Source: Microbulbifer sp. ALW1 (GTDB taxonomy: Bacteria; Pseudomonadota; Gammaproteobacteria; Pseudomonadales; Cellvibrionaceae). Taken from it: 64,000 nucleotides of DNA. The translations under genes and the position numbers were made by a program. This document shows positions 1 to 64,000 of this stretch, in pieces (within the stretch, counting starts at the first letter, position 1; the number at the start of each line of letters is the position of its first letter). The DNA is taken from assembly GCF_009903625.1 (NCBI RefSeq), contig NZ_CP047569.1:4510501-4574500 (forward strand). Reading direction: 5' to 3'. The notes beneath the pieces are model-generated. The model was not told the DNA's origin. It was given only the letters and a program-made list of their open reading frames with translations, and did not search any database.

Positions 1-301
1 CCACCTCCGGGATCAGGTCGGCGACGATAACGTCCGCACTGGCGGGCACAGCTTCGAGCGCCGCGGCCAGTGTGTAGCCCATCCCCATACCACCGACAAG
101 CACCCGGGCTTTTTCACGATTCTTTAAGTGCGCACAGCCCAGAATCGACAGCTGTTGCTCGCTGTGAAACCGACGACTGTTCATCAGCTCACCGCGAGGG
201 CCGGACAGGGAGATGGAGAACTCCTGATCACGCTGGCGTAGCGTGAGGGTGCCGCCATTATTGGGAATCTGGGCACTACCGAGTTCGATCCAGGGCTTCA
301 T
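1..301 (-). CDS. Spermidine synthase-like SAM-dependent protein (partial, C-terminus off window)
   Basis: Only the N-terminal 100 residues are present; the rest lies left of the window. The protein starts MKPWIELGSAQ. It has a beta-rich N-terminal stretch (residues about 10-45) followed by a glycine-rich nucleotide-binding loop, VLVGGMGMGYT, typical of motif I in the spermidine/spermine synthase fold. A hydrophobic strand ending in an acidic residue (ADVIVADL) follows, as expected for motif II. The family transfers aminopropyl groups or binds S-adenosyl ligands; many bacterial members are uncharacterised methyltransferase-like paralogues, so the substrate is unknown. The start is the ATG at 299-301 and nothing longer in frame is convincing. 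Confidence 0.7.
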   Translation of the reverse strand, partial: MKPWIELGSAQIPNNGGTLTLRQRDQEFSISLSGPRGELMNSRRFHSEQQLSILGCAHLKNREKARVLVGGMGMGYTLAAALEAVPASADVIVADLIPEV

Positions 302-466
302 GCGGGGCTCACTTATGGGCTGTAGGGCTTACGGGTTACCGGGCGGATTGTAGGGACAGCAGGTGTGGATAACGCGCGCAATGTAGCACACGTTGGTTCA
401 CTGTGCCGGTGACGTTAAAATGACCGGATACCGCTGACACACACCACTTATTTTGTTGAGCTGATC

Positions 467-637
467 ATGAACCGCAGAAAGAAAGTCAACCAGATTCTGA
501 AAAAGAAGGCCAAGAAGGCAAACGACAAGCTCAACCCCAAAGGCAAACCGCGCTACATATCCAAGGCCGAACGTGCGAAACTGGAGCAGCAAACGAGCGA
601 TCTGCCGGTAGTGGAATCGGAAGCAGAACACAAATAG
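467..637 (+). CDS. Small lysine-rich protein, DUF2986-like
   Basis: A 56-residue, strongly basic protein beginning MNRRKKVNQILKKKAKKAND and containing KLNPKGKPRYISKAERAKLE. The run of lysines, the central NPK-x-KPRYISKAERA segment and the length fit the short DUF2986 family of gammaproteobacteria, whose function is unknown. The acidic tail (VVESEAEH) balances the basic front half. There is no signal peptide or membrane segment, so it should be cytoplasmic. The ribosome site is weak (TTGAG, about 6 bases before ATG). The assignment rests on composition and recollection of the family. Confidence 0.7.
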   Translation: MNRRKKVNQILKKKAKKANDKLNPKGKPRYISKAERAKLEQQTSDLPVVESEAEHK

Positions 638-704
638 AACAAGCCAATACTGGCTGACTTACCGCCAGACCTCGCCTGACTCAAGCCATCAAGGATGAAG
701 AACA

Positions 705-995
705 ATGCTTGAAATTCGACAACTGCTATCCGTCTTTTTCCTGAGTACCAGCATCTACCTGGTATTTGATCTTTTCGCTCAGGGATTTAGTCTGACTGTT
801 CTGGCAGGCACAATCGTCTTCTACTTATTGGCTTACTATACTTGGCCGAAAAAGGAGAAAGAGAGTGATTCTGTCTGGCTGGATATCGCAGAGCTCATCG
901 TCGAACTGCCTTTCCGACTGATTGCATCCCTGTTGCGGGGGTTAGGCCGCTTAGCCTCCAATAAGAGCGGCCCGGATTTTGATATAGATCTCTAA
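705..995 (+). CDS. Small membrane protein of unknown function
   Basis: A 96-residue protein with two hydrophobic segments, residues about 8-25 (LLSVFFLSTSIYLVF) and 30-46 (LTVLAGTIVFYLLAYYTW). A charged stretch (KKEKES) and an amphipathic C-terminal half follow. It most likely sits in the inner membrane as a two-span hairpin with both ends in the cytoplasm. A good ribosome site, AAGGATGAAG, stands just before the ATG. It lies 33 bases before the Gly/Cys-tailed protein on the same strand, so the two may be co-transcribed. I do not recognise a family. Confidence 0.75.
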   Translation: MLEIRQLLSVFFLSTSIYLVFDLFAQGFSLTVLAGTIVFYLLAYYTWPKKEKESDSVWLDIAELIVELPFRLIASLLRGLGRLASNKSGPDFDIDL

Positions 996-1028
996 AAAAT
1001 ACGAAGAACATATCAAGAATCAAAAACT

Positions 1029-1676
1029 ATGCAGATCATTTTACCCGCCATTTTCATCACCATCCTGACTTACACACTGTATCGGGGTTATCAGAACTCT
1101 CTTGCCGCCAAGCGTGCCAAACTGATCGACGCCTTCCAGTTTCCCAACACCATTACCACAAAAATTATCGACAAATATCCGCACTTGAGTGAATCAGACG
1201 CCCGGCGTGTACTGAAAGGTCTCAGGGAGTATTTTCACGTTTGCAATATCGCCGGCAACCGGATGGTAGCCATGCCATCACAGGTTGTGGATGTTGCCTG
1301 GCATGAGTTCATTCTCTTTACCAGAAAATATGAACACTTCTGCAACAAAGCGCTGGGACGCTTCCTGCACCATACTCCCGCAGAAGCCATGAAATCGCCT
1401 ACCCTTGCGCAATCCGGTATCAAGCGAGCCTGGCGAATTTCCTGCTACCGGGAAAACATCAAACCCAAAGCTGCACACAAGCTGCCACTGCTATTCGCGA
1501 TCGACGCCCACCTGGAGATACCGGATGGATTCAATTACGCATTGGACTGTACCCGCCGAGGCTGCAACGATTATTGCGCGGGCCATATCGGGTGCGGGTC
1601 GGGCTGCAGTGGCGGGTGTGCAGGCGGATCATCCGGCTCCGATGGAGGCTGTGGAGGCGGCTGCGGTGGCGATTAA
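1029..1676 (+). CDS. Glycine-rich-domain protein with Gly/Ser/Cys tail
   Basis: A 215-residue protein with an N-terminal hydrophobic anchor (ILPAIFITILTYTLY), a soluble middle domain, and a tail from about residue 178 made almost wholly of Gly, Ser, Cys and Asp (CGSGCSGGCAGG and similar). The middle domain has VVDVAWHEFILFTRKYEHFC, which resembles the D-x-x-WH-x-x-I/L-x-T core of the GRDP-like family PF07173. That family is known mainly from plants and scattered bacteria and its function is not settled. The tail holds about ten cysteines, so metal binding or disulfide cross-linking is possible but inferred. The ribosome site is weak. Confidence 0.65.
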   Translation: MQIILPAIFITILTYTLYRGYQNSLAAKRAKLIDAFQFPNTITTKIIDKYPHLSESDARRVLKGLREYFHVCNIAGNRMVAMPSQVVDVAWHEFILFTRKYEHFCNKALGRFLHHTPAEAMKSPTLAQSGIKRAWRISCYRENIKPKAAHKLPLLFAIDAHLEIPDGFNYALDCTRRGCNDYCAGHIGCGSGCSGGCAGGSSGSDGGCGGGCGGD

Positions 1677-1771
1677 GCATCGCGAAATCTGGTGAACCAC
1701 CAATGTCAATCAGTAGTTAAAGATCATCAAGATTATTTAACAAGAAAAATAGTTAGACCCAGGAGCGGATT

Positions 1772-2143
1772 ATGGACTTAGGCGCTTTTTCAATCAGCCT
1801 CACGGTTAAGGATATCGAAGCCTCCAAGAAATTTTACGAGAGCCTGGGATTTGAATCTCTGGGGGGCGACTGTGGTCAGGGTTGGACGATCCTGAAGAAC
1901 GGTGACCATATCATTGGTCTATTTCAGGGGATGTTTGACAAGAACATGCTCACCTTCAACCCCGGCTGGGATCAGTCCGCACAGAATACCGACACCTTCA
2001 CGGACGTACGCGAACTGCGCGAGGCGCTGGTGCAGCGTGGTATCAAGATTGTCAACGATGACGCAACGGGCGATTCAGGTCCGGGCAGTATTGTTATTGA
2101 AGATCCTGATGGCAATCCGATCCTGATTGATCAGCACAGGTAG
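1772..2143 (+). CDS. VOC (glyoxalase/bleomycin-resistance fold) protein
   Basis: A 123-residue single-domain protein. It begins with the usual first half-motif, SISLTVKDIEASKKFYESLGF, and ends with the second, GSIVIEDPDGNPILIDQH. The last E-x-x-P-D-G-N-P segment is diagnostic of the vicinal-oxygen-chelate fold. Members are metal-dependent lyases, isomerases or dioxygenases, or metal-free resistance proteins. The usual N-terminal metal histidine is replaced here (SLTV rather than HLTL), so catalysis is uncertain. AGGAG lies at a good distance before the ATG. The neighbours give no hint of a substrate. Confidence 0.85.
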   Translation: MDLGAFSISLTVKDIEASKKFYESLGFESLGGDCGQGWTILKNGDHIIGLFQGMFDKNMLTFNPGWDQSAQNTDTFTDVRELREALVQRGIKIVNDDATGDSGPGSIVIEDPDGNPILIDQHR

Positions 2144-2304
2144 CCGCGTATACAAGTCCCCAGTATCCCGGGATAACCTCAACGCAGCCTAAGAGCTCGC
2201 CAGAATATCCGACGATAGGATACTTTTCCGATGCCGTTGGCGATACTGAAGCTTTAATAAGGAATGACTGCGCTTTTCTACAGCTTATCCCCTAAGGATT
2301 CTCG

Positions 2305-3087
2305 ATGAAAAATCCCTACGCCAATAACGGGTACGTTTATTGTAGAAACTTCCTCAATGGCACTGAACTTACACCACTTCGAAACGTGATCGAGAAATTC
2401 CACCAATCCTGGAAGCAGGAAAACGCCGAGTTCTACACGACAAGGGCAATCAACTCAGCCTATCTCACCGGTCGTAAACACCTCGATGAGATCGACCGAA
2501 CTACGCTGTTCCAGTTTATTGGCTCTGCCAAATTGATGGAAATCGTGACCGGGATCATGGGCGACGGGGCGAGCTTTATGAACACGCAGCTGTTCTTTAA
2601 TCCGGTAAATGCCGCGCAGAAAAACTACTGGCACCGGGACTCGCAATATGATTTATCGATTACAGATCAGCAACAGGCACTGCACGGTCCCAATGCCATG
2701 CACTTCCGCATTCCACTTGTGGATGAACCGGGGCTGGAACTGGTGCCCGGAACCCACAAGCGCTGGGATAGCCAGGAAGAACTGGATGTGCGGCTGGAGC
2801 GCAACGGTCATCGGAACTACGAGCCTCTAGCTAGCGGAGTAACCATTCCATTGAATGCCGGTGACCTCCTGGCGTTCAGCGCCAACATGATTCACCGCGG
2901 TATTTACGGAAAGGATCGCCTTTCTCTGGATATTCTTTTCTGCGATCCGGTTCCGGAGTTATTGCAGCACGCCGATGCGAGCTGCCTTCCCGACGAGAAA
3001 ACCTTGTGCACGCTCGAAAAACCGCGTGCTTTTTTACAGGCCATTGAATTAAAGAACACGAATAGAGGAAGCTCCACTCCGCAATAG
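2305..3087 (+). CDS. Phytanoyl-CoA dioxygenase family protein
   Basis: A 260-residue protein of the PhyH family (non-haem Fe(II)/2-oxoglutarate oxygenases). The iron-binding H-x-D appears in NYWHRDSQYD, and the distal histidine with the 2-oxoglutarate-binding arginine in MIHRGIYGKDRLSLD. The front (NPYANNGYVYCRNFLNG) matches the usual start of the fold. Members hydroxylate diverse small molecules; the substrate here is unknown. There is no signal peptide, so it should be cytoplasmic. TAAGGA precedes the ATG. It is followed by the metallo-beta-lactamase-fold gene after 54 bases. Confidence 0.85.
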   Translation: MKNPYANNGYVYCRNFLNGTELTPLRNVIEKFHQSWKQENAEFYTTRAINSAYLTGRKHLDEIDRTTLFQFIGSAKLMEIVTGIMGDGASFMNTQLFFNPVNAAQKNYWHRDSQYDLSITDQQQALHGPNAMHFRIPLVDEPGLELVPGTHKRWDSQEELDVRLERNGHRNYEPLASGVTIPLNAGDLLAFSANMIHRGIYGKDRLSLDILFCDPVPELLQHADASCLPDEKTLCTLEKPRAFLQAIELKNTNRGSSTPQ

Positions 3088-3141
3088 GGATAGATATGCT
3101 ATGAATACGGGGAAGCCCAAACGCCCCTGAATGCGAGAATC

Positions 3142-4038
3142 ATGGCCAAGTCAATCAAAGCGCTTTTTGCCCTAGTCTTTTCCATTCTGCTACTGCACTT
3201 CCCGAGTGCGGGTGCCGAGGAAAAGAGCGCGTACAAAATCGAACACATGAAGGACAATGTCTACCGTTTCAGCGCGGGGCATTACCACTCGGTATTCATG
3301 GTAACCGGGGAAGGGATCATTGTTACTGACCCCATCAGTGATGCGGCGGCGACGTATCTGCAGAAGCAATTGGCCAAACGCTTCGATCTACCAATCCGCT
3401 ATATCGCCTACAGCCACAACCATGTGGACCATACGCTCGGTGGGCAGATCCTGGCACAGGATGGCGCAGACATAGTGGCACATGAATATGCCGCGGAAGA
3501 CCTGAAATGGACCAGGGCTCCCACTGCCTTACCCAACATTACTTTTCGCGACACACTGGATATTGCACTGGGCGACAGTCGGGTGGAACTGCGCTATCAC
3601 GGACCAAATAACGGGCGCGGCTCGGTCAGCATGCGGTTTATGCCGGCCAATGTGCTGTATGTGGTCGACTGGATTGTTATTGGACGAATGCCTTATAGAG
3701 ATCTGCTGGGGTATGACATCCACGGCATGATCCACTCGACACGCGAGGTCCTGTCTGCTGAACCATTTGACCTGTTTATTGGCGGTCACGCAGAAACCGG
3801 GAGCCGCAAGGATGTCGCGCGCTACCTGGCTTACCTCGAAGCACTCTACGCTGCCGTCCGCGATGGCATGCTGGCAGGTAAGTCCTTAAAGGCACTCCAG
3901 TCAGAAATAAAACTTCCCGAATATGCCGACCTGCCAATGTACGATGAGTGGCTGCCGCTAAATATTGCCGGGGTCTACAAATCGCTGGTAGAGGTCTCCT
4001 ACTTCAATTTTCGACCCGACATCGACGCTGAGTTTTAA
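3142..4038 (+). CDS. Periplasmic metallo-beta-lactamase-fold hydrolase
   Basis: A 298-residue protein with a signal peptide (LFALVFSILLLHFPSAGA, cut near residue 25) and an MBL-fold core. The zinc motif H-x-H-x-D-H is visible as SHNHVDHTLGG, with further candidate ligands in VVDWIVIG and FIGGHAETG. The first strand pair (VYRFSAGHYHSVFMVTGEGIIVTDP) is typical of the fold. It most resembles the broad MBL hydrolase class that includes SoxH/quinoprotein-relay-like and alkylsulfatase-like proteins, not true beta-lactamases; the substrate cannot be told from sequence. It is exported, upstream of and codirectional with a TonB receptor but separated by 311 bases, so a functional link is only possible. 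Confidence 0.85.
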   Translation: MAKSIKALFALVFSILLLHFPSAGAEEKSAYKIEHMKDNVYRFSAGHYHSVFMVTGEGIIVTDPISDAAATYLQKQLAKRFDLPIRYIAYSHNHVDHTLGGQILAQDGADIVAHEYAAEDLKWTRAPTALPNITFRDTLDIALGDSRVELRYHGPNNGRGSVSMRFMPANVLYVVDWIVIGRMPYRDLLGYDIHGMIHSTREVLSAEPFDLFIGGHAETGSRKDVARYLAYLEALYAAVRDGMLAGKSLKALQSEIKLPEYADLPMYDEWLPLNIAGVYKSLVEVSYFNFRPDIDAEF

Positions 4039-4349
4039 CGACTCCCTGAAAGCGGCGCGAAATTTTTTTCATCTGTCGGAACTGGGCAACAGCCAAACCG
4101 CCTTCCCTCGCGGATATTTATCTTGCCTGCACTTAATGTGCGAAATATATCTAACGCTTTCCGCAAAGGCCTATGCATTTTTTGGCGTATTTTTCATTTT
4201 GTGCATCCTTTATTGATGCAGCCTTGCAATTGCCCTACTCTGGTGCGGCTTTAGTTAAAAAACAATAACGGTGATCGGGTCACGATAGCTTTTCGTCGTA
4301 ACGAAAAAAGCGAGCTATCGATCCCGATATCATAAAAATAATAGGACCG
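4039..4349 (+). promoter_or_regulatory. Gene-free leader/promoter region of TonB receptor
   Basis: This 311-base stretch has no credible gene. It holds an inverted repeat TGCATC-N7-GATGCA at 4202-4220 that could be an operator, an AT-rich run before it, and the long leader hairpin listed separately at 4274-4328. A ribosome site AGGA lies 5 bases before the ATG at 4350. No MalT-like box is present, unlike the alpha-glucan promoters of this window. Confidence 0.5.
4274..4328 (+). promoter_or_regulatory. Long stem-loop in the TonB-receptor leader
   Basis: Three nested complementary arm pairs are visible: ATCGGG (4274-4279) with CCCGAT (4323-4328), CGATAGCT (4283-4290) with AGCTATCG (4313-4320), and TTTCGT (4291-4296) with ACGAAA (4301-4306) around a CGTA loop. 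Together they give 20 pairs with small internal bulges, ending 21 bases before the ATG and with no U-run after them. It is therefore not a terminator and could control translation or mRNA stability of the receptor. Confidence 0.6.
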
Positions 4350-6959
4350 ATGATTATGCGAGAGTTCCGAATCAAGGCACTGACCCTGGCGGTCGCTGCT
4401 GCAGCCGCACTGCCTGCATCGCTGGCATTTTCCCAACAGGCCGCCGAAGAGAAGGCGGCGACTGATCACGGCGTGATGGAAGAAGTCATCACCACCGGTA
4501 CCCGCAAGGAAGGGGTTCTGCCCACCGAAACCCTCTCCCCGGTCGACGTACTGGGTGGTAACAAGTTTTCCGATCAGGGCAGTTTCGACCTGACCGAATC
4601 CCTGGCCAAAGTGGCCCCTTCTTTCAACACCCAGCGCTTCCCCATTGCCGATGGCACCGCGTTTATCCGTCCGGTGACCCTGCGCAATCTCTCTCCCGAC
4701 CAGACCCTGGTGCTGGTGAACGGCACCCGCCGCCACCGCTCCGCGCTGGTGAACCTGCAGCTGGCACCGCTCGGCACCACCAACCAGGGCGCTCAGGCCG
4801 TGGACTTTGCCGCACTGCCATCCATGGCCATTGAGCGGGTGGAAGTACTGCGTGATGGTGCTTCCGCCCAGTATGGTTCCGACGCCATTGCCGGCGTGGT
4901 AAACGTGATCCTGAAAGACGACGCCGAAGGTTTCGGCCTGTCTGCGCAGACCGGCGAGTACTTTGAGGGCGACGGACAGCGCACCACACTCGCCGCCAAC
5001 GGCGGTTTTGCGCTGGGCGAGCAGGGCTTTGTGAACGCCACCATTGAACACTCCACCGCCGATAAAACCTGGCGCGGTGCCGCGCGTCCGGACGCCGAGT
5101 TTGTGGGCACTATCGTGGGCGAGGAAAATGTACCCCTGGATGGCCTCGGCCAGCGCTGGGGCGACCCGGAAGTGACCGCCACCAAGTTTTTCCTCAATAC
5201 CGGCTACTCCCTGAATGACACCACCGAGCTGTACGGCAATCTGGGTTACTCGAAAAACGAGACCATATCCGACTTCTTCTACCGTGGCCCGGTGCTGGAT
5301 CCGTCCGCCGAGTTCGCGGCCCGCGAGACGCTACAAAAAGACGCGGACGGGGATTTCATGCCCGACGCAGCGCCCCAGTCGCTGGTGGACGACATCATTG
5401 CCCAGGGCCTGAACCCGTCCGACTACCTGGTGGCCGACAGCACCAGTGACAGCGGTTTTGTACTGCGCAACCCCATCTACAGCCAGTTCCCCGGTGGTTA
5501 CAACCCGGCGTTCGGTGCCGATATCACCGATCTCTCGGTGGTGGCTGGAGCACGCGGCGAGTGGGCCAACGGTATCAGCTGGGACCTGCGCGCACGCAGC
5601 GCCGAGAATGAAGTCTCCTATGTACTGGAAAACTCCATCAACCCGAGCCTGGGTATCAACTCTCCCACCACCTTTAACCCGGGTACCCTGACCCAGTCCG
5701 AAACCAGTGTGAATGCGGACTTCGTCAAGCCCATCGATGTGGCCGCCTTCGCCACCCCCATGAACCTGGCGTTCGGTATGGAGTGGCGGGACGAGACCTA
5801 CAAGATCGGTGCCGGCGATGAAGCCTCCATTGCCGTAGGCCCCACCGCTGCCGTCTTCGGCGTGGGCTCCGACGGTTTCCAGGGCTTCCCGGTAGAAGCC
5901 GCAGGTGAATACAGCAGTGTGAGCACCGCCGCCTATGTGGATCTGGAAGCGGATGTGACCGACAAGCTGCTGCTGGGTTCCGCCCTGCGGTTCGAGAACT
6001 TCGAGGAGTTTGGCTCCACCTTAAACTGGAAGCTGTCCGCCCGTTACGACTTCACCGAAAACTTTGCCCTGCGCGGTACCGCCAATACCGGCTTCCGCGC
6101 TCCGACCCCGGGCCAGGTGAACACCCTGAACGTGACCACTACCTCGGACTCCGCAGGTAACCTGATCCCGAACGGCACCTACCCGGTCAATCACCCGGTG
6201 GCCATGGCGCTCGGCGCCAAGGAACTGACCCCGGAGGAATCCACCAGCTTTACCCTGGGTGCTGTGTGGAGCCCGCTGGACAACACCAGCGTCACCATCG
6301 ATTATTACAACATCGAAATCGAAGACCGCCTGGCACTGCGCAACAACACCATCGGTGCGGCTGAAGTGGCCCTGTTGGACGGCGCCGGTGTTACCAATGC
6401 CGCACTGCTGGAAGGCAGTAATGCCAACTATTTTGTCAACGCCTTCGACTCCGATGTATCGGGTATCGACCTGGCGGTAACCAGCGATTTTGACGTCGCC
6501 GGCGGCTTGCTGGTGGTGGACCTGCGCCACAACCACAACCAGCAGGAAGTCAGCAAGGTTGCCCCCAACACCATCAACCAGTCCCGCGTGTTCGACCTGG
6601 AAAACCAGGTTCCCAGTGACCGCACCACCCTGACGTTCGATTACGACAGCGGTGACCTGTTCAACGGCTACCTGCGCTTCAACCGCTACAGCGGATGGGA
6701 GAGCACGTTTGGCCTGTTTGGCCCGGGTGACGCTTCCGATGCCTCGTCTTACGGTGGTGAAATTCTGGTAGACATCGAAACCACGATCACCCTCAAGGAG
6801 AACTACAAGATCTCCCTCGGCGGTGAGAATATTTTTGATGTTCAGCCGGATGATGAAGCCGATCCCACCCTGCAGTTCCTGGGTGTTCGTCAATCGCTGA
6901 CGTCGCCGTTTGGTTTCAATGGTGGCTTCTGGTACCTGCGCGCAAGTGCGGAATTCTAA
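4350..6959 (+). CDS. TonB-dependent outer-membrane receptor
   Basis: An 869-residue receptor. The signal peptide ends near AFSQQ (residue 30); a TonB-box-like segment (MEEVITTGTRKEG, about 43-55) is followed by the plug domain (about 60-190, with IERVEVLRDGASAQYGSDAIAG) and a 22-strand barrel ending in an aromatic residue, ASAEF. It imports a substrate too large or scarce for porins using TonB energy. The plug form (LVLVNGTRRH, SAQYGSDAIAGVVN) is the common TonB type without an N-terminal signalling domain. No SusD-like partner exists here, and no adjacent hydrolase points to a substrate. It lacks the purine-rich operator of the maltodextrin-type receptor at 43027-45813. Initiation at ATG 4350 (AGGA 5 bases upstream) is preferred; ATG 4356 is possible. 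Confidence 0.93.
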   Translation: MIMREFRIKALTLAVAAAAALPASLAFSQQAAEEKAATDHGVMEEVITTGTRKEGVLPTETLSPVDVLGGNKFSDQGSFDLTESLAKVAPSFNTQRFPIADGTAFIRPVTLRNLSPDQTLVLVNGTRRHRSALVNLQLAPLGTTNQGAQAVDFAALPSMAIERVEVLRDGASAQYGSDAIAGVVNVILKDDAEGFGLSAQTGEYFEGDGQRTTLAANGGFALGEQGFVNATIEHSTADKTWRGAARPDAEFVGTIVGEENVPLDGLGQRWGDPEVTATKFFLNTGYSLNDTTELYGNLGYSKNETISDFFYRGPVLDPSAEFAARETLQKDADGDFMPDAAPQSLVDDIIAQGLNPSDYLVADSTSDSGFVLRNPIYSQFPGGYNPAFGADITDLSVVAGARGEWANGISWDLRARSAENEVSYVLENSINPSLGINSPTTFNPGTLTQSETSVNADFVKPIDVAAFATPMNLAFGMEWRDETYKIGAGDEASIAVGPTAAVFGVGSDGFQGFPVEAAGEYSSVSTAAYVDLEADVTDKLLLGSALRFENFEEFGSTLNWKLSARYDFTENFALRGTANTGFRAPTPGQVNTLNVTTTSDSAGNLIPNGTYPVNHPVAMALGAKELTPEESTSFTLGAVWSPLDNTSVTIDYYNIEIEDRLALRNNTIGAAEVALLDGAGVTNAALLEGSNANYFVNAFDSDVSGIDLAVTSDFDVAGGLLVVDLRHNHNQQEVSKVAPNTINQSRVFDLENQVPSDRTTLTFDYDSGDLFNGYLRFNRYSGWESTFGLFGPGDASDASSYGGEILVDIETTITLKENYKISLGGENIFDVQPDDEADPTLQFLGVRQSLTSPFGFNGGFWYLRASAEF

Positions 6960-6976
6960 TCAACACGGCATACTAC

Positions 6977-7005
6977 AAAGCCTCCCCTTCGGGAGGCTTT
7001 TTTTT
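6977..7005 (+). terminator. Rho-independent terminator
   Basis: AAAGCCTCCC, a TTC loop region and GGGAGGCTTT followed by a run of T form a classical terminator 18 bases after the TonB-receptor stop codon. Confidence 0.9.
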
Positions 7006-7073
7006 GCCTGCCAAATACTTACTTTCGAAAACCCCATGCACTTAAAGTGCTTATCACAAGCAGTAACCAATCC

Positions 7074-7547
7074 ATGGATATCGTCGATCTTGCACAGGTC
7101 CCACAAGCAATCGAGACACTGGCGCGCTGGCACTACGACGAGTGGCAGCAGCTGTACCCGGAAGAATCCCTCGCAGATTTCATCGCCGATCTCCGCGCGT
7201 CGACCGCTGCGATACCGGTGCCCTCGACCTTCGTGGCCAGGGAAAATGACGTGCTCATCGGATCCATCAGCCTGCTCGAACGCGATATGGAGATCGACGA
7301 GCCCTGGACGCCCTGGCTGGCGAACCTGTTTGTTCATCCCGACTACCGCCAGCGCGGTGTCGGCAAACAGCTGATAAAACACCTGACCCAGTTCTGCCGA
7401 GCAAACGCGGTAAAGCAGCTCTACCTGTTTACGCCGGAAAGCCGCAGCTACTACGAGACGCTAGGCTGGACGCTGGTGAGGCGTCAGGCTTACAAGGGAC
7501 AGATGGTCGACATCATGGTGCGGGCAATATCAGCAGAAGCGCCATAG
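7074..7547 (+). CDS. GNAT family N-acetyltransferase
   Basis: A 157-residue GNAT protein. The acetyl-CoA-binding motif A is visible as LANLFVHPDYRQRGVGKQLI (the R-x-x-G-x-G signature RQRGVGK), preceded by the strand VLIGSISLLERDM. The C-terminal LYLFTPESRSYYETLGWTLV provides motif B with its catalytic-region tyrosines. The substrate is unknown. I chose ATG 7074 because the protein then begins like its relatives (MDIVDLAQ); a GTG at 7047 is also in frame, but neither has a clear ribosome site. The gene ends 26 bases before a bidirectional terminator shared with the convergent amylase. Confidence 0.85.
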   Translation: MDIVDLAQVPQAIETLARWHYDEWQQLYPEESLADFIADLRASTAAIPVPSTFVARENDVLIGSISLLERDMEIDEPWTPWLANLFVHPDYRQRGVGKQLIKHLTQFCRANAVKQLYLFTPESRSYYETLGWTLVRRQAYKGQMVDIMVRAISAEAP

Positions 7548-7573
7548 AAAGCTCCCGATTAGTTTCTCCAGAA

Positions 7574-7606
7574 AATAAAACCCCGGGGCTGGCCCGGGGT
7601 TTTATT
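7574..7606. terminator. Bidirectional rho-independent terminator
   Basis: AATAAAACCCCGGG, a five-base loop and CCCGGGGTTTTATT form a symmetric stem with A- and T-tracts on both sides. It lies between the convergent GNAT gene and the amylase gene and can serve both strands. Confidence 0.9.
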
Positions 7607-7637
7607 ACAACGCTATTTAATCTCTCTCTGTGCTCAC

Positions 7638-10478
7638 CTAGTGCAGCACGATGACCTCGTTGGCATCCAGGTTCAATACCGCGGAGCCTCCGCTGACACT
7701 CACTGTGTCGCTGCCCACCAGACTGCTGTATTGCCCATCCGCCAGCGCCAGGCTGCTCACGTTGATCGAGGTGTTGCCGCCGCGGTTGACTGCAACCATT
7801 ACCACGTCGCTGCCCTGGACACGTTCGAACACCAGAACGTCCTGATTGACCCAGCGCTCACTGTAACTACCAGAAGCCAAAGCCGGGCTTACGGCGCGCA
7901 GGTTGGCCAGCGCGCTGATCAGCTGGAAGGCCTGCGTGGTTTCGCTGAAGGATGGCATACCTTCGCGGTTGAACGGGTCGTGGCCGACCTGACCGTCGCC
8001 GTTGGCGGTGAACCAGGTGCTGTTCTGCTCACTGCCGTAGTAAATAGTAGGAATACCCGGCAGGGTCATGACCAGTGCCATACCCAGGTTCTGACGCGCA
8101 TCGGCAAGAGACTTGGTGAAGCCTTTACCGCTACGGCCGTTGTCCACGGGACCGGTAGTTTGCAGGAACACGCTGGTACGGGTCGCATCGTGGTTGTCGA
8201 GGAAGATGGGCTGCCAGCTTTCGCGATTGCCCATCGCACCCGCGCGGGACACGATGTGCGTGTTCAGCTGGGTCATGGTGATATCACCGGCAATGGCCGC
8301 TTCGATGTTATTGCGCAGCTGGAAGTCCAACAGCTCGGAGCCGCGGTCTTCATTGAGGAAGGTCATCGACAGACTCTCACCGGCACCGGCGCCGTACCAT
8401 TCACCGAAGATATATACATCCGGATCGACCGCGCGCACCGCCTGGCTGAAGCGGTTAATAAAGTTTGGCTCTATGTGCTTGATGGCATCGATACGGAACG
8501 CATCCACCCCGTGGCTCATCCATTTGATCGCGGCATCGATCAGGTACTGGTCGGCAGCGCTGTTGCTGTTTACCCCGTGGTTGAAATCGGTGAGGTTGAA
8601 CAGGGTTTTGTTGCGGAATGCCCAGGGGTCATCCCACTCGTTCCCACAGGTGGTGGAAGGGTCGCTGTCACCACAATCGGAGATGGCTCCGTTGTGGTGG
8701 TACCAGGTACCGTTGTCCTGATTCACATCGGTAATGAAGGTGCCCTCTTTGTAGAGTGCGCCGAACTCGAACTGGTCGTCCTGGTTGGAGTGGTTGAGAG
8801 CGATATCCAGCACCAGCTTCATGCCGCGGGCTTCCATCTCAGCGTCCAGCTGATCCACCAGCGCCCAGTCACCCAGGTGCTCGTCAACCTCATAAAAGTC
8901 GCGACCCCAGTAGCCATGGTAAGCACCATCCGAACCTGAATTGTCGATGTTATCGTTCAGCGGGGTGACCCAGATGGCGGTTACGCCGAGGGCCTCCAGG
9001 TAGTCGAGCTTGTCGATCAGCCCCTGGATGTCGCCGCCCCAGTATTTCTTCCACTCGGACAGACCGCCGGCAGATTTTGTGCTGGAGGTAGCGGCTGCGT
9101 TGTTGCCGTTGTCGTTGCTGGTATCGCCGTTGGCAAAGCGGTCCACGAACACGAAATACATGCTGCGGTTGCGGAAATCACTCAGCACCGGCTGTACAAC
9201 TTCACAGCCATTGGCATCCACGGTAGCGCCCGCCGGGGTATTCGGGCACTGGTCAGTACCGTCGGGTACGCCGTCGCCATCACTGTCCTGGGGAGCGGCA
9301 CCGCAGTTTTCGCCAAGGTTGGTGGTCACGCTCATCACGGCGCTGTTGTCACCGTCGACAACGACTTTGGTCCAACCACTGGCCGAGACATCTTCCACCG
9401 GGAATTCGTCGCCGCCCCAACCACCATCGGGGTCGATCTTGAAGCGCGGGCCGCCGTTGCCGTCACCGGCAGTGAAGTTGCGGCAGGCTTCGTAATTATC
9501 GGTCCCGGCAACACGGGTCAGCAGGTCGCCCGCTACCCAGCCGTTGTGGGTGCCGCGCAGGTGCAGGGATAAGCCCGGCAGGATTTCACAACCGTTCGCG
9601 TCAACAGTCGCACCGGCAGGCGTATTTGGACACTGATCGGTGGAGTCTGGCACCCCGTCGTCATCAGTGTCGGCAATGACTTCACAGCCGTTTGCGTCCA
9701 CTTGCGCACCGGCGGGTGTGTTGGGGCATTGATCTGCACCATCCAGTACACCATCGCCGTCCGAGTCGGCTCCGCCGGTACCGCAGTTAACGGCCATGTC
9801 CGTGGTCACGCTGGCCACGCTCAGGCTGTTGCCGTTAACCACGACTTCCGTCCAGCCGCTTGCCACTACATCGGCTACCGGGAACTCGTCGCCACCCCAG
9901 CCGCCGTTGGGGTCAATTTTAAAGCGCGGGCCACCGCCACCGTCGCCACCGACGAAATTGCGGCAAGCGCTGTACAGGCCGCCGCCAATATCGCTCAGCA
10001 GATCACCGGCTACCCAGCCATTGTGGGTACCGCGGAGGTGCAACTGCAGGGTGACCACAACTTCACAACCGTTGGCATCGACCTGAGCGCCGGCGGGGGT
10101 ATCCGCACACTGATCCTGACTGTCGGGTACGCCGTCGTTATCCGCATCAGGTGCACCCGCGGGCTGGATGCTGTAGTCCTTGGTGTCGGTGTAGAACTCG
10201 ATATCCCAGGTGCCGGCGGCGACGGCGATGTCCGGGCCGTTCTGCTGCTGGTTGGTACCGTAGTTCTCGCTCCAGTCGCCCCAGCGGTCGATCTTGAACT
10301 GGCCCGCCGCGGTGAACACCACATCTTCAGCAACCATGGTGTTGCTGCCGACATCGGTCATCTGGTCCGCTTGCCAGTTGTTGTGGGTACCGCGCAGGAA
10401 CCATTCCGCCTGCGCCATAGAACTCGCACCCAGCAGCAGTGCCGCCAGGGCCAGGTAGCTCTTATTCATGTTCATCAT
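7638..10478 (-). CDS. Secreted GH13 alpha-amylase with starch-binding-like modules and TSP3 repeats
   Basis: A 946-residue secreted enzyme that should hydrolyse alpha-1,4-glucans. The signal peptide ends near SSMAQA. Three modules sharing RGTHN-x-W and F-KID-x-x-G-W motifs (about residues 26-108, 146-235, 300-390) alternate with four thrombospondin-3-like calcium-binding repeats (D-x-D-x-D-G-V-x-D ... CPNTPAGA). A GH13 barrel fills the C-terminal half: nucleophile Asp about 664 (GVDAFRID), acid/base Glu about 693 (IFGEW), transition-state Asp about 764 (LDNHD). The RGTHN modules look like starch-binding domains, and one recurs at the start of the giant cytochrome fusion at 30033-35690. It diverges from the neopullulanase-like gene across a promoter with several MalT-like boxes. 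ATG 10478, 10475 or 10469 could be the start. Confidence 0.93.
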   Translation of the reverse strand: MMNMNKSYLALAALLLGASSMAQAEWFLRGTHNNWQADQMTDVGSNTMVAEDVVFTAAGQFKIDRWGDWSENYGTNQQQNGPDIAVAAGTWDIEFYTDTKDYSIQPAGAPDADNDGVPDSQDQCADTPAGAQVDANGCEVVVTLQLHLRGTHNGWVAGDLLSDIGGGLYSACRNFVGGDGGGGPRFKIDPNGGWGGDEFPVADVVASGWTEVVVNGNSLSVASVTTDMAVNCGTGGADSDGDGVLDGADQCPNTPAGAQVDANGCEVIADTDDDGVPDSTDQCPNTPAGATVDANGCEILPGLSLHLRGTHNGWVAGDLLTRVAGTDNYEACRNFTAGDGNGGPRFKIDPDGGWGGDEFPVEDVSASGWTKVVVDGDNSAVMSVTTNLGENCGAAPQDSDGDGVPDGTDQCPNTPAGATVDANGCEVVQPVLSDFRNRSMYFVFVDRFANGDTSNDNGNNAAATSSTKSAGGLSEWKKYWGGDIQGLIDKLDYLEALGVTAIWVTPLNDNIDNSGSDGAYHGYWGRDFYEVDEHLGDWALVDQLDAEMEARGMKLVLDIALNHSNQDDQFEFGALYKEGTFITDVNQDNGTWYHHNGAISDCGDSDPSTTCGNEWDDPWAFRNKTLFNLTDFNHGVNSNSAADQYLIDAAIKWMSHGVDAFRIDAIKHIEPNFINRFSQAVRAVDPDVYIFGEWYGAGAGESLSMTFLNEDRGSELLDFQLRNNIEAAIAGDITMTQLNTHIVSRAGAMGNRESWQPIFLDNHDATRTSVFLQTTGPVDNGRSGKGFTKSLADARQNLGMALVMTLPGIPTIYYGSEQNSTWFTANGDGQVGHDPFNREGMPSFSETTQAFQLISALANLRAVSPALASGSYSERWVNQDVLVFERVQGSDVVMVAVNRGGNTSINVSSLALADGQYSSLVGSDTVSVSGGSAVLNLDANEVIVLH
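9201..10148 (-). repeat. Four 87-bp TSP3-type coding repeats
   Basis: Near-identical units at 9201-9287, 9585-9671, 9681-9767 and 10062-10148 each encode one Asp-rich calcium-binding repeat of the form DGVPD...QCPNTPAGA...DANGCE within the secreted amylase. The units flank the RGTHN modules, and the DNA similarity suggests recent duplication of module plus linker. Confidence 0.85.
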
Positions 10479-10580
10479 CTCGGTTGATTATTTTTCTCTG
10501 AGGTGTGCCCGGCGAACTTTCTACTGCAGATCCGTGCCGATTCGGGCTCCTGTACATAGTGGCCATCTGGCTGGCCGATA

Positions 10581-10606
10581 CCTCCTCCCCGCACGGGGCG
10601 TGGAGG
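10581..10606. promoter_or_regulatory. MalT-like composite box between divergent amylase genes
   Basis: CCTCCTCCCC (10581-10590; reverse complement GGGGAGGAGG, a full match to the E. coli MalT-box core GGGGAKGAGG) is followed by GGGGCGTGGAGG (10595-10606). The 14-base offset between the two arms recurs at 35860-35885 and 39322-39347. It lies 103 bases upstream of the leftward amylase gene and about 155 bases upstream of the rightward one. Confidence 0.65.
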
Positions 10607-10633
10607 AACCGCGCGCCAGGCCAGTGGATTTGA

Positions 10634-10672
10634 GGGGAGGTACAGCTCCCCCCGGAGGGAGGGGGATAACAG
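10634..10672. promoter_or_regulatory. Second purine-rich operator cluster, divergent amylase promoter
   Basis: GGGGAGGT (10634-10641) and CTCCCCCCGGAGGGAGGGGGAT (10646-10667) add further purine-rich and palindromic elements, closer to the neopullulanase-like gene. They match the consensus less well than the site at 10581 but fit an array of activator sites, as in the mal promoters of enterobacteria. Confidence 0.45.
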
Positions 10673-10759
10673 GGGGCCGAAGTGTGGGCACAATGGTGAA
10701 AAAAAGTGCGAAAGGTTCGCCGGGATACTTTGCCCAGCCCCAAATAACAGGTGACCGCG

Positions 10760-12649
10760 ATGATGATGGATACACCCCGCCACCCCCCAGTCCTGCTACC
10801 AGGTCTGCTGTTGCCAGCGCTGATGGCACTCACTATGGGCTGCAGCGCCACAGAGCAACCCGCGGTCGACCGTGTGGAGCCGCCCTTCTGGTGGACACAG
10901 ATGGCGGAGCCCAATCTGCAGCTGATGCTGCATGGGGAGGATATTGCGAGTGCTGTGGTCAGCCTGGACTACCCGGGAGTGACCGTGACCGGCACCGAGC
11001 AGGAGCAGAATCCCAACTACCTGTTTATCAACCTCGCCATCAGCGATGGCGCCAGGCCCGGCACCCTGCCCATCGAACTGCGCAGCGGCGATACCCGGGT
11101 GACCGTGGAGTACACACTCAAGCAGCGCCGTGCCGGCTCTGCCGAGCGCCAGGGCTTCGACAGCAGCGACACCATTTACCTGATCACCCCGGACCGCTTC
11201 GCCAACGGCGACACAGCCAATGACCGCACCGCGGATATGCTGGAAGGCCCGGACCGCAAGAATCCCGGCGGTCGCCACGGCGGCGATATCGCCGGCATCC
11301 AGGCCCACCTCGATTACATCGCGGAAATGGGCTTCACCCAGATCTGGCCCAACCCACTGATCGAAAACAACCAGCCGGAATACTCCTACCACGGCTACTC
11401 CGCCACCGATTACTACCGCATCGACCCCCGTTACGGCAGCAATGAAAGCTTCCGCGCATTTGTGGCAGCGGCGAAGGAAAAAGGCATCGGCGTAATCCAG
11501 GACATGGTGCCGAACCATATCGGCGACGGGCACTGGTGGCTCAAGGACCTGCCGGGCGATGACTGGCTAAACGGCCAGGGGCTCGAAAAAGGCGAATACG
11601 AATACACCAACCACGCGCGTACCGTGCATATGGATCCCTATGCCAGCCACAAGGACCACCAGCTGTTTACCGACGGCTGGTTTGTGGATTCCATGCCGGA
11701 CCCCAATCAGCGCAATCCGCGCATGGCCAACTACCTGATCCAGAACGCGGTCTGGTGGGTGGAATACGCCGACCTCTCGGGTATTCGCGTGGACACCTAT
11801 GCCTATTCCGATGCGGATTTTCTTACCCAGTGGTCCGCGCGGATGATGCGCGAATACCCCAACTTCAACATCGTCGGCGAGGAGTGGACCCGACAACCGG
11901 CACTGGTGGCTTACTGGCAGGCGGGTAACAAAAACCGCAACGGCTACGTCTCCCACGTGCCAAGCATGATGGACTTCCCCTTGCATTACGGCCTGCGCGA
12001 AGGACTGGAAAAGCCGGAAAGCTGGAGCACCGGCCTGGTTTCCCTGTACGAATCCCTGGCCAACGATGTGCTCTATCCCGACCCGAACAATCTGGTCATC
12101 TTCGGCGGCAACCACGACACCAGCCGCCTGTACAGCCAGCTGGATGAAGACCCGGGCAAGTTCCGCATGGCCGTCGCCTACCTCGCCACCATGCGCGGAA
12201 TACCCCAGTTTTATTACGGCGATGAAATCCTGGCAAAAAGTCCCAAGCAGCGGGATGACGGCGTGGTGCGCAGTGATTTCCCCGGCGGCTGGGCAGGTGA
12301 CCGAATCAATGCCTTTACCGGAAAAAACCTGAGCCAGGCGCAAAAAGAAGCACAGCGATTTGTGCGCACCCTGTTCAACTGGCGCAAAGACAAAGACGTT
12401 ATCCACAGCGGCAATCTCAAGCATTTTGCGCCCATCGACGGCCTCTATGTGTACTTCCGCTACGACGAAAAAGACACGGTGATGGTGGCGATCAACAAGA
12501 GCGATAAACCCCGGGAGTTACCGCTGGCACATCTGGCGGAAATGCTCGGCGACAAATCCACCGCGATCGATATCACCACAGATAAAGCCAAACCGCTGAC
12601 CGAACTGGTCATTGCGCCCAGCGATGTGCTGGTTGCCGAAGTTCTTTAA
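10760..12649 (+). CDS. Neopullulanase/cyclomaltodextrinase-like GH13 lipoprotein (SusA-like)
   Basis: A 629-residue GH13 enzyme of the cyclomaltodextrinase/neopullulanase group, expected to cut maltodextrins, cyclodextrins or pullulan in the periplasm. A lipobox (MALTMGC, Cys about residue 28) suggests membrane anchoring. An N-terminal Ig-like domain (about 38-125, starting PPFWWTQM) is the SusA/cyclomaltodextrinase N-domain. The barrel follows with DRFANGDTANDR, nucleophile Asp about 345 (IRVDTYAY), Glu about 374 (IVGEEW) and Asp about 453 (GGNHDTSR). ATG 10760 fits AGGTGA with a 5-base spacer; a GTG at 10751 is in frame. It is first of a three-gene alpha-glucan operon (44 and 24 base gaps) driven from the MalT-like box region. 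Confidence 0.93.
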   Translation: MMMDTPRHPPVLLPGLLLPALMALTMGCSATEQPAVDRVEPPFWWTQMAEPNLQLMLHGEDIASAVVSLDYPGVTVTGTEQEQNPNYLFINLAISDGARPGTLPIELRSGDTRVTVEYTLKQRRAGSAERQGFDSSDTIYLITPDRFANGDTANDRTADMLEGPDRKNPGGRHGGDIAGIQAHLDYIAEMGFTQIWPNPLIENNQPEYSYHGYSATDYYRIDPRYGSNESFRAFVAAAKEKGIGVIQDMVPNHIGDGHWWLKDLPGDDWLNGQGLEKGEYEYTNHARTVHMDPYASHKDHQLFTDGWFVDSMPDPNQRNPRMANYLIQNAVWWVEYADLSGIRVDTYAYSDADFLTQWSARMMREYPNFNIVGEEWTRQPALVAYWQAGNKNRNGYVSHVPSMMDFPLHYGLREGLEKPESWSTGLVSLYESLANDVLYPDPNNLVIFGGNHDTSRLYSQLDEDPGKFRMAVAYLATMRGIPQFYYGDEILAKSPKQRDDGVVRSDFPGGWAGDRINAFTGKNLSQAQKEAQRFVRTLFNWRKDKDVIHSGNLKHFAPIDGLYVYFRYDEKDTVMVAINKSDKPRELPLAHLAEMLGDKSTAIDITTDKAKPLTELVIAPSDVLVAEVL

Positions 12650-12693
12650 TTATTCCAGTTAAAAGCAAACGACTTAAAAGAAAGAAAGCGACG

Positions 12694-15156
12694 ATGAAAG
12701 TACTAAAAAGTAATAAGCCTACAAGGCTGTTCCGCAAACTCGGGCTGGCAACACTGGTACCCGCCCTGATCGCCGGCGCCGTGCAGTCAGCGATCGCGGA
12801 ATCACCGCGTAGCTATCAAAGCCACCAGCTGCTCGATAATAAGCTGGTGATCGAAACCAGCGATAGCCAGGTGACCCTCTCGCCACTGAACAGCGCTGCG
12901 CTGGAAGTTCACTACCAGCGTGACGGGCTCAAACAGCTGCCCTCTTTTGCCCGCTCAAATCAACTGAAAGCCGACGTACAGGCACAGCTGAGTGTTTCCG
13001 AGCAGGCGCTGCGCTATTCACTGGGTGAACTGACCGCGGTTATCCACAAGTCGCCCTTTCACATCGAATATCTGCGCAATGACAAACCGCTCCTCAGTGA
13101 AGAACACGGCTTCTTCGCCAACCAGACCATGCGCGGCTTCCGCTTCAAGCTCAGCGAAGAGGAGAAGCTGATTGGCGGCGGCCAGCGAGTGCTGGGGATG
13201 GATCGCCGCGGCCATCGCCTGCCGCTGTATAACAAAGCCCACTACGGCTACACCACCGAATCCGAGCAGATGTATTTCAGCCTGCCGGCGGTCATGAGCA
13301 GCAACAAATACATTCTGCTGTTCGACAACAGTGCCACCGGCACCATGGACCTCGGTGCCAGCGAAGACAGCGTCATGCAATTCGAAGCCGTGGCCGGGCG
13401 CACCGGCTATATCGTGGTTGCCGGCGAGACTTATCCACAACTGATCGAGCACTATGTGGATGTCACCGGTCGCCAGCCGATGCCACCGCGCTGGGCCCTG
13501 GGTAATTTTGCCTCGCGCTTCGGCTACCGCAGCGAACAGGAAGTGCGCGATGTGGTAAAAAAATTCCGCGAGGAAGATTTCCCGCTGGATGCGCTGGTAC
13601 TGGATCTTTACTGGTTCGGCCCGGATATCCAGGGCCACATGGGCAACCTGGCCTGGGACAAAAATGCCTTCCCGTCGCCGGTGGAGATGATGTCGGATCT
13701 TCGCGAAGACGGTATCAACACCATCCTGGTCACTGAGCCGTTTGTACTCTCCACCTCTGAGCGCTGGAGCGATGCGGTCGCCAGCAATGCGCTGGCCAAA
13801 GACCTGACCGGAAAATCCAAGCAATTTGATTTCTACTTTGGCAACACAGGCCTGATCGACGTTTTCTCCGAAGACGGCCGCGACTGGTTCTGGAATATCT
13901 ACAAAGACCTGAAAGAACAGGGCGTTGCCGGCTGGTGGGGCGATCTTGGCGAACCGGAAGTGCACCCCTCAGATACCGTGCACGCGGTCGGCATGGCGGA
14001 TGAAATCCACAACGCCTATGGTCACCGCTGGGCGCAGATGCTGTTCGACAACGAAAAAGCGGCAAACCCGGACGAGCGGCCTTTCATCATGATGCGCTCC
14101 GGATTTCCCGGCTCCCAACGTTTCGGCATGATTCCCTGGACCGGTGACGTATCGCGGGAATGGGGTGGCCTGCAACCGCAGGTGGAGCTCTCCCTGCAAA
14201 TGGGCCTGCTGGGCTTCGGTTACACCCACTCGGATCTCGGTGGTTTTGCCGGCGGTGAGAAATTCGATCGCGAACTCTATATCCGCTGGCTGCAGTACGG
14301 CGTTTTCCAGCCGGTTTACCGCCCCCACGCGCAGGAACATATCGCGCCCGAGCCGGTATTCCACGACCGCAAGACCCGCAACATCACCCGCGAGTTCATC
14401 AAACTCCGCTACCGCCTGCTGCCCTACAACTACACGCTGGCGTTTGAAAACAGCCAGACCGGCCTGCCGCTGATGCGCCCGCTGTTTTTTGAAAATGAAA
14501 ACGACCTGGCGCTGATGGACAACAAGAATGCCTACCTGTGGGGCAACGATTTCCTGGTGGCACCGGTTACCGAGGAAGATATCGACGAAGTTGCGGTGCA
14601 GCTGCCCGGCGGTGTCTGGTTTGATTACTGGAACGACAACCAGTATGGCGGCGACCTGGCCAGGGTGGACGTGGATCTGGAAACCATTCCGGTACTGGTG
14701 CGCGCCGGTGCCTTTATCCCCACCGTTGCGGACATGAAAAGCACCCGCGAATACTCCAGCGCGAGCCTGCGCCTGGACTACTACGCCCATGAGTCCGCCA
14801 AGCAGTCCTCCGGTTACGTCTACGAGGACGATGGCGTCACCGCCAATGCCTTCGCCAAAGGCGAGTACCAGAAACTGCTGTTTGCCGGCGAACGTACCGA
14901 GTCCGGGATCGCATTCCGTTTCAATCAAGAGGGCGAGGGTTACACCGGCGCACCGCAGAACCGCAGCGTGGAGCTGGTCGTACACAACTGGCAGCAAGCG
15001 CCTTCAGGCATCCACGCCGGCGATCAACAGATTCGCCTGGTGGACCGTGAGAAGCAGCTCGCCGACAACACTGCCTGGTACGACAAGCGCGCGAAAACCC
15101 TGCATGTGAAATTCAACTGGTCTGAACAGAGCCAGGCGCTTTCGGTCAACCTTTAA
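12694..15156 (+). CDS. GH31 alpha-glucosidase, exported
   Basis: An 820-residue GH31 enzyme that should release glucose from the non-reducing ends of maltooligosaccharides. The N-terminus is basic and then hydrophobic (LGLATLVPALIAGAVQSAIA), a signal peptide cut near residue 31. The N-terminal beta-sandwich (about 35-270) precedes the barrel; the nucleophile Asp417 is in GWWGDLGEPE and the acid/base Asp485 in WTGDVSREW. The C-terminal part (about 640-820) holds the proximal and distal beta domains. It lies between two GH13 lipoproteins in one operon, which supports periplasmic maltodextrin breakdown. Alpha-xylosidase or isomaltosidase activity cannot be excluded, since GH31 contains both. Confidence 0.92.
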   Translation: MKVLKSNKPTRLFRKLGLATLVPALIAGAVQSAIAESPRSYQSHQLLDNKLVIETSDSQVTLSPLNSAALEVHYQRDGLKQLPSFARSNQLKADVQAQLSVSEQALRYSLGELTAVIHKSPFHIEYLRNDKPLLSEEHGFFANQTMRGFRFKLSEEEKLIGGGQRVLGMDRRGHRLPLYNKAHYGYTTESEQMYFSLPAVMSSNKYILLFDNSATGTMDLGASEDSVMQFEAVAGRTGYIVVAGETYPQLIEHYVDVTGRQPMPPRWALGNFASRFGYRSEQEVRDVVKKFREEDFPLDALVLDLYWFGPDIQGHMGNLAWDKNAFPSPVEMMSDLREDGINTILVTEPFVLSTSERWSDAVASNALAKDLTGKSKQFDFYFGNTGLIDVFSEDGRDWFWNIYKDLKEQGVAGWWGDLGEPEVHPSDTVHAVGMADEIHNAYGHRWAQMLFDNEKAANPDERPFIMMRSGFPGSQRFGMIPWTGDVSREWGGLQPQVELSLQMGLLGFGYTHSDLGGFAGGEKFDRELYIRWLQYGVFQPVYRPHAQEHIAPEPVFHDRKTRNITREFIKLRYRLLPYNYTLAFENSQTGLPLMRPLFFENENDLALMDNKNAYLWGNDFLVAPVTEEDIDEVAVQLPGGVWFDYWNDNQYGGDLARVDVDLETIPVLVRAGAFIPTVADMKSTREYSSASLRLDYYAHESAKQSSGYVYEDDGVTANAFAKGEYQKLLFAGERTESGIAFRFNQEGEGYTGAPQNRSVELVVHNWQQAPSGIHAGDQQIRLVDREKQLADNTAWYDKRAKTLHVKFNWSEQSQALSVNL

Positions 15157-15180
15157 CGACGATTTATAAATAGAAAGATT

Positions 15181-17073
15181 ATGAACAAGTTTATTCAGCT
15201 ACTTCTGGCATCGACCATTGCCGCGAGCACACTGACCGCTTGCGACCAGCATGCGGAAACCGCGGAAGCCAGTGAGGCGCAGGCGAATGCCAGCGCCAGT
15301 AATGGCAAGCCGGTCATCTATCAGGTGCTTCCACGCCTGTTCGGCAACACCAATGCCACCAACAAGCCCTGGGGCACCATCGAAGAAAATGGCGTGGGCA
15401 AGTTCAGCGACTTCACCCCCAAGGCCCTGTCGGAGATTCGCGCGCTCGGTGCAGACTACATCTGGTATACCGGTTCACTGCACCATGCGGTGGTACGCGA
15501 CTACACCGCCTTCGGCATTGCCAATGACGATCCGGACGTGGTCAAGGGCCGCGCAGGCTCCCCCTACGCGATCAAGGACTACTACTCGGTGAACCCGGAT
15601 CTCGCCGACAACCCGGCGCAGCGCCTGGACGAATTCAAGGCGCTGATCCAGCGCTCCCACGACGCAGGTCTCAAGGTCATCATCGACATAGTACCCAACC
15701 ACGTCGCGCGCAATTACCACTCCCTCGACAAACCCGAAGGCGTACGCGATTTCGGCGCGGACGACGACACCAGTGTGGCTTACGCCCGCGACAACAACTT
15801 CTATTACGTTCCCGGCGAACCCTTCCAGGTTCCAGTGGCGGACGATGGTTACCAGCCGTTGAACGGCGAATCCCACGAATTGGTCGACGGTAAATTTTCC
15901 GAAGTCCCGGCCAAGTGGACCGGCAATGGCAGCCGCGCCCCCCAACCCGCTCAGGGCGACTGGTACGAGACGGTTAAAATCAACTTCGGCGTGCGCCCGG
16001 ACGGCAGCCATGACTTCGCCGAACTACCTGCGGACTATGCGCAGAAAGACTACCGCGCACACGCGGCTTTCTGGGCGGACAAAGACGTCCCCAGCAGCTG
16101 GGAAAAATTCCGCGAAATCACCGATTACTGGCTGACCTTCGGTGTGGACGGCTTCCGCTACGACATGTCTGGCATGGTGCCGGTGGCGTTCTGGAGTTAC
16201 CTCAACTCCTCCATCAAAATGCAGAAACCCGACGCCCTGCTGCTGGCGGAAATCTACCAGCCAGATCTCTACCGGGATTACATCCATCTCGGCAAGATGG
16301 ACTATCTCTACGACAAGGTAGGCACCTACGACGCCATTCGCGCGGCAATGGAGGGCAAGGCCGGCACCGATCCACTGGTGGAGATCCAGGAAAGCCTGCG
16401 CGGTATTGAAGACAATATGCTGCGCTTTATGGAAAACCACGACGAGCAGCGTATCAGCAGCCCCGAGTTTGCCGGTAACCCACGCGCCGGCATTCCTGCC
16501 ATGGTTGTTTCCGCTACCATCAGCGGTGCGCCGACCCTGGTTTACTTCGGCCAGGAACTCGGTGAACCCGGCGCCGGCGATGCGGGCTTCGGCAAAGCCA
16601 GCCGCACGACCATCTTCGACTACTGGTCAGTGCCCAGCATTCGCCGCTGGAATAACGATGGCCAGTTCAATAGCGAAAAGCTCAGTGAGTCCGAACAATC
16701 CCTGCGGGACTTTTACGGCAAACTGCTGACCTTCACCCGCCACAGCAGTGCGCTTACCGGCGAGTATCGCGACCTGCACCACTACAACCGCACTCAGGGC
16801 GATCACTACAGCGACAAACTTTTCAGCTTCGCCCGCTGGAATGGCCCGGAGCGCCTGTTGGTGACCGCCAACTTTGGAACCAGTAACAACCCCGTTACGC
16901 TCAGGCTTCCCGCTGACTTGATTGCACAGTGGCAGCTGAGCCCCGGTAAGTACGTCCTTACAAACCAGTTGCAGGCGGGCACCGCCGAGCTGGTGGTTGG
17001 TGACGACCTGAATGCCAGCGTCCGGCTGGAACTGGCCGCGCTCTCCGGGCAGGTGCTGAAACTCACCGATTAA
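15181..17073 (+). CDS. GH13 alpha-amylase-family lipoprotein
   Basis: A 630-residue GH13 enzyme with a lipobox (STLTACDQH, Cys21), probably periplasmic or surface anchored. The barrel is complete: VIYQVLPRLFGN at the start, DIVPNHVARNY, nucleophile Asp328 (GVDGFRYDM), Glu357 (LLAEIY) and Asp421 (ENHDEQR). The substrate is likely maltooligosaccharide, given the operon with neopullulanase and alpha-glucosidase genes. It is not a close paralogue of the two 586-residue amylases at 26819 and 37494. It begins 24 bases after the GH31 stop and is followed by a hairpin at 17090-17119 that may end the operon. Confidence 0.92.
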   Translation: MNKFIQLLLASTIAASTLTACDQHAETAEASEAQANASASNGKPVIYQVLPRLFGNTNATNKPWGTIEENGVGKFSDFTPKALSEIRALGADYIWYTGSLHHAVVRDYTAFGIANDDPDVVKGRAGSPYAIKDYYSVNPDLADNPAQRLDEFKALIQRSHDAGLKVIIDIVPNHVARNYHSLDKPEGVRDFGADDDTSVAYARDNNFYYVPGEPFQVPVADDGYQPLNGESHELVDGKFSEVPAKWTGNGSRAPQPAQGDWYETVKINFGVRPDGSHDFAELPADYAQKDYRAHAAFWADKDVPSSWEKFREITDYWLTFGVDGFRYDMSGMVPVAFWSYLNSSIKMQKPDALLLAEIYQPDLYRDYIHLGKMDYLYDKVGTYDAIRAAMEGKAGTDPLVEIQESLRGIEDNMLRFMENHDEQRISSPEFAGNPRAGIPAMVVSATISGAPTLVYFGQELGEPGAGDAGFGKASRTTIFDYWSVPSIRRWNNDGQFNSEKLSESEQSLRDFYGKLLTFTRHSSALTGEYRDLHHYNRTQGDHYSDKLFSFARWNGPERLLVTANFGTSNNPVTLRLPADLIAQWQLSPGKYVLTNQLQAGTAELVVGDDLNASVRLELAALSGQVLKLTD

Positions 17074-17089
17074 GTCATCCTGCCCGACC

Positions 17090-17119
17090 CAGCGCTTTCA
17101 CCCCGCGGCGAAAGCGCTG
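17090..17119 (+). terminator. Hairpin at end of alpha-glucan operon
   Basis: CAGCGCTTTC and GAAAGCGCTG form a 10-bp perfect stem with a 10-base loop, 16 bases after the amylase stop. No T-run follows, so termination may be Rho-assisted or the structure may protect the 3' end. Confidence 0.45.
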
Positions 17120-17231
17120 TATCCGAAACCTTCGCCAACTGATACTGTCGTAGACTTCACAGTCAGTGGATTACACTGATTTTCAGACAGACGGATTTTT
17201 AGACCGTCGGATCAACGGGAGGAGAAGGCAA

Positions 17232-18065
17232 ATGGGCGGAGTTAAGGATTGGTTGATCGCGCTGCTCGTCGCAGCCGCGGTAATATTTGGCATCTACTGG
17301 TTCGCCGTGCGGGAAGCCCCCAAGCCCGAGATCCCCGCGCCCGTGGTCGAGCCGGCGCCAGAAACCGATAGTGGCGTCGACCTGGAGCAACCTTCCGAGC
17401 CGGAAATTGCGCCGGCTCCCGAACCCGCGTCGCCGGTAGAACCCCCGCGCGCACTGCCCGCCCTCAACGACAGCGACAGCGAAGCCCGTAAAGACATCAT
17501 CTCTTTATCTTCAGACGGTGCTCTGGCGCAGTGGATAGTGCCCGATGAAGTGGTGCGTAAATGGGTTGCGGCGGTCAACACCGCCACCAAAGGCGACCTG
17601 ATGCACAAGAACCGCCCCTTTGAAAATTTAAAGGGCGGTATCGCCGTCAAAGACCTGGAAACCCGCAGCGACGGCCAGAAGGTGTATGTACTCTCCCAGG
17701 AAAACTACCAGCGCTACGACCAGCCGGTACGACTGTTCGCCATGGTCGATACCGACACCGCGGTCAACCTCTACCAATTCTGGTACCCGCGCCTGAAACA
17801 GGCCTACGGCGAACTGGGGCTTAAAAACAAGAACTTCCACGCCGCGGTACTTGCCGCCATCGACCAGGCGCTGGCAGCACCGGAAATCGAGGGCCCGATC
17901 AAACTGGTGCGCCCGACGGTGTACTACAAATTTGAAGATGAAAAACTGGAGAAAATGCCGGGCCTGCACAAATTGATGATTCGTATCGGGCCGGACAATG
18001 CAGCGCGGGTAAAGGAAAAACTGCGTGAGCTCAAAGCCAGCCTGCAGAATCTGCCAACAAACTGA
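17232..18065 (+). CDS. DUF3014 membrane-anchored protein
   Basis: A 277-residue protein with one N-terminal membrane segment (WLIALLVAAAVIFGIYWFAV) and a Pro/Glu/Ala-rich linker (about 30-95), then a soluble periplasmic domain starting near IISLSSDGALAQWIVPDEVVRKWV. The arrangement and the ALAQWIVPDEVVRKWV segment match DUF3014, a family of unknown function in gammaproteobacteria. The start at ATG 17232 is set by a strong ribosome site, GGGAGGAGAAGG; an upstream in-frame GTG at 17166 lacks one. It is separate from the starch operon (158 bases and a hairpin lie between). Confidence 0.85.
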   Translation: MGGVKDWLIALLVAAAVIFGIYWFAVREAPKPEIPAPVVEPAPETDSGVDLEQPSEPEIAPAPEPASPVEPPRALPALNDSDSEARKDIISLSSDGALAQWIVPDEVVRKWVAAVNTATKGDLMHKNRPFENLKGGIAVKDLETRSDGQKVYVLSQENYQRYDQPVRLFAMVDTDTAVNLYQFWYPRLKQAYGELGLKNKNFHAAVLAAIDQALAAPEIEGPIKLVRPTVYYKFEDEKLEKMPGLHKLMIRIGPDNAARVKEKLRELKASLQNLPTN

Positions 18066-18092
18066 TATCGAACCAGCAACATCAATTCGTGA

Positions 18093-18119
18093 GCACCGGT
18101 GGTTCTTTGCCACCGGTGC
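18093..18119. terminator. Convergent terminator hairpin
   Basis: GCACCGGTGG and CCACCGGTGC form a 10-bp stem with a 7-base loop, followed by a pyrimidine run CTTCTTC on the plus strand. It lies between the convergent DUF3014 and outer-membrane protein genes. Confidence 0.7.
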
Positions 18120-18131
18120 CTTCTTCAGAGT

Positions 18132-18842
18132 TCAGAAAAATTCATATTCCAATAGCAATCGCAGGGACTGGTCTGGACTCTCATCGGTAAGCCCCATGAT
18201 CAGGCCCACTTCCCAGCGCACTTTACGCCCCTCCTCCAACGCCCAGCTACCCACCGCGACGGGGCCAATACCCAGTAAATCCTCTGCCGCATAGAGCTCC
18301 AGTGCCGGTTCAAACCGAGAGGTGTAGCGATAGCGCGCCTGGGCGCGCAACTCGGTTTCGAACTCCTCGTCCTCACGCCCCCACTCGTATTCAACCGCGA
18401 AGTTGGCGGTACCGGTCCAGCGCCCCCACTCTTTCGCCGCAATCACCGTCGCCGCTGCTTCCCACTGGTTTTCCGCAAACTTGCGCTCCAACTCAAACAG
18501 CATGCCCCAGTCTGCCGCGTATTCGCCCTGCTCTGTAAGCTGCCACTTGGCCTCGAGCTCCGCCGCCTCGATCTCAAAATCCGATTCCGGCTTCTTTTCG
18601 CCGATGGCATAGACTTCACCAAACCAGTGCTCGGAAAAGCCGTAACCGACACTGAAATGATGCTGCCACAATCCGTTAAGCTCCAGCTCATCGGTATCCC
18701 GGGTGCGCACAGCGCGCCATTCCAGTTCCGTTTCCAGAGGCTCTACATAGGGGTCGTAAACCCGGTCAACCAACTTGCCGTCGGCCAGTACCGGCAGGCT
18801 CGGCGACATTAACGCCACAAAACATAGCCTTCGCAGCTTCAT
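18132..18842 (-). CDS. Outer-membrane beta-barrel-like protein, last gene of iron/hemolysin operon
   Basis: A 236-residue exported protein: signal peptide MKLRRLCFVALMSPSLPVLA, then alternating aromatic and charged strands (ELEWRAVRTRD, HHFSVGYGFSEHWFGEVYAIG) and a terminal phenylalanine (LLLEYEFF), as outer-membrane barrels have. No family is recognised. It overlaps the FTR1 gene by 4 bases (ATGA), so translation is coupled to the iron permease. It could be an outer-membrane component or accessory of that metal system, but only the context says so. Confidence 0.7.
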   Translation of the reverse strand: MKLRRLCFVALMSPSLPVLADGKLVDRVYDPYVEPLETELEWRAVRTRDTDELELNGLWQHHFSVGYGFSEHWFGEVYAIGEKKPESDFEIEAAELEAKWQLTEQGEYAADWGMLFELERKFAENQWEAAATVIAAKEWGRWTGTANFAVEYEWGREDEEFETELRAQARYRYTSRFEPALELYAAEDLLGIGPVAVGSWALEEGRKVRWEVGLIMGLTDESPDQSLRLLLEYEFF

Positions 18843-19651
18843 TCACTTAACCCCTGCGCATACTCATAGGGCACCGCACGCGACTTGATCCAGGCCCAAC
18901 CTAAAAGTGCGGTCATCAACGAGAGTCCCAAAATATAGGCGATCACCGCCATCAATGTCGGCGTGGCTTCATAGCCAAGCAAAGCGTACAACAGCTGGCC
19001 CAGTAGTGAATTTTCCGACAGCAGTGTCGAGCTGTCCCAAAGCGGCGCTTGCGCCGGCAGCCAGTCGGCCTGCTCAAGCAACTGGACCGCCTGCAAACAC
19101 AGACCCGCACCAATAAGGCTGAGCAACACCAGTGCAAAGATCAGGCGACGCCTGCGCGGCAGTCCCAACAGCAGGTAATAGAACAGTGCTCCGATACTGA
19201 AACCGATACCCGCACCAATCAGCGCTCCCAGGAGTACACTTTGCAGCAGGTCGGTCTGGTGACGAAAGGCAATCAGGTATACATAAACTTCCGATCCCTC
19301 GCGCAGTGTTGCCAGCGCCACTGCGAGCACCATGCTCCATTGCAGGAGCAACAGATACTGCTGCCGGCCCGCACTGTTCCAGATGAGTAAAATACCCACC
19401 AGCAGCAATAGCCCGTAGATCGCAAATTGCATCGCTGCGTTCAGCAGCTCCTGCCCCATTCCATCAAAGGTTTGCGACACAATGCCGATACCCGCACCGT
19501 AGGCGATGGAGCCGAGAATCCCCCCTGCAAGGGCCATTAAAATCCAGCGCGTGCGCAGGCCGAGATAGTGGCTCATGGCGAGCAGGATACTGAGCAGAAG
19601 TGCCGCTTCCAGCACTTCCCGCAGCACCAGGATGACACTGGTCAACAACAT
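18839..19651 (-). CDS. FTR1 family high-affinity iron permease
   Basis: A 270-residue polytopic protein with about seven membrane segments. Two REG-x-E-like motifs of the oxidase-dependent iron permeases are seen: LREVLEAALLLSILL near the start (R-E-x-x-E) and LREGSEVYVYLIAF around residue 116. In the family these glutamates carry ferric iron across the inner membrane. The next upstream gene encodes a periplasmic cupredoxin, the usual partner type in bacterial FTR1/EfeU-like systems, and the downstream gene overlaps by 4 bases. No EfeB peroxidase or EfeO M75 domain is present. Confidence 0.85.
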   Translation of the reverse strand: MLLTSVILVLREVLEAALLLSILLAMSHYLGLRTRWILMALAGGILGSIAYGAGIGIVSQTFDGMGQELLNAAMQFAIYGLLLLVGILLIWNSAGRQQYLLLLQWSMVLAVALATLREGSEVYVYLIAFRHQTDLLQSVLLGALIGAGIGFSIGALFYYLLLGLPRRRRLIFALVLLSLIGAGLCLQAVQLLEQADWLPAQAPLWDSSTLLSENSLLGQLLYALLGYEATPTLMAVIAYILGLSLMTALLGWAWIKSRAVPYEYAQGLSE

Positions 19652-19670
19652 GACATATTCCCCCGTCGCA

Positions 19671-20009
19671 TCATTCGGCGATCACCTTGCCCTGCGCCGT
19701 TTTCGGATTGAACTCGCCAAAAAACGGGTACTCTCCCGGCGCCAGGGGACCGATAAAAATAATGGCTTTCTGCCCACCCATAATGACTTTCTCCCGGTTG
19801 AGCTCATAGCTTTCAAATTCTTCCGGCGTGGCATCGCGGTTGAACACGATCAATTTTATTTTGGTGTTCGCCGGCACTTTCAACACCGACGGATAAAACA
19901 GGTGGTCGCGTATCTCAAGCTGCAATTCCGGATAGGCCGCACTTGCCGACAATACCGGAATCAGGGTAGCGAGGACCGCGATAGCAAGATTACGCAAGCG
20001 GGTTTTCAT
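19671..20009 (-). CDS. Periplasmic cupredoxin-domain protein of iron system
   Basis: A 112-residue protein with a signal peptide ending near SASA and one cupredoxin-like domain. LEIRDHLFYPSVLKVPANTKIKLIVFN and EFESYELNREKVIMGGQ, ending GEYPFFGEFNP, match the EfeO-type Cupredoxin_1 fold. The classical type-1 copper ligand set is incomplete (no Cys), so it may bind Fe or Cu in a different way. Its stop lies 19 bases before FTR1, and its start overlaps the end of the histidine kinase gene by 20 bases; an in-frame ATG at 20036 would lengthen the overlap. It probably delivers or oxidises iron for FTR1 (inference from context). Confidence 0.8.
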   Translation of the reverse strand: MKTRLRNLAIAVLATLIPVLSASAAYPELQLEIRDHLFYPSVLKVPANTKIKLIVFNRDATPEEFESYELNREKVIMGGQKAIIFIGPLAPGEYPFFGEFNPKTAQGKVIAE

Positions 20010-21378
20010 CGATCGCTTTTTCCTGTTTGGGGTCACGTCCTGTACTCACCTGCACAGGGAAGCGCACCGACACCGAAAGTCCCGGCGACTTTTCGCTGCC
20101 GAGAGAAGAATTCCCGAGCACCAGCTGAGCGCGATGCAGCTCTGCAATATGGTGCACGATGGAAAGCCCCAGGCCGCAACCGGGTACCCGGCTTTCATGT
20201 CGATCGCCGCCCACCCGGTAAAAGCGCTCGAAAACACGCTCGCGCTCTGCTGAAGAAATGCCCGGACCAGAATCCTCAACCTGCAGTACTACCGCATCGG
20301 CAAGCTTGCTCACCTGCACGGCGATGTGGCCTCCCTGCGGGGTATATTTGCAGGCATTGTTCAGCAGGTTCTGCAGTAATAACACCAGTGCGAATTGATC
20401 GCCCCGGATAAATGCCGACTCCCCCTGCAGTTCGACTTCCTGTTCGCGGCGGGAAAACGCCGGATAGAGTTCGGCGATCACATCCCGAACCAGTCGATGC
20501 AGATCGATGGCCTCGAAACGCGCCGGATAATGCTCCGGGGTCATCCGGAAAAGATTGAGCATCTGTTCAACCAGATGTGACATACGCGCAATACTGCCCT
20601 GTAATTTAACCAGGGATTCCTGCGGTTTCTGTACGTTGCCTTGCAACTGGTTGGCCAGGTTGTCCGCGTGTACCTGAATCGCGGCGATGGGCGTGCGCAG
20701 CTCGTGGGCGGCGTCGGCGGAAAAGCGTCGCTCGCGATCAAAAGAAGCCTGCAACCGTTCGAGCAGCGCATTGGTCGAACGCACCAGGGGCAACAACTCT
20801 TCCGGTGGCGCAGTCAAGGTCAGCGGCGTCAGGTCTTCCGCACGTTTTTGACGCAGTTCTTCGGCAAGGTTTCGCAGACTGGCAAGGCCGCGACCGATAA
20901 CCAGCCAAATCAATAGCCCCGCCACCGGCAGCCCGATCAAAATCGGCATTACCGACTGCAGCACCACCTCGTCCGCCAGGCGAAAGCGCAGATCGACCCG
21001 TTCCGCCACCCGTATCGAGCGGCCATCAGAGGTGGGGCGGCTGTAGACACGCCAGCGGAAACCGGAAAAATTCTGTTCACTGAAACCTTCTTCCGCATCA
21101 CCGATAGGCGTCGCCGGCGCGTTGTCGGAGCGCATCAGTAACCGGCCATCCCGGGACCATACCTGAAACGCCTGCAGATCATTTTCGGCAACAACCAGTG
21201 GTGCAGCCTGATTGACCGGCATAGCCGCCAGCAACATGGCGGTTCCCGTGGTCTGGCGGTCGAACAGCCGCTCGGCCTCCGCCATACTCGCGCGGTAGCC
21301 GTGCAGTGCTGCGATAAAGTTCACCAGGGTGATGGTCGACAGCAGCGCAATCAGCAGGAATATACGGATCGACTTCAA
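19990..21378 (-). CDS. Sensor histidine kinase (QseC/PmrB-like)
   Basis: A 462-residue two-component sensor. There are two membrane segments (about 5-25 and 150-172) enclosing a periplasmic sensor region, then HAMP, HisKA with the phospho-accepting His in FSADAAHELRTPIAAIQ, and a HATPase with NLLNNACKYTP (N box), DSGPGISSAERERVFERFYR (G1/F boxes) and GCGLGLSIV (G2). It overlaps the upstream response regulator by 4 bases and the downstream cupredoxin by 20. Its place between the hemolysin-family cluster and the iron-uptake genes suggests it controls this operon, perhaps sensing iron or another metal; that is inference. Confidence 0.92.
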   Translation of the reverse strand: MKSIRIFLLIALLSTITLVNFIAALHGYRASMAEAERLFDRQTTGTAMLLAAMPVNQAAPLVVAENDLQAFQVWSRDGRLLMRSDNAPATPIGDAEEGFSEQNFSGFRWRVYSRPTSDGRSIRVAERVDLRFRLADEVVLQSVMPILIGLPVAGLLIWLVIGRGLASLRNLAEELRQKRAEDLTPLTLTAPPEELLPLVRSTNALLERLQASFDRERRFSADAAHELRTPIAAIQVHADNLANQLQGNVQKPQESLVKLQGSIARMSHLVEQMLNLFRMTPEHYPARFEAIDLHRLVRDVIAELYPAFSRREQEVELQGESAFIRGDQFALVLLLQNLLNNACKYTPQGGHIAVQVSKLADAVVLQVEDSGPGISSAERERVFERFYRVGGDRHESRVPGCGLGLSIVHHIAELHRAQLVLGNSSLGSEKSPGLSVSVRFPVQVSTGRDPKQEKAIDENPLA

Positions 21379-22037
21379 CGTGTCGGCCCCAGCTTGTAGC
21401 CGACACCACGAATCGTCTGGATAAAATCGCTACTGATTTTTTTGCGCAGGTTGTGAATGTGCACATCCACGGTGTTACTCGCGACCGATTCACCCCAGCT
21501 GTACAGTTTGTCTTCCAGCTGTTCGCGGCTCAGGATATTACCGGGACGTTCAGCCAGGGCGCGCAGCAGGCTGAATTCACGGCGGGAGAGACGCACCGGA
21601 TTACCACCGTGCTCGACCGAGTGCGTAGCGAGATTGATAACGACATCACCGATAATCACTTCAGCAGAGCCGCCACTGGCGCCGCGGCGTTCCAGCGCGC
21701 GCAACCGCGCCAGTAATTCGTCGACGGCAAACGGTTTGGTGAGGTAGTCATCGGCGCCGGCGTCCAGCCCCTGCACTTTTGATGGCAGGTCGTCGCGGGC
21801 CGTGAGGATCAATACCGGCGTTGTTATCTGCTTTGTGCGCAGGGCCTTGAGCACCGCCAGCCCGTCCATATCCGGCAGACCCAGATCGAGTACCAATAGA
21901 TCCGGCTGGGCAGCGACCGCCAATGCGACGCCCTTGCTACCGGACGGGGTATGGTCGACGGCGTAACCGACGTGGCGCAGTGCGGTGGTAATCCCTTCCG
22001 CCAGGGACTGGTCGTCTTCAATCAACAGTATCCGCAT
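21375..22037 (-). CDS. OmpR/PhoB-family response regulator
   Basis: A 220-residue regulator. The receiver domain (1-115) has the acidic pair EDD, the phosphorylated Asp in LLVLDLGLPDMDG and Lys in YLTKPFAVDEL; the C-terminal winged helix (about 130-218) ends with the DNA-recognition segment NTVDVHIHNLRKKI. It is the partner of the overlapping histidine kinase. It sits 27 bases after the TPR-like gene in the ten-gene run, so the system may regulate its own operon. Confidence 0.93.
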   Translation of the reverse strand: MRILLIEDDQSLAEGITTALRHVGYAVDHTPSGSKGVALAVAAQPDLLVLDLGLPDMDGLAVLKALRTKQITTPVLILTARDDLPSKVQGLDAGADDYLTKPFAVDELLARLRALERRGASGGSAEVIIGDVVINLATHSVEHGGNPVRLSRREFSLLRALAERPGNILSREQLEDKLYSWGESVASNTVDVHIHNLRKKISSDFIQTIRGVGYKLGPTR

Positions 22038-22064
22038 GCTTCCCCGCCGGTTTACACCACAAGC

Positions 22065-22745
22065 TCAGTGGAGCTTCTGCCGAATTTTTGTCTGCAATTG
22101 CTTGATCTGTCCCAGGCGCCCTTCGCTGGCCACCGGGCGCTCGAGATCCGCAGGTCCATGCTCAGCACGATCCGCGTAATTCAGCGCCTGAGCGTAGTGC
22201 TTCTGCTGAAAAAGATAGTCGGCGTAAAAATAATTGGCATCCATATCATCGGCGCCGTATTCCAACCCCTTCAGCAGCAGGGTTTGTGCCTTTTTATCAT
22301 CACCAAATCCGATGGGCCAGCCCGGCACCTGATAATACAGCGAACCGAGACTAGTATAGGCCGCGCCGTCCAGCACACTACCGTCGAGAGCAATGGCCCG
22401 TTCCAGGTCGGCCTTTGCCGCTTTTACTATCGGCAATGCGCCCAGCCCACCCTTGGCGCCCGCGTGGGAGGCGCGAATGATTCCGCTCCAGGTCCATGCC
22501 ACCGCGTTATACGGATAGCGGCCGGTCAACGCTGCGGCCTTATCCGACAAGGCCGCAAGCATGTCCGCACGCTGCTTTTCCGGCGTGCGATACTGGATTT
22601 GCGCCCACTGGCGTTGCAGCGCATGCACTTCCTGCTCGGCGGTCTGTGCAAAGGATGGCATTGCCAGGGTACCGACAAGTAACACCAGCAGACTGCGCAG
22701 GAGAGTGGCGAACTTTCCTCTGTTCGAGATTGATGCATTAATCAT
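22065..22745 (-). CDS. Exported TPR-like protein of unknown function
   Basis: A 226-residue protein with a signal peptide (LLVLLVGTLAMPSFAQ) and helical repeat character. Repeated A-x-x-D-L-x-x-A-I-A-x-D and Y-x-x-A-x-x-Y-A-D-R-A units (for example ADLERAIALDG and AQALNYADRAE) resemble tetratricopeptide repeats or the T-component of TRAP systems. It overlaps the upstream short-chain dehydrogenase gene by 4 bases, so it belongs to the same transcript. TPR proteins scaffold other proteins; the partner is unknown. Confidence 0.7.
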   Translation of the reverse strand: MINASISNRGKFATLLRSLLVLLVGTLAMPSFAQTAEQEVHALQRQWAQIQYRTPEKQRADMLAALSDKAAALTGRYPYNAVAWTWSGIIRASHAGAKGGLGALPIVKAAKADLERAIALDGSVLDGAAYTSLGSLYYQVPGWPIGFGDDKKAQTLLLKGLEYGADDMDANYFYADYLFQQKHYAQALNYADRAEHGPADLERPVASEGRLGQIKQLQTKIRQKLH

Positions 22746-23602
22746 AAGGTTTCTCCCTGTAGATGGTTCTGCTCGGCGAAACGGCGAATCACCGGCATTT
22801 TCTTTACCAGTGCACCGTCCACCAGTGACGGCAGCAGTGCATTTACCTTGATAAACAACCGTTCGGGCCAGCCCATAAAACGACGCGCACTGCGCCCACC
22901 CTCAAGCAGTGCCAGACATTGCTGCGCTACCCGTTGCGGCGAATCTGAACGGTTACCGAGTGCGCGGTTGAGACCGACAACCGCGTCCGTATTCAGCGAA
23001 GTGTCAACGGCGCGGGGCGCCAGGTAGTGCACCTTTACCTGGCTGTCACCAAGTTCTCGGCGCAAGGCTTCGGTAAACCCGTGTAGACCGGATTTACTCG
23101 CGCCATAGATACTGAATCCCGGGTGGCCGATATGCCCGAACGCCGAACCGATATTGATGACCGCACCCTTGGTGCTCTGCTGTAGCAGTGGCAGCAGGTC
23201 GCGGGTAAGGGCCATGGGAACCAGCAGGTTGGTTTCCAGAATCGAGCGCATGGCGCTGTCGTCGGTATCCGCGAGCAGTGCAAAGCGCGCGACGCCAGCG
23301 TTGTTGATCAGTACGTCCACGCCGCCGGAAAGGGAACGGCAGCTGCGCAGCAGCTCCGCTCGCTGCTGCGGATCCAACAGGTCAGCGGGCATTACCAGAT
23401 GCCGATGGGCGCCGGGCAAGGCATCACACAGTTGCTTCAGGGCCACCTGGTTGCGCCCCTGCAGCAGCAAACGGTGGCCGCGTGCGGCGAGATTGTGTGC
23501 CAGCGCCTGGCCAATACCGCCACTGGCACCGGTGAGCAGGATGGTCAGGTCCTTGCCGGTGGTGTTTTCGGTTGAATCGCCACCTGCGATGTTCGCGCTC
23601 AT
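22742..23602 (-). CDS. Short-chain dehydrogenase/reductase
   Basis: A 286-residue SDR. The NAD(P)-binding loop is TGASGGIGQALA, the NNAG motif is VLINNAGVARF, and the catalytic triad shows as Ser in INIGSAFGHIG and YGASKSG (Tyr/Lys). The form resembles the acyl-chain or keto-reducing SDRs linked with AMP-ligases. ATG 23602 starts 1 base after the TGA of the upstream metal-enzyme gene, so translation is probably coupled; an upstream in-frame start at 23719 would overlap that gene by over 100 bases and is rejected. The reaction is unknown, but the cluster suggests an acyl or fatty substrate. Confidence 0.88.
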   Translation of the reverse strand: MSANIAGGDSTENTTGKDLTILLTGASGGIGQALAHNLAARGHRLLLQGRNQVALKQLCDALPGAHRHLVMPADLLDPQQRAELLRSCRSLSGGVDVLINNAGVARFALLADTDDSAMRSILETNLLVPMALTRDLLPLLQQSTKGAVINIGSAFGHIGHPGFSIYGASKSGLHGFTEALRRELGDSQVKVHYLAPRAVDTSLNTDAVVGLNRALGNRSDSPQRVAQQCLALLEGGRSARRFMGWPERLFIKVNALLPSLVDGALVKKMPVIRRFAEQNHLQGETL

Positions 23603-23603
23603 T

Positions 23604-24275
23604 TCAGGCCACCTCTGCCAGTGCACAGGTCGTCGCGACTTCCTGGAAAATATCGGCATACAAGCGATAAATGGCCCGTGCGCTGTGCACGATCGCACGC
23701 TGGTCCTCAGGGGTTTCAATCTTGTTCATCAGTCCCTGAAAAAATTCCACGTGTCCAACATCCAGGGCACCGTGGGAACTCAGGTAGCTGAATGCCTTGC
23801 TTGGCAAATCCAGTGATTTTTTGATGGCGCCGGCCGCCATATCCGCCAGCTGGATACTGGTACCCTCCAGCACATGCACCATGCCGAAAAAGCCGAGAGG
23901 GTTACCGCGAGCGATGGTGTCGTAGGCATAAGCTACCATCAGTTCGGTACTGAAATTCGGTTTGCTGTGGCGCACTGCTTCGGCGTCCCCACCACAAGCC
24001 GCGATGTCATTCAGAATCCACTCCTGGTGACCGGTTTCCTCTTCGATGTACTCCGCCAACGCTACCCGCAGCCACTCCTGGCGGTCGCTCAAGCGACTGC
24101 CGCAGGCCATCATCAGCGGTACCGTATGCTTGACGTGGTGATAGGCCTGGGAAAGAAAGCCAACATATTCCTCGAGTGTGATCTCCCCGCGCGCACCGCG
24201 CTGAATGACGGGAACACTGAGCAATTGCTGTCGCTCGGACTCGGTCTCACGCTGTAACTGGTCAAAAAAATTCAT
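23604..24275 (-). CDS. Haem-oxygenase-like/iron-containing redox enzyme
   Basis: A 223-residue all-helical protein of the TenA/haem-oxygenase-like superfamily (iron-containing redox enzyme type). The presumed metal ligands are visible: Glu/Glu/His in EYIEEETGHQEW and Asp/His in ALDVGHVEFFQ, as in dimetal oxidases such as UndA and relatives. Members of this fold oxidise fatty acids, amino acids or amines. Here it stands between an acyl-activating enzyme and an SDR with overlapping codons (TGATG at 24275), which suggests that it acts on an acyl or acyl-AMP-derived product. Without a close characterised relative the reaction is inference. Confidence 0.8.
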   Translation of the reverse strand: MNFFDQLQRETESERQQLLSVPVIQRGARGEITLEEYVGFLSQAYHHVKHTVPLMMACGSRLSDRQEWLRVALAEYIEEETGHQEWILNDIAACGGDAEAVRHSKPNFSTELMVAYAYDTIARGNPLGFFGMVHVLEGTSIQLADMAAGAIKKSLDLPSKAFSYLSSHGALDVGHVEFFQGLMNKIETPEDQRAIVHSARAIYRLYADIFQEVATTCALAEVA

Positions 24276-25852
24276 CAGGCAACCCCAGGGTTATGTTCAC
24301 CGGAAATACATTCCGCAAGCGATGTGGAATGGCTGTTCGATGGTTCACGGTAAAGTTCGGCAATTACCGAGGCATAGCGTTCCGCGATGCCGTCGCGGCG
24401 CGGGCGGCCGTTTGCGGTCAGCAGGCCATCGGCAAATGTGAGGGGGGCAGGCAGTAGCGACCAGCGCCGAATTCGCGCGTAGTCCGGCAGTTCGCGATTC
24501 ACCGCCGCTAACCTCTGTTCGATCTGGCTCACGTCGGTACCGGGGCGCGGCAATAGCAATGCACAGCAATAGGGACGCGCATCGCCAACCACCACACATT
24601 GCAATATTTCCTGCGCACGCAGCAGTTCGCTCTCTATCCACTCGGGGGAAATGTTGCGCCCGTAGGAACTGATCAGAATGTTTTTCTTACGCCCGGTAAT
24701 GTGTAGAAAGCCGTCGCTATCGCGAGAACCCAGGTCTCCGGTGGCGAGCCAGCCGTTGTCACCCTCTCCGGCGTTTTCTATTCCGTTTGATTCGGAATCG
24801 AGGTATCCCAGATAACGCGGCCCGCGCACCACCACCTCGCCATCCCGCAGCGCAATTTCACAATGCGGCAAAGGCTTACCGACCGTACCTTCGCGCACCG
24901 CGCCGGGGAGGTTCAGGGCAACGACCGAGCCGCATTCAGAAAGGCCATAGCCCTCGTACACCGGCAGTCCCCGGCTGGTCGCCTGGCACAACAATTCGGC
25001 AGATACCTTGCCGCCACCCACAGCGACAAACCTCAGGGTGGAAGGTGGTTGCCAATTGAAGTCATCCACCTGCTCGAGTAGCGCTTTCAGTATCTGTGGC
25101 AACAGGATCAGGCTGTCTGGCTGGTGCTCATCGATACAGGCACGCACGCGCGGCATATCCAGTTGCGAACTGCCGGAAAAACCAAGGCGCTCAAGCCCCG
25201 GCACCAGCAAGGTGCCGCCGAGCAGCCAGCAGGTATAGGCACCAGCCACATTTTCCAGCAGGGTCGCCAGCGGTAGCAGGCACATATGTGTGGCACAGTT
25301 CAGGGGAGCGAGGCTTTCGGCCAGCGCTTCTGCGGTAGCAAACTGGGTGGCATTGGAAAGGCATACACCCCGAGGGGTACCGGTAGAGCCGGAAGTAAAA
25401 GTAACTTTCGCGGTATCCTCCGGCAGCCGCGCCGGCTGACCCTGTGTGCATGGCAGCAGAGACAGCCCGGCAAAATTTTCAGCGGGCGCAAACAGCGGGG
25501 TCCCGGAAAAATGTGCGGGCATGTCGGTCAGCAGTGCCTGCAAGCCACTGCGGCTTACGGTGTGTAAAAGTTGCTGTGGAGAAAAAAAAGCGGGCAGCGG
25601 AACCAGGGTTACCCCGGCCAGCTGGCAGGCGAGATCCATCAATAGCCAGCGAGGGCCGTTATTGGCAAACAGACCGACCACTTCCAGGCCGCGGGCATTC
25701 AGCGCAGCAGCGATTTCTGCCACTTCCCGCATCAGTTCGCCGTAGGTAAATCCTTCGGTGTCACCGAGCAGCGCGGCGCGGCCTGGATAGGTTTCTGCGG
25801 TGGTACGCAGGCTCTCTAATAGTGGGGAAACGCCCTTGGTAACAGGAGTCAT
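24275..25852 (-). CDS. AMP-binding acyl-CoA synthetase-like enzyme
   Basis: A 525-residue ANL-superfamily enzyme. The P-loop-like motif A3 is TFTSGSTGTPRGV, the A5 motif is EGYGLSECG, and the adenylate-closing segment is WLATGDLGSRDSDGFLHITGRKKNILISSYGRN, with the hinge Asp and a lysine run. The length and the FTSGSTG form fit long-chain fatty acid ligases. The start at ATG 25852 overlaps the TGA of the T_hemolysin-like gene (ATGA). It probably activates a fatty acid or carboxylic acid for the enzymes encoded by the next genes. Confidence 0.9.
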   Translation of the reverse strand: MTPVTKGVSPLLESLRTTAETYPGRAALLGDTEGFTYGELMREVAEIAAALNARGLEVVGLFANNGPRWLLMDLACQLAGVTLVPLPAFFSPQQLLHTVSRSGLQALLTDMPAHFSGTPLFAPAENFAGLSLLPCTQGQPARLPEDTAKVTFTSGSTGTPRGVCLSNATQFATAEALAESLAPLNCATHMCLLPLATLLENVAGAYTCWLLGGTLLVPGLERLGFSGSSQLDMPRVRACIDEHQPDSLILLPQILKALLEQVDDFNWQPPSTLRFVAVGGGKVSAELLCQATSRGLPVYEGYGLSECGSVVALNLPGAVREGTVGKPLPHCEIALRDGEVVVRGPRYLGYLDSESNGIENAGEGDNGWLATGDLGSRDSDGFLHITGRKKNILISSYGRNISPEWIESELLRAQEILQCVVVGDARPYCCALLLPRPGTDVSQIEQRLAAVNRELPDYARIRRWSLLPAPLTFADGLLTANGRPRRDGIAERYASVIAELYREPSNSHSTSLAECISGEHNPGVA

Positions 25853-26691
25853 GCGCTTGCCTCCACCAACCGTTGGGCGAAGGCGGTGGCCTGTGGCCGG
25901 CACGCCTGCAGCAGCTCGCTGATCAGGGGGCGCTCCAGCTGCCGCTCGCGCTCGGCCCTGACGTTGACCGCAACCACGGCAGGACGGGTATGGTAGTAAG
26001 AGCCCCAGTTTGCCAGCTCTGGCCCGAGGCGGGAGCCATCGGCGCGGCACAGGACCAGCTGGTGATCGGTCAGCTTCTGTAGCAGGTGCTGAACTTCAGG
26101 AGTGGCCGTAAAGATGGCCCAGGTGAGATCTGCCGCAGCGAACAGCTCCGCTAGTATCAGGAACAGCAGGCGACTACCGCCGCGGGCAGTGGCCACCAGA
26201 TTGCCTATTTCAGCGACATCCCGGCGATTTACCGGTACGCCGGCCCGCTCGCCGAGAAGAACTTCCACCGGTGCATCGAGATACTGTTCGAGAAACAGCG
26301 GCTCGCTGGAAGCCGGGCGCAGGCCCAGCCCCCCATCCATCCGGTTACCCCGGCCAAAAGAGAGAAGCCAGGGCATAAAGTGCCGCAGACGGGCGCCGTA
26401 CACCCGATGAAACTGCCCGGCGATGTATGCTTCTACCGCACCGCGCCCGGGGTCGGCATCGCCGCTGAACCGGAAGCTGAGTGGCGCGCTGGCCTCGTGC
26501 CCCTGACTCGGTGCACTGGTCGGGACACTGGTCGGGGCACTGATCGGCGTATTGGTCGGAGCACTGGTCGCATCATACTCATCCCCCTCGCAAGCCGCGG
26601 ACCCGGCGCCAAGAGAGCCTATAAAACCCGCCTGCTCTGCGGACAACGACCGGGGCTGACCGGCATACTGCGAGCGAACATCCACTGCCAT
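25849..26691 (-). CDS. Thermostable hemolysin-family (T_hemolysin) protein
   Basis: A 280-residue protein. After an unusual repeat-encoded N-terminus (about residues 40-60, rich in APTS), the domain from about 75 runs through AVEAYIAGQFHRVYGARLRH, LFLEQYLD and the diagnostic EIGNLVATARGGSRLLFLIL. This matches PF12261, named after the Vibrio thermostable hemolysin. It has no signal peptide, so the name is probably misleading; I suspect an acyl-transferase-like role, since the family shares gene neighbourhoods with acyl ligases. It heads the ten-gene operon; the promoter should lie within 26692-26818. Confidence 0.8.
   Translation of the reverse strand: MAVDVRSQYAGQPRSLSAEQAGFIGSLGAGSAACEGDEYDATSAPTNTPISAPTSVPTSAPSQGHEASAPLSFRFSGDADPGRGAVEAYIAGQFHRVYGARLRHFMPWLLSFGRGNRMDGGLGLRPASSEPLFLEQYLDAPVEVLLGERAGVPVNRRDVAEIGNLVATARGGSRLLFLILAELFAAADLTWAIFTATPEVQHLLQKLTDHQLVLCRADGSRLGPELANWGSYYHTRPAVVAVNVRAERERQLERPLISELLQACRPQATAFAQRLVEASA
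26514..26573 (-). repeat. Five 12-bp in-frame tandem repeats
   Basis: Units CACTGGTCGGGA, CACTGGTCGGGG, CACTGATCGGCG, TATTGGTCGGAG and CACTGGTCGCAT run end to end and encode a Pro/Thr/Ser-rich SAPT/SVPT linker near the N-terminus of the hemolysin-family protein. Being a multiple of three, copy-number change would alter linker length and not the frame. Confidence 0.9.
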
Positions 26692-26818
26692 TTCCTTTTC
26701 TCCATAGTAGAAATCGGATATGAGCAGTCTACGGGGGCTAAATTAAGGCAAACTTAAGGTTTCCAATCTGGCACCGGTATTCGCGCCAACTCGTCATCAA
26801 TCCATCTCGCGGTACGGT

Positions 26819-28579
26819 TTATTTCACCGCCTCCAGCAGTACCAGATCGTAACCGGTATCCAGTGTTACCGCGCCATTCACCACGGTGGCCAGAGTTCCG
26901 GAATAAGCATCGCGCACGGTAATCCCCTCGTTAAATACACCGGCCGCGGGAATTGTTTTCTCTCCCGGCAATTGCTCCAGCGCGACCAGTACCACGTCAT
27001 CTGCCAGTGTGCGGGAAAACACCAGCGGCGTCTGCTGCTGGACCCGATGTGCGCCGGCACCCAGTGAAGGGTGGGCGCGGCGGAACTGTAGTAGCTTCTG
27101 CCAGTGGACCAGCAGCTGCTGAGTTTCCGGATTGGCGAAATCCTGCCAGTTCATGGGTGAGCGCAATTGTGCATCGTAGATCGCCGCTGCGTCGGTCAGT
27201 AGACGGCCGGTCTCGTCCCCGAAATAGATCTGCACAGCACCGGGGGCCAACACCAGCTTGGTGGCGGACTCGAAGGTACGACTGCGGTCTCGGTCGAAGC
27301 TTTCCAGATCATCGTGAGAACTGATGTAATTCAGTACCCCTGCGCCCTTGAGATTTCCCGCCACAAGATCGTCTGCGTACTGCTGAAATAAATCCGCAGG
27401 GGTCTGCTCCGCCTGGTGCACAAACCCCATATTGATCAGACTGTCGAAACCGTACTGGTAAAAGTCCACCTTGCGATCACCGAAGTCGAACTGACGTCCG
27501 TCGCTGTTCCAGAAGTTGTCCACTCCGAACCCGTACACTTCGCCGAGCATAAAAAATGGCTTATCGTCGATTTTTTTGTCCGGGTTCTGTTGTTTCCACT
27601 GCGACAGCGCTTCGCCCGCCTCCAGTTTCAACTCTGCCCAGAATTCCGGCTCCACATGCTTGGCGGTGTCTACACGAAATCCATCCACGCCATATTCCCG
27701 CACCCAATCGGTAAGCCATTTCAGGAGATAGTAGCGAGGCGCACGCGGGTGAGCGGTGCGCGCAAAAAAAGTATCCAGCTGGGCAATTTCCTGATCCAGT
27801 CTTCCTTCCTGCCGCCACTTTTCCTGCAGGAACGGCGGCAACTCGACGGCATCATCACTCTCCGTGCGAATGTCTGGCAGATGGTCGGTCAGGGTACAGG
27901 TGACATTACCGGCAAATCCCGACCAGTCGCACACCGGCGCGGTGCGCACCCACTCCGTCGGCCACAGCGGGTCCTGGGCGGTCTCAGGTCCGGTGTGATT
28001 GGCAATAACATCCAGCAACACGCGAATGCCCTGGCCGTGGGCGGTGTCGATCAACTCCTTCAGGTCCGCCTCGCTGCCGAAATTGGCATCCAGCGCGGTC
28101 CAGTCTTTCGGCCAGTAGCCATGATAGGCATAGGTGCGCCCGGAAGCCTCCAGGTACCCGTGGATATTTTCCACCAATGGTGACATCCAGATGGCGTCGA
28201 TGCCGAGCGCGGAAAAATAGCCCTCGTTCAGTTTGTTGATCACGCCGCGCAGATCACCGCCGAGGTATCCGCGCAGTGGTGCGCCGTCGGCCTGGCGTGT
28301 GTAGGCCAGATCATTGGCGGTGTCCCCGTTGTTGAAACGATCCGGCAACAGGAAATAGATACTCGCATTGCGCCAGTATGGATCGACGGCAATCTCCGGT
28401 AGCGGCTCGGGCTGGGGTTCGGGTTGAGGTTCGGGCTGGGACGACGGTGGTGCACCGGTGTTTCCACCAGCAGCGCCACCACCGCCGCCACAGCCTGCAA
28501 CGAATACTGCCAGCGCCAACAGCGGAACCAGTGCCCACAGCGGTACAAGTGCCACGAACGAATACTGCTTTACTACCAT
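26819..28579 (-). CDS. MalS-like GH13 alpha-amylase lipoprotein
   Basis: A 586-residue GH13 enzyme with a lipobox (LAVFVAGCGGGG) and a Pro/Glu/Gln linker (PEPQPEPQPEP) before the barrel. Catalytic residues: Asp about 304 (GVDGFRVDTAKH), Glu about 347 (MLGEVYG), Asp about 423 (ISSHDD). The YFLLPDRFNNGDTANDL and YHGYWPKDW segments resemble the periplasmic MalS group (GH13_19). A close paralogue of the same length is at 37494-39254. It is the last gene of an operon with the DUF1552 and cytochrome-fusion genes; the spacing to the upstream gene is 16 bases. It should cut maltodextrin or starch at the membrane surface. Confidence 0.92.
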   Translation of the reverse strand: MVVKQYSFVALVPLWALVPLLALAVFVAGCGGGGGAAGGNTGAPPSSQPEPQPEPQPEPLPEIAVDPYWRNASIYFLLPDRFNNGDTANDLAYTRQADGAPLRGYLGGDLRGVINKLNEGYFSALGIDAIWMSPLVENIHGYLEASGRTYAYHGYWPKDWTALDANFGSEADLKELIDTAHGQGIRVLLDVIANHTGPETAQDPLWPTEWVRTAPVCDWSGFAGNVTCTLTDHLPDIRTESDDAVELPPFLQEKWRQEGRLDQEIAQLDTFFARTAHPRAPRYYLLKWLTDWVREYGVDGFRVDTAKHVEPEFWAELKLEAGEALSQWKQQNPDKKIDDKPFFMLGEVYGFGVDNFWNSDGRQFDFGDRKVDFYQYGFDSLINMGFVHQAEQTPADLFQQYADDLVAGNLKGAGVLNYISSHDDLESFDRDRSRTFESATKLVLAPGAVQIYFGDETGRLLTDAAAIYDAQLRSPMNWQDFANPETQQLLVHWQKLLQFRRAHPSLGAGAHRVQQQTPLVFSRTLADDVVLVALEQLPGEKTIPAAGVFNEGITVRDAYSGTLATVVNGAVTLDTGYDLVLLEAVK

Positions 28580-28595
28580 TGTTGCCCTACTCCGC

Positions 28596-30020
28596 TTAGA
28601 CAGCTCCGCCCGACCAGTGATTTTCCGGCAAACTGTTTACCCCCAGATAGCGAGCCACATCCCCGAACAGTTGGTGAGTGCCATAAATACGCTGACTGTT
28701 GTTGATGCCGTCACCGCAATTGATGATGCGGCCCATTTGCAGCGCACCGCCGGCGCCACCCGCCAGGGTAACGGCACCGGCAGCACCACCGTGTTTGGAA
28801 CCGTCGCCCACTTCGGAAAACATCACTACCAGGGTGTCGTCCAGCAGGCCTTTGTTTTCCAACTGCTGCAGGGTGTACGCGAGTAGTGAGTGATACCAGC
28901 GCACCTGCGCGGTATGGGGTACGTCGCCGGGGCGGTGGGAGGCGCTGTGACTGGCGAATTCGTTGTACCAGCGGGTAATGGAACCGACCGTGCCACTTGT
29001 ACTGTTGTGCTGAATACCCTGGCTGATGGCATCCTGCGCCATCTGCCAGCATTCGTCGTAGGAGTAGTTCACCAGATTGCCGTTTTCATCGCCCTTGGAA
29101 AGCTGCAAGGTGGCGACGCGGTGCAGTCCGCAGGAAAAGGCACCGACAATATTGTCCACCTGCGCCCTCGCCAGATGCGGGAACATTTGCCACTCGGTGG
29201 GCGATAGCGGACTGGAGGAGGCGTAATAGGGATCCGTCATTACGTTGGTATTGAAACTGCACTCACCCACCTGATTACCAGCGAGATCCCGCAGCCGTTT
29301 CAGCGCATTTTCGTGCAGCGTGAGTTTATCCCGCTGCGCGTTTTCCAGAGTGACGTCTGCCAGGCTATCGAAATCATTCAGAATGGCCTCGTAGTAGGCC
29401 TGCTTATCCGGGTCAGCACTGCCGCCAGCCCCTCCACCCGAAATGCCTACCGCCAGTTTTTGTGCGGCATCTGCCGGATCATTGTTTGGAATTGGTCGCT
29501 CCGCGGAATCCACGTTGCGCGGTTTGGAAATCATGATGTCGGAGCGGTTACCGGTGCGCACACCGAGGCTCAGTACACCTTCATTGCCCAGCTGCTCGGC
29601 AATCAAATGATCGATACTGGCACTGCCATAACTGATGCCATTGTTACCGGTAAGAATCCCGCGCATATCGTTGTAGTGAGCGCCAGCACCATCACCAATA
29701 TCCAGGGTCAGGTTCTGCAGCACAATCAAGCGATTGTGCCAGGACGACAGCGGCCCTAAACCAAAGCTCAATTCCTGGCTGCCACTGATGCTGCCCGGCC
29801 CCTGGTTGGGCAGCCAGTTATAAGGCACAACACCGTTGGGGTAGTAAAGAAACAGCACCCGCTGCGCGCCACCGGTCTGGGCGAATACGCGCTGGCCGAG
29901 CATGCTGCCTGCAAGCGGCAACAGCATTCCCGTTTGCGCCAGATTGCGCAGAAATTTTCTGCGCGACTGGCGGGAGGATTCATTGACCGAGGTGAAACCG
30001 AATTTATTGAAGAATTTCAT
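28596..30020 (-). CDS. DUF1552 protein with Tat signal
   Basis: A 474-residue exported protein. The Tat motif SRRKFLRNLAQTG (twin arginines) is followed by a hydrophobic segment and a cleavage site near RVFAQ. The body matches DUF1552 (LFLYYPNGVVPYNW, HNRLIVLQNLTLD, VMFSEVGDGSKHGG), a family of unknown function that commonly sits beside DUF1592/1588-type cytochrome proteins, as it does here, 12 bases downstream of the cytochrome fusion. The Tat route implies folding, perhaps with a cofactor, in the cytoplasm before export. It may be a redox or oxidase partner of the neighbour; that is inference. Confidence 0.85.
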   Translation of the reverse strand: MKFFNKFGFTSVNESSRQSRRKFLRNLAQTGMLLPLAGSMLGQRVFAQTGGAQRVLFLYYPNGVVPYNWLPNQGPGSISGSQELSFGLGPLSSWHNRLIVLQNLTLDIGDGAGAHYNDMRGILTGNNGISYGSASIDHLIAEQLGNEGVLSLGVRTGNRSDIMISKPRNVDSAERPIPNNDPADAAQKLAVGISGGGAGGSADPDKQAYYEAILNDFDSLADVTLENAQRDKLTLHENALKRLRDLAGNQVGECSFNTNVMTDPYYASSSPLSPTEWQMFPHLARAQVDNIVGAFSCGLHRVATLQLSKGDENGNLVNYSYDECWQMAQDAISQGIQHNSTSGTVGSITRWYNEFASHSASHRPGDVPHTAQVRWYHSLLAYTLQQLENKGLLDDTLVVMFSEVGDGSKHGGAAGAVTLAGGAGGALQMGRIINCGDGINNSQRIYGTHQLFGDVARYLGVNSLPENHWSGGAV

Positions 30021-30032
30021 TATTGTTATCTC

Positions 30033-33000
30033 CTAACGGCGCAGGGTGAAAGCATCGGACAAAACGAGCGTCCGCAGCATGTCGCGCATACCGCCGCCAT
30101 TGCGCAGGTCTTCACTGGTGGAGTGAATGATCACATCGTCACTGGCGCCCTCTTCGCGGCCGACTACGTAGCGGTAGAACTGCCGCGCAAAACAGGCCTC
30201 ACCCTGGTCACTGCCAGCGATCAGGCCGGCCAGTTCCGGCACCGAATAAAAATCGTAACTGGGGCTGGTGGGATCCATTACCGTCGCCGGCGTGTACAGG
30301 CTCTTGATACTGCCGCTGTCATCGATCTCCCGCTGTTCACCGGTACCGATGGTTTCGATGGTGCGATACAGGGCATCACTGCCAAAGCGCTCGAAGCCAA
30401 AACCGACACCATCGATAAACTGGTGACAGGCGGCACAGGCGGGATCGGAGGTGTGACGTGCAGTAGCTTCGCGGTTGCTGTCGGTATCCTCAAACACCAC
30501 GTTGAAGTCCGCGGCCGCCGGCGGTGGGAACTCCTGGCACATCAGCACTTCACGCACATAGACACCGCGTTTGATCGGCGCCGGGTTCACGGTGCTGGTA
30601 CGGGAGGCGAGGAAGCTGCCATGGCCCAGCAGGCCGCTGCCGCTGCGCGGATCACCGGACGGGAAAGTACGCATGGCCCAGTCACTGCCGCTGGTATCCA
30701 GACCGTAATGCGCAGCGAGATCACCGTTGGCCCAGGTGTAATTGGCCGAAAGCAGTTCACCAAAGGCGGCATTGGTGCGAATGTTCTCCAGCACAAAGCC
30801 CACGGTTTCTTCCTTGAAAGCCGCCACCAGGTTGGTATCGGTGATAGCCGGGAAGGGATACTGATTGTTGATCAGCCAGCCACCGATAAACCGGCGCAGA
30901 CCAAGTTCCGCACGGGAGTCCGCCAACAGGCGATCCACCTGCGCAGCCACATCGAAGTTTTGCTCGGTCGCGGCCAACAGCAGAGTGTCGTCCGGTGTAG
31001 TGGCCCAGAAGGTATACGACAGTAGTGTCGCCACTTCGTAGTTGTCGAGCCGGTAGAGTCCGCTCTCGCTGTCCAGCACACCCAGTTCGGAGCGATACAT
31101 AAAGTGCGGCGACATCAGCATTGCCTGCAAAGCCAGACGGCCGTCGTCGTCGCTGCTGTAGAGCCCGGTGTAGCGGGAAATCTCTGCACTCTGCAGCGGA
31201 CGACGGAACAGGCGGAAGCCGAGGGTATCCACCACACACTGCACATCGCCACAACCACTCACCAGGTTCATGAAACCGGTTTGCCCGATGGCGAGTTCCG
31301 CCACCTGCTCGGCCACCATCTCATAACCCAGGGTCCGATCGTTACCCGCAGAAAGGTAAGACGCGGTGTCGAAGTTGCGGTAGCGCCCGTCGGCAGGAAC
31401 CGGGTTCATCAGTGAGCTATCGAAATCGATTCCGAAAATATCGCGCACACTGTTGAGGTATTCCTCGCGGGTGAGCAGGCGCAGGTTGCGCTGATCCAGG
31501 TTGCTACCATCGCAGTCACTGCCACTACAGTTGCCGCTGCTCCAGGCCTCTTCCACGATCAGCCTCGCCACTTCATAGGCGCAGGCACCGGCCTCATCGC
31601 CGGTACAGTTGGCGGCGGCGTCCATGGGCATGAAGTCTTCGATGTACTGGGTAAGGTCCCCGAGCTGCCAGTTGGCGCCCTTGCCCGCCAGTGCCAGGGC
31701 AACCGCGCCCTGGCCCTGATCGCCATGGCAGCTCGCACACTGGGCCGCATAAAAGTTCTGCCCGGCCTCGTATTCATTGGTTGCACTGGGGAAGAGCGCC
31801 ACCAGGGAAAGGTCGTGTTGCGGGATCAGCAACTGCACCTGCGGCAGCGATGGATCACTCACGATATAGGGCGAAGCATCGCCGCTCCAGCCACCAAACA
31901 CAGTGCCCAGCGGCGCGTCATCGGCATTGACGGTAATCACACTGCCGATGGAGTAGTCGCGCCCGCCGTCGGCAGTGGTACCGCCGATCACGGAAACCCG
32001 CGAAGTGTCGCCGCCAACGGGGCCGTCCGGTGTCCACGGCTCCCAGGCGCCGCCGACAAAACTGGCAGACTCGTCGATATTCCGCTGGTCTCCGGTCTGC
32101 TCACCATTGTCATTATTGAACACCAAATTGATCTGGCCGTTGTGGAGATCTTCCTGTTCCACCGAGTGTGTCCACCAGCCGTCGGCATCGGGCCCACTCA
32201 TCAACAGCCCCGGCCACTGGGTCAACGGCTGATCCTGGCCGTCGACGGTTACCCACAGGTGTACATAAACCTGCTCCCAGTTATCCGGGTTGTCATAACG
32301 CAAACGGATGCCATCAAAGCCTTCTTCCAGAGTGAGCGACGCGGTGAATTCACCGATAATTGCTTCCACAGTAACGGCACCGGTGCCCGTGCGGGTGACC
32401 AGGCCAGTCTGATCAACACTGGCGGGTCCGCTGGCGATGGACCAGCTGACCTGCCCGAAAATATTCTCCCGGGTACCATCGGCGCGAAGCCCCACCGCAA
32501 CAAGCTGGCGACTGCTTTCCAGTAATTGTCCCTTGGGAGCGATTTCCAGTCCGGTGATGGCGGTATCGATGGAGGTCACCGAAATGGTCAGCTGGGCACT
32601 GAAGCCCCCCTGCTGCACAGTGACAATAGCGGTACCGGTATTGCCGGCGCGCAGCACAAAGTCATCACTACCTACCGACTCCACCGCAAGCACATTGCCG
32701 TTGCTGGAGCTCACGCTGGGGGCATTGGGTACTGGCGCGGTAAAGCCGTTGTCGTACAGGGAGTAGACCTGCACGGTCATTGCATCGCCGCCGTTCAGAC
32801 GGTCACTGCCGGCATCCAGCTGAATACCTACCTGCTGTAAACCGGTGCCGTCGATCCACTCACGGAACAGCGCTTCCGCCACCGGGTTGGTATACCGGGT
32901 GCCCTTCGGCATGCGGTTGTTGTCAGTGGTCTGGTAGATATACACCAGGCTGCTGGCGTGATCGAAGGGACGCAAACGGGCGGCACCACCGGTGGTTTCC

Positions 33001-35690
33001 ACATTGATCAGACGCATATCCCCGAGTGGGGTGTCGTAGCGCAGATCCATAAAGCTGCTTGCGTGACAGTGGGAACAGTTGGTTTCGAGGTAGGTCCGCG
33101 CGCGCTCGTCGAGATCTTCGCTGGTGTCGGCTGCATCAACAAATTTGTCGTGGTTATCGGAACTGCCGATGTCCTCGGATAGCAGCGCGATGGTATTGAA
33201 CACGTCCAGCTGATTGGCAATCGAGGTATCGCTTTCGCCGTACTGGAATTGCCGGTTCAGTTGACGGGTGTGCACCGCCAGGGGCTCGCGACTGCCACTT
33301 CCTATGTGGCAGGATCCGCAGTCGGCGGCTGACTGCACAGCCCGCTGACGGCTTTCAATGCCGCCGTCCACCACTGTGAGGGTTTCGGTCACCAGGTCAG
33401 CGTCGGTACCGGCGCTGTTCCAGTAATAGTTGGCCGCCTGCCACTTGCCAGTATCCTGGCGGAACAGTACGGACGTGGTAAACGGTTGTTGCGGATTGCC
33501 TGCGGTGGCGATGCTCTGGTGTTTTACCAGCACGGTGCCGATTGGCAGATCCCATTTATTGGTCTCATCAAATTCGATCTGTTCGTTGTTGGGCACCGCG
33601 ATAAAATGTCGCAGCGCCGAACCGTCGAACCAGCCTTCGGTGTTGAGCGCATATTCGATAACACCACTCACCGGCTCAAGCGTTTGCAGATCGGCGAACA
33701 ATCCGGTCTCGGAGAGCTTGGCCGGGATCACCGCCGCTTCCGCATCGTCGTCCACCACTTTGTAAATGGTGGACTGACCGCCGTACTCCACACCGTAGGT
33801 AGCGACGAGCAGAGTATCGCCGCTCAGGTCAGTGCCGAACGAAGCGATATTTTCCGGGAAGGCTTCACTGATCAACTCCTTAGCTTCGCCATCCACAATG
33901 GACCAGATACGCTTGGTAACATAGTCCCCAAAAACAAAGTGGCCACTCAGCCCCGGCAGGTTATCGCCTCGATACACCACGCCGCCGATGATGGAAAAAC
34001 CGGTGGGGTGCGCGTAGCCATCCCGCGGCGGTTCGAAATCGGTACTGCAATTTTTACCGGGATCACCGCCAAGGTCACCGCGGTTGTTAGTGCCTTCGCA
34101 CACCGGCCAGCCGTAGTTGTTACCCTTTTCGATCAGGTTTACTTCCTCAAAGCCGGCTTGGCCCACTTCGGTTTCCCACAGGGTGTAAGGCGCTTCGGTA
34201 TCGAAACTCCAGCGCCAGGGATTGCGGTGGCCGTAGGACCAGATTTCTTCACGGAAACCGGGCACGCCGACAAACGGGTTGTCCGCCGGGATTTCGTAAT
34301 ACTTACCGTTGACCGCCTGCTCCACTGGTTTGATACGGATAAAGCTGCCCAGCAGGTTGTCGGTTTCCTGTGCGCCATTGTTGGTGCGCGGGTCTTCCGG
34401 ATAACTCATGGTGGCGCTGTGGCCGTAAGCGCCGTCGCCAATACCGAGGTACAGGTAGTTGTCTTCCGGGTGGAACTGCATCATGCCACCCTTATGATCC
34501 GGCCCACGTTGGGGTACCCGCAGGATTTCCGTGCGCGAAGAGACCAATACCTGAACTGGATCGTTCGGGTTATCCACGGTCCAGCGCTCGAGAACCCCGT
34601 CGCCATAACTGCCATCGGGCGCGCGCTCGTTGTCGTCAGTGCCGTGAATGTAATAGATATAAATGTGGCCGTTGCTGGCGTAGCCCGGATCAAAGGCCAT
34701 GCTCAACAGCCCCTGTTCGTGGTAATTGCGTACCTCGCCGTTGATATTCAACAGCTCGCGGATTTCCCCCGGCGCCACATCCTCGCGATTGGGAAAAACA
34801 AAAATGCTCCCGGTTTTATCCACCACATACAGCAGGTCATTGATGCCATCCGGAATCACCATCACCGGGGACATAAACTGGCCCTGCAGGTTCGGGTAGG
34901 CCACCTCGAAACGGTAGTTTCCGCCGGATACATTGCCGCTGATCGGGAAGTTCAGCGACTGTGCCAACAGTGGCCGTGTGCTCGGAGGAAGATCTTCATC
35001 CGTTTCTTCATCCAACCCACACACCGCCGCCGGCTGCCACTGATTGTCGATGTAGCAGGGATTACCGCTGTACAGAAGATCCGCCGTCTGCGCGCCACCA
35101 TTGTCATTGAAGATGACATTGAGCGAATCCGGCATAACACCGTTATTCAAATGTGCGGTGAAGTCATAGCAGTAGTTTCCCGCGGACTCTGTCATCGCCA
35201 CACCTGGCCAGCCGGGAAGGTTGTTCACACTGCCGGCAGGGGTTGGGTTCCAGAAGTAAATATACGGGGCCGCATAATTTGGGGGGTTGTCGAAGCAGAT
35301 ACTGGTTGAGGTGCCTTCGGGCGGTGGCTCGACAATTTCCGTGACCGTGATGGCCTTGCTCGCATCATCAAAAGTGATTCGGTAATGACCATTTTCCAGC
35401 AGGTAATCATTGGCCGGATAGGCTTCATCCCAGTTCTGGTAGTGGCTGATTTTGAAGCGCGGATTGGCGTTATCAAAGGTCTGTTCGGTGACCCAGACGC
35501 CGGTGCTGGCGTCGTAGGTCATCGCCGTAGAACCCCAATCGTTTGGGGTACCGCGGAACCAGGCTTCGGACCAGGATTGCGCACTGGCAACGAAAGGCAG
35601 GGCAAACAGACATACCAACGCGACACAGACACGCAGGCAAACGGCAGCAACGGAGTGTAACACTCCGGCTTTCACGGGGGCAGAAATCAT
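30033..35690 (-). CDS. Giant starch-module/sugar-dehydrogenase-like/multihaem cytochrome fusion
   Basis: A 1885-residue exported protein with a signal peptide cut near FVASAQ. Parts in order: an RGT-N-x-W starch module like that of the secreted amylase (about 40-120); a CBM26-like module (about 130-215, ICFDNPPNY, NLPGWPG); a PQQ-type sugar/sorbosone dehydrogenase-like propeller (about 250-650, HEQGLLSMAFDPGY, YGHRNPWRW); a diheme domain resembling the SO_2930 family with CGSCH (about 791) and CSHCH (about 871); a bacterial Ig-like region; a second CBM26-like module (about 1140-1235); cytochrome c CASCH (about 1317); and DUF1595/1592/1588/1585-type domains with CAACH (about 1752). Electron flow from sugar oxidation to haems is inferred. 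It heads the operon behind a MalT-like box. GGAG precedes the ATG. Confidence 0.88.
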   Translation of the reverse strand: MISAPVKAGVLHSVAAVCLRVCVALVCLFALPFVASAQSWSEAWFRGTPNDWGSTAMTYDASTGVWVTEQTFDNANPRFKISHYQNWDEAYPANDYLLENGHYRITFDDASKAITVTEIVEPPPEGTSTSICFDNPPNYAAPYIYFWNPTPAGSVNNLPGWPGVAMTESAGNYCYDFTAHLNNGVMPDSLNVIFNDNGGAQTADLLYSGNPCYIDNQWQPAAVCGLDEETDEDLPPSTRPLLAQSLNFPISGNVSGGNYRFEVAYPNLQGQFMSPVMVIPDGINDLLYVVDKTGSIFVFPNREDVAPGEIRELLNINGEVRNYHEQGLLSMAFDPGYASNGHIYIYYIHGTDDNERAPDGSYGDGVLERWTVDNPNDPVQVLVSSRTEILRVPQRGPDHKGGMMQFHPEDNYLYLGIGDGAYGHSATMSYPEDPRTNNGAQETDNLLGSFIRIKPVEQAVNGKYYEIPADNPFVGVPGFREEIWSYGHRNPWRWSFDTEAPYTLWETEVGQAGFEEVNLIEKGNNYGWPVCEGTNNRGDLGGDPGKNCSTDFEPPRDGYAHPTGFSIIGGVVYRGDNLPGLSGHFVFGDYVTKRIWSIVDGEAKELISEAFPENIASFGTDLSGDTLLVATYGVEYGGQSTIYKVVDDDAEAAVIPAKLSETGLFADLQTLEPVSGVIEYALNTEGWFDGSALRHFIAVPNNEQIEFDETNKWDLPIGTVLVKHQSIATAGNPQQPFTTSVLFRQDTGKWQAANYYWNSAGTDADLVTETLTVVDGGIESRQRAVQSAADCGSCHIGSGSREPLAVHTRQLNRQFQYGESDTSIANQLDVFNTIALLSEDIGSSDNHDKFVDAADTSEDLDERARTYLETNCSHCHASSFMDLRYDTPLGDMRLINVETTGGAARLRPFDHASSLVYIYQTTDNNRMPKGTRYTNPVAEALFREWIDGTGLQQVGIQLDAGSDRLNGGDAMTVQVYSLYDNGFTAPVPNAPSVSSSNGNVLAVESVGSDDFVLRAGNTGTAIVTVQQGGFSAQLTISVTSIDTAITGLEIAPKGQLLESSRQLVAVGLRADGTRENIFGQVSWSIASGPASVDQTGLVTRTGTGAVTVEAIIGEFTASLTLEEGFDGIRLRYDNPDNWEQVYVHLWVTVDGQDQPLTQWPGLLMSGPDADGWWTHSVEQEDLHNGQINLVFNNDNGEQTGDQRNIDESASFVGGAWEPWTPDGPVGGDTSRVSVIGGTTADGGRDYSIGSVITVNADDAPLGTVFGGWSGDASPYIVSDPSLPQVQLLIPQHDLSLVALFPSATNEYEAGQNFYAAQCASCHGDQGQGAVALALAGKGANWQLGDLTQYIEDFMPMDAAANCTGDEAGACAYEVARLIVEEAWSSGNCSGSDCDGSNLDQRNLRLLTREEYLNSVRDIFGIDFDSSLMNPVPADGRYRNFDTASYLSAGNDRTLGYEMVAEQVAELAIGQTGFMNLVSGCGDVQCVVDTLGFRLFRRPLQSAEISRYTGLYSSDDDGRLALQAMLMSPHFMYRSELGVLDSESGLYRLDNYEVATLLSYTFWATTPDDTLLLAATEQNFDVAAQVDRLLADSRAELGLRRFIGGWLINNQYPFPAITDTNLVAAFKEETVGFVLENIRTNAAFGELLSANYTWANGDLAAHYGLDTSGSDWAMRTFPSGDPRSGSGLLGHGSFLASRTSTVNPAPIKRGVYVREVLMCQEFPPPAAADFNVVFEDTDSNREATARHTSDPACAACHQFIDGVGFGFERFGSDALYRTIETIGTGEQREIDDSGSIKSLYTPATVMDPTSPSYDFYSVPELAGLIAGSDQGEACFARQFYRYVVGREEGASDDVIIHSTSEDLRNGGGMRDMLRTLVLSDAFTLRR

Positions 35691-36081
35691 CGCTATGCTC
35701 CGGGAGTTATTTTTATCCGGATGGCCGCCCTACGTTTTGTGGGCGACTTTTAATTATTCGCTGAAGAGCGCTTATATTTATTCGCTGAAGGGCTCCCAGC
35801 GGCTTTGGTGCTGATGCCGCATTTGCACAGGATCAAATTACGCTGTTACGAGGGGATTGCCTCCTCCCTCCCCGGGGCGTAGTAGCTCCAAGTGCCAGAA
35901 ATTTGACTGATCGCACATCATCGAAGGGAATTGGTCGGACCGAAAATCAGCAGAACAAAGCCCGGCCGGTACAAATAGATGAAACGCACCGGTCCGAAGA
36001 AAATTCAGTCCAGAATAAGGAAAATTACGTGAATTGATCAACGCTCGGCAAGACATCTCGCCAGAAGATTCGTAATGCAGG
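35691..36081. other. Gene-free promoter region of cytochrome-fusion operon
   Basis: This 391-base stretch has no credible gene. It contains the MalT-like box at 35860-35885 and two copies of TTATTCGCTGAAG (about 35755 and 35780) between that box and the start codon. The rest, next to the end of the diguanylate cyclase gene, shows nothing recognisable. Confidence 0.6.
35860..35885. promoter_or_regulatory. MalT-like composite box of cytochrome/amylase operon
   Basis: CCTCCTCCCTCCCC directly followed by GGGGCGTAGTAG. Both the sequence and the 14-base offset between arms equal those at 10581-10606. It lies about 170 bases upstream of the giant fusion gene, placing that gene in the alpha-glucan regulon. 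Confidence 0.65.
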
Positions 36082-37248
36082 TTAGGCCGGCTCGACTCGT
36101 AGGAGCCCGCGCCGCTCACGACAAAAAAAGTGGCTCTGATTGCGCCCGTGATTCTTCGCCGCATACAGAGCCGTGTCGGCATCCTGAATTACTTGATCCG
36201 GACTGGGTGCAACTTTCGCCTCCATAGTTGTACCTCCAATACTCGCAGTTATCTGTCGGAGGTTATCCGGACGTCCCTGATGAGGGATGGCACACTGGGC
36301 GATGGCCTGGTGCAGGTTATTTGCCATTACGGTCAGCTGTCTGCTATCCGTGTTTGGTAGCAACAGAGCAAACTCTTCACCGCCATAGCGTGCCAGCAAC
36401 TCGCCACTTCTATGCACACACTGACTTATTGCATCACTGACCAGCCGCAGGCAATGATCGCCTGCCACATGGCCATGGTGATCGTTGTACGCCTTGAAGT
36501 AGTCAATATCCAGCAATAGCAGGGAAAGCGGCAGGCCGTTGCGCGCGGCCCGATTCAGCTCAGCCTGCAATGATTCATCAAAATGGCGACGGTTCGACAG
36601 TCCGGTAAGTCCATCTTGTAAAGAAAGCGCACGCAATCTGATGTTCAGCTCGATCGAGCGCGCAATTGACCGGTGCACAGGCAGAAACGCCAGTAAAATC
36701 ACTACCGCGTATACCGAAAGCGCCATGGCGAGCACGTAGGACTGGTATGTGCCAGCACTGATTAGGAAGCCGATGCCGGGGACAACGGTAGGAAGGAAAA
36801 AAGCGAACAGCGTCTTGGGGTCCGCTGCATAACCGACCACTGCACAGGCACTCAGCCCCATCACCCACATGCTCACAACCGGTGAGTAAGTGGGATCGCC
36901 TGCCGGCACAAAGGCGAACCATGCGAGACCGTACAGGCTTCCCTGAAGCGCAGACATCATTGCAAAGTAGCGCTGCCAGCGCCCACAGTCTGACAAATCA
37001 TCCGCATTCCGTAGATAAGCGAAGTACAGCGGTATCCGCACAAAAGAGACAGCTACAAGACTGCACAACCAGAGCACCAATTGAACGCTTGATGCCACCC
37101 CCCAAAAGCCCGCAATTAGCAGGGCACCGGCAACGGGGTGGCTGATTGCCAGCGTCCAGGTGTGCTTATAGACACTGGCCACTCTTTGAGCCCGGGCCTG
37201 TTCTTGCTGGCTTTTATGGTCGGCAGACATACAAGCTAATTTCGTCAT
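36082..37248 (-). CDS. Diguanylate cyclase (GGDEF), membrane-bound
   Basis: A 388-residue protein with about six membrane segments (residues about 30-190) and a C-terminal GGDEF domain. The active site is complete (LARYGGEEFALLLP), so it should make cyclic di-GMP. The inhibitory site five residues upstream reads R-S-G-E instead of R-x-x-D, so feedback inhibition may be weak. ATG 37248 or 37230 is preferred; an in-frame ATG at 37392 lies next to the terminator of the upstream amylase and cannot be a sensible start. I see no direct link to the starch genes. Confidence 0.88.
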   Translation of the reverse strand: MTKLACMSADHKSQQEQARAQRVASVYKHTWTLAISHPVAGALLIAGFWGVASSVQLVLWLCSLVAVSFVRIPLYFAYLRNADDLSDCGRWQRYFAMMSALQGSLYGLAWFAFVPAGDPTYSPVVSMWVMGLSACAVVGYAADPKTLFAFFLPTVVPGIGFLISAGTYQSYVLAMALSVYAVVILLAFLPVHRSIARSIELNIRLRALSLQDGLTGLSNRRHFDESLQAELNRAARNGLPLSLLLLDIDYFKAYNDHHGHVAGDHCLRLVSDAISQCVHRSGELLARYGGEEFALLLPNTDSRQLTVMANNLHQAIAQCAIPHQGRPDNLRQITASIGGTTMEAKVAPSPDQVIQDADTALYAAKNHGRNQSHFFCRERRGLLRVEPA

Positions 37249-37355
37249 GGATTCTGTTGTCACAATTGTCAGGAGTAACAACAGGTAGATCAATGGCTGG
37301 GCCGGCCATGATCCCTGACAGATATCACAGACTTCGCATAAGCATAATGACAGGC

Positions 37356-37388
37356 AAAAAAAAGCCGATACCAGAAGTCCTGGTATCG
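37356..37388 (-). terminator. Rho-independent terminator of second amylase
   Basis: On the minus strand CGATACCAG, a five-base loop and CTGGTATCG are followed by GC and a run of eight T. It lies 106 bases after the stop of the amylase at 37494 and before the diguanylate cyclase. Confidence 0.85.
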
Positions 37389-37417
37389 ACAAGCCTTTCG
37401 ACGAGAAAGAGAAGATT

Positions 37418-37466
37418 GGGGTCTTACCTGACCCCGGGATGCCTGGATTCCCGCATTCGCGGGAAT
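37418..37466. repeat. REP-like palindromic element
   Basis: GGGGTC...GACCCC (37418-37435) is followed by ATTCCCGC-ATTC-GCGGGAAT (37447-37466), a type of palindrome common between proteobacterial genes as dispersed extragenic repeats. Only one copy is seen in the window. It stands between the amylase stop and its terminator. Confidence 0.55.
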
Positions 37467-37493
37467 GACCAGATGATTCGCAAATTAGATACT

Positions 37494-39254
37494 TTAGCGC
37501 GCGCTCAATTCTGTAGATTCAATCGCACCCAATAGCAGGGTGTCGAACTCGGTATCAAACGTGAGGGAGCCGTTTTCCACCCGGGCCTCGGCGCCGGAGT
37601 AGTAATCTTTCACCAAGGTGCCCTCGGCAAATACCTCACCAGTATTCACGGACTTTTCGCCGACTGACATATCCAGTGCGACCAGCACGCGATCTTCGTC
37701 CAGCGTGCGGGAGAAAATATACGGTGCTTCGCTCAGCTGCTTGTGTACACCGGCACCTACAGCTACGTGGGACTGACGGAACTGTCCGAGTTTCTGCCAG
37801 TGGCTCAGAATCTCACTGGTCTTTGCCTGCTCAATGCTGCTCCAGTCCATCGGCACACGCATGGAAGCATCGCCGTAAGCCTGCTCATCAATCATCGGGC
37901 GGGCAATTTCGTCGCCGTAATAAATCTGCGCAGCACCCGGGGCCAGCATCAGTTTCAGCGCGGCACTTTTCACCTGTTTGCGCTCGCGGTCAAACGAGTG
38001 GTGGTCGTCGTGGGAGCCCAGGTAATTCAGTACGGAAACGCCTTCCAGCTCGCCGCCGTGCAAAATGCTGGAGTATTCGCTAAAAATACTTTCCATATCC
38101 TGAGACGCGTGTGCAGCGAAGCCCATGTTGATCAGACTGTCGAAACCGTAGTCGAAGAAGTCCACCTTACGGTCGCCGAAATCGTATAAACGGCCGTCAC
38201 TGCTGGCGAAATCCTTCACACCGTAGTGGAAAACCTCACCCACCATAAAGAATCCGCGATCATCCAGTTTCTCTTGTGGGTTGTTCGCCTTCCACTCTTC
38301 CAGTGCGATACTCGCTTCCTTCTTGAGTACAGCCCAGATTTCCGGCTCCACGTGTTTTACGGTATCTACGCGGAAGCCATCCACACCGTATTCGCGCACC
38401 CAGTCGGTAAGCCATTTGACGATGTAGTATTTGGGCGCGCGCGGATAACCGGTGCGCTCGAAGAAAGCGTCGAGCTCGGCTACTTCCTGCGTGAGGCGAC
38501 CTTCGCGCTGCCACTTCTCAGTGAGCTGTGGCGGCAGCTCTACGGGTTTTTCGCTCTCAGTCAGAATATCTGGCAGGTTGTCGGTCAAGGCGCACTGCAC
38601 GTTCTGGGCAAAGCTGCTCCAGTCACATTGGGGGTTGGTGCGCACCCAGTCCGACGGCCACAGGGGGTCTTCACTGGTTACCGGCCCCGTATGATTGATG
38701 ATCACATCCAGCAGGATACGCACACCCTTGCTGCGGGCGACCTGGATCAGCTCGGCCAGCTCATCTTCGGTACCGAAGTTTTCGTCCACATTGGTCCAGT
38801 CCTTGGGCCAGTAGCCGTGGAAGGCATAGGTGCGCTTGTCTCCCTCATCGAAACCGTGCACGTTTTCGATGATCGGCGACATCCAGATGGCATCCACACC
38901 CAAGTCGGTGAAGTAGCCTTCTTCCAGTTTCTGGATCACACCGCGCAGGTCACCGCCAAGGAAACCGCGCATATAGGCCGCGTCGTTTTTGCGACCGTAA
39001 GCCAGGTCATTATCCGGGTTGCCGTTGTGGAAGCGATCCGGAAGCATGAAATAAATGGTGGCGTTGTTCCAGAATTGGTCCGCCGCGCTCGACTTGACAT
39101 GAGTCAATACAGGGGCCGCCGTTTCCGGCGATGATGCGGCCGCCTGAGTATTCTCCCGGGCGCCAGCTGCAGAAACAGACTCGCTATCGGAACAGGCGCT
39201 GATGGTCAGTGCCGCTGCGGAGATCAGGGCTGCCAAACCGGTCATTTTTCTCAT
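37494..39254 (-). CDS. MalS-like GH13 alpha-amylase lipoprotein (paralogue)
   Basis: A 586-residue GH13 lipoprotein (lipobox LTISACSDS) closely parallel to the enzyme at 26819-28579, with matching blocks such as SDWVRTNPQCDW against TEWVRTAPVCDW. The catalytic residues are Asp about 297 (GVDGFRVDTVKH), Glu about 340 (MVGEVFHYG) and Asp about 416 (LGSHDDHHS). The linker after the lipobox is Ala/Ser-rich rather than Pro/Glu-rich. It is monocistronic: a MalT-like box lies 68 bases upstream and a terminator follows. Two membrane-anchored paralogues with separate promoters suggest division of labour, for instance over chain length or location. Confidence 0.92.
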   Translation of the reverse strand: MRKMTGLAALISAAALTISACSDSESVSAAGARENTQAAASSPETAAPVLTHVKSSAADQFWNNATIYFMLPDRFHNGNPDNDLAYGRKNDAAYMRGFLGGDLRGVIQKLEEGYFTDLGVDAIWMSPIIENVHGFDEGDKRTYAFHGYWPKDWTNVDENFGTEDELAELIQVARSKGVRILLDVIINHTGPVTSEDPLWPSDWVRTNPQCDWSSFAQNVQCALTDNLPDILTESEKPVELPPQLTEKWQREGRLTQEVAELDAFFERTGYPRAPKYYIVKWLTDWVREYGVDGFRVDTVKHVEPEIWAVLKKEASIALEEWKANNPQEKLDDRGFFMVGEVFHYGVKDFASSDGRLYDFGDRKVDFFDYGFDSLINMGFAAHASQDMESIFSEYSSILHGGELEGVSVLNYLGSHDDHHSFDRERKQVKSAALKLMLAPGAAQIYYGDEIARPMIDEQAYGDASMRVPMDWSSIEQAKTSEILSHWQKLGQFRQSHVAVGAGVHKQLSEAPYIFSRTLDEDRVLVALDMSVGEKSVNTGEVFAEGTLVKDYYSGAEARVENGSLTFDTEFDTLLLGAIESTELSAR

Positions 39255-39321
39255 TATCTTCTCTCGGTCGTTATCGAACGGTCATCACTGCAGCCTAATG
39301 TACCCGCCAGCCCTACGGTTT

Positions 39322-39347
39322 CATCCTCCTGGGGTGGGGCGTAGATG
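39322..39347. promoter_or_regulatory. MalT-like composite box of second amylase
   Basis: CATCCTCCTGGGGT followed by GGGGCGTAGATG, again with a 14-base offset between arms as at 10581 and 35860. It is 68 bases upstream of the amylase start codon, a normal distance for a class-I-like activator site. Confidence 0.65.
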
Positions 39348-39538
39348 AAAAAAGCAGCGGCCGGTGATAGGCTTGACCTCCCAGTCATGGGGCCACCCAC
39401 AAGCCGATTTCAGGCATTCAGAACAAAGGGTGGTATCCGCTCACGTCCGCTGATGCGCGGCATGCGGAGAGAACTCTCAATGAGAGACTCTTAATGAGAG
39501 AACTTAGGGACCAGATTTCCAAATTTGAAGGAGTGAAC

Positions 39539-40384
39539 ATGCAGGAAAAACCCATCGTATTCGTGGTAGTAGACCCCAACGATGACCGCCACGTAGCGCT
39601 GGAGCGCGCCCTGGCCACCGCCCGCGAGCGCAATCCACAACCCAAACTCGCGGTATTCGTCGCCGTGGATGGCGAAGCCGTCGACACCCGCGCAGTGAAC
39701 GATCACCTGTTCCGCGACGAGTTCTGGTTCCGCGACCAGATCCGCAAGCCCATCGAAGAGGCCGGCGTGGAGTTTGAAATCAACGTCTGCTGGTCCAGTG
39801 ACTGGCAGGGCGCGATCATTCAGGAATCCAAGCGCTACAACGCGGAAATGATCTACCTGCCGGTGCACGCGCGTACCAGCAGCCGCCGCTTTACCTTCGC
39901 CGAGTCCAAGTGGCAGGTACTGAAGCACGCCAAGTGCCCGGTGGTACTGATTCGCCCCGGTGCCAAGGACCGCCGCAAAGTGGTACTGGCCACCGTCAAC
40001 TACCAAGCCCAGACCACCCAGCAGCGCCAGCTCAACCGGCAGATTACCGAGCGTGCGGGCTATATCGCCGAAGTCTACGGTGCCGAGTTGCATCTGGTGA
40101 ATGCCTTCCTGGATTCCATGCTGTATCCCGATCGCGGCGCCCTGGCCAAGTTGGCGCAAAAAACCGGCGTACCCACCGACCGTATCCACGTAAAGCAGGG
40201 CTACACCAACGAAGTGGTAGCCGAGATCGCCAAGGAGATCGACGCCGATGTGGTGGTGATGGGCACCCTGAACCAGTACGGGGAAACCGGCTCACTACTG
40301 CGCGGCAATACCGCCGAGCGGGTCATCGGCTCCGTGGAAACCGATGTGATGGTGTGTAACGCCTTTACCACAACCGCGCACTGA
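39539..40384 (+). CDS. Universal stress protein (tandem UspA domains)
   Basis: A 281-residue protein of two UspA domains (about 1-140 and 150-281). The first starts PIVFVVVDPNDDRH; the second ends with MGTLNQYGETGSLLRGNTAERVI, close to the G-2x-G-9x-G-(S/T) nucleotide-binding motif. It resembles the UspE-type double-domain proteins. It should be cytoplasmic and bind ATP, helping survival under stress. ATG 39539 is chosen for its strong site AAGGAG six bases upstream; an ATG at 39494 lacks one. It diverges from the amylase gene and a hairpin at 40399-40420 follows it. Confidence 0.9.
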   Translation: MQEKPIVFVVVDPNDDRHVALERALATARERNPQPKLAVFVAVDGEAVDTRAVNDHLFRDEFWFRDQIRKPIEEAGVEFEINVCWSSDWQGAIIQESKRYNAEMIYLPVHARTSSRRFTFAESKWQVLKHAKCPVVLIRPGAKDRRKVVLATVNYQAQTTQQRQLNRQITERAGYIAEVYGAELHLVNAFLDSMLYPDRGALAKLAQKTGVPTDRIHVKQGYTNEVVAEIAKEIDADVVVMGTLNQYGETGSLLRGNTAERVIGSVETDVMVCNAFTTTAH

Positions 40385-40398
40385 CACCCTTGTCTTCC

Positions 40399-40420
40399 GG
40401 CCCCGCATTCGCGGGGCCTT
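40399..40420 (+). terminator. Hairpin after universal stress protein gene
   Basis: GGCCCCGC-ATTC-GCGGGGCC is a perfect 8-bp stem with a four-base loop just after the stop codon. Only two T follow, so termination is probable but not typical. Confidence 0.55.
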
Positions 40421-40512
40421 CCATTCCCTGTCTCCTCCCCAGTGAAGGCTGAAGTACGCTTCCCGCAGACATTGGATACTGACACTCTGGCCCTGAACCA
40501 AGAGACAGAACA

Positions 40513-41358
40513 ATGCACAAGAAGCTCACCCTCGCCGCGACTTTAATGCTGGCTACCCAACCCATAATTGCCAGCATACCGCCAGCATCAAGCTCCACTG
40601 CTCTACCGAACGTTCACGTCATGCCCGCCGTCGAAATGGGCACCCTGCAACGAGAGCGCAGCTACCGCGTTTATCTGCCCGAGAGTTACGACGAATCCGA
40701 TACGCACTATCCGGTACTGTATATGCACGACGGACAAAACCTGTTCGATGATGCTACCTCCTATGTCGGCGAATGGGGTGTGGATGAAACGCTCAATCAC
40801 TTGGCACAGACCTGCGGCCTGGAAATAATCGTTATAGGGGTGGATCATGGCGACAAACTGCGCATGACAGAATTGAACCCCTATGACAATGCGCGTTTCG
40901 GCAAGGGCGAAGGCGATGCCTATGTGGACTTCCTGGTTAAGGAGCTAAAGCCCCACATAGACCGCTCCTTCCGCACACTCCCCGAGCGGAAGCACACCGC
41001 GATAATGGGAAGCTCCATGGGCGGACTTATCTCCAACCATGCAATCAACCGACACCCCCAGACTTTTGGTATTGCCGGAATATTTTCACCGTCTTACTGG
41101 ATAGCGCCGGATATATTCGCGGCGACGCAAGACAATGCCGCACTGGCGGATACGCGGGTGTACCTGGTAACGGGCGCGCTGGAGGGGTCATCCATGACGG
41201 AGGGATTCAACCGTATGCAAAAGCTACTGGCAGAGCACAGTATTCCCGAACAATGGCAGGCGAGGCTTGATGCGAAAGGTGAGCACAACGAGGCATTCTG
41301 GCGGAGGACGTTTCCGCAGGCGGTAAGCTGGCTGTATGGCCGGCAATGTGAAAAATAA
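40513..41358 (+). CDS. Exported esterase, alpha/beta-hydrolase (Esterase D-like family)
   Basis: A 281-residue exported hydrolase with a signal peptide cut near PIIASIPPA. YRVYLPESYD, PVLYMHDGQNLFDD and the nucleophile motif GSSMGG identify the putative-esterase family PF00756 (Esterase D/enterochelin-esterase/feruloyl-esterase type). The triad histidine is likely in KGEHNEAFWRR near the C-terminus. It could cleave carbohydrate or siderophore esters. A ribosome site AGAGACAGAACA precedes the ATG. It is transcribed alone and ends in a strong bidirectional terminator. Confidence 0.85.
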   Translation: MHKKLTLAATLMLATQPIIASIPPASSSTALPNVHVMPAVEMGTLQRERSYRVYLPESYDESDTHYPVLYMHDGQNLFDDATSYVGEWGVDETLNHLAQTCGLEIIVIGVDHGDKLRMTELNPYDNARFGKGEGDAYVDFLVKELKPHIDRSFRTLPERKHTAIMGSSMGGLISNHAINRHPQTFGIAGIFSPSYWIAPDIFAATQDNAALADTRVYLVTGALEGSSMTEGFNRMQKLLAEHSIPEQWQARLDAKGEHNEAFWRRTFPQAVSWLYGRQCEK

Positions 41359-41392
41359 AATGGGGCGCCTGGCGGCGCCCCATTTTATTTTT
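41351..41392. terminator. Bidirectional rho-independent terminator
   Basis: A 19-bp perfect stem, AAAAATAAAATGGGGCGCC with its complement around a TGGC loop, with A- and T-tracts on the two sides. It serves the esterase gene (its stop codon is inside) and, on the minus strand, the halogenase-like gene 45 bases away. Confidence 0.9.
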
Positions 41393-41436
41393 GGCAGATT
41401 TTCGTTTTACATTTTTCTAACACAGCCTGATGTTAA

Positions 41437-42930
41437 TTAGCGGCGTCCGGCCAGAAACTGTGTGTGTGGAGGCAGTTGTTTAACGGTGCCCTGCACCAGG
41501 GTTTTCAGGCTCTGCAAAAGGTCCTGAAGTTGGGTTTCGGTAAGTTTGTCCGCGAGAGTGTGATAGTCCTCAGGTATCAAACCCTGGCCAATCAGCACCT
41601 GCTGCCATGCCGCTTCGGTAAACAGGTCTTCATAGTCCCGAAAAACCTTGCCGGTCGCGCGAAACAGCTCCATCTTCGCCTGAAGAGAATCCGGAACTGA
41701 CATTTCTTCGCAGGCTTGCCAGAAACCGCCATCGCGGCGCTGGTTAGCCTTGTAATGCAGAATGATGAAGTCGCGGATTCTTTCCATTTCAACTCGTGAC
41801 TGGCGATTGAATTCCGTAACCTCCGCGGCGTGAATACCACGATGGGGAAAACACTTGATCAGCCTTGTCGCCGCGGACTGCACCAGGTGAATAGACGTTG
41901 ACTCGAGTGGCTCGAGAAACCCGCTCGCCAAACCGAGGCTCACCACGTTTTTATTCCACTGTTGCTTGCGGTGTCCAGTGCGGAAAGGAATCACCCGCGC
42001 ATCCGCCAGCGGCTCGCCCGGCAGATTGGCAAACAATGCCGTCCTGGCCTGCTCATCGCTCCAGTGGCTACTGGAATACACCATGCCGTTACCGGTGCGG
42101 TGCTGCAGGGGAATTTGCCACTGCCACCCAGCCGCATGGGCAATGGAGCGAGTATACGGCGGCAGCTGATCGGTCGAGGTACTGGGTACGGCAATCGCGC
42201 GGTCGCACGGCAGCCACTGTGCCCAGTTTTCGTATTCGGTGTGCAGGGTTTTATCAATCAGCACACCGGCAAATCCAGAGCAGTCGACAAACAGGTCGCC
42301 CTCAATCACTCCCCCACTCTCAAGCAACAGCGCTTCCACAAAGCCGGTGTCGCCATTCTGACGTACCTCAGCGACTTTGCCCTCCACACGCTTAACGCCC
42401 CGCTCCTCGCTGTAGCGACGCAGAAACCGGGCATAGAGCCCGGCGTCAAAGTGGTAGGCGTATGCAATCCCTTCCAGATTGGTGTTGGGAATTCGAGCCA
42501 GTGGCGCAAAACGGTTGTTGATCGCCGCCTGGTAGTTCAGCGAGTAATCCCAGTAACTGGACTGATCGCCCTGGGCACGAGCTCGCAGCCAGCAGTGGTG
42601 AAAGTCACAGAAAGGAAGATTTTTGCCGATGGCACCGAAGGCGTGCATATAGCGCTCACCTTCACGGGACCAGTTTTCAAACTGGATCCCCAGCTTGATG
42701 GTGCCTTTGGTTGCCTGGAGGAATTCCTGCTCATCCAGCCCCAGCGCACTGTTGAAATTGAGAATCGGCGGGATGGTGGCCTCCCCTACCCCGACCGTAC
42801 CGATCTGGTCCGACTCCACGAGGGTAATATCCACGGTCGAGGCCATGGTGCGCGCCATCAGCGCCGCGGTCATCCAGCCGGCAGTACCGCCCCCCAGAAT
42901 AACCAGCCGTTTGATTTTTCCGTCTTCCAT
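41437..42930 (-). CDS. Tryptophan-halogenase-family flavoprotein
   Basis: A 497-residue FAD-dependent monooxygenase-like protein of the tryptophan-halogenase family. It has the dinucleotide-binding motif GGGTAGWMTAA, VGVGEATIPPI (GEATIPP in place of the usual GES-x-P), the TKGTIKLGIQF segment with the candidate catalytic lysine, and WQWQIPLQHR, the W-x-W-x-I-P signature. Such genes are very common beside TonB receptors of carbohydrate loci in proteobacteria, where their true substrate is unknown. Here it follows the maltodextrin-type receptor by 96 bases on the same strand, so it is probably co-transcribed. ATG 42930 removes a poorly supported 15-residue extension. Confidence 0.88.
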   Translation of the reverse strand: MEDGKIKRLVILGGGTAGWMTAALMARTMASTVDITLVESDQIGTVGVGEATIPPILNFNSALGLDEQEFLQATKGTIKLGIQFENWSREGERYMHAFGAIGKNLPFCDFHHCWLRARAQGDQSSYWDYSLNYQAAINNRFAPLARIPNTNLEGIAYAYHFDAGLYARFLRRYSEERGVKRVEGKVAEVRQNGDTGFVEALLLESGGVIEGDLFVDCSGFAGVLIDKTLHTEYENWAQWLPCDRAIAVPSTSTDQLPPYTRSIAHAAGWQWQIPLQHRTGNGMVYSSSHWSDEQARTALFANLPGEPLADARVIPFRTGHRKQQWNKNVVSLGLASGFLEPLESTSIHLVQSAATRLIKCFPHRGIHAAEVTEFNRQSRVEMERIRDFIILHYKANQRRDGGFWQACEEMSVPDSLQAKMELFRATGKVFRDYEDLFTEAAWQQVLIGQGLIPEDYHTLADKLTETQLQDLLQSLKTLVQGTVKQLPPHTQFLAGRR

Positions 42931-43026
42931 CCGAAACACCTGTACCCGGAATACAAAGAAAAAAGGCCCTTGCAATACGGGATCGCAAGGGCCTTTTGCC
43001 TGAGAGGCTAGTCTATCTGGAAGGCA

Positions 43027-45813
43027 TTACAGCTCGTAGCTGAAGCCCAACAGGTAGGTCTTGCCGTAGCTCTGGAAGTCACGAACCTGCAGCGAGTTGT
43101 CACCACTCAGGGTAGTGAAAGGCTCATCAGTCAGGTTTACGCCCTGCAGGAATACTGACAGACCTTCCAGTCCACCGATACCGGAATCAGCGAAGTCGTA
43201 CCCGATCTGTGCATCGACCAGAGTTTCACCCACTACGTCCACCTGCACGGAGTCAAAACCGATACCGTACACTTCACCTTTGAAGTCAGAGCGCTTACGC
43301 AGGCTGGTACGTGCGGAGAAACCGTAGTTCTCGTAGTACGCAGTCAGGGTCTGGATGCTGTCAGACAGGCCCGGCAGCTCGTATTCGTTACCGTTCTGGT
43401 CTTCGATGTCAGAGCTTACACCGGTGTGGCTGGCCACCAGACCGAAACCATCCAGGCTCTCGTGGAACATGTTGAACGGCAGGGTTGCAGACAATTCGTA
43501 GCCCTGCAGGGTGCCGCCACCGCCATTGACTTTACCGTTACCGGTGCCCGCGGAGTTTTCCGGAACCAGACCGGTAGCCGGATCGGCAACACCGCTCATA
43601 TCCACAGCGTAAGTGCCATCAAAGTGCCACTGGCTCAGGTCTTTCCAGAACACCGCCACGGAGAAGTAACCTTCTTCGCTGAAGTAGTTCTCGTAGGACA
43701 GGTCAACGCCAATCGCTTCCTTCGGCTCCAGCATCGGGTTACCGCCGCTGACACTCCAGTAGTTACCGTTGGTGTCCGGGGTGACGCTGTAGCTGGTGTT
43801 CAGAGATGCATTCATCTCGTCCATGCGCGCACGAGAGATGGTCTTGGCCGCACCGAAACGCAGATTCTGGTCTTCGGTCAGTGCCAGCGCCATGTTCAGG
43901 CTCGGCAGGAAGTGGCTGTAGTCGTGGCTGATGGAAGTCGGGGAGACTTGCACCAGGCCGTCAACTACCTGACCCGCGTAACCCTGGGACTCCTGCTCGG
44001 TGTACACATAACGCGCACCGAAATTACCGGTCAGCGCAAGGCCAGCAACTTCGGTTTCGAAGTCGGCTTGAGCAAAGGCCGCAGTAACCTTTTCGCCTAC
44101 AGAGTAGGACTTGGTCAGGTGGCCGAGGTTGGTCAGGGATTCGTCGGTCAGGTCGTAGTAGCCGTCCGCCAGCATAGCCGCGGAATCATAGGCAATCATG
44201 TCGCCCATGCCGATGAAGTCCAGGGAAACAGTGCCCAGACGATACTCTTCCGGCACAGTGATGGTTTCCGGGAAATCGGCCAGAGTCATGAAGTAACCCT
44301 GGGAGCGCTTGTCCTTCTGACGGTCGCGGAAGGAAACGCCGTAGCTGACTTCCTTAACGATACCGGCGTCAACCATCTGGGTCGCGGCCAGCTTCAGAGA
44401 GGTCAGTTCGTCGTCGATTTCCGGTGCATTGATAAAGCCGTCCTGAGCCTGGTTACAGTTCAGGTCCGGAGTATCGCCATCACAAGCGAGACCATATTTT
44501 TCGTTCAGCGCGGAGCTCCAGCCCCATGCCAATGGTCCACCCAGCTTGATCAGGTCGTAGTCGCCATAGTTCAGGTTGTGGTCGAACATGGCACCGGAGT
44601 TACCGGAGTTCAGGGTGTAAGTGAGGTCATCGCGCTCACCCAGGTCACCGTTAACGTGACCACGGCCGGTACCGGCGTAGCTCTCGAAGCTCCAGATCTC
44701 ACGCGAAACAGACGAGTGGCTGGCATCGAACTCGAGCTGCAGGTCATCGTTGACATCGTATTCGAGGTTGAAGCCGAAGGAATTCAGTTCAGCTTCGCGG
44801 TTTTCCATATCGTTGCGCACCAGCGGCTTGGTACCAACGAAAGTAGCGGAAGTAAGGAAGCCTGTTGCTTCATCGACTTCGTTCGCCACCAGGCCCTGAG
44901 ACGGGTAGCCGGGGATCTCGATGCCGCGCAGGATCTTGTTATCGGAGAAGTCCACGTAAAGCGCGTCGAAGGTGGCATGCAGCTTGTCGTTCGGCTGAAG
45001 CTCAACCACGACCATGGCGCTGTCGCGATCCAGTACAGAGGAGCGCACGAACGGCTTGGCACCATCGAGGATGGAGTAGGGCTGACCGTCGACCTCAAAG
45101 TCCCAATAACCCCAGGCATTCCAGCGCTCTTCCTGGTTCGGGGAGCTCATGGTGTTGTAGGCGAAAGCTACACCGATGGTATCGTCAGCGAACTGGTCAA
45201 CATAGGCGAAGGTAGCGCGCTCGCCTTGGTCTTCACCGTCCGGATTCAGCTTGTCGAAGCTGGTCTGCTCCATTTGAGCGTTGAACTTGATTACACGCTC
45301 GCCACGCTCCAGCGGTTTGATGGTCTGCATGTCGATAACGCCCGCGATGCCTTCCGCATCCAGGCTGGCAGTCGGGGTCTTGTAGACAGTTACACCGCTC
45401 ATGATCTCAGATGGGTAGAGATCGAACTCAACACCGCGGTTGTCACCGATGGACACCTGCTCACGACCGTTAAAGGTAGTGGCGCTCTCATTCTCGCCGA
45501 AACCACGGATGCTTACTCGGCTGGAGCGACCGTCCAGGCGCTGCGCTGCCAAACCCGGCAGGCGGGCAAGCGATTCAGCGATAGAAGAGTCCGGAAGCTT
45601 GCCGATGTCTTCGGCAGAGATGGCCTCAACTACGGCCTTGGCATCGCGCTTGGTGCCGATGGAGTCCTGCAGACTCTTACGGAAACCGGTAACGGTAATT
45701 TCTTCCAGGCTAGTGTTGCCTTCTTCCTGTGCGAACACTCCCATGGAAGTGACGGACGCGGCGATGGCCGCTGATAGCAGCGCCGGCCGGAAACGTTTGT
45801 TAGTCAGACTCAT
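43027..45813 (-). CDS. TonB-dependent receptor, maltodextrin type
   Basis: A 928-residue receptor. The signal peptide ends at MGVFAQ; a TonB box (LEEITVTGFRKSLQ, about 30-45) is followed by the plug and the barrel ending LLGFSYEL. The plug order (DIGKLPDSSIAESLARLPG, RVSIRGFG, GRSS) is of the TIGR01782 type known from Caulobacter maltodextrin and chitin receptors. Tryptophan-halogenase, glucokinase and amylase neighbours plus the MalT-like boxes upstream point to maltodextrin uptake. Start 45813 (MSLTNKRF) is set by AAGGGAG seven bases upstream; MMSL at 45816 is an alternative. No SusD homologue is present. Confidence 0.92.
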   Translation of the reverse strand: MSLTNKRFRPALLSAAIAASVTSMGVFAQEEGNTSLEEITVTGFRKSLQDSIGTKRDAKAVVEAISAEDIGKLPDSSIAESLARLPGLAAQRLDGRSSRVSIRGFGENESATTFNGREQVSIGDNRGVEFDLYPSEIMSGVTVYKTPTASLDAEGIAGVIDMQTIKPLERGERVIKFNAQMEQTSFDKLNPDGEDQGERATFAYVDQFADDTIGVAFAYNTMSSPNQEERWNAWGYWDFEVDGQPYSILDGAKPFVRSSVLDRDSAMVVVELQPNDKLHATFDALYVDFSDNKILRGIEIPGYPSQGLVANEVDEATGFLTSATFVGTKPLVRNDMENREAELNSFGFNLEYDVNDDLQLEFDASHSSVSREIWSFESYAGTGRGHVNGDLGERDDLTYTLNSGNSGAMFDHNLNYGDYDLIKLGGPLAWGWSSALNEKYGLACDGDTPDLNCNQAQDGFINAPEIDDELTSLKLAATQMVDAGIVKEVSYGVSFRDRQKDKRSQGYFMTLADFPETITVPEEYRLGTVSLDFIGMGDMIAYDSAAMLADGYYDLTDESLTNLGHLTKSYSVGEKVTAAFAQADFETEVAGLALTGNFGARYVYTEQESQGYAGQVVDGLVQVSPTSISHDYSHFLPSLNMALALTEDQNLRFGAAKTISRARMDEMNASLNTSYSVTPDTNGNYWSVSGGNPMLEPKEAIGVDLSYENYFSEEGYFSVAVFWKDLSQWHFDGTYAVDMSGVADPATGLVPENSAGTGNGKVNGGGGTLQGYELSATLPFNMFHESLDGFGLVASHTGVSSDIEDQNGNEYELPGLSDSIQTLTAYYENYGFSARTSLRKRSDFKGEVYGIGFDSVQVDVVGETLVDAQIGYDFADSGIGGLEGLSVFLQGVNLTDEPFTTLSGDNSLQVRDFQSYGKTYLLGFSYEL

Positions 45814-45878
45814 CATCTTCTCCCTTGGACTTATCGTTATGGTGAGTAATGCCATCCTAGGCCTACCCGAAGTCCATA

Positions 45879-45928
45879 TCCTCCACCCCCAAGGGGGAGG
45901 AGGGGGGAGATGCTGAGGGCCGTAGAGG
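45879..45928. promoter_or_regulatory. MalT-like box array of TonB receptor
   Basis: TCCTCCACCCCC (45879-45890), GGGGAGGAGG (45894-45903, a full match to the MalT-box core), GGGGGAGATG (45903-45912) and GGGCCGTAGAGG (45917-45928) lie close together 66-115 bases upstream of the receptor start. Confidence 0.65.
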
Positions 45929-46044
45929 AGGAGGGGCCCGCAGTCGTACACCAAGCGCGGAATTATACAGGCTGAACAAAAAATGTTCAGCCTGTAACTG
46001 GGGAGAAGTTGATCAAAAAAGAAGGGGAGCCAGCCGGGGGCGCC

Positions 46045-47007
46045 TCAGCGCTCCAGCCAGGCTGCGGCGCCGATCAACGCAGGGTAACCGGCCTTGAGCA
46101 CCTCAACGCGCACGCCCTGCAACCATTCGCTCAGGCGGCCTTTATTGGTGAAACGCTGCTCGAACTGACTCTCCGGCAACAGGGACTCGATCCGCGGCAG
46201 TACGCCGCCGCCCAGGAAGATGCCGCCGCGGGCCACATAGTAAAGGGCCGCATCACCAGCGGCACTGCCGAGGAAGTTGAGGAAGTCAATCAGGGTTTCG
46301 CGGCACAGCGGGTCGGAGCCATCCAGGCCGCGGCTACTGACATCCGGGGGCGTGAGATCTTCTGCCGGGCGGCCGTGCAGTGCGCATACCGCCCGGTACA
46401 GGTTGACCAGGCCACCGCCACTCAGCACATACTCGTTGTAAACCGGCATCTGTTCGCGGGCCAGGATCTGCAGCAACTCCAGCTCGCGCTCACTGCCCGC
46501 AGACAGGTTGGCGTGCCCGCCCTCCCCCGGTACCACCCGGTAGGCGCCGGCTTCGTGGATGATGGCGGCCACCCCGAGTCCGGTACCCGGGCCGAGTACC
46601 GCCATGCAGCCGTTGGTCTCAGACGGCACGTCCCGCAGGGCCCACTTGTCTTCCGCCTGCAACCGCGGCAGGGACAGCGCCAACGCCGCAAAATCATTGA
46701 CCACCAGGGCGCGCTCCAGCGCAAATCGGGCGCACAGCTCCTCGGCACGGATATCCCAGCCCAGGTTGGTCATGGTGACCTGGCCACCTTGCGGTGTCTT
46801 TTTCACCGGCCCGGCAACCGCAATACAGGCCTGCTTGGGGCGCTCGCACTCAAGCGTTTCGAGCCATTGACCAAGCGCGGAGTAAAAATCCCCAAATTTG
46901 GCGCAATTCACCACATGAATAGCTTCCAGCCGATAGCCCCCCTGATGCGGATGGGCAATGGCGAAGCGGGCGTTAGTGCCGCCGATGTCCGCGACGATTC
47001 TAGTCAT
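46045..47007 (-). CDS. glk: Glucokinase
   Basis: A 320-residue enzyme of the E. coli Glk family (PF02685; E. coli Glk has 321 residues), phosphorylating glucose to glucose-6-phosphate with ATP in the cytoplasm. The ATP-binding phosphate-1 loop is IVADIGGTNARFAI; the sugar-binding segment includes ALVVNDFAALALSLP (N-D) and VLGPGTGLGVA; GEGGHANL carries the glucose-contacting Glu and His. ATG 47007 is preferred (AAGGAAAGC site); a 46-residue upstream extension is not family-like. Its upstream region carries two MalT-like elements, so sugar phosphorylation is expected to be induced with starch use. Confidence 0.93.
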   Translation of the reverse strand: MTRIVADIGGTNARFAIAHPHQGGYRLEAIHVVNCAKFGDFYSALGQWLETLECERPKQACIAVAGPVKKTPQGGQVTMTNLGWDIRAEELCARFALERALVVNDFAALALSLPRLQAEDKWALRDVPSETNGCMAVLGPGTGLGVAAIIHEAGAYRVVPGEGGHANLSAGSERELELLQILAREQMPVYNEYVLSGGGLVNLYRAVCALHGRPAEDLTPPDVSSRGLDGSDPLCRETLIDFLNFLGSAAGDAALYYVARGGIFLGGGVLPRIESLLPESQFEQRFTNKGRLSEWLQGVRVEVLKAGYPALIGAAAWLER

Positions 47008-47151
47008 GGCGCTTTCCTTAACACGTTCCTTATGGATGGCCTGTACCGCCGACGTCGGCGACCCGGCACAACCCCTGAAAAAATGGCGGTATAAGGTAAT
47101 GATTTGCCGACAAAAACTCCAGCCCTCCCCGCCGGTTCCGGTCACAAAGTT

Positions 47152-47183
47152 GGGGGGAGGAGGCGCCAGCAGGGGGAAGTAGC
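47152..47183. promoter_or_regulatory. MalT-like direct repeats upstream of glk
   Basis: GGGGGGAGGAGGCG (47152-47165, containing GGGGAGGAGG) and GGGGGAAGTAG (47172-47182), about 20 bases apart in direct orientation, 145 bases before the glk start. The spacing of direct repeats resembles known MalT arrangements. Confidence 0.6.
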
Positions 47184-47214
47184 GACTGACCAGTCCGCAA
47201 GCTTGATTCCATAC

Positions 47215-47247
47215 ACAAAAAAATACCGGCAGGAGTAACCTGCCGGT
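47215..47247 (-). terminator. Orphan minus-strand terminator in the glk leader
   Basis: On the minus strand ACCGGCAGG, a five-base loop and CCTGCCGGT are followed by A and a run of seven T. No recognised minus-strand gene lies just upstream (right), so it may end a small RNA or act as an attenuator. Confidence 0.65.
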
Positions 47248-47301
47248 CCAGCTAATTTACGGGAGGTCGACGAGAAAGGACCCACTAGCGGGAGAAGAGA
47301 G

Positions 47302-47466
47302 ATGATGTCGAGTGACTACACCGCGGCGTTTGCAGGGAAACCACTGAGAGAAACCCATAAGGGGAAACCCCCGATTGAGCATTCTCCCTACTGCGCCCGC
47401 CACTGCGCAAACAATCGATGGAACCAGTGTGCGCTCGCGGGGTGCACCGGTCGCCCCACTTTCTGA
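47302..47466 (+). CDS. Possible small Cys-rich ORF
   Basis: An ATG preceded by the strong ribosome-site-like GGGAGAAGAGAG opens 54 codons and ends TGA at 47464. The peptide holds four cysteines arranged YCARHC...QCALAGC, which could bind zinc. I know no family. It may be chance, since the region is otherwise regulatory; the good ribosome site and the GC-rich codons are the only support. Confidence 0.3.
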   Translation: MMSSDYTAAFAGKPLRETHKGKPPIEHSPYCARHCANNRWNQCALAGCTGRPTF

Positions 47467-47545
47467 AAATCCGCAAACTGGGCGGTATCACTTTGCCTCA
47501 CACCACAAGCGGGAGCTGTATCTGTACGGATGGTCGCCGCCAGAT

Positions 47546-47566
47546 CTCCTCCCCCCCGGGGATTTC
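47546..47566. promoter_or_regulatory. MalT-like box upstream of the AraC-family gene
   Basis: CTCCTCCCCCCC followed by GGGGATTTC; the first arm is the complement of GGGGGGGAGGAG. It lies about 70-90 bases before the regulator start, so the regulator may be controlled by the same factor or by itself. Confidence 0.55.
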
Positions 47567-47634
47567 TCTTATACTGCCTCGCATAAGAGCGATAAAAACA
47601 TAAAAACGAAAAAATCCCGACCTGCGATGGCCCA

Positions 47635-48798
47635 ATGAAACAATACATATTCAACATCCACGACGTGGTTCTGCTGATGACCGCGGCGGAATGCCTGCTG
47701 TTGGCGGTGTTCCAGTCGATACTGCCAACCCGTGCCCGCCACGATGGAAGGCTGCTCACCGCATTCCTGCTGATTATCGCCACGGCTTCCGGCTGTACCC
47801 TGCTGTTGTGGAACGACCAGTTTTCCCTGGCACCCTGGTTTGAGCAGACCCTACTGCCCTATCTGCTGTTTGCCGCCTTGCTGCTGAAAGGCCCGGCGAT
47901 CTATCTGTATGTGTGCTCCCTGACCCAGCAGAAACTGGCACTCAATCGCCGCCAGGCGCTGCACCTGCTTCCCGCACTACTGGTGCTGATGTGCATCGCA
48001 ATTTTCGGGATATCCAGCAGCGACCTGCGGCACGTTCCGGATACCGGGCAGACGCTTCCTGCTACCGCCATCGAATTTATCTGGGACCTGGCCTCGCTGG
48101 TGCCATTCATCTATGCGATTGCCGCCCTGCTGCAGATCCGCCGCTACCGCCACGCCCTGAAAGACGAGTATTCCCACTACTCCGAAGTCGAGCTGCACTG
48201 GCTCTTCTCCCTGGCCTGGGGGGTCTGTATTTCCTGGACATGGACCATGCTGGTGCATGTGGTGGCAAAGTTCTCCAGCGATATCGTCGCCGACTATATG
48301 GGCATCGCCGACAACTACCTGACCTTTATCCTGATCAATGCCTTCTTTGCCTACAGCCTGACCTACGCCCACCAGTTGCTGGTGACCCAGCCAAAAGAAG
48401 AGACACGCGAGACCACCAGCGAGGAGGAACCCTCCGAGCCGGCCATTGCCAAGGTGCGCACGGCGATGGAGGAAGACCGGATCTACCTGAAGAAAAACCT
48501 CAACCTGGAACAGTTTTCAGACCGCATAGACCTGCCCGCAAAAGAGGTCTCCGCGGTGATCAACAAGCACTTCGGCACCAACTTCTTCGAGTATGTAAAC
48601 AGCTACCGGGTGGAAGCCGCCAAAACGCTGCTGTCGGACCCGGAAAAGGCCGATATGACGGTGCTGGACGTGCTGCTGGAATCCGGCTTCAACAGCAAAT
48701 CGGCTTTCCACCGCTTTTTCAGTCGACTTGTCGGTATGTCACCCACCGAGTTTCGCAAGCAGGCGCTGGCAGCCCAGTCTCAGGCCGACACCCAGTAA
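47635..48798 (+). CDS. AraC-family regulator with N-terminal membrane domain
   Basis: A 387-residue regulator. The N-terminal 245 residues form about seven membrane segments (for example LLPYLLFAALLLKGPAIYLYV and WLFSLAWGVCISWTWTMLVHVVA), an acidic linker follows (about 250-275), then an AraC-type HTH pair: LEQFSDRIDLPAKEVSAVIN and TVLDVLLESGFNSKSAFHRFF, ending MSPTEFR. Such membrane AraC proteins are frequent in polysaccharide loci of Cellvibrionaceae and Bacteroidetes-like systems and probably sense sugars at the membrane. Its position opposite glucokinase makes it a candidate regulator of the starch genes; the shared operators could be its targets or those of an unseen MalT. Confidence 0.85.
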   Translation: MKQYIFNIHDVVLLMTAAECLLLAVFQSILPTRARHDGRLLTAFLLIIATASGCTLLLWNDQFSLAPWFEQTLLPYLLFAALLLKGPAIYLYVCSLTQQKLALNRRQALHLLPALLVLMCIAIFGISSSDLRHVPDTGQTLPATAIEFIWDLASLVPFIYAIAALLQIRRYRHALKDEYSHYSEVELHWLFSLAWGVCISWTWTMLVHVVAKFSSDIVADYMGIADNYLTFILINAFFAYSLTYAHQLLVTQPKEETRETTSEEEPSEPAIAKVRTAMEEDRIYLKKNLNLEQFSDRIDLPAKEVSAVINKHFGTNFFEYVNSYRVEAAKTLLSDPEKADMTVLDVLLESGFNSKSAFHRFFSRLVGMSPTEFRKQALAAQSQADTQ

Positions 48799-48847
48799 TA
48801 CCCGTCGCGCCAGTAACCTCAGTCCCAAAACATTCCCGCCCCCCAAC

Positions 48848-48884
48848 AGCAGATCAGCGAGCCACCCCGGTGGCCTGATCTGCT
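48848..48884. terminator. Convergent hairpin, AraC and lipase-chaperone genes
   Basis: AGCAGATCAG/CTGATCTGCT and an inner GCCACC/GGTGGC form a two-part stem at the junction of the convergent genes, overlapping the last codons of the chaperone. No U-run follows, so the role is uncertain. Confidence 0.4.
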
Positions 48885-49756
48885 TCCGCCAGGCGCTGGG
48901 CCTCGGCACTGCCCAGCAGGCGATTGCGCAGGGCAAAGACTTCCTCCTCGCTGGCACCTCCTGCCCGCATTCTCGCCACCCGCGCAGCCAGTACCTGTTT
49001 TGCCAGGGGGGAATCCATCCGGCTAGCGGTATCATTGAAGGCCGCCTGCAGCTCCGACAAACGCGCCCGGCGCGCCTCCTCCGTGAGATTTTCATCCCGG
49101 GCCACCGCAAAGGCCGAGGTCATGTAGGGCAATTGCGCCTCTTCTTCCGCAAACAGTTTGCCCGCCGCCTCTTCCCCCAGGTATGTCCGCCGCAAGGCCA
49201 CTAGCTGGTCATAGCCCTGCATCGGGTCAGTGGTGTGCGGCGATCGGGCCGCGTGCACATCCAGCTCAGCGCGGCGATAGGCGGAATACTGACTGGTCAA
49301 TTCCATCAGCTGCAGGGCGATACCCGCTGGCAGCGCTTCTTCCAATAGCTGGCGTAACTGGGCGACGGCGTCAGCATCCGCGTCCGGCCCCAGTGCGGCT
49401 TCCATTGCCTGCAACGCGGCGAGGGTATTGCGGTCAAGCAGCAGGGATTCGTCCGCAGAAAAATTCAGGGCCAGTAGTGCATCGTAAACAGGCAGCGTGT
49501 CAAACGGGACGTCTGCCGACTCTACTTGTGCCTCGACTGCCGCCACGGCATCCACGGTATTCGCCACTGCCACTTCCCCTGCGGCCGCCGGTACATCCGG
49601 TTGCACAATCGCTTGCGACTCTGCAGCAAGCGCCTGATTCACTGCCGCAGCACTATCTATCGCAATTTCTGGCTCGGCCGCATCGCCGGCAAAGCCCGCG
49701 GCAATCACAACAGCCGCAATAAATACAATAACCGCACAGGTAATAAAAATTTTCAC
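48854..49756 (-). CDS. Lipase-specific chaperone (LifO/Lif-like)
   Basis: A 300-residue protein with one N-terminal membrane anchor (FITCAVIVFIAAVVIAAGFAG), an Ala/Val/Glu-rich flexible linker (about 30-95) and a helical domain. RRTYLGEEAAGKLFAEEE and the surrounding arrangement match PF03280, the membrane-anchored foldases that help secreted lipases fold in the periplasm; the DNLTEEAR-RARL segment near the end supports this. The usual partner, a LipA-type lipase, is not adjacent. Instead the neighbour across a 348-base gap is a PETase/cutinase-like hydrolase, so the client is uncertain. Confidence 0.82.
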   Translation of the reverse strand: MKIFITCAVIVFIAAVVIAAGFAGDAAEPEIAIDSAAAVNQALAAESQAIVQPDVPAAAGEVAVANTVDAVAAVEAQVESADVPFDTLPVYDALLALNFSADESLLLDRNTLAALQAMEAALGPDADADAVAQLRQLLEEALPAGIALQLMELTSQYSAYRRAELDVHAARSPHTTDPMQGYDQLVALRRTYLGEEAAGKLFAEEEAQLPYMTSAFAVARDENLTEEARRARLSELQAAFNDTASRMDSPLAKQVLAARVARMRAGGASEEEVFALRNRLLGSAEAQRLAEADQATGVAR

Positions 49757-50104
49757 ACAGTTACCCTTCAGGTAATCGAAAAATAATTCGCGAATAGCGA
49801 CCGGTTAAAAATCGCTGATCCGAAATGTCTGCGCAAGAGAATTTCATACAGCAACGCAATGGATTCAACGCCAGTGTGACAGCAGAGGACCTTAACGCGG
49901 CTTTTTGGTGCTTTATGTGCTTTCTGGCCAGGGGCTTCACAACCTAATCTGACCCAGCTCGCGGCACGCCAACTCATACAACTATTTTTCAAGAGCACTG
50001 TATCCGAGAGCGCTGTTTGTCATAACGCAGTTTTTTATGGCCACAGGGGCCAGGTTGAATTCGGCCGAGAATAAATCCAATCAATTGAGGCAAATACGAT
50101 AGTG
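49757..50104. other. Gene-free divergent promoter region
   Basis: This 348-base gap between the divergent chaperone and hydrolase genes is AT-richer than its surroundings. I see no gene, clear repeat or recognisable operator in it. Both promoters must lie here. Confidence 0.5.
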
Positions 50105-51013
50105 ATGAAAAAAGTAATGATGAAAAACCAGCGGATAAAAAACCTGCTGCCGGCACTGGGCATAATTCTGGGCGGTATTTTTTCCGGCACCACCGCACAG
50201 GCACAAAGCTGTCCTTCCGATGCCATCTGTCGCTATGAAGACACACCGGGGAGCTACAGTGACAACGGTCCTTTCCGTTACGACAGCTATAGCATGCCCG
50301 CCTTCTCTACGCCCGGCGGTGCAACCGTTTACTACCCCACCGATGCCGCGCCGCCCTACTCCCTGCTGGTGTTCACCCCGCCCTACACCGGCACCCAGAT
50401 CATGTACCGCGACTGGGGCCCCTTCTTTGCCTCACACGGCATAGTTCTGGTCACCATGGACAGTCGCACTATCTATGACAGCGTAGACTCCCGCGCAGAT
50501 CAGCAGCAGGACGTACTGGATGCGATGAAGGATGAAAATACCCGTTACGGCAGCCCGCTGCGGGGCAAACTGGATACCAGCCGCTTCGGTGCAACTGGCT
50601 GGTCCATGGGTGGCGGTGCCACCTGGATTACCTCTGCAGAATACAGCGGCTTGAGAACCGCCATGTCTTTCGCGGGGCACAACCTTACCGCGGTGGACAG
50701 CGATTCCAGTGGCCGCAACACCCGTATCCCGACGATTCTGTTTAATGGCTCACTCGATACGACTTATCTCGGTGGCCTTGGGCAGAGTGACGGGGTCTAC
50801 CGCAATATCCCCTACGGTGTACCAAAGCTGTTTTACGAAGCGTCCAACGTCGGCCACTTTGCATGGGGCGGGCCGGAAGATGCCAACCGCTACGTGGGGC
50901 AACTGGCGCTGGCCTTCCAGAAAACCTATCTCGATGGCGATACCCGCTGGGCCCAGTTCCTCGACCGCCCGCCGCTGTATGTGGCTGAATTCGAGAAGGC
51001 GAATATCCCCTGA
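50105..51013 (+). CDS. PETase/cutinase-like polyesterase
   Basis: A 302-residue secreted alpha/beta-hydrolase of the polyesterase-lipase-cutinase group. The signal peptide is cut near TTAQAQ. The family landmarks appear in order: oxyanion-hole strand LLVFTPPYTGTQ, DSRTIYDSVDSRADQQ, nucleophile Ser167 in GWSMGGGATW, Asp218 in NGSLDTTYLG, His251 in ASNVGHFAWGG, and YLDGDTRWAQFL near the C-terminus. These parallel the Ideonella PETase blocks; the spacings (Ser to Asp 51, Asp to His 33) are close to those of PETase. The PETase disulfide near the active site is absent. Natural substrates are probably cutin-like or storage polyesters or lipids. A terminator follows. Confidence 0.88.
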   Translation: MKKVMMKNQRIKNLLPALGIILGGIFSGTTAQAQSCPSDAICRYEDTPGSYSDNGPFRYDSYSMPAFSTPGGATVYYPTDAAPPYSLLVFTPPYTGTQIMYRDWGPFFASHGIVLVTMDSRTIYDSVDSRADQQQDVLDAMKDENTRYGSPLRGKLDTSRFGATGWSMGGGATWITSAEYSGLRTAMSFAGHNLTAVDSDSSGRNTRIPTILFNGSLDTTYLGGLGQSDGVYRNIPYGVPKLFYEASNVGHFAWGGPEDANRYVGQLALAFQKTYLDGDTRWAQFLDRPPLYVAEFEKANIP

Positions 51014-51085
51014 CAGACAAAAATTTTCCCAGCGGATAAAAGCTGCTGATCGTCCATTTTTACCACGCAGTTTGATAGGCGTTTT

Positions 51086-51120
51086 GGGCACCGACTCCGT
51101 TCGGTGCCCTTTTTTATTTT
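51086..51120 (+). terminator. Rho-independent terminator
   Basis: GGGCACCGA, a CTCCGT loop and TCGGTGCCC are followed by TTTTTTATTTT, about 70 bases after the hydrolase stop. It also separates that gene from the convergent laminarin locus. Confidence 0.9.
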
Positions 51121-51128
51121 AACGACGC

Positions 51129-53375
51129 TCAGTAAACCTCAAAGCGCCACAGGGAATAGCCATAGCCGGTGCCGCGTTCGGTGCCGAAGATGCGCACATA
51201 GCGACCACTACCACTAATCGCGATTTCATCCACGCCGCCATCGCCGTTGGAAACATTGGCTGCCGTTACCCAATTGACACCGTCATTGGAGAGCTGCACT
51301 TGGTAGCTTTTGCCGAAAGCGGCTTCCCAATCGAGTACCACTTTGCTGAGTGGCTCCACCGCGCCAAGATCCACACTGATCCACTGAGGGTCGCTGGCGT
51401 CACTGGCCCAGCGGGTGCTCGGATTGCCGTCTACCGCGTATTCCGCAAACCAGTAATTCCCCTCAACAGACGATGCCGCGACCGGTTTTCCTGCCGCCTT
51501 GTCCACGTCGGAATCCACCGGCACACCGCTATCGCCAAAGACTTCGAGCTCCCACAGGGATGCGCCATAACCGGTACCGCGCTGATCCACCAGAATCCGC
51601 AGGTGGCGCCCACTGGCATTCAGGTTCGCAATCACATCCTGACCACCGTCGCCATCGACCACGGTGCGCACCGTCTGCCAGCTCTGGCCATCGCCGGACA
51701 CCTGCACCTGATAGCCCGAGGCGAAGGCGGCTTCCCATTCCAGCAACACCTGGTCGATGGTGTAGTTGGCCCCGAGATCCACCGCAAGCCATTCACCGTC
51801 ATTCCAGGCACTGGCCCAACGGGTTTCACTATTACCGTCGACCGCGGCCGTCGCGTTCATGGCTTCACTTTCGCTCGAGGATGCAGTGGCACTTTTTCCC
51901 TGCGCCAGATCTCCTTCCGGCTCTGGATCCGGGTCAGGCTGTGGATCCGGCAAGGTAGACTCGCCGTCGTCATCGATCTGGTAAATCCGCACCCAATCCA
52001 CCAGCACCGATACCGGGAACTGCGCCTCTGGCACTATGCCGCCGCCATAGGTGTAGCCGCTGGGGCCACCGACACCGGCGGAAAGGATGAGATACATCTG
52101 CCGCTCGAACGGGTGCCACTCGTCAAAGTGATTGGAATATTCCGAGACATACACTCGGCGGCCATCGATTTTCTGAGTGTGCGCCTCGTCGTTGCCGTCC
52201 GGCGCATAGGCATCGCCATCGTTCAGGTAGTGGATGTGATACACATTGTCATCCACATAAAATTCGATGCGATTCTGGTACCAGTTGATACCGTAGGTAT
52301 GGAAACCACTACTGCCGGCACTGGGATCTCCGGCCAGGGGCGGGTAGCCACCGTAGCCGGGATTGCGCAGGTTGGAACTCCAGCGTGTGCTGTACTCGCC
52401 GTCCACCGCGTTGGCACCGGTGAGATCGCTGGCCTGGCTACTCGAGGTAGTCACTGGTTTACCGTAGGCCTGATTGACACCGCCGGCGAAGATTTCAAAT
52501 TCGAACAGCGAATAGCTCCACTCGGTGGCGCGTTCGGTGCCGTACATACGCACGTAGCGACCGCTACCAGTGAGATTCAGCGTATCCGTGCCGCCATCAC
52601 CATTGCTGGTTGCGTAAACATCGCTCCAGTTAATGTTGTCGTCAGACACGTGAATTTTGTAGCTCTTACCGTAGGCGCCTTCCCAGTGCAGTACCACCTG
52701 ATCGAAGGACATGCTCTGTCCCAGGTCCACCGCAATCCACTCCGGTTCATCCGGCCCCTGCTGATCTTTGAAGCTGTAGTAGCCACCCAGGTGGCCATGG
52801 TTCCAGTCCTGGTATTCATTGTTTTCCCAGAACCAGGCGTAATGCACCGTGGCGAGGTTGTGGTAGGGAATGGAACCCACATACTCCATGATGTCGACCT
52901 CACCACCCTGCGGCCACATCAGGTAGTCGAACCCCGAGGGAATTTCATTGGGCATCATCCAGAAAGCAAATCCCTGCCCCTGGTAACGTACATCCCGCGG
53001 CCAAACTCGCGCTTCGATTTTGTGCCCGGGACCAAAGGCCACCTTGCCCTGTGTATTAATACGACCGGAGGTGTAATCGCGATCGATATAGGATTCGTTA
53101 CGGGTGGTGATCGACAGGACACCCCCATCGGCACCGGGTACACCATTGATAAAATTCAGGTTTTCCGGGCGCTCGGTGGCGCGGTCCAACTGGCCCGTAC
53201 CCCAGTTACCGTTGATCCCGGTCCCGGTTTCGATATTCCACACTGTCTCATCGAGACTGCCACTGTTGAATTCATCCGACCAGATCAATGTCTGCGCGGT
53301 GGCATTGCCAGCAGCAAGACTAGCCGCCAGTGCAACCCCGCGGGCAAGCGGATGCTGAATTATTTTTCGGTTCAT
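51129..53375 (-). CDS. GH16 laminarinase with inserted permuted CBM32 and two C-terminal CBM32
   Basis: A 748-residue secreted GH16 enzyme expected to cut beta-1,3-glucan. The signal peptide ends near NATAQ, and the catalytic signature GGEVDIMEYVG is at about residues 157-167. The catalytic domain is interrupted at about residues 207-334 by a discoidin/CBM32 domain whose order is reversed: the second half (EWIAVDLGQ ... FEIFAGG) precedes the first (AYGKPVTTSSS ... STRWSS). The GH16 fold resumes at SGFHTYGINWYQ. After a Pro/Asp/Glu linker (about 475-488), two normal CBM32 domains follow (each GK-x-x-x-SS ... RWAS ... WELEVFG). Start ATG 53375 (GAGAGAAAAC before it). It is last in the laminarin locus. 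Confidence 0.93.
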   Translation of the reverse strand: MNRKIIQHPLARGVALAASLAAGNATAQTLIWSDEFNSGSLDETVWNIETGTGINGNWGTGQLDRATERPENLNFINGVPGADGGVLSITTRNESYIDRDYTSGRINTQGKVAFGPGHKIEARVWPRDVRYQGQGFAFWMMPNEIPSGFDYLMWPQGGEVDIMEYVGSIPYHNLATVHYAWFWENNEYQDWNHGHLGGYYSFKDQQGPDEPEWIAVDLGQSMSFDQVVLHWEGAYGKSYKIHVSDDNINWSDVYATSNGDGGTDTLNLTGSGRYVRMYGTERATEWSYSLFEFEIFAGGVNQAYGKPVTTSSSQASDLTGANAVDGEYSTRWSSNLRNPGYGGYPPLAGDPSAGSSGFHTYGINWYQNRIEFYVDDNVYHIHYLNDGDAYAPDGNDEAHTQKIDGRRVYVSEYSNHFDEWHPFERQMYLILSAGVGGPSGYTYGGGIVPEAQFPVSVLVDWVRIYQIDDDGESTLPDPQPDPDPEPEGDLAQGKSATASSSESEAMNATAAVDGNSETRWASAWNDGEWLAVDLGANYTIDQVLLEWEAAFASGYQVQVSGDGQSWQTVRTVVDGDGGQDVIANLNASGRHLRILVDQRGTGYGASLWELEVFGDSGVPVDSDVDKAAGKPVAASSVEGNYWFAEYAVDGNPSTRWASDASDPQWISVDLGAVEPLSKVVLDWEAAFGKSYQVQLSNDGVNWVTAANVSNGDGGVDEIAISGSGRYVRIFGTERGTGYGYSLWRFEVY
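52375..52755 (-). other. Circularly permuted CBM32 inserted inside GH16
   Basis: This segment encodes about 127 residues inside the GH16 domain. EWIAVDLG and VVLHWEGAYGKSYKIHVSDD come first; GKPVTTSSSQ, AVDG and STRWSS come last. In the two downstream CBM32 domains of the same protein those blocks occur in the opposite order. The new ends join at FAGGVNQAYGKP. Confidence 0.8.
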
Positions 53376-53657
53376 GTTTTCTCTCGCATTGCGTGTTGAT
53401 AAATCCTGTTTTTCGCGCGCGCAAAAATCCTGTCCGCCAAAAGCAGCCATAAAAATGCAAGCAAACGAAATAACAGGAAAAAGAGAACAGCGGGTACCGG
53501 GAACTGCGGCAGGCTTCTATCTGAAAGAAGGCAGCCTCGCGGCATGCGCTGAAATGCAGGGTCAGCGCAGGATTAACATTACCCGCTGGTTGTTTTGAAC
53601 CACCGGCGCCACACCCTTCTGGGTAGGGCGCAGCGCCGGCACTTCAAATCATCGAGA

Positions 53658-56600
53658 TCAATAGACCTCAAAACTCCACAGGGAATAACCGTAGCCGGTG
53701 CCGCGCTCGATGCCCTGCATCCGCACATAGCGGCCACTGGAATTGGCATTGAGATTTAGCTGGTCGACACCGCCATCGCCATTGCTGACACTGGCAGCCG
53801 TGGTCCAGTTGCTTCCGTCATCGGACACCTGGATTTCGTAGATCTTGCCGTAGGCACCTTCCCAGTTCAGTACTACCTGACTGAGACTGTAGACAGCACC
53901 AAGATCCACCTGTAACCACTGGTCATCACTGAAGTCCGACGCCCAGCGGGTACCGCTGTCGCCGTCCACCGCGTAGTCGGCAAACCAGTAGTTACCTTCC
54001 GCAGAAGACGCGGTTGCTGACTTGTTCAGAGCCAGGTCGCCACCGGGCTGCGGCTCGCAGCAGGGAGGTTCAATAACTGGACCGCCGCTACCGTACACTT
54101 CCAGTTCCCACAGGGAGGCGCCCCAGCCGGTCGCGCGTTCGGTGATAAATACCCGAACATGCTGGCCACTGGCATTCAGGCCGGAAACCAGGTCTTCACC
54201 GCCATCGCTGTCGGTAACCGTGGCAACGGTGCTCCAGTTCTGTCCATCATCGGAAACCTGTACTTCATAGGCGCGTCCGTAGGCCGCTTCCCATTTCAGC
54301 ACCACGCTGTCGATGGTGGATACACTGCCGAGATCGACAGAAATCCACTGCGGATCACTCCAGGCACTGGACCAGCGAGTACCCATATCACCGTCAACCG
54401 CTGCGGCGCCGCTGAGGTCTCCGTTTTCCATGGAGGAAACAGTCGCGTTTTTACCCAGTGCCAGGTTTCCGGTCGGCTCCGGTTCCGGGTCAACGGTTTC
54501 GCCACCGATATCCAGCCAGTTGACCTGCACCGCACCGCCAAATACCAGACGCAGTGTTTGCGCACCGTCTTTCAGGTTCACATTGGTGGTCAGGGTATCC
54601 CAAGCGCCGGCGGTAGCCGCTACCGCAACCGTGCCCTGGCTGACGCCATCGACCAGAACCTCGATACTGGTTGCCACTTCCGCGGCTACGCGCAGTTTCA
54701 ACTCGGCATTGCCTGCCGCGCCCACCAGGTTGTATTCCACCCAGCTATCTGCCGTGGTTTCGGTAATATCCAGGAAGCCGCTGCTATCGGTGGTTTTATC
54801 CACGCGCACCGCACTCATGGTGCCGTAAGCTTCGGCCTGCACTTTCTTCGGCAGGTTGTGCACACTCGCCGCGCCGTGTACCGGCATATTCACATAGATA
54901 TTGCCGAGCTCGGTGAGCACACCGGACTGACGGTAGTCGAACAGACCGTTATAGGGATGACCGTTGCGGCGACCGGTGAACCAGGCATAGCGGGTTACGT
55001 CCGGATCATTTTCCAGGTAGTCCACGGTCTGGATCAGGAACTGCTGCTGATCGGCTTCCGTCGTGGTGTCTTCCCAGGCGGAAAACTCGGTCAGCCAGAT
55101 CGGGCGGTTGTACTTCTTGAACAGATCCACGTACCACTCGATGGCACCCACCACCGGCATATAGGCGTGAATGGACATGGCATCCACACGGCAGTCCGGA
55201 CAGGCGGCGAAGAAGTCATCGAAGTAATCGATCGGATCGTAATAGGTAGTGCCGTTTTCGGTCACACAGTTGCCGCAGAAGTTCATCGCCACACTGACGA
55301 TATCCAGATCAAACTCGTCGGCAATAGCTTCCAGGCGCGGCCACTCGGCAGCGGCCTGTGACGGCGTCATGCTGGCCTGATCAATAAAGTTCGGCTCGTT
55401 GAACGCGAGGATATATTTCACATCCGGGTGGGCCGCAATGTAGGCGCGCATGGCCTGGTCATCGAAGGCACCGTTCCAGGCCATGGGTACAAACTCCACC
55501 CCATAGTTCTGGTAAATATCCGCGATCTGCACATCCGGGGCGTGGCTCCAGTTGTACCACCAGGAAATACCCTGGGACATGACCTCGAAGTCTTCTACCG
55601 AGTGATGGCCATAGCCCAACCCGCGCTTGCTGCTTTTCGCGGAGCCGTAATTGTCGTCGATGAAAATATTGGTTACGGCCGTATCGGTGGCCTGACCATC
55701 GTTAACGGTGAGAACCACACGATAGCTGCCGTTATCCGCATAGGTGTGTGCCACGGTTGCACCGGTACCGGTAGTACCGTCACCGAAATCCCAGCTGTAG
55801 GTCAGCGCATCGCCGTTGACGTCGGAAGACTGGCTACCGTCGAGCGTAACGGTTGTGCCGGCAGGTCCGCCCATTACCGAAGGTTTTACTGCAGCCATGG
55901 GCGCGCGGTTGACCACTTCGCCATCGGTACCCGGATCCTTGGCCTGCTCGCCACCGGAAATATAAATATTGTCAATGGAGAGATCGGCAATTTCGCCAAA
56001 GCCCAGTACCTGGAATACCTGGCGCATATCGAACAGGTCGAGATCCGCAGCCAGTGCACTCATGGGAATGACAATGTCGTGCCACTGGCCATCACGGGCA
56101 AAGCCGTAGGGATCGTTGCCGGGTTTGAAGTCGATCCACAGCTGGCCAATGCCATCCACGTTGCCACCTTTCAGGCCGATTCTGAAATCGGTCTGATCAC
56201 TGGTTTTCATGGAAAAGTGCAGCTTGGCGTTGCTGTTGTCGAAGGCGGTGAGGTTGAAACCTTCCCGTGCGGTCAGGCCGAGACCAAACCAGCCTTTGCC
56301 GGTAGAAGTCAGGTTCAGTGCAGAATTACCCTCACGGGTATCGCCGGTGTTCAGCGTCAGGGTTTCATCCCAGATAAACAGATCGCCGTTGACACCGAAA
56401 CCGAAGTTGCCAGCATCCATATTGGCGCTGGTTTCGGTATAAATACCGTAGCTGCCGTACTCCGGCGCTTCCAGGGCCACGCTTTCGGTGAGGTAAATAT
56501 TGTCGAAGGCGATTTCAAAATCTTCCGCGGCACCGGGACCGGACACACTGAAGAAGGTCTTGATGGTTTCCAGGTCCAGGCCGCCGAATTTGGACATGGG

Positions 56601-57854
56601 GATTGCCACGTGGTGCCACTCGCCATCCCGCTCCAGTCCGTATTGGTCACCACCTTCGGCCAGGGTGACCTTGGCATCACCACCGGCAGTACTGGCCAGG
56701 TTCACTTCGATCGCCACGTTGGAATTCACCTTGGCATCGAAGTGGAGATAGCCATGCGCGTAATTGCGCATGTTGTAATCTTTGTGCAACAGACCCATGC
56801 CCCACCAGTCGCCGGCGGCGACCGAGTAAGACAAAGCAGCACTGCCTTCCGCCGGCGTTGTCGCCACGGTGGTCATGTTGTTCCAGATGTACAGGTTGGC
56901 TTTGTCGCCCCAGTTGAACTCATCCAGTACCGGATGAGTCTCGGTCATGATGCCGAAGTCACCGCTATAGTAGCCGTCACTGGCCACTTCCAGTTCGGTG
57001 TATTCATTCGCATACAGGCGAACATAGTCCACCAGCATTTTGGCCGGAAAATCCGCGGTAATCAGCGCCGGGTCTTCGATCTCGACAAAATTCCAGCCGC
57101 CCACCGCGAGGTTGAGCAGGATATGGTTGGGGTTATCGCGGAATTCCGACAGGTTGGGGTCGGTAATATCCATGGTCAGGATCTGGGTGTCGTCCACGGA
57201 AATCACGATTTCCGACGGCGTCCAGTCCAGTTTGTAGGTGTGGTACTGCTCGTAAACGGTCGTGTCCAGCAGCACATCGGCGGCGTGGTCTGCCTGTAGC
57301 CAGTCACTCCAGTCGCCGGTCTCATGCCACCAGTGCAGCGCGCCGGAAACCGCATTGTTCACGGTGCCGTCGTCAATGGCGGACTTGAACCCCGCTTCCA
57401 TGATGTCGATTTCACCGGATTTTGGCCAACCGTCGACACCGAAGTTATCTCCCAGCATCCAGAACGCCGGCCACAGGCCATTGTCCAGCTTCGGCAACTT
57501 GATACGCGCTTCCAGGGTGCCGTATTTGAAACTCATACGCCCGTTGGTGTGCAGGCGTGCCGAGGTGAATTCCTTACCTTCGTAGGCTTCCCGCTTGGCT
57601 TCGATGACCAGGTTACCGTCTTCCAGGTAGGCGTTATTCTGCGAGGCGGTGTAGTACTGCAGCTCGCCATTGCCGTTGCCATCGCCACCGGTGTTGAAGG
57701 TCCAGATATCGCGGTTGATCCGCTCACCATCAAATTCATCCGCCCATATCGGCGCTGTTTGCGCCTGGGCAGTGGCAATAATCGCTGGTTGCGCCAACAG
57801 GCACGCGGCCGTCAGCAGCAGCCGGCGTTTGACCGTTGCTCTTTTGATTTTCAT
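53658..57854 (-). CDS. Bifunctional GH16-GH128 laminarinase
   Basis: A 1398-residue secreted multidomain enzyme. After the signal peptide (cut near TAQAQ) come GH16 (about 25-280; GEIDIMEAG at about 147), two beta-sandwich carbohydrate-binding modules (about 285-450 and 455-640), a PKD domain (about 648-735; WDFGDGTTG), a GH128-type glucanase domain (about 745-990; AFNEPN with acid/base Glu about 818, WLTEFSAW with nucleophile Glu about 923), a CBM6-like domain (about 1005-1125) and two CBM32 (about 1129-1255 and 1273-1398). Two beta-1,3-glucanase types in one chain suggest concerted laminarin attack. The start at 57854 (MKIKRATVK) has GGGAA ten bases before it; starts at 57866-57869 are possible. 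Confidence 0.93.
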   Translation of the reverse strand: MKIKRATVKRRLLLTAACLLAQPAIIATAQAQTAPIWADEFDGERINRDIWTFNTGGDGNGNGELQYYTASQNNAYLEDGNLVIEAKREAYEGKEFTSARLHTNGRMSFKYGTLEARIKLPKLDNGLWPAFWMLGDNFGVDGWPKSGEIDIMEAGFKSAIDDGTVNNAVSGALHWWHETGDWSDWLQADHAADVLLDTTVYEQYHTYKLDWTPSEIVISVDDTQILTMDITDPNLSEFRDNPNHILLNLAVGGWNFVEIEDPALITADFPAKMLVDYVRLYANEYTELEVASDGYYSGDFGIMTETHPVLDEFNWGDKANLYIWNNMTTVATTPAEGSAALSYSVAAGDWWGMGLLHKDYNMRNYAHGYLHFDAKVNSNVAIEVNLASTAGGDAKVTLAEGGDQYGLERDGEWHHVAIPMSKFGGLDLETIKTFFSVSGPGAAEDFEIAFDNIYLTESVALEAPEYGSYGIYTETSANMDAGNFGFGVNGDLFIWDETLTLNTGDTREGNSALNLTSTGKGWFGLGLTAREGFNLTAFDNSNAKLHFSMKTSDQTDFRIGLKGGNVDGIGQLWIDFKPGNDPYGFARDGQWHDIVIPMSALAADLDLFDMRQVFQVLGFGEIADLSIDNIYISGGEQAKDPGTDGEVVNRAPMAAVKPSVMGGPAGTTVTLDGSQSSDVNGDALTYSWDFGDGTTGTGATVAHTYADNGSYRVVLTVNDGQATDTAVTNIFIDDNYGSAKSSKRGLGYGHHSVEDFEVMSQGISWWYNWSHAPDVQIADIYQNYGVEFVPMAWNGAFDDQAMRAYIAAHPDVKYILAFNEPNFIDQASMTPSQAAAEWPRLEAIADEFDLDIVSVAMNFCGNCVTENGTTYYDPIDYFDDFFAACPDCRVDAMSIHAYMPVVGAIEWYVDLFKKYNRPIWLTEFSAWEDTTTEADQQQFLIQTVDYLENDPDVTRYAWFTGRRNGHPYNGLFDYRQSGVLTELGNIYVNMPVHGAASVHNLPKKVQAEAYGTMSAVRVDKTTDSSGFLDITETTADSWVEYNLVGAAGNAELKLRVAAEVATSIEVLVDGVSQGTVAVAATAGAWDTLTTNVNLKDGAQTLRLVFGGAVQVNWLDIGGETVDPEPEPTGNLALGKNATVSSMENGDLSGAAAVDGDMGTRWSSAWSDPQWISVDLGSVSTIDSVVLKWEAAYGRAYEVQVSDDGQNWSTVATVTDSDGGEDLVSGLNASGQHVRVFITERATGWGASLWELEVYGSGGPVIEPPCCEPQPGGDLALNKSATASSAEGNYWFADYAVDGDSGTRWASDFSDDQWLQVDLGAVYSLSQVVLNWEGAYGKIYEIQVSDDGSNWTTAASVSNGDGGVDQLNLNANSSGRYVRMQGIERGTGYGYSLWSFEVY

Positions 57855-57993
57855 TATTTTTCCCATCATGCGTTTTTTTAAGAAAATGATGTAATGCGGC
57901 CCGCCGGAAAAGCATGCTCCGGAGAAACGTTGAGCCACGACTACTACATCGCTTATGGAGTGCCGAATACCGGCAACGAATACTTTTTACGAT

Positions 57994-60120
57994 TTATTGT
58001 CCGCGTCGCTTTTCGGAATGCTGGGCGACACACGCACGCAACTCCCGTATATGGCGGCGCTTTTTTTCCAGCCAGTCTTCGCGGATTTGTTGGTGTTTCA
58101 GCAAAGCCTTCAGCCAACCACCACCCACATTTCCATTGCGTTCCTTGTGGGATTCCAGCCAAACAATCACTTCCTCGAGACGCGACCGTACTGGTGCACA
58201 GGCGTCGTCACTGGCACCGCCGGAAAAGTAGACATTGTCGATAGAAAGGTCGCTGATCTCACCGAACCCCAACACCTGGAACAGCTGACGCATATCCGCA
58301 AGTTCAAGGTCCGCAGCGAGATCGGAAACCGGTATGACGATATCGTGCCACTCGCCGTCGCGGACAAATCCATAGGGGTCACTACCGGGTGCAAAGGTCA
58401 CCCAGGTCTGGCCAATATTCTGGACATTGCCACTTTTCAGGCCGATGCGAAGTTCCGTCTGATCCGTACTGCGCATGGAGAAATGTAATGCCGCGTCGCC
58501 GTTGTCAAACGCGGAAAGGTCGAAGCCCTCGCGGGCGGCAAACCCCATTCCAAACCAGCCGCGACCGGTGGAGGCAAGGTTCAGCGCGGACTCACCTTCA
58601 ATCGCATTGCCGTGGGTCACGGTGAGTGTGCCTTCCCATACAAACAGATCACTGTCGACACCCTCCATCAGTGCGCCGGCCGTTGTGTTGGCCTCGGATT
58701 CTGTGTAGATGCCGAAGCTGCCGTCTTCCGGCGCTGCCAGAGGTTCACTTTCGGTGAGATAGATATTGTCGACCGCGATGTCAAAGGGCTCTGCCGGCGC
58801 AGGACCGGACATGGCGAACAGGGTCTGTACCGTTTCAAAATCCACGCCGCCGAATTTCGATAGCGGAATCGCCACATGATGCCAGGCACCGTCGCGCGCC
58901 AGACCGTACTGCTCGCCACCGTTCGCGAGAATCACGGTGCCCTGCCCGCCGGAGGTGCTCATCATATGCACTTCCACGTTCACATCGCTGTGTAACTTCA
59001 TATCGAAGTGCAAGGTGCCGTGTGCATAGTTGCGAAGGTTGTAGTCCGGGTGCAGCAGACCCATGCCCCACCAGTTACCCGGCTGCACGGTAAAGCCGAG
59101 GGACTCCGCCCCCTCGAGCGGAACCGGAGTAGTTCCCACCATGTTGTTCCACACATAGAGGTTGGTGTTGTCTTCCCAGTCCAGCGCATCGGTCACCGGG
59201 TGCGACTCGGTGAATATGCCGAAGTCACCGCTGCGGTAGTTTTCACTGGCTACTTCCAGCTCGGTGTGCTCATTGGCATAGAGGCGCACATAGTCCACAT
59301 ACATTTTTGCGGGGAAATCCGCGGTGATCTGTGCGGGATCGGTGATTTCGACAAAATTCCACCCGCCCACCGCGAGGTTGAGCAGAATGTGCATCGGGTT
59401 ATCGCGAAATTCCGACAGTGCGGGGTCCGTGATATCCATGGTGAGCACGGCGGTATCGTCCACGGAGATCACCATTTCTTCCGGCGTCCAATCGAGGCGA
59501 TAGGTGTGGTAGTCCGCATACAGCGGGTCGGCCATCACCACGTGCTGGGCGTGGTCCGCCTGCAGCCAGTCGCTCCAGGTTCCGGTCTCGTGCCACCAGT
59601 GCACCGCACCGGAGACCGCATGGTTGACCGTGCCATTCTCAATCGCGGACTTGAAACCGGCTTCAAGGATGTCGATCTCGCCGGATTTCGGCCAACCATC
59701 GACACCGAAGTTATCACCCAGCATCCAGAATGCGGGCCACAGGCCATTGTCCAGTTTCGGCAGTTTGATACGCGCTTCCAGCGTGCCAAATTTGAACCCG
59801 ACGCGACCGTTGGTATGCAGTCGCGCGGACGTAAACGGTTTCCCCTCGTAGTTTTCCCGGCGCGCCTCAATCACCAGATTGCCGTCTTCGATGTAGGCAT
59901 TGTTCTGGGACGCGGTGTAAAACTGCATTTCCCCATTGCCGAAACCACTGCCACCGGTGTTGTAGGTCCACACGCTGCGGTCGATCTGCTCGCCATTGAA
60001 TTCATCCGCCCAGACCGGTGCTGTCTGCGCCTGCGCGCCACTGAACAGTGCGGGTTGCGCCAACAGGCACGCGGCCGTCAGCAACATACGGCGCTTCACC
60101 GTTGCTCTTTGGTTTTTCAT
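57994..60120 (-). CDS. GH16 laminarinase, tandem paralogue with basic helical tail
   Basis: A 708-residue secreted GH16 enzyme closely similar to the first half of its downstream neighbour: same signal peptide (LLTAACLLAQPA), catalytic GEIDILEAG at about 147, and two carbohydrate-binding modules (about 285-640). Instead of the PKD-GH128 part it ends in a 75-residue charged helical tail (SRLEEVIVWLESHKE, LEKKRRHIRELRACVAQ) with no family I know. It is a tandem duplicate that either lost or never gained the distal domains. The gap to the downstream paralogue is 139 bases. Start ATG 60120 by analogy with the paralogue. Confidence 0.92.
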   Translation of the reverse strand: MKNQRATVKRRMLLTAACLLAQPALFSGAQAQTAPVWADEFNGEQIDRSVWTYNTGGSGFGNGEMQFYTASQNNAYIEDGNLVIEARRENYEGKPFTSARLHTNGRVGFKFGTLEARIKLPKLDNGLWPAFWMLGDNFGVDGWPKSGEIDILEAGFKSAIENGTVNHAVSGAVHWWHETGTWSDWLQADHAQHVVMADPLYADYHTYRLDWTPEEMVISVDDTAVLTMDITDPALSEFRDNPMHILLNLAVGGWNFVEITDPAQITADFPAKMYVDYVRLYANEHTELEVASENYRSGDFGIFTESHPVTDALDWEDNTNLYVWNNMVGTTPVPLEGAESLGFTVQPGNWWGMGLLHPDYNLRNYAHGTLHFDMKLHSDVNVEVHMMSTSGGQGTVILANGGEQYGLARDGAWHHVAIPLSKFGGVDFETVQTLFAMSGPAPAEPFDIAVDNIYLTESEPLAAPEDGSFGIYTESEANTTAGALMEGVDSDLFVWEGTLTVTHGNAIEGESALNLASTGRGWFGMGFAAREGFDLSAFDNGDAALHFSMRSTDQTELRIGLKSGNVQNIGQTWVTFAPGSDPYGFVRDGEWHDIVIPVSDLAADLELADMRQLFQVLGFGEISDLSIDNVYFSGGASDDACAPVRSRLEEVIVWLESHKERNGNVGGGWLKALLKHQQIREDWLEKKRRHIRELRACVAQHSEKRRGQ

Positions 60121-60483
60121 TATTTTTCCCATCACGCTTTTTAGAATTTTGGGATCGGAATAGGCGCAAGCACAGACCCGATCGGCTTATTTCGAGCGCA
60201 CAGATGCCGTCCCTGAAAATCGTGGGCATATTGTGAGATCGATACTGCTCGGAATCTGCCGGAACCGCTGGCAGAGGGGTACCACTGTTAAATCGCCGGG
60301 TGTTATATCGCCGGGCGTTAAATCACCGGGTATTTGATCGCCGGCATCAGAAAAGGAACTGCTATGAATTCAGAATTTATTGTTATTTTGCAATCGGCCC
60401 GCGCCTTGTGAGCGCTTCGCGAATTTCGGCTGCCGCACCCTTGTTGGTGGCGGCAGCCGGGAAAATCAAACTAGCGAGTTTGT
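60121..60483. other. Gene-free region between GH3 and GH16 genes
   Basis: This 363-base gap contains four 15-bp tandem repeats (60286-60345) and an inverted repeat GGCTGCCGC/GCGGCAGCC with a 13-base loop (60428-60458) that may end GH3 transcription. I see no gene. The promoter of the GH16 gene should be here. Confidence 0.6.
60286..60345. repeat. Four 15-bp tandem repeats
   Basis: TGTTAAATCGCCGGG, TGTTATATCGCCGGG, CGTTAAATCACCGGG and TATTTGATCGCCGGC run end to end, with decay in the last. They lie upstream of the GH16 paralogue gene and downstream of GH3. Their 15-base period and AT/GC alternation could serve DNA binding, or arise from slippage. Confidence 0.9.
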
Positions 60484-63042
60484 TCAGCCGCAGTGGATAT
60501 CTGCATCTGTCTTGGAAGCGATATGGATATTGTGCACGGTCATATCCAGCGCGCCGGCTGTGCGTACATAGAAAGGTGACAGCACCATGTCCAGTTTCGC
60601 ACCGGCATCCGCCAGACACTGCAGGTCTACCGCGACGGTTTTCCATTCGCCCGGCGCCGCGCCCTTGAGCAGCTCGGTGATGGACTGCTCGGCACCGCAA
60701 TCCATACCGCAGTTCATACCGAGGCTCACCGCATCACTCGGCGCAGCATCCACTTTCACATCGAACACCAGGGCGCCCTGCTTGCCCAGATAGCTACTGA
60801 GATCGGTGCGGCTGTTGGCAAAGAAGCCGGCCATGGCATTGCCCTCGCCATTCCACTGCAGACGACGGCTGTCTTCCTGAACATTGCGGTCAACGGACTG
60901 CACGCTGATACCGGCCAGTTTTGCCACGCTGCTGGAAATGACCGACAGATTGTTCGTGGCATCCATCACCTGAAAGCTCCAGGGATCCAGTGCACGGCCG
61001 TTGAATACTGCCAGTGCCTGTTTGCCATCGGATATTTTCAGGCCGCTCTGTTCGGAGAGCTCGGCCAACTGAACGCTGCTTCCATAATTGAGGCCGTAAC
61101 CGAAGTTGAACTGGGCCAGCGCCTCATTTTCGCCGGGGTTGCGTACGGTGGGCTGTGCATCGTTCGGCCAGGAGAAGGTGAGTTTGCCTTTGAAGTCGTG
61201 GTTCACTTCGCCATCGGCGTTGCGGAAAATCACATCCGCCACACCTGCACCTTCGGTGCCCGGCTGCCAGATGACCGCGAAGGCATCGGAGGCATTGATG
61301 TGCGGATTCACCCACAGCGGACGACCGGTAATAAACAGGCTGACGACCGGGATACCCTGCTCGCGCAGGTGATTCAACAGCGCCAGGTCACCGGCGCCTT
61401 TGTATTGCAGGTTGGAAATATCGCCCTGCATTTCCGCATAGGGATCTTCACCGAAGACTACGATGGCCACATCCGGCTTCTGCTCGAAGCTGCCATCGAC
61501 CGACAGCTCAGCGGTGCCGCCAGCAGCCTGCACGATATTGGCAATACCACCGTAAACGGAAGTGGCACCGGGGAAGTCGCTGTTCTGGTTACCGGTACCC
61601 TGCCAGGTGATACTCCAGCCACCGGCCTGCTTGCCGATATTGTCGGCACCGTCACCGGCCACGAGTACGCGCTGGTTGCGCGCAAGCGGCAGCAGCTGGT
61701 CGTTGTTTTTCAACAGCACGAGGGATTCACGCACCGCCTGGCGGGCGATGGCGCGGTGCTCGGGCGCGCCGATCAGGGATTCATCGGCGGCAAACGCGCG
61801 CGCGGACGGCGCACCGGCTTCAAACAGGCCCGCGCGAATTTTCACCCGCAGGATGCGGCGCACCGCGTCGTCGAGACGCGCCGCGGAAATCTCGCCGTTT
61901 TTCGCCTGGGCCAGGGTGTTCTTGTACAGCTCCTTCCAGCTCGGGTCCGGCGCCATGAACATGTCGAGACCCGCGTTGACGGACTGGGGACAGCTCACAT
62001 TGCTGCAGCCATTCACGAACTGGTGACCGGCCCAGTCGCCGACGATGAAACCGTCGAAGCCGAGGCGACCTTTCAGCACATCGGTCATCAGGTATTTGTG
62101 GCCATGCATCTTCTCGCCGTTCCAGCTGCTGAAGGAGGCCATCACCGTCTGTACACCGGACTCGATTGCAGAGAAGTAGCCCTGGGCGTGCAGGCGCACC
62201 AACTCTTCCTCGCTGATCATCGCGTCGCCGCGGTCGATGCCGTTCAGGGTGCCGCCGTCGGCCAGGTAGTGTTTGGCGGTGGCGATGACATGCTTGCCCT
62301 GCAACAGGTCTTCGCTACCCGCAGTACCCTGCATGCCTTCCACCATTTCGCCGCCGTAGGCGCGGACCAGATCGGGGTCCTCGGAGTAGGATTCGTAGGT
62401 GCGGCCCCAGCGATCGTCACGCACCACCGCCAGGGTTGGCGCGAATACCCAGTCAATACCGGTCGCTTTAACTTCCGCCGCGGTGGCCGCGCCGATCTTG
62501 CCCAGCAGCTCGGGATTGTGCGCGGCGCCGAGGGCGATGTTGTGCGGGAACAGGGTCGCACCGATCACATTGTTGTGACCGTGCACCGCATCGGTGCCCC
62601 AGATCATGGGGATGGCGACACCGCCGTCGCTGGTGTCCATTGAGGCGTTGTAATATTCATCCGCCAGCGCCACCCAATCGGCCACGGAGGCATGCTTGTT
62701 GTCGTAGGGGAAGGCGCCGCCGCCGTTCAGGATGGAACCGATGTGATATTGCTTCACATCGTCCGGGGTCGCCGAGCGGATCTCCACCTGAATCATCTGG
62801 CCAACTTTCTCCTCGGTGGACATTTTGGCCAGGAGCGCGTCGATACGGGCTTCGACTGCGGGATCTTTGGCAATGCCGCTAGCCAGTTGCGGCCAGTGGG
62901 CGCTCACTTCGGCACTGCTACCGGCGGTTTTGGATGAACCCTCGGCGGTCATTTTCTGAGCGCCATTCTGTTCCGTGCAGCCCGCGAGCCCACCACCCGC
63001 TATCAGACCGGAGATGATCCCCAGCAAAATTCGCTTTTTCAT
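60484..63042 (-). CDS. GH3 beta-glucosidase lipoprotein
   Basis: An 852-residue GH3 enzyme with a lipobox (IAGGGLAGCTEQ). The N-terminal barrel (about 60-400) has KHYLADG (Lys-His) and the nucleophile Asp about 335 in GFIVGDWAGHQ; the C-terminal alpha/beta sandwich (about 425-640) starts LVLLKNNDQLLPL. A further beta domain (about 690-852, ending DIHCG) resembles the C-terminal ExoP-type carbohydrate-binding domain of marine exo-glucanases. It should release glucose from laminari-oligosaccharides or mixed beta-glucans at the membrane. ATG 63042 is used; a GTG three bases upstream sits better with GGGAG. Confidence 0.92.
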   Translation of the reverse strand: MKKRILLGIISGLIAGGGLAGCTEQNGAQKMTAEGSSKTAGSSAEVSAHWPQLASGIAKDPAVEARIDALLAKMSTEEKVGQMIQVEIRSATPDDVKQYHIGSILNGGGAFPYDNKHASVADWVALADEYYNASMDTSDGGVAIPMIWGTDAVHGHNNVIGATLFPHNIALGAAHNPELLGKIGAATAAEVKATGIDWVFAPTLAVVRDDRWGRTYESYSEDPDLVRAYGGEMVEGMQGTAGSEDLLQGKHVIATAKHYLADGGTLNGIDRGDAMISEEELVRLHAQGYFSAIESGVQTVMASFSSWNGEKMHGHKYLMTDVLKGRLGFDGFIVGDWAGHQFVNGCSNVSCPQSVNAGLDMFMAPDPSWKELYKNTLAQAKNGEISAARLDDAVRRILRVKIRAGLFEAGAPSARAFAADESLIGAPEHRAIARQAVRESLVLLKNNDQLLPLARNQRVLVAGDGADNIGKQAGGWSITWQGTGNQNSDFPGATSVYGGIANIVQAAGGTAELSVDGSFEQKPDVAIVVFGEDPYAEMQGDISNLQYKGAGDLALLNHLREQGIPVVSLFITGRPLWVNPHINASDAFAVIWQPGTEGAGVADVIFRNADGEVNHDFKGKLTFSWPNDAQPTVRNPGENEALAQFNFGYGLNYGSSVQLAELSEQSGLKISDGKQALAVFNGRALDPWSFQVMDATNNLSVISSSVAKLAGISVQSVDRNVQEDSRRLQWNGEGNAMAGFFANSRTDLSSYLGKQGALVFDVKVDAAPSDAVSLGMNCGMDCGAEQSITELLKGAAPGEWKTVAVDLQCLADAGAKLDMVLSPFYVRTAGALDMTVHNIHIASKTDADIHCG

Positions 63043-63268
63043 CACCGCAAAACTCCCATTCCTGTTCGCCGTTATTTTTTGAATCGTCGTGTGACTTTCC
63101 GCCGCCGATCAGTCTCATTGTTTGAGCCTGGATACCCGGCTTTTCCAGCTTCCGTTGTACGGATTGCGCAGAAAAGGGTCGTCCCACTTTGAAGTCCGGG
63201 CACAAAATGGTGCAAACCACCTTGCCACCCCGGCATAAACACCAAAATGGGACGCTCTCGAGCGAGAT

Positions 63269-64000
63269 TTATTTGGTGAGTTTCACATTATCCACCTGCA
63301 GTACCGCCCCCATCTGGTTGTCCCAGGCGGGGGAGATAACGAATGGCGTATTCACGCTCGCGGTGTTGAGACCCATTTCCGCCAGCTCCAGCATGGGGAT
63401 CTGGAAGTGGGTCCACTGATCTACCGCGGGCATATCCAGCGGGTAGTCACCGGAGGAACAGGGGTGGCCGCAGTCCGCGCGGAAAGTGAGTGATGCGGAA
63501 CCGGAATCATCCGGCTCGGCCAGAACCCGCAGGTCAAATTCCATGTAGGTGTAATCGCTCAGGTCATAGCTGTTGGTGGACTGGAAGAAACCGATACCCT
63601 GGTCGGTGTTCCAGGAAATCTGCCCGACATCACCGTAGTCACCTCCGGCATCCACCACCTCGAAATCCACAGTACCGAAGGCGGTCCAGGTGAACCACTG
63701 GTAGGGATCTTTGGCCTCTCCGTCAAAAACAGAAACCTCTTCGCCTTCCGGCGCCTGGGGCGGCGCGATACCGGGCTCGAGGACAAAGTCACTGTCGGAA
63801 GTGGCGCAGCCCTTGCCGGTGTCGAAGTCCTCGGTGCACTGGTAAACACGCACATAGTCGATCACGTATTCCTGCGGAAAGGCGCTTTCGTCAATGCCTG
63901 TGTCGTTCACGTTGGCCGGCCAGTCTCCGCCCACAGCCAGGTTGAGAATCAGGTGGAAGCTCTGGTCAAACGGGGCGTTGGGGTTGCCCAGCGCCGCGGC
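63269..64000 (-). CDS. GH16 glucanase with C-terminal CBM (partial, N-terminus off window)
   Basis: The reading frame continues through the right edge; only the last 243 codons are present. The part before residue LAVGGDWPAN (FDQSFHLILNLAVGGDW, then YVIDYVRVYQC) is the C-terminal end of a GH16 beta-jelly-roll, so the catalytic E-x-D-x-x-E lies outside the window. After a Pro/Glu-rich linker comes a carbohydrate-binding-like domain (about 150 residues) with the segment WTHFQIPMLELAEMG, similar to modules in the other two GH16 enzymes. It is codirectional with the GH3 gene 226 bases away and so is the first visible gene of the laminarin locus. Confidence 0.85.
   Translation of the reverse strand, partial: AAALGNPNAPFDQSFHLILNLAVGGDWPANVNDTGIDESAFPQEYVIDYVRVYQCTEDFDTGKGCATSDSDFVLEPGIAPPQAPEGEEVSVFDGEAKDPYQWFTWTAFGTVDFEVVDAGGDYGDVGQISWNTDQGIGFFQSTNSYDLSDYTYMEFDLRVLAEPDDSGSASLTFRADCGHPCSSGDYPLDMPAVDQWTHFQIPMLELAEMGLNTASVNTPFVISPAWDNQMGAVLQVDNVKLTK

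What the first reader, a model, noticed from the sequence alone, without database searches (positions are those of the whole stretch)
30033..35690. Starch-module/sugar-dehydrogenase/four-haem cytochrome fusion in an amylase operon
One exported 1885-residue protein combines an amylase-type RGT-N-x-W module, two CBM26-like modules, a PQQ-type sugar dehydrogenase-like propeller, a diheme domain, a cytochrome c and DUF1592/1588 domains, with CxxCH at about residues 791, 871, 1317 and 1752. I know of no characterised enzyme with this combination. With a MalT-like box upstream and an amylase in the same operon, it may oxidise starch ends or released sugars and pass electrons to a respiratory chain or extracellular acceptor. 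This would be an oxidative route beside hydrolysis.
Basis: partly seen in the sequence, partly recalled or inferred. Interest (0 to 1): 0.85.

Follow-up and report, generated by a model that had tools for sequence, protein, structure and literature searches.

The report
Starch-binding four-haem sugar-dehydrogenase-like protein
A marine bacterium encodes a large, probably exported protein with starch-binding modules, a sugar-dehydrogenase-like propeller and four haem sites, next to a constant partner gene; it looks like the starch version of poorly understood cellulose-linked redox proteins and could help show what those proteins do.

Summary
The gene lies on the MINUS strand (35690 to 30033, 1885 aa, Microbulbifer-type genome): signal peptide, two CBM26, GSDH propeller, diheme domain, X183-like cytochrome c, then the PSD/PSCyt3 (X132) region; four CxxCH. 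It is not a one-off: 102 of 120 listed homologous clusters carry CBM26+GSDH+PSD4, 101 of those with exactly four haem motifs, 4 with an alpha-amylase in the same chain. The Cellvibrio japonicus relative is apparently Cbp26A, reported as starch-induced (among other polysaccharides) but, in what I saw, not analysed as a redox protein. So this is a starch variant of the Cbp2D/Cbp2E/TERTU_3803 kind. PQQ use is open: catalytic-type His, Arg and Asn are kept, but YliI's RxRD dyad is gone and none of 31 carrier genomes has PqqC. Best reading: a starch-tethered sugar oxidoreductase passing electrons through its haems to the X132/DUF1552 unit or beyond. Binding, cofactor, direction and acceptor are inferred, not shown.

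The parts
30033..35690 (-). Whole gene, 1885 aa starch-binding multihaem protein (Cbp26A-like)
35577..35690 (-). Signal peptide, about residues 1-38, no lipobox
   Evidence: read by eye, no predictor run; lipobox pattern not found
35337..35573 (-). N-terminal RGT-N-x-W module, about residues 40-118; identity uncertain
   Evidence: X25_BaPul_like E 0.043, below cut-off; recurs in homologues
35076..35300 (-). CBM26 module 1, residues 131-205
33894..34859 (-). GSDH six-bladed propeller, residues 278-599; conserved His399, Arg489, Asn490, Gly510
32850..33725 (-). SO2930/TIGR03806-like diheme domain, residues 656-947
   Evidence: below the family cut-off; CxxCH 791 and 872
33306..33320 (-). Haem motif 1, CGSCH, residue 791
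33063..33077 (-). Haem motif 2, CSHCH, residue 872
32022..32309 (-). CBM26 module 2, about residues 1128-1223
   Evidence: two CBM26 stretches; borders by eye with positions
31584..31775 (-). X183-like cytochrome c, residues 1306-1369, haem motif 3 CASCH at 1318
   Evidence: (7b21, 8q1v)
30048..31481 (-). PSD3-PSD5-PSD4-PSCyt3-PSD2 (DUF1587/1595/1592/1588/1585, taken as the X132 region), residues 1404-1881
   Evidence: no clear solved-structure match outside X183 (inconclusive)
30423..30437 (-). Haem motif 4, CAACH, residue 1752
28596..30020 (-). DUF1552 (HXXSHH) partner, 474 aa, Tat-type signal SRRKFL (by eye)
26819..28579 (-). GH13 alpha-amylase with lipobox-like signal (586 aa, signal by eye), third gene in the row
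37494..39254 (-). Upstream GH13 alpha-amylase paralogue; directly upstream of the gene in eight other Microbulbifer loci examined
35860..35869 (-). MalT-box-like site AGGGAGGAGG, 1 mismatch, about 180 nt upstream of the start codon

Best explanation
It is the starch-targeted member of a family of exported, carbohydrate-anchored, multihaem redox proteins. The CBM26 modules hold it on starch or maltodextrin beside amylases (modules shown by profile; binding inferred). The propeller, which keeps the sugar-dehydrogenase catalytic His/Arg/Asn and a calcium-site glycine, oxidises sugar ends, probably to a lactone (inferred), with exogenous PQQ or another cofactor. Electrons pass through the two haems of the diheme domain and the X183 cytochrome to the X132/PSD haem domain, which works as one unit with the separately Tat-exported DUF1552 protein (gene pairing shown; chemistry unknown), and from there to a soluble or surface acceptor. 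In Microbulbifer the gene is probably switched on with the maltose/starch regulon.
For: Domains. Exactly four haem motifs in 101 of 102 full-architecture clusters, spacing 73-84 between haems 1 and 2 and 427-461 between 3 and 4. In the 46-row alignment A1: H399 46 of 46, R489 46 of 46, G510 46 of 46, N490 44 of 46; E325 40 of the 40 close rows, 2 of the 6 distant ones. HHIP has lost the R and N (alignment). Fold match to aldose dehydrogenases 3a9g, 2g8s, 3das (TMt 0.81-0.84, E 4.9e-21 to 6.7e-21). GH13 in the same chain in 4 of 102 clusters (two of the four verified). An amylase lies upstream in 9 of 9 Microbulbifer loci examined (of 13 same-genus carriers), in the window with a GGDEF gene between. 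DUF1552 downstream in 27 of 27 distinct loci and beside 18 of 18 sampled cousins. 4 of 13 scanned cousins carry a gluconolactonase-type SGL propeller beside GSDH, as expected if GSDH makes a lactone. MalT gene present; a MalT-box match within 200 nt upstream in 8 of 9 Microbulbifer loci, 6 of them exact, against 9 of 159 400-bp window tiles with a match. Starch induction of C. japonicus cbp26A stated in PMC12542752 (passages).
Against: No PqqC in any of 31 carrier genomes, and 13 of the 31, this one included, also lack a match to YliI. YliI's RxRD dyad was found by pattern in 0 of 111 proteins, the query included. The best fold and profile hit is HHIP, a non-enzyme (recalled). The T. turnerae pf08450-X173 propeller, of another Pfam family but in a cousin protein, showed neither PQQ binding nor glucose dehydrogenase activity (PMC10916295 section 2.5). 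cbp26A is also induced by cellulose, mannans, xyloglucan and fungal necromass, so it is not starch-specific in regulation. One Microbulbifer locus (L015) has no MalT-box match. Outside Microbulbifer only 2 of 18 distinct loci show a match to the window's amylases nearby (other amylase types would be missed).
Confidence: 0.45

Rival explanations
1. The propeller is a pseudo-enzyme or binding module (as in HHIP), and the protein is a starch-anchored electron conduit whose haems take electrons from, or give them to, other partners.
For: HHIP is the top structural and profile match; RxRD found in 0 of 111 proteins; a propeller of another Pfam family in a cousin had no PQQ binding or activity (PMC10916295); no PqqC in the 31 carriers.
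Against: H399, R489, N490 and G510 stay nearly invariant, whereas HHIP lost R and N. The fungal sugar dehydrogenase CcSDH also lacks several bacterial PQQ-binding residues and is still PQQ-dependent (PMC4133262 passages). 85 of 96 genomes with a YliI match also lack PqqC, so lack of synthesis is weak evidence.
Confidence: 0.22
2. X132/PSD plus DUF1552 is the real catalytic unit (a haem and probably metal-dependent oxidoreductase acting on glycans); CBM26, propeller and diheme are targeting and electron-supply modules.
For: DUF1552 pairing in 27 of 27 loci and 18 of 18 sampled cousins with other front ends; invariant charged residues and an invariant haem motif in the X132 region over 44 rows; exchangeable front modules.
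Against: No activity known to me for either family; fold and haem ligands unresolved (inconclusive); DUF1552 was not modelled and has no PDB sequence match.
Confidence: 0.18
3. It donates electrons to a lytic polysaccharide monooxygenase, like the proposal for Cbp2D.
For: [quoted passage not shown] the same cytochrome fold is present here.
Against: The one LPMO_10 gene found in this genome has a GbpA_2 (N-acetylglucosamine-binding) domain and no CBM26; TtX183 domains did not drive a TtAA10 (PMC10916295 outline and conclusions); starch LPMOs (AA13) are known from fungi (recalled).
Confidence: 0.08
4. It serves extracellular or periplasmic respiration or redox protection at the polysaccharide surface, without oxidising sugar itself.
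For: Multihaem architecture; the authors of PMC10916295 raise long-range electron delivery for cousins (conclusions).
Against: Starch modules and lactonase-bearing cousins point to carbohydrate chemistry. Porin-cytochrome partners were not searched for.
Confidence: 0.07

Closest known systems
Cellvibrio japonicus Cbp26A (P0009 taken as this protein: its source name is cut, but PMC12542752 lists a single CBM26 Cbp in C. japonicus)
   Same: 63% identity over 87% of the query, same order CBM26-GSDH-PSD, four haem motifs
   Different: Four CBM26 stretches instead of two; in the passages read it appears only as an up-regulated carbohydrate-binding protein
C. japonicus Cbp2D/Cbp2E and T. turnerae TERTU_3803/TERTU_2913
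   Same: Secreted type; X183 cytochrome plus X132 back end (X183 structures 7b21 and 8q1v matched); CBM in all but TERTU_2913
   Different: Cellulose-type CBMs (CBM2, CBM10); X158/YceI, X122 or pf08450-X173 front ends instead of CBM26-GSDH-diheme
Coprinopsis cinerea CcSDH (AA12-AA8-CBM1)
   Same: Sugar-dehydrogenase propeller, cytochrome and CBM on one exported chain (PMC4133262 abstract and passages)
   Different: Fungal, one haem b, cellulose CBM1, shown PQQ-dependent; X183, X132 and DUF1552 not mentioned in the passages read
Planctomycete-specific PSCyt/PSD proteins
   Same: PSD/PSCyt domains, CBM fusions, conserved neighbouring unknown gene families (PMC5615132 passages)
   Different: Described in PVC bacteria and predicted periplasmic or cytoplasmic there; CBM26 and GSDH not named in the passages read
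E. coli YliI / Acinetobacter sGDH
   Same: Propeller fold, catalytic-type His, Arg, Asn
   Different: Short dehydrogenases without CBM or haem domains (recalled); YliI has RxRD in the last blade, absent here

Membership tests
Cbp2D/TERTU_3803-type CBM-redox proteins | Export signal plus CBM | tested here: met
   signal peptide read by eye; CBM26 1.4e-34
Cbp2D/TERTU_3803-type CBM-redox proteins | X183 c-type cytochrome | tested here: met
Cbp2D/TERTU_3803-type CBM-redox proteins | DUF1587/X132 back end with CxxCH | tested here: met
   PSD3 2.2e-13, PSCyt3 7.5e-23, CxxCH 1752; no X132 profile was at hand, the equation with PSD domains is mine
Cbp2D/TERTU_3803-type CBM-redox proteins | Cellulose-directed CBM2/CBM10 | tested here: not met
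   only CBM26 found; hence a starch variant, not a Cbp2D orthologue
PQQ-dependent soluble sugar dehydrogenase (sGDH/Asd) | Six-bladed GSDH propeller | tested here: met
PQQ-dependent soluble sugar dehydrogenase (sGDH/Asd) | Catalytic His, Arg-Asn, calcium-site Gly (sGDH numbering recalled) | tested here: met
PQQ-dependent soluble sugar dehydrogenase (sGDH/Asd) | RxRD dyad in the last blade, as in YliI | tested here: not met
   0 of 111 proteins by pattern, N-I-A-S here; its role in PQQ carboxylate binding is recalled
PQQ-dependent soluble sugar dehydrogenase (sGDH/Asd) | PQQ binding and sugar oxidation | not testable with these tools
   needs purified protein
AA12-AA8-CBM1 (CcSDH) | AA8 cytochrome b domain and CBM1 | tested here: not met
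   neither among the Pfam hits; c-type CxxCH instead
AA12-AA8-CBM1 (CcSDH) | AA12-type propeller sequence | not tested
   no comparison with CcSDH itself was made
TIGR03806 SO2930 diheme cytochrome | Score above the curated cut-off | tested here: not met
   149.5 against 313.3 bits, though aligned over 2-312 of 314 positions
Alpha-amylase | GH13 catalytic domain in this chain | tested here: not met
   absent here; listed in 4 of 102 homologous clusters (two verified)

The most novel reading that the evidence does not exclude
X132/PSD with DUF1552 is a previously unrecognised glycan-oxidising machine, fitted with exchangeable front ends, and this protein is its starch edition: a bacterial oxidative route for starch that uses neither an LPMO nor a classical PQQ enzyme, with a non-standard cofactor in the propeller.
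Probability: 0.22. Interest if true: 0.85.

Novelty: new variant of a known kind. Interest (0 to 1): 0.55.

Why it matters
[quoted passage not shown] that DUF1552 is one of those neighbours is my inference. Here a PSD/DUF1552 pair sits in a Microbulbifer-type genome with a single PSD4 match and a clear expected substrate, so one deletion could give a readable phenotype; C. japonicus, with the apparent homologue, already has deletion genetics (PMC12542752 passages). If the protein oxidises maltodextrins, bacteria would have an oxidative starch route beside hydrolysis, and a starch counterpart to the fungal dehydrogenase-cytochrome-CBM proteins.

Tried and rejected
LPMO partner: one LPMO_10 match in the genome, with a GbpA_2 domain and no CBM26, so a starch LPMO partner is unlikely. 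MalT box by chance: the single window site is not significant; recurrence upstream in relatives is what keeps it. PqqC: the own-genome search had no positive control; the family search gave one (11 of 144). PqqC absence as proof against PQQ: rejected, because 85 of 96 genomes with a YliI match lack PqqC too. RxRD loss as proof against PQQ: rejected, because CcSDH lacks several PQQ-binding residues and works. The one paper found for Arg406/Arg408 (PMC1781467, passages) places them beside the sugar site of sGDH and does not state a PQQ contact, so that role stays recalled. PDB sequence match for DUF1552: none up to E 10. PDB fold for the X132 region: no Foldseek match at E 0.001 or better and the VIA rows sit on X183; inconclusive, since X132 was not folded alone. 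RGT module as a known amylase module: not confirmed. Starch RNA-seq paper PMC10714805: no CBM26 or cbp in the main text (further passages); supplements could not be looked up, so starch induction rests on the statement in PMC12542752. Print searches for this protein or combination: searches listed 2, 1, 0 and 0 papers, none with a redox analysis of it in the passages read. PMC2754498 and PMC7789669 were seen in listings only.

Full report
OBSERVATION. The reading frame is real, on the minus strand, 35690 down to 30033, 1885 residues without a stop. Pfam gives two CBM26 stretches, a GSDH propeller at 278-599, a cytochrome c at 1306-1369 and the series PSD3, PSD5, PSD4, PSCyt3, PSD2 from 1404 to 1881, all over cut-off. 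NCBIfam gives the diheme domain at 656-947, below that family's own cut-off. CxxCH motifs stand at 791, 872, 1318 and 1752. The RGT-N-x-W module is a sub-threshold X25-like match only.

GENOME AND NEIGHBOURS. The window lies in a 4.68 Mb single-contig genome whose closest named protein is from Microbulbifer (90% identity to Microbulbifer sp. HZ11). Downstream on the same strand follow DUF1552 (12 nt gap) and a GH13 amylase. By eye, DUF1552 bears a Tat-type signal SRRKFL and the amylase a lipobox-like signal. Upstream lie a GGDEF protein, a second GH13 amylase, an esterase, a tryptophan-halogenase-family protein, a TonB receptor and a glucokinase.

A FAMILY, NOT A ONE-OFF. The search scored 7990 candidates and gave 123 proteins, 120 listed. 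Of the 120, 102 carry CBM26, GSDH and PSD4 together (counted by hand from the table; P0034, P0035, P0105 and P0107 lack one of the three and are not counted). Of the 102, 101 have exactly four haem motifs and one has five, with tight spacing within each pair; 5 of 102 have a lipobox-like start. Named sources include Microbulbifer, Cellvibrio, Gilvimarinus, Marinagarivorans, Agarilytica, Colwellia, Catenovulum and Corallincola. Four of the 102 list GH13 in the same chain (P0027, P0033, P0043, P0051), checked for P0027 and P0043. In 144 genomes of the same family-rank group I count, from the listed rows, 31 with both halves of the protein in one open frame (at most three candidates per genome were scored and not all matches are listed, so this may be a lower bound). 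G024, split over contigs, and the fragment in G054 were left out.

THE PARTNER. In 28 loci examined DUF1552 lies directly downstream on the same strand in all. L017/L060 and L018/L059 are the same contigs, so these are 26 distinct loci, and with the window 27 of 27. Identity to the window's DUF1552 falls to 25-28% in ten of the loci (L061-L068, L070 and others of that kind). I then took 18 of the other PSD-bearing places listed: DUF1552 follows on the same strand in 18 of 18, GSDH matches upstream of the PSD part in 11 of 18, and the diheme piece of this protein matches in none at E 1e-4. I scanned 13 of these 18 with Pfam: CBM2 in 9, malectin in 4, SGL (gluconolactonase-type) beside GSDH in 4, YceI in 2, F5/8 C in 1, CBM26 in 0; L097, L100, L101, L109 and L111 were not scanned. 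So an X183-PSD back end plus DUF1552 recurs with exchangeable front ends, and this protein is the starch edition. Frames matching only the propeller-diheme part, most of them 722 to 908 residues long, also occur in many of these genomes, so the protein looks like two redox units joined. This genome has one PSD4 match, this gene.

THE PROPELLER. AlphaFold2 gives mean pLDDT 88 and pTM 0.61 for residues 236-955, so the relative placement of propeller and diheme domain is uncertain. Foldseek's best matches are HHIP (9.7e-25, TMt 0.67) and then aldose dehydrogenases 3a9g, 2g8s and 3das (4.9e-21 to 6.7e-21, TMt 0.81-0.84). In the 46-row alignment, residues equivalent to sGDH His144, Arg228, Asn229 and Gly247 (numbering recalled) are conserved: H399 46 of 46, R489 46 of 46, N490 44 of 46, G510 46 of 46; D419 is Asp in 42 and Glu in 4. 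HHIP keeps the His but not the Arg-Asn (alignment). The last-blade RxRD of YliI is N-I-A-S here and was found by pattern in 0 of the 111 proteins (query included) in which the GxRNP-type anchor was found; 10 of the 121 proteins lacked that anchor and were not counted. Against over-reading this: CcSDH lacks several bacterial PQQ-binding residues yet is PQQ-dependent (PMC4133262, abstract and passages). The negative PQQ result for TERTU_3803 (PMC10916295 section 2.5) concerns a PF08450-X173 propeller, another Pfam family, so it bears only indirectly on this one.

PQQ SUPPLY. PqqC is found in 11 of 144 genomes and in 0 of the 31 carriers. YliI matches (E 1e-30 or better) occur in 96 of 144 genomes, in all 11 PqqC genomes and in 18 of the 31 carriers, but not in this genome; the four other GSDH places of this genome lack RxRD. 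Since 85 of the 96 also lack PqqC, scavenging of PQQ is plausible in this group; the cofactor is open.

REGULATION. A MalT gene scores 3.2e-262 in this genome. A MalT-box match with at most one mismatch lies within 200 nt upstream of the gene in 8 of 9 Microbulbifer loci including the window: six exact, the window with one mismatch, L020 with one mismatch on the other strand, L015 none; control 9 of 159 400-bp tiles of the window. The nine are related, so this is not nine independent events, and 4 of the 13 same-genus carriers were not examined. PMC12542752 states that cbp26A is up-regulated on starch, plant mannans, xyloglucan and cellulose (passages); PMC11497827 lists it on fungal necromass (passages).

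THE BACK END. X183 matches the solved Cbp2D and T. turnerae domains. The X132 region is modelled with mostly high confidence (mean pLDDT 87 for the whole C-terminal piece) but has no clear solved match, which is inconclusive. In C. japonicus a cbp2E mutant grew more poorly on filter paper than the lpmo10B mutant (PMC12542752, passage), so the kind matters physiologically.

MECHANISM. Shown here by computation: domains, conservation, gene pairing, amylase linkage. Inferred: starch binding, sugar oxidation to a lactone, electron path diheme to X183 to X132, acceptor, and role of DUF1552. The lactonase-type domains in GSDH-bearing cousins fit a lactone product. A type II secretin is present, and a secretion mutant (gsp) of C. 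japonicus could not grow on starch (PMC10714805 passages), so export to the outside is possible but not shown for this protein.

NOVELTY. The kind is known (Cbp2D/Cbp2E, TERTU_3803). The starch variant appears in C. japonicus as a named carbohydrate-binding protein, but I found no analysis of it as a redox protein (open-licence library only).

Noticed in passing
window 45894-45903 and 47154-47163: Exact MalT-box matches GGGGAGGAGG near the 5' ends of the TonB receptor and glucokinase frames; a third exact match lies at 10581-10590. Suggests a maltose/starch regulon across this locus.
   Followed up: partly
window 41437-42975: Tryptophan-halogenase-family protein (PF04820, 8e-195) beside the TonB receptor; the pair recurs in several Microbulbifer loci and in one other same-family locus, L057.
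   Followed up: partly
window 36082-37392: A GGDEF diguanylate cyclase gene lies between the upstream amylase and the studied gene; in eight other Microbulbifer loci the amylase match ends about 330-470 nt before the gene start.
   Followed up: partly
window 51129-63045: Cluster of GH16, GH3 and F5/8-type-C proteins, a beta-glucan-type set near the starch genes.
   Followed up: no
window 48854-51013: Lipase-chaperone gene and a PETase-like hydrolase gene side by side, on opposite strands.
   Followed up: no
L008 43-7389, own genome: A 2449-residue frame with a GSDH propeller (residues 86-406) followed by PKD, LamG and cadherin-like repeats; its propeller also lacks RxRD.
   Followed up: partly
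L096, L099, L102, L108: CBM2 proteins joining GSDH, a gluconolactonase-type SGL propeller, a cytochrome c and the PSD back end in one chain, a possible dehydrogenase-lactonase pair.
   Followed up: partly
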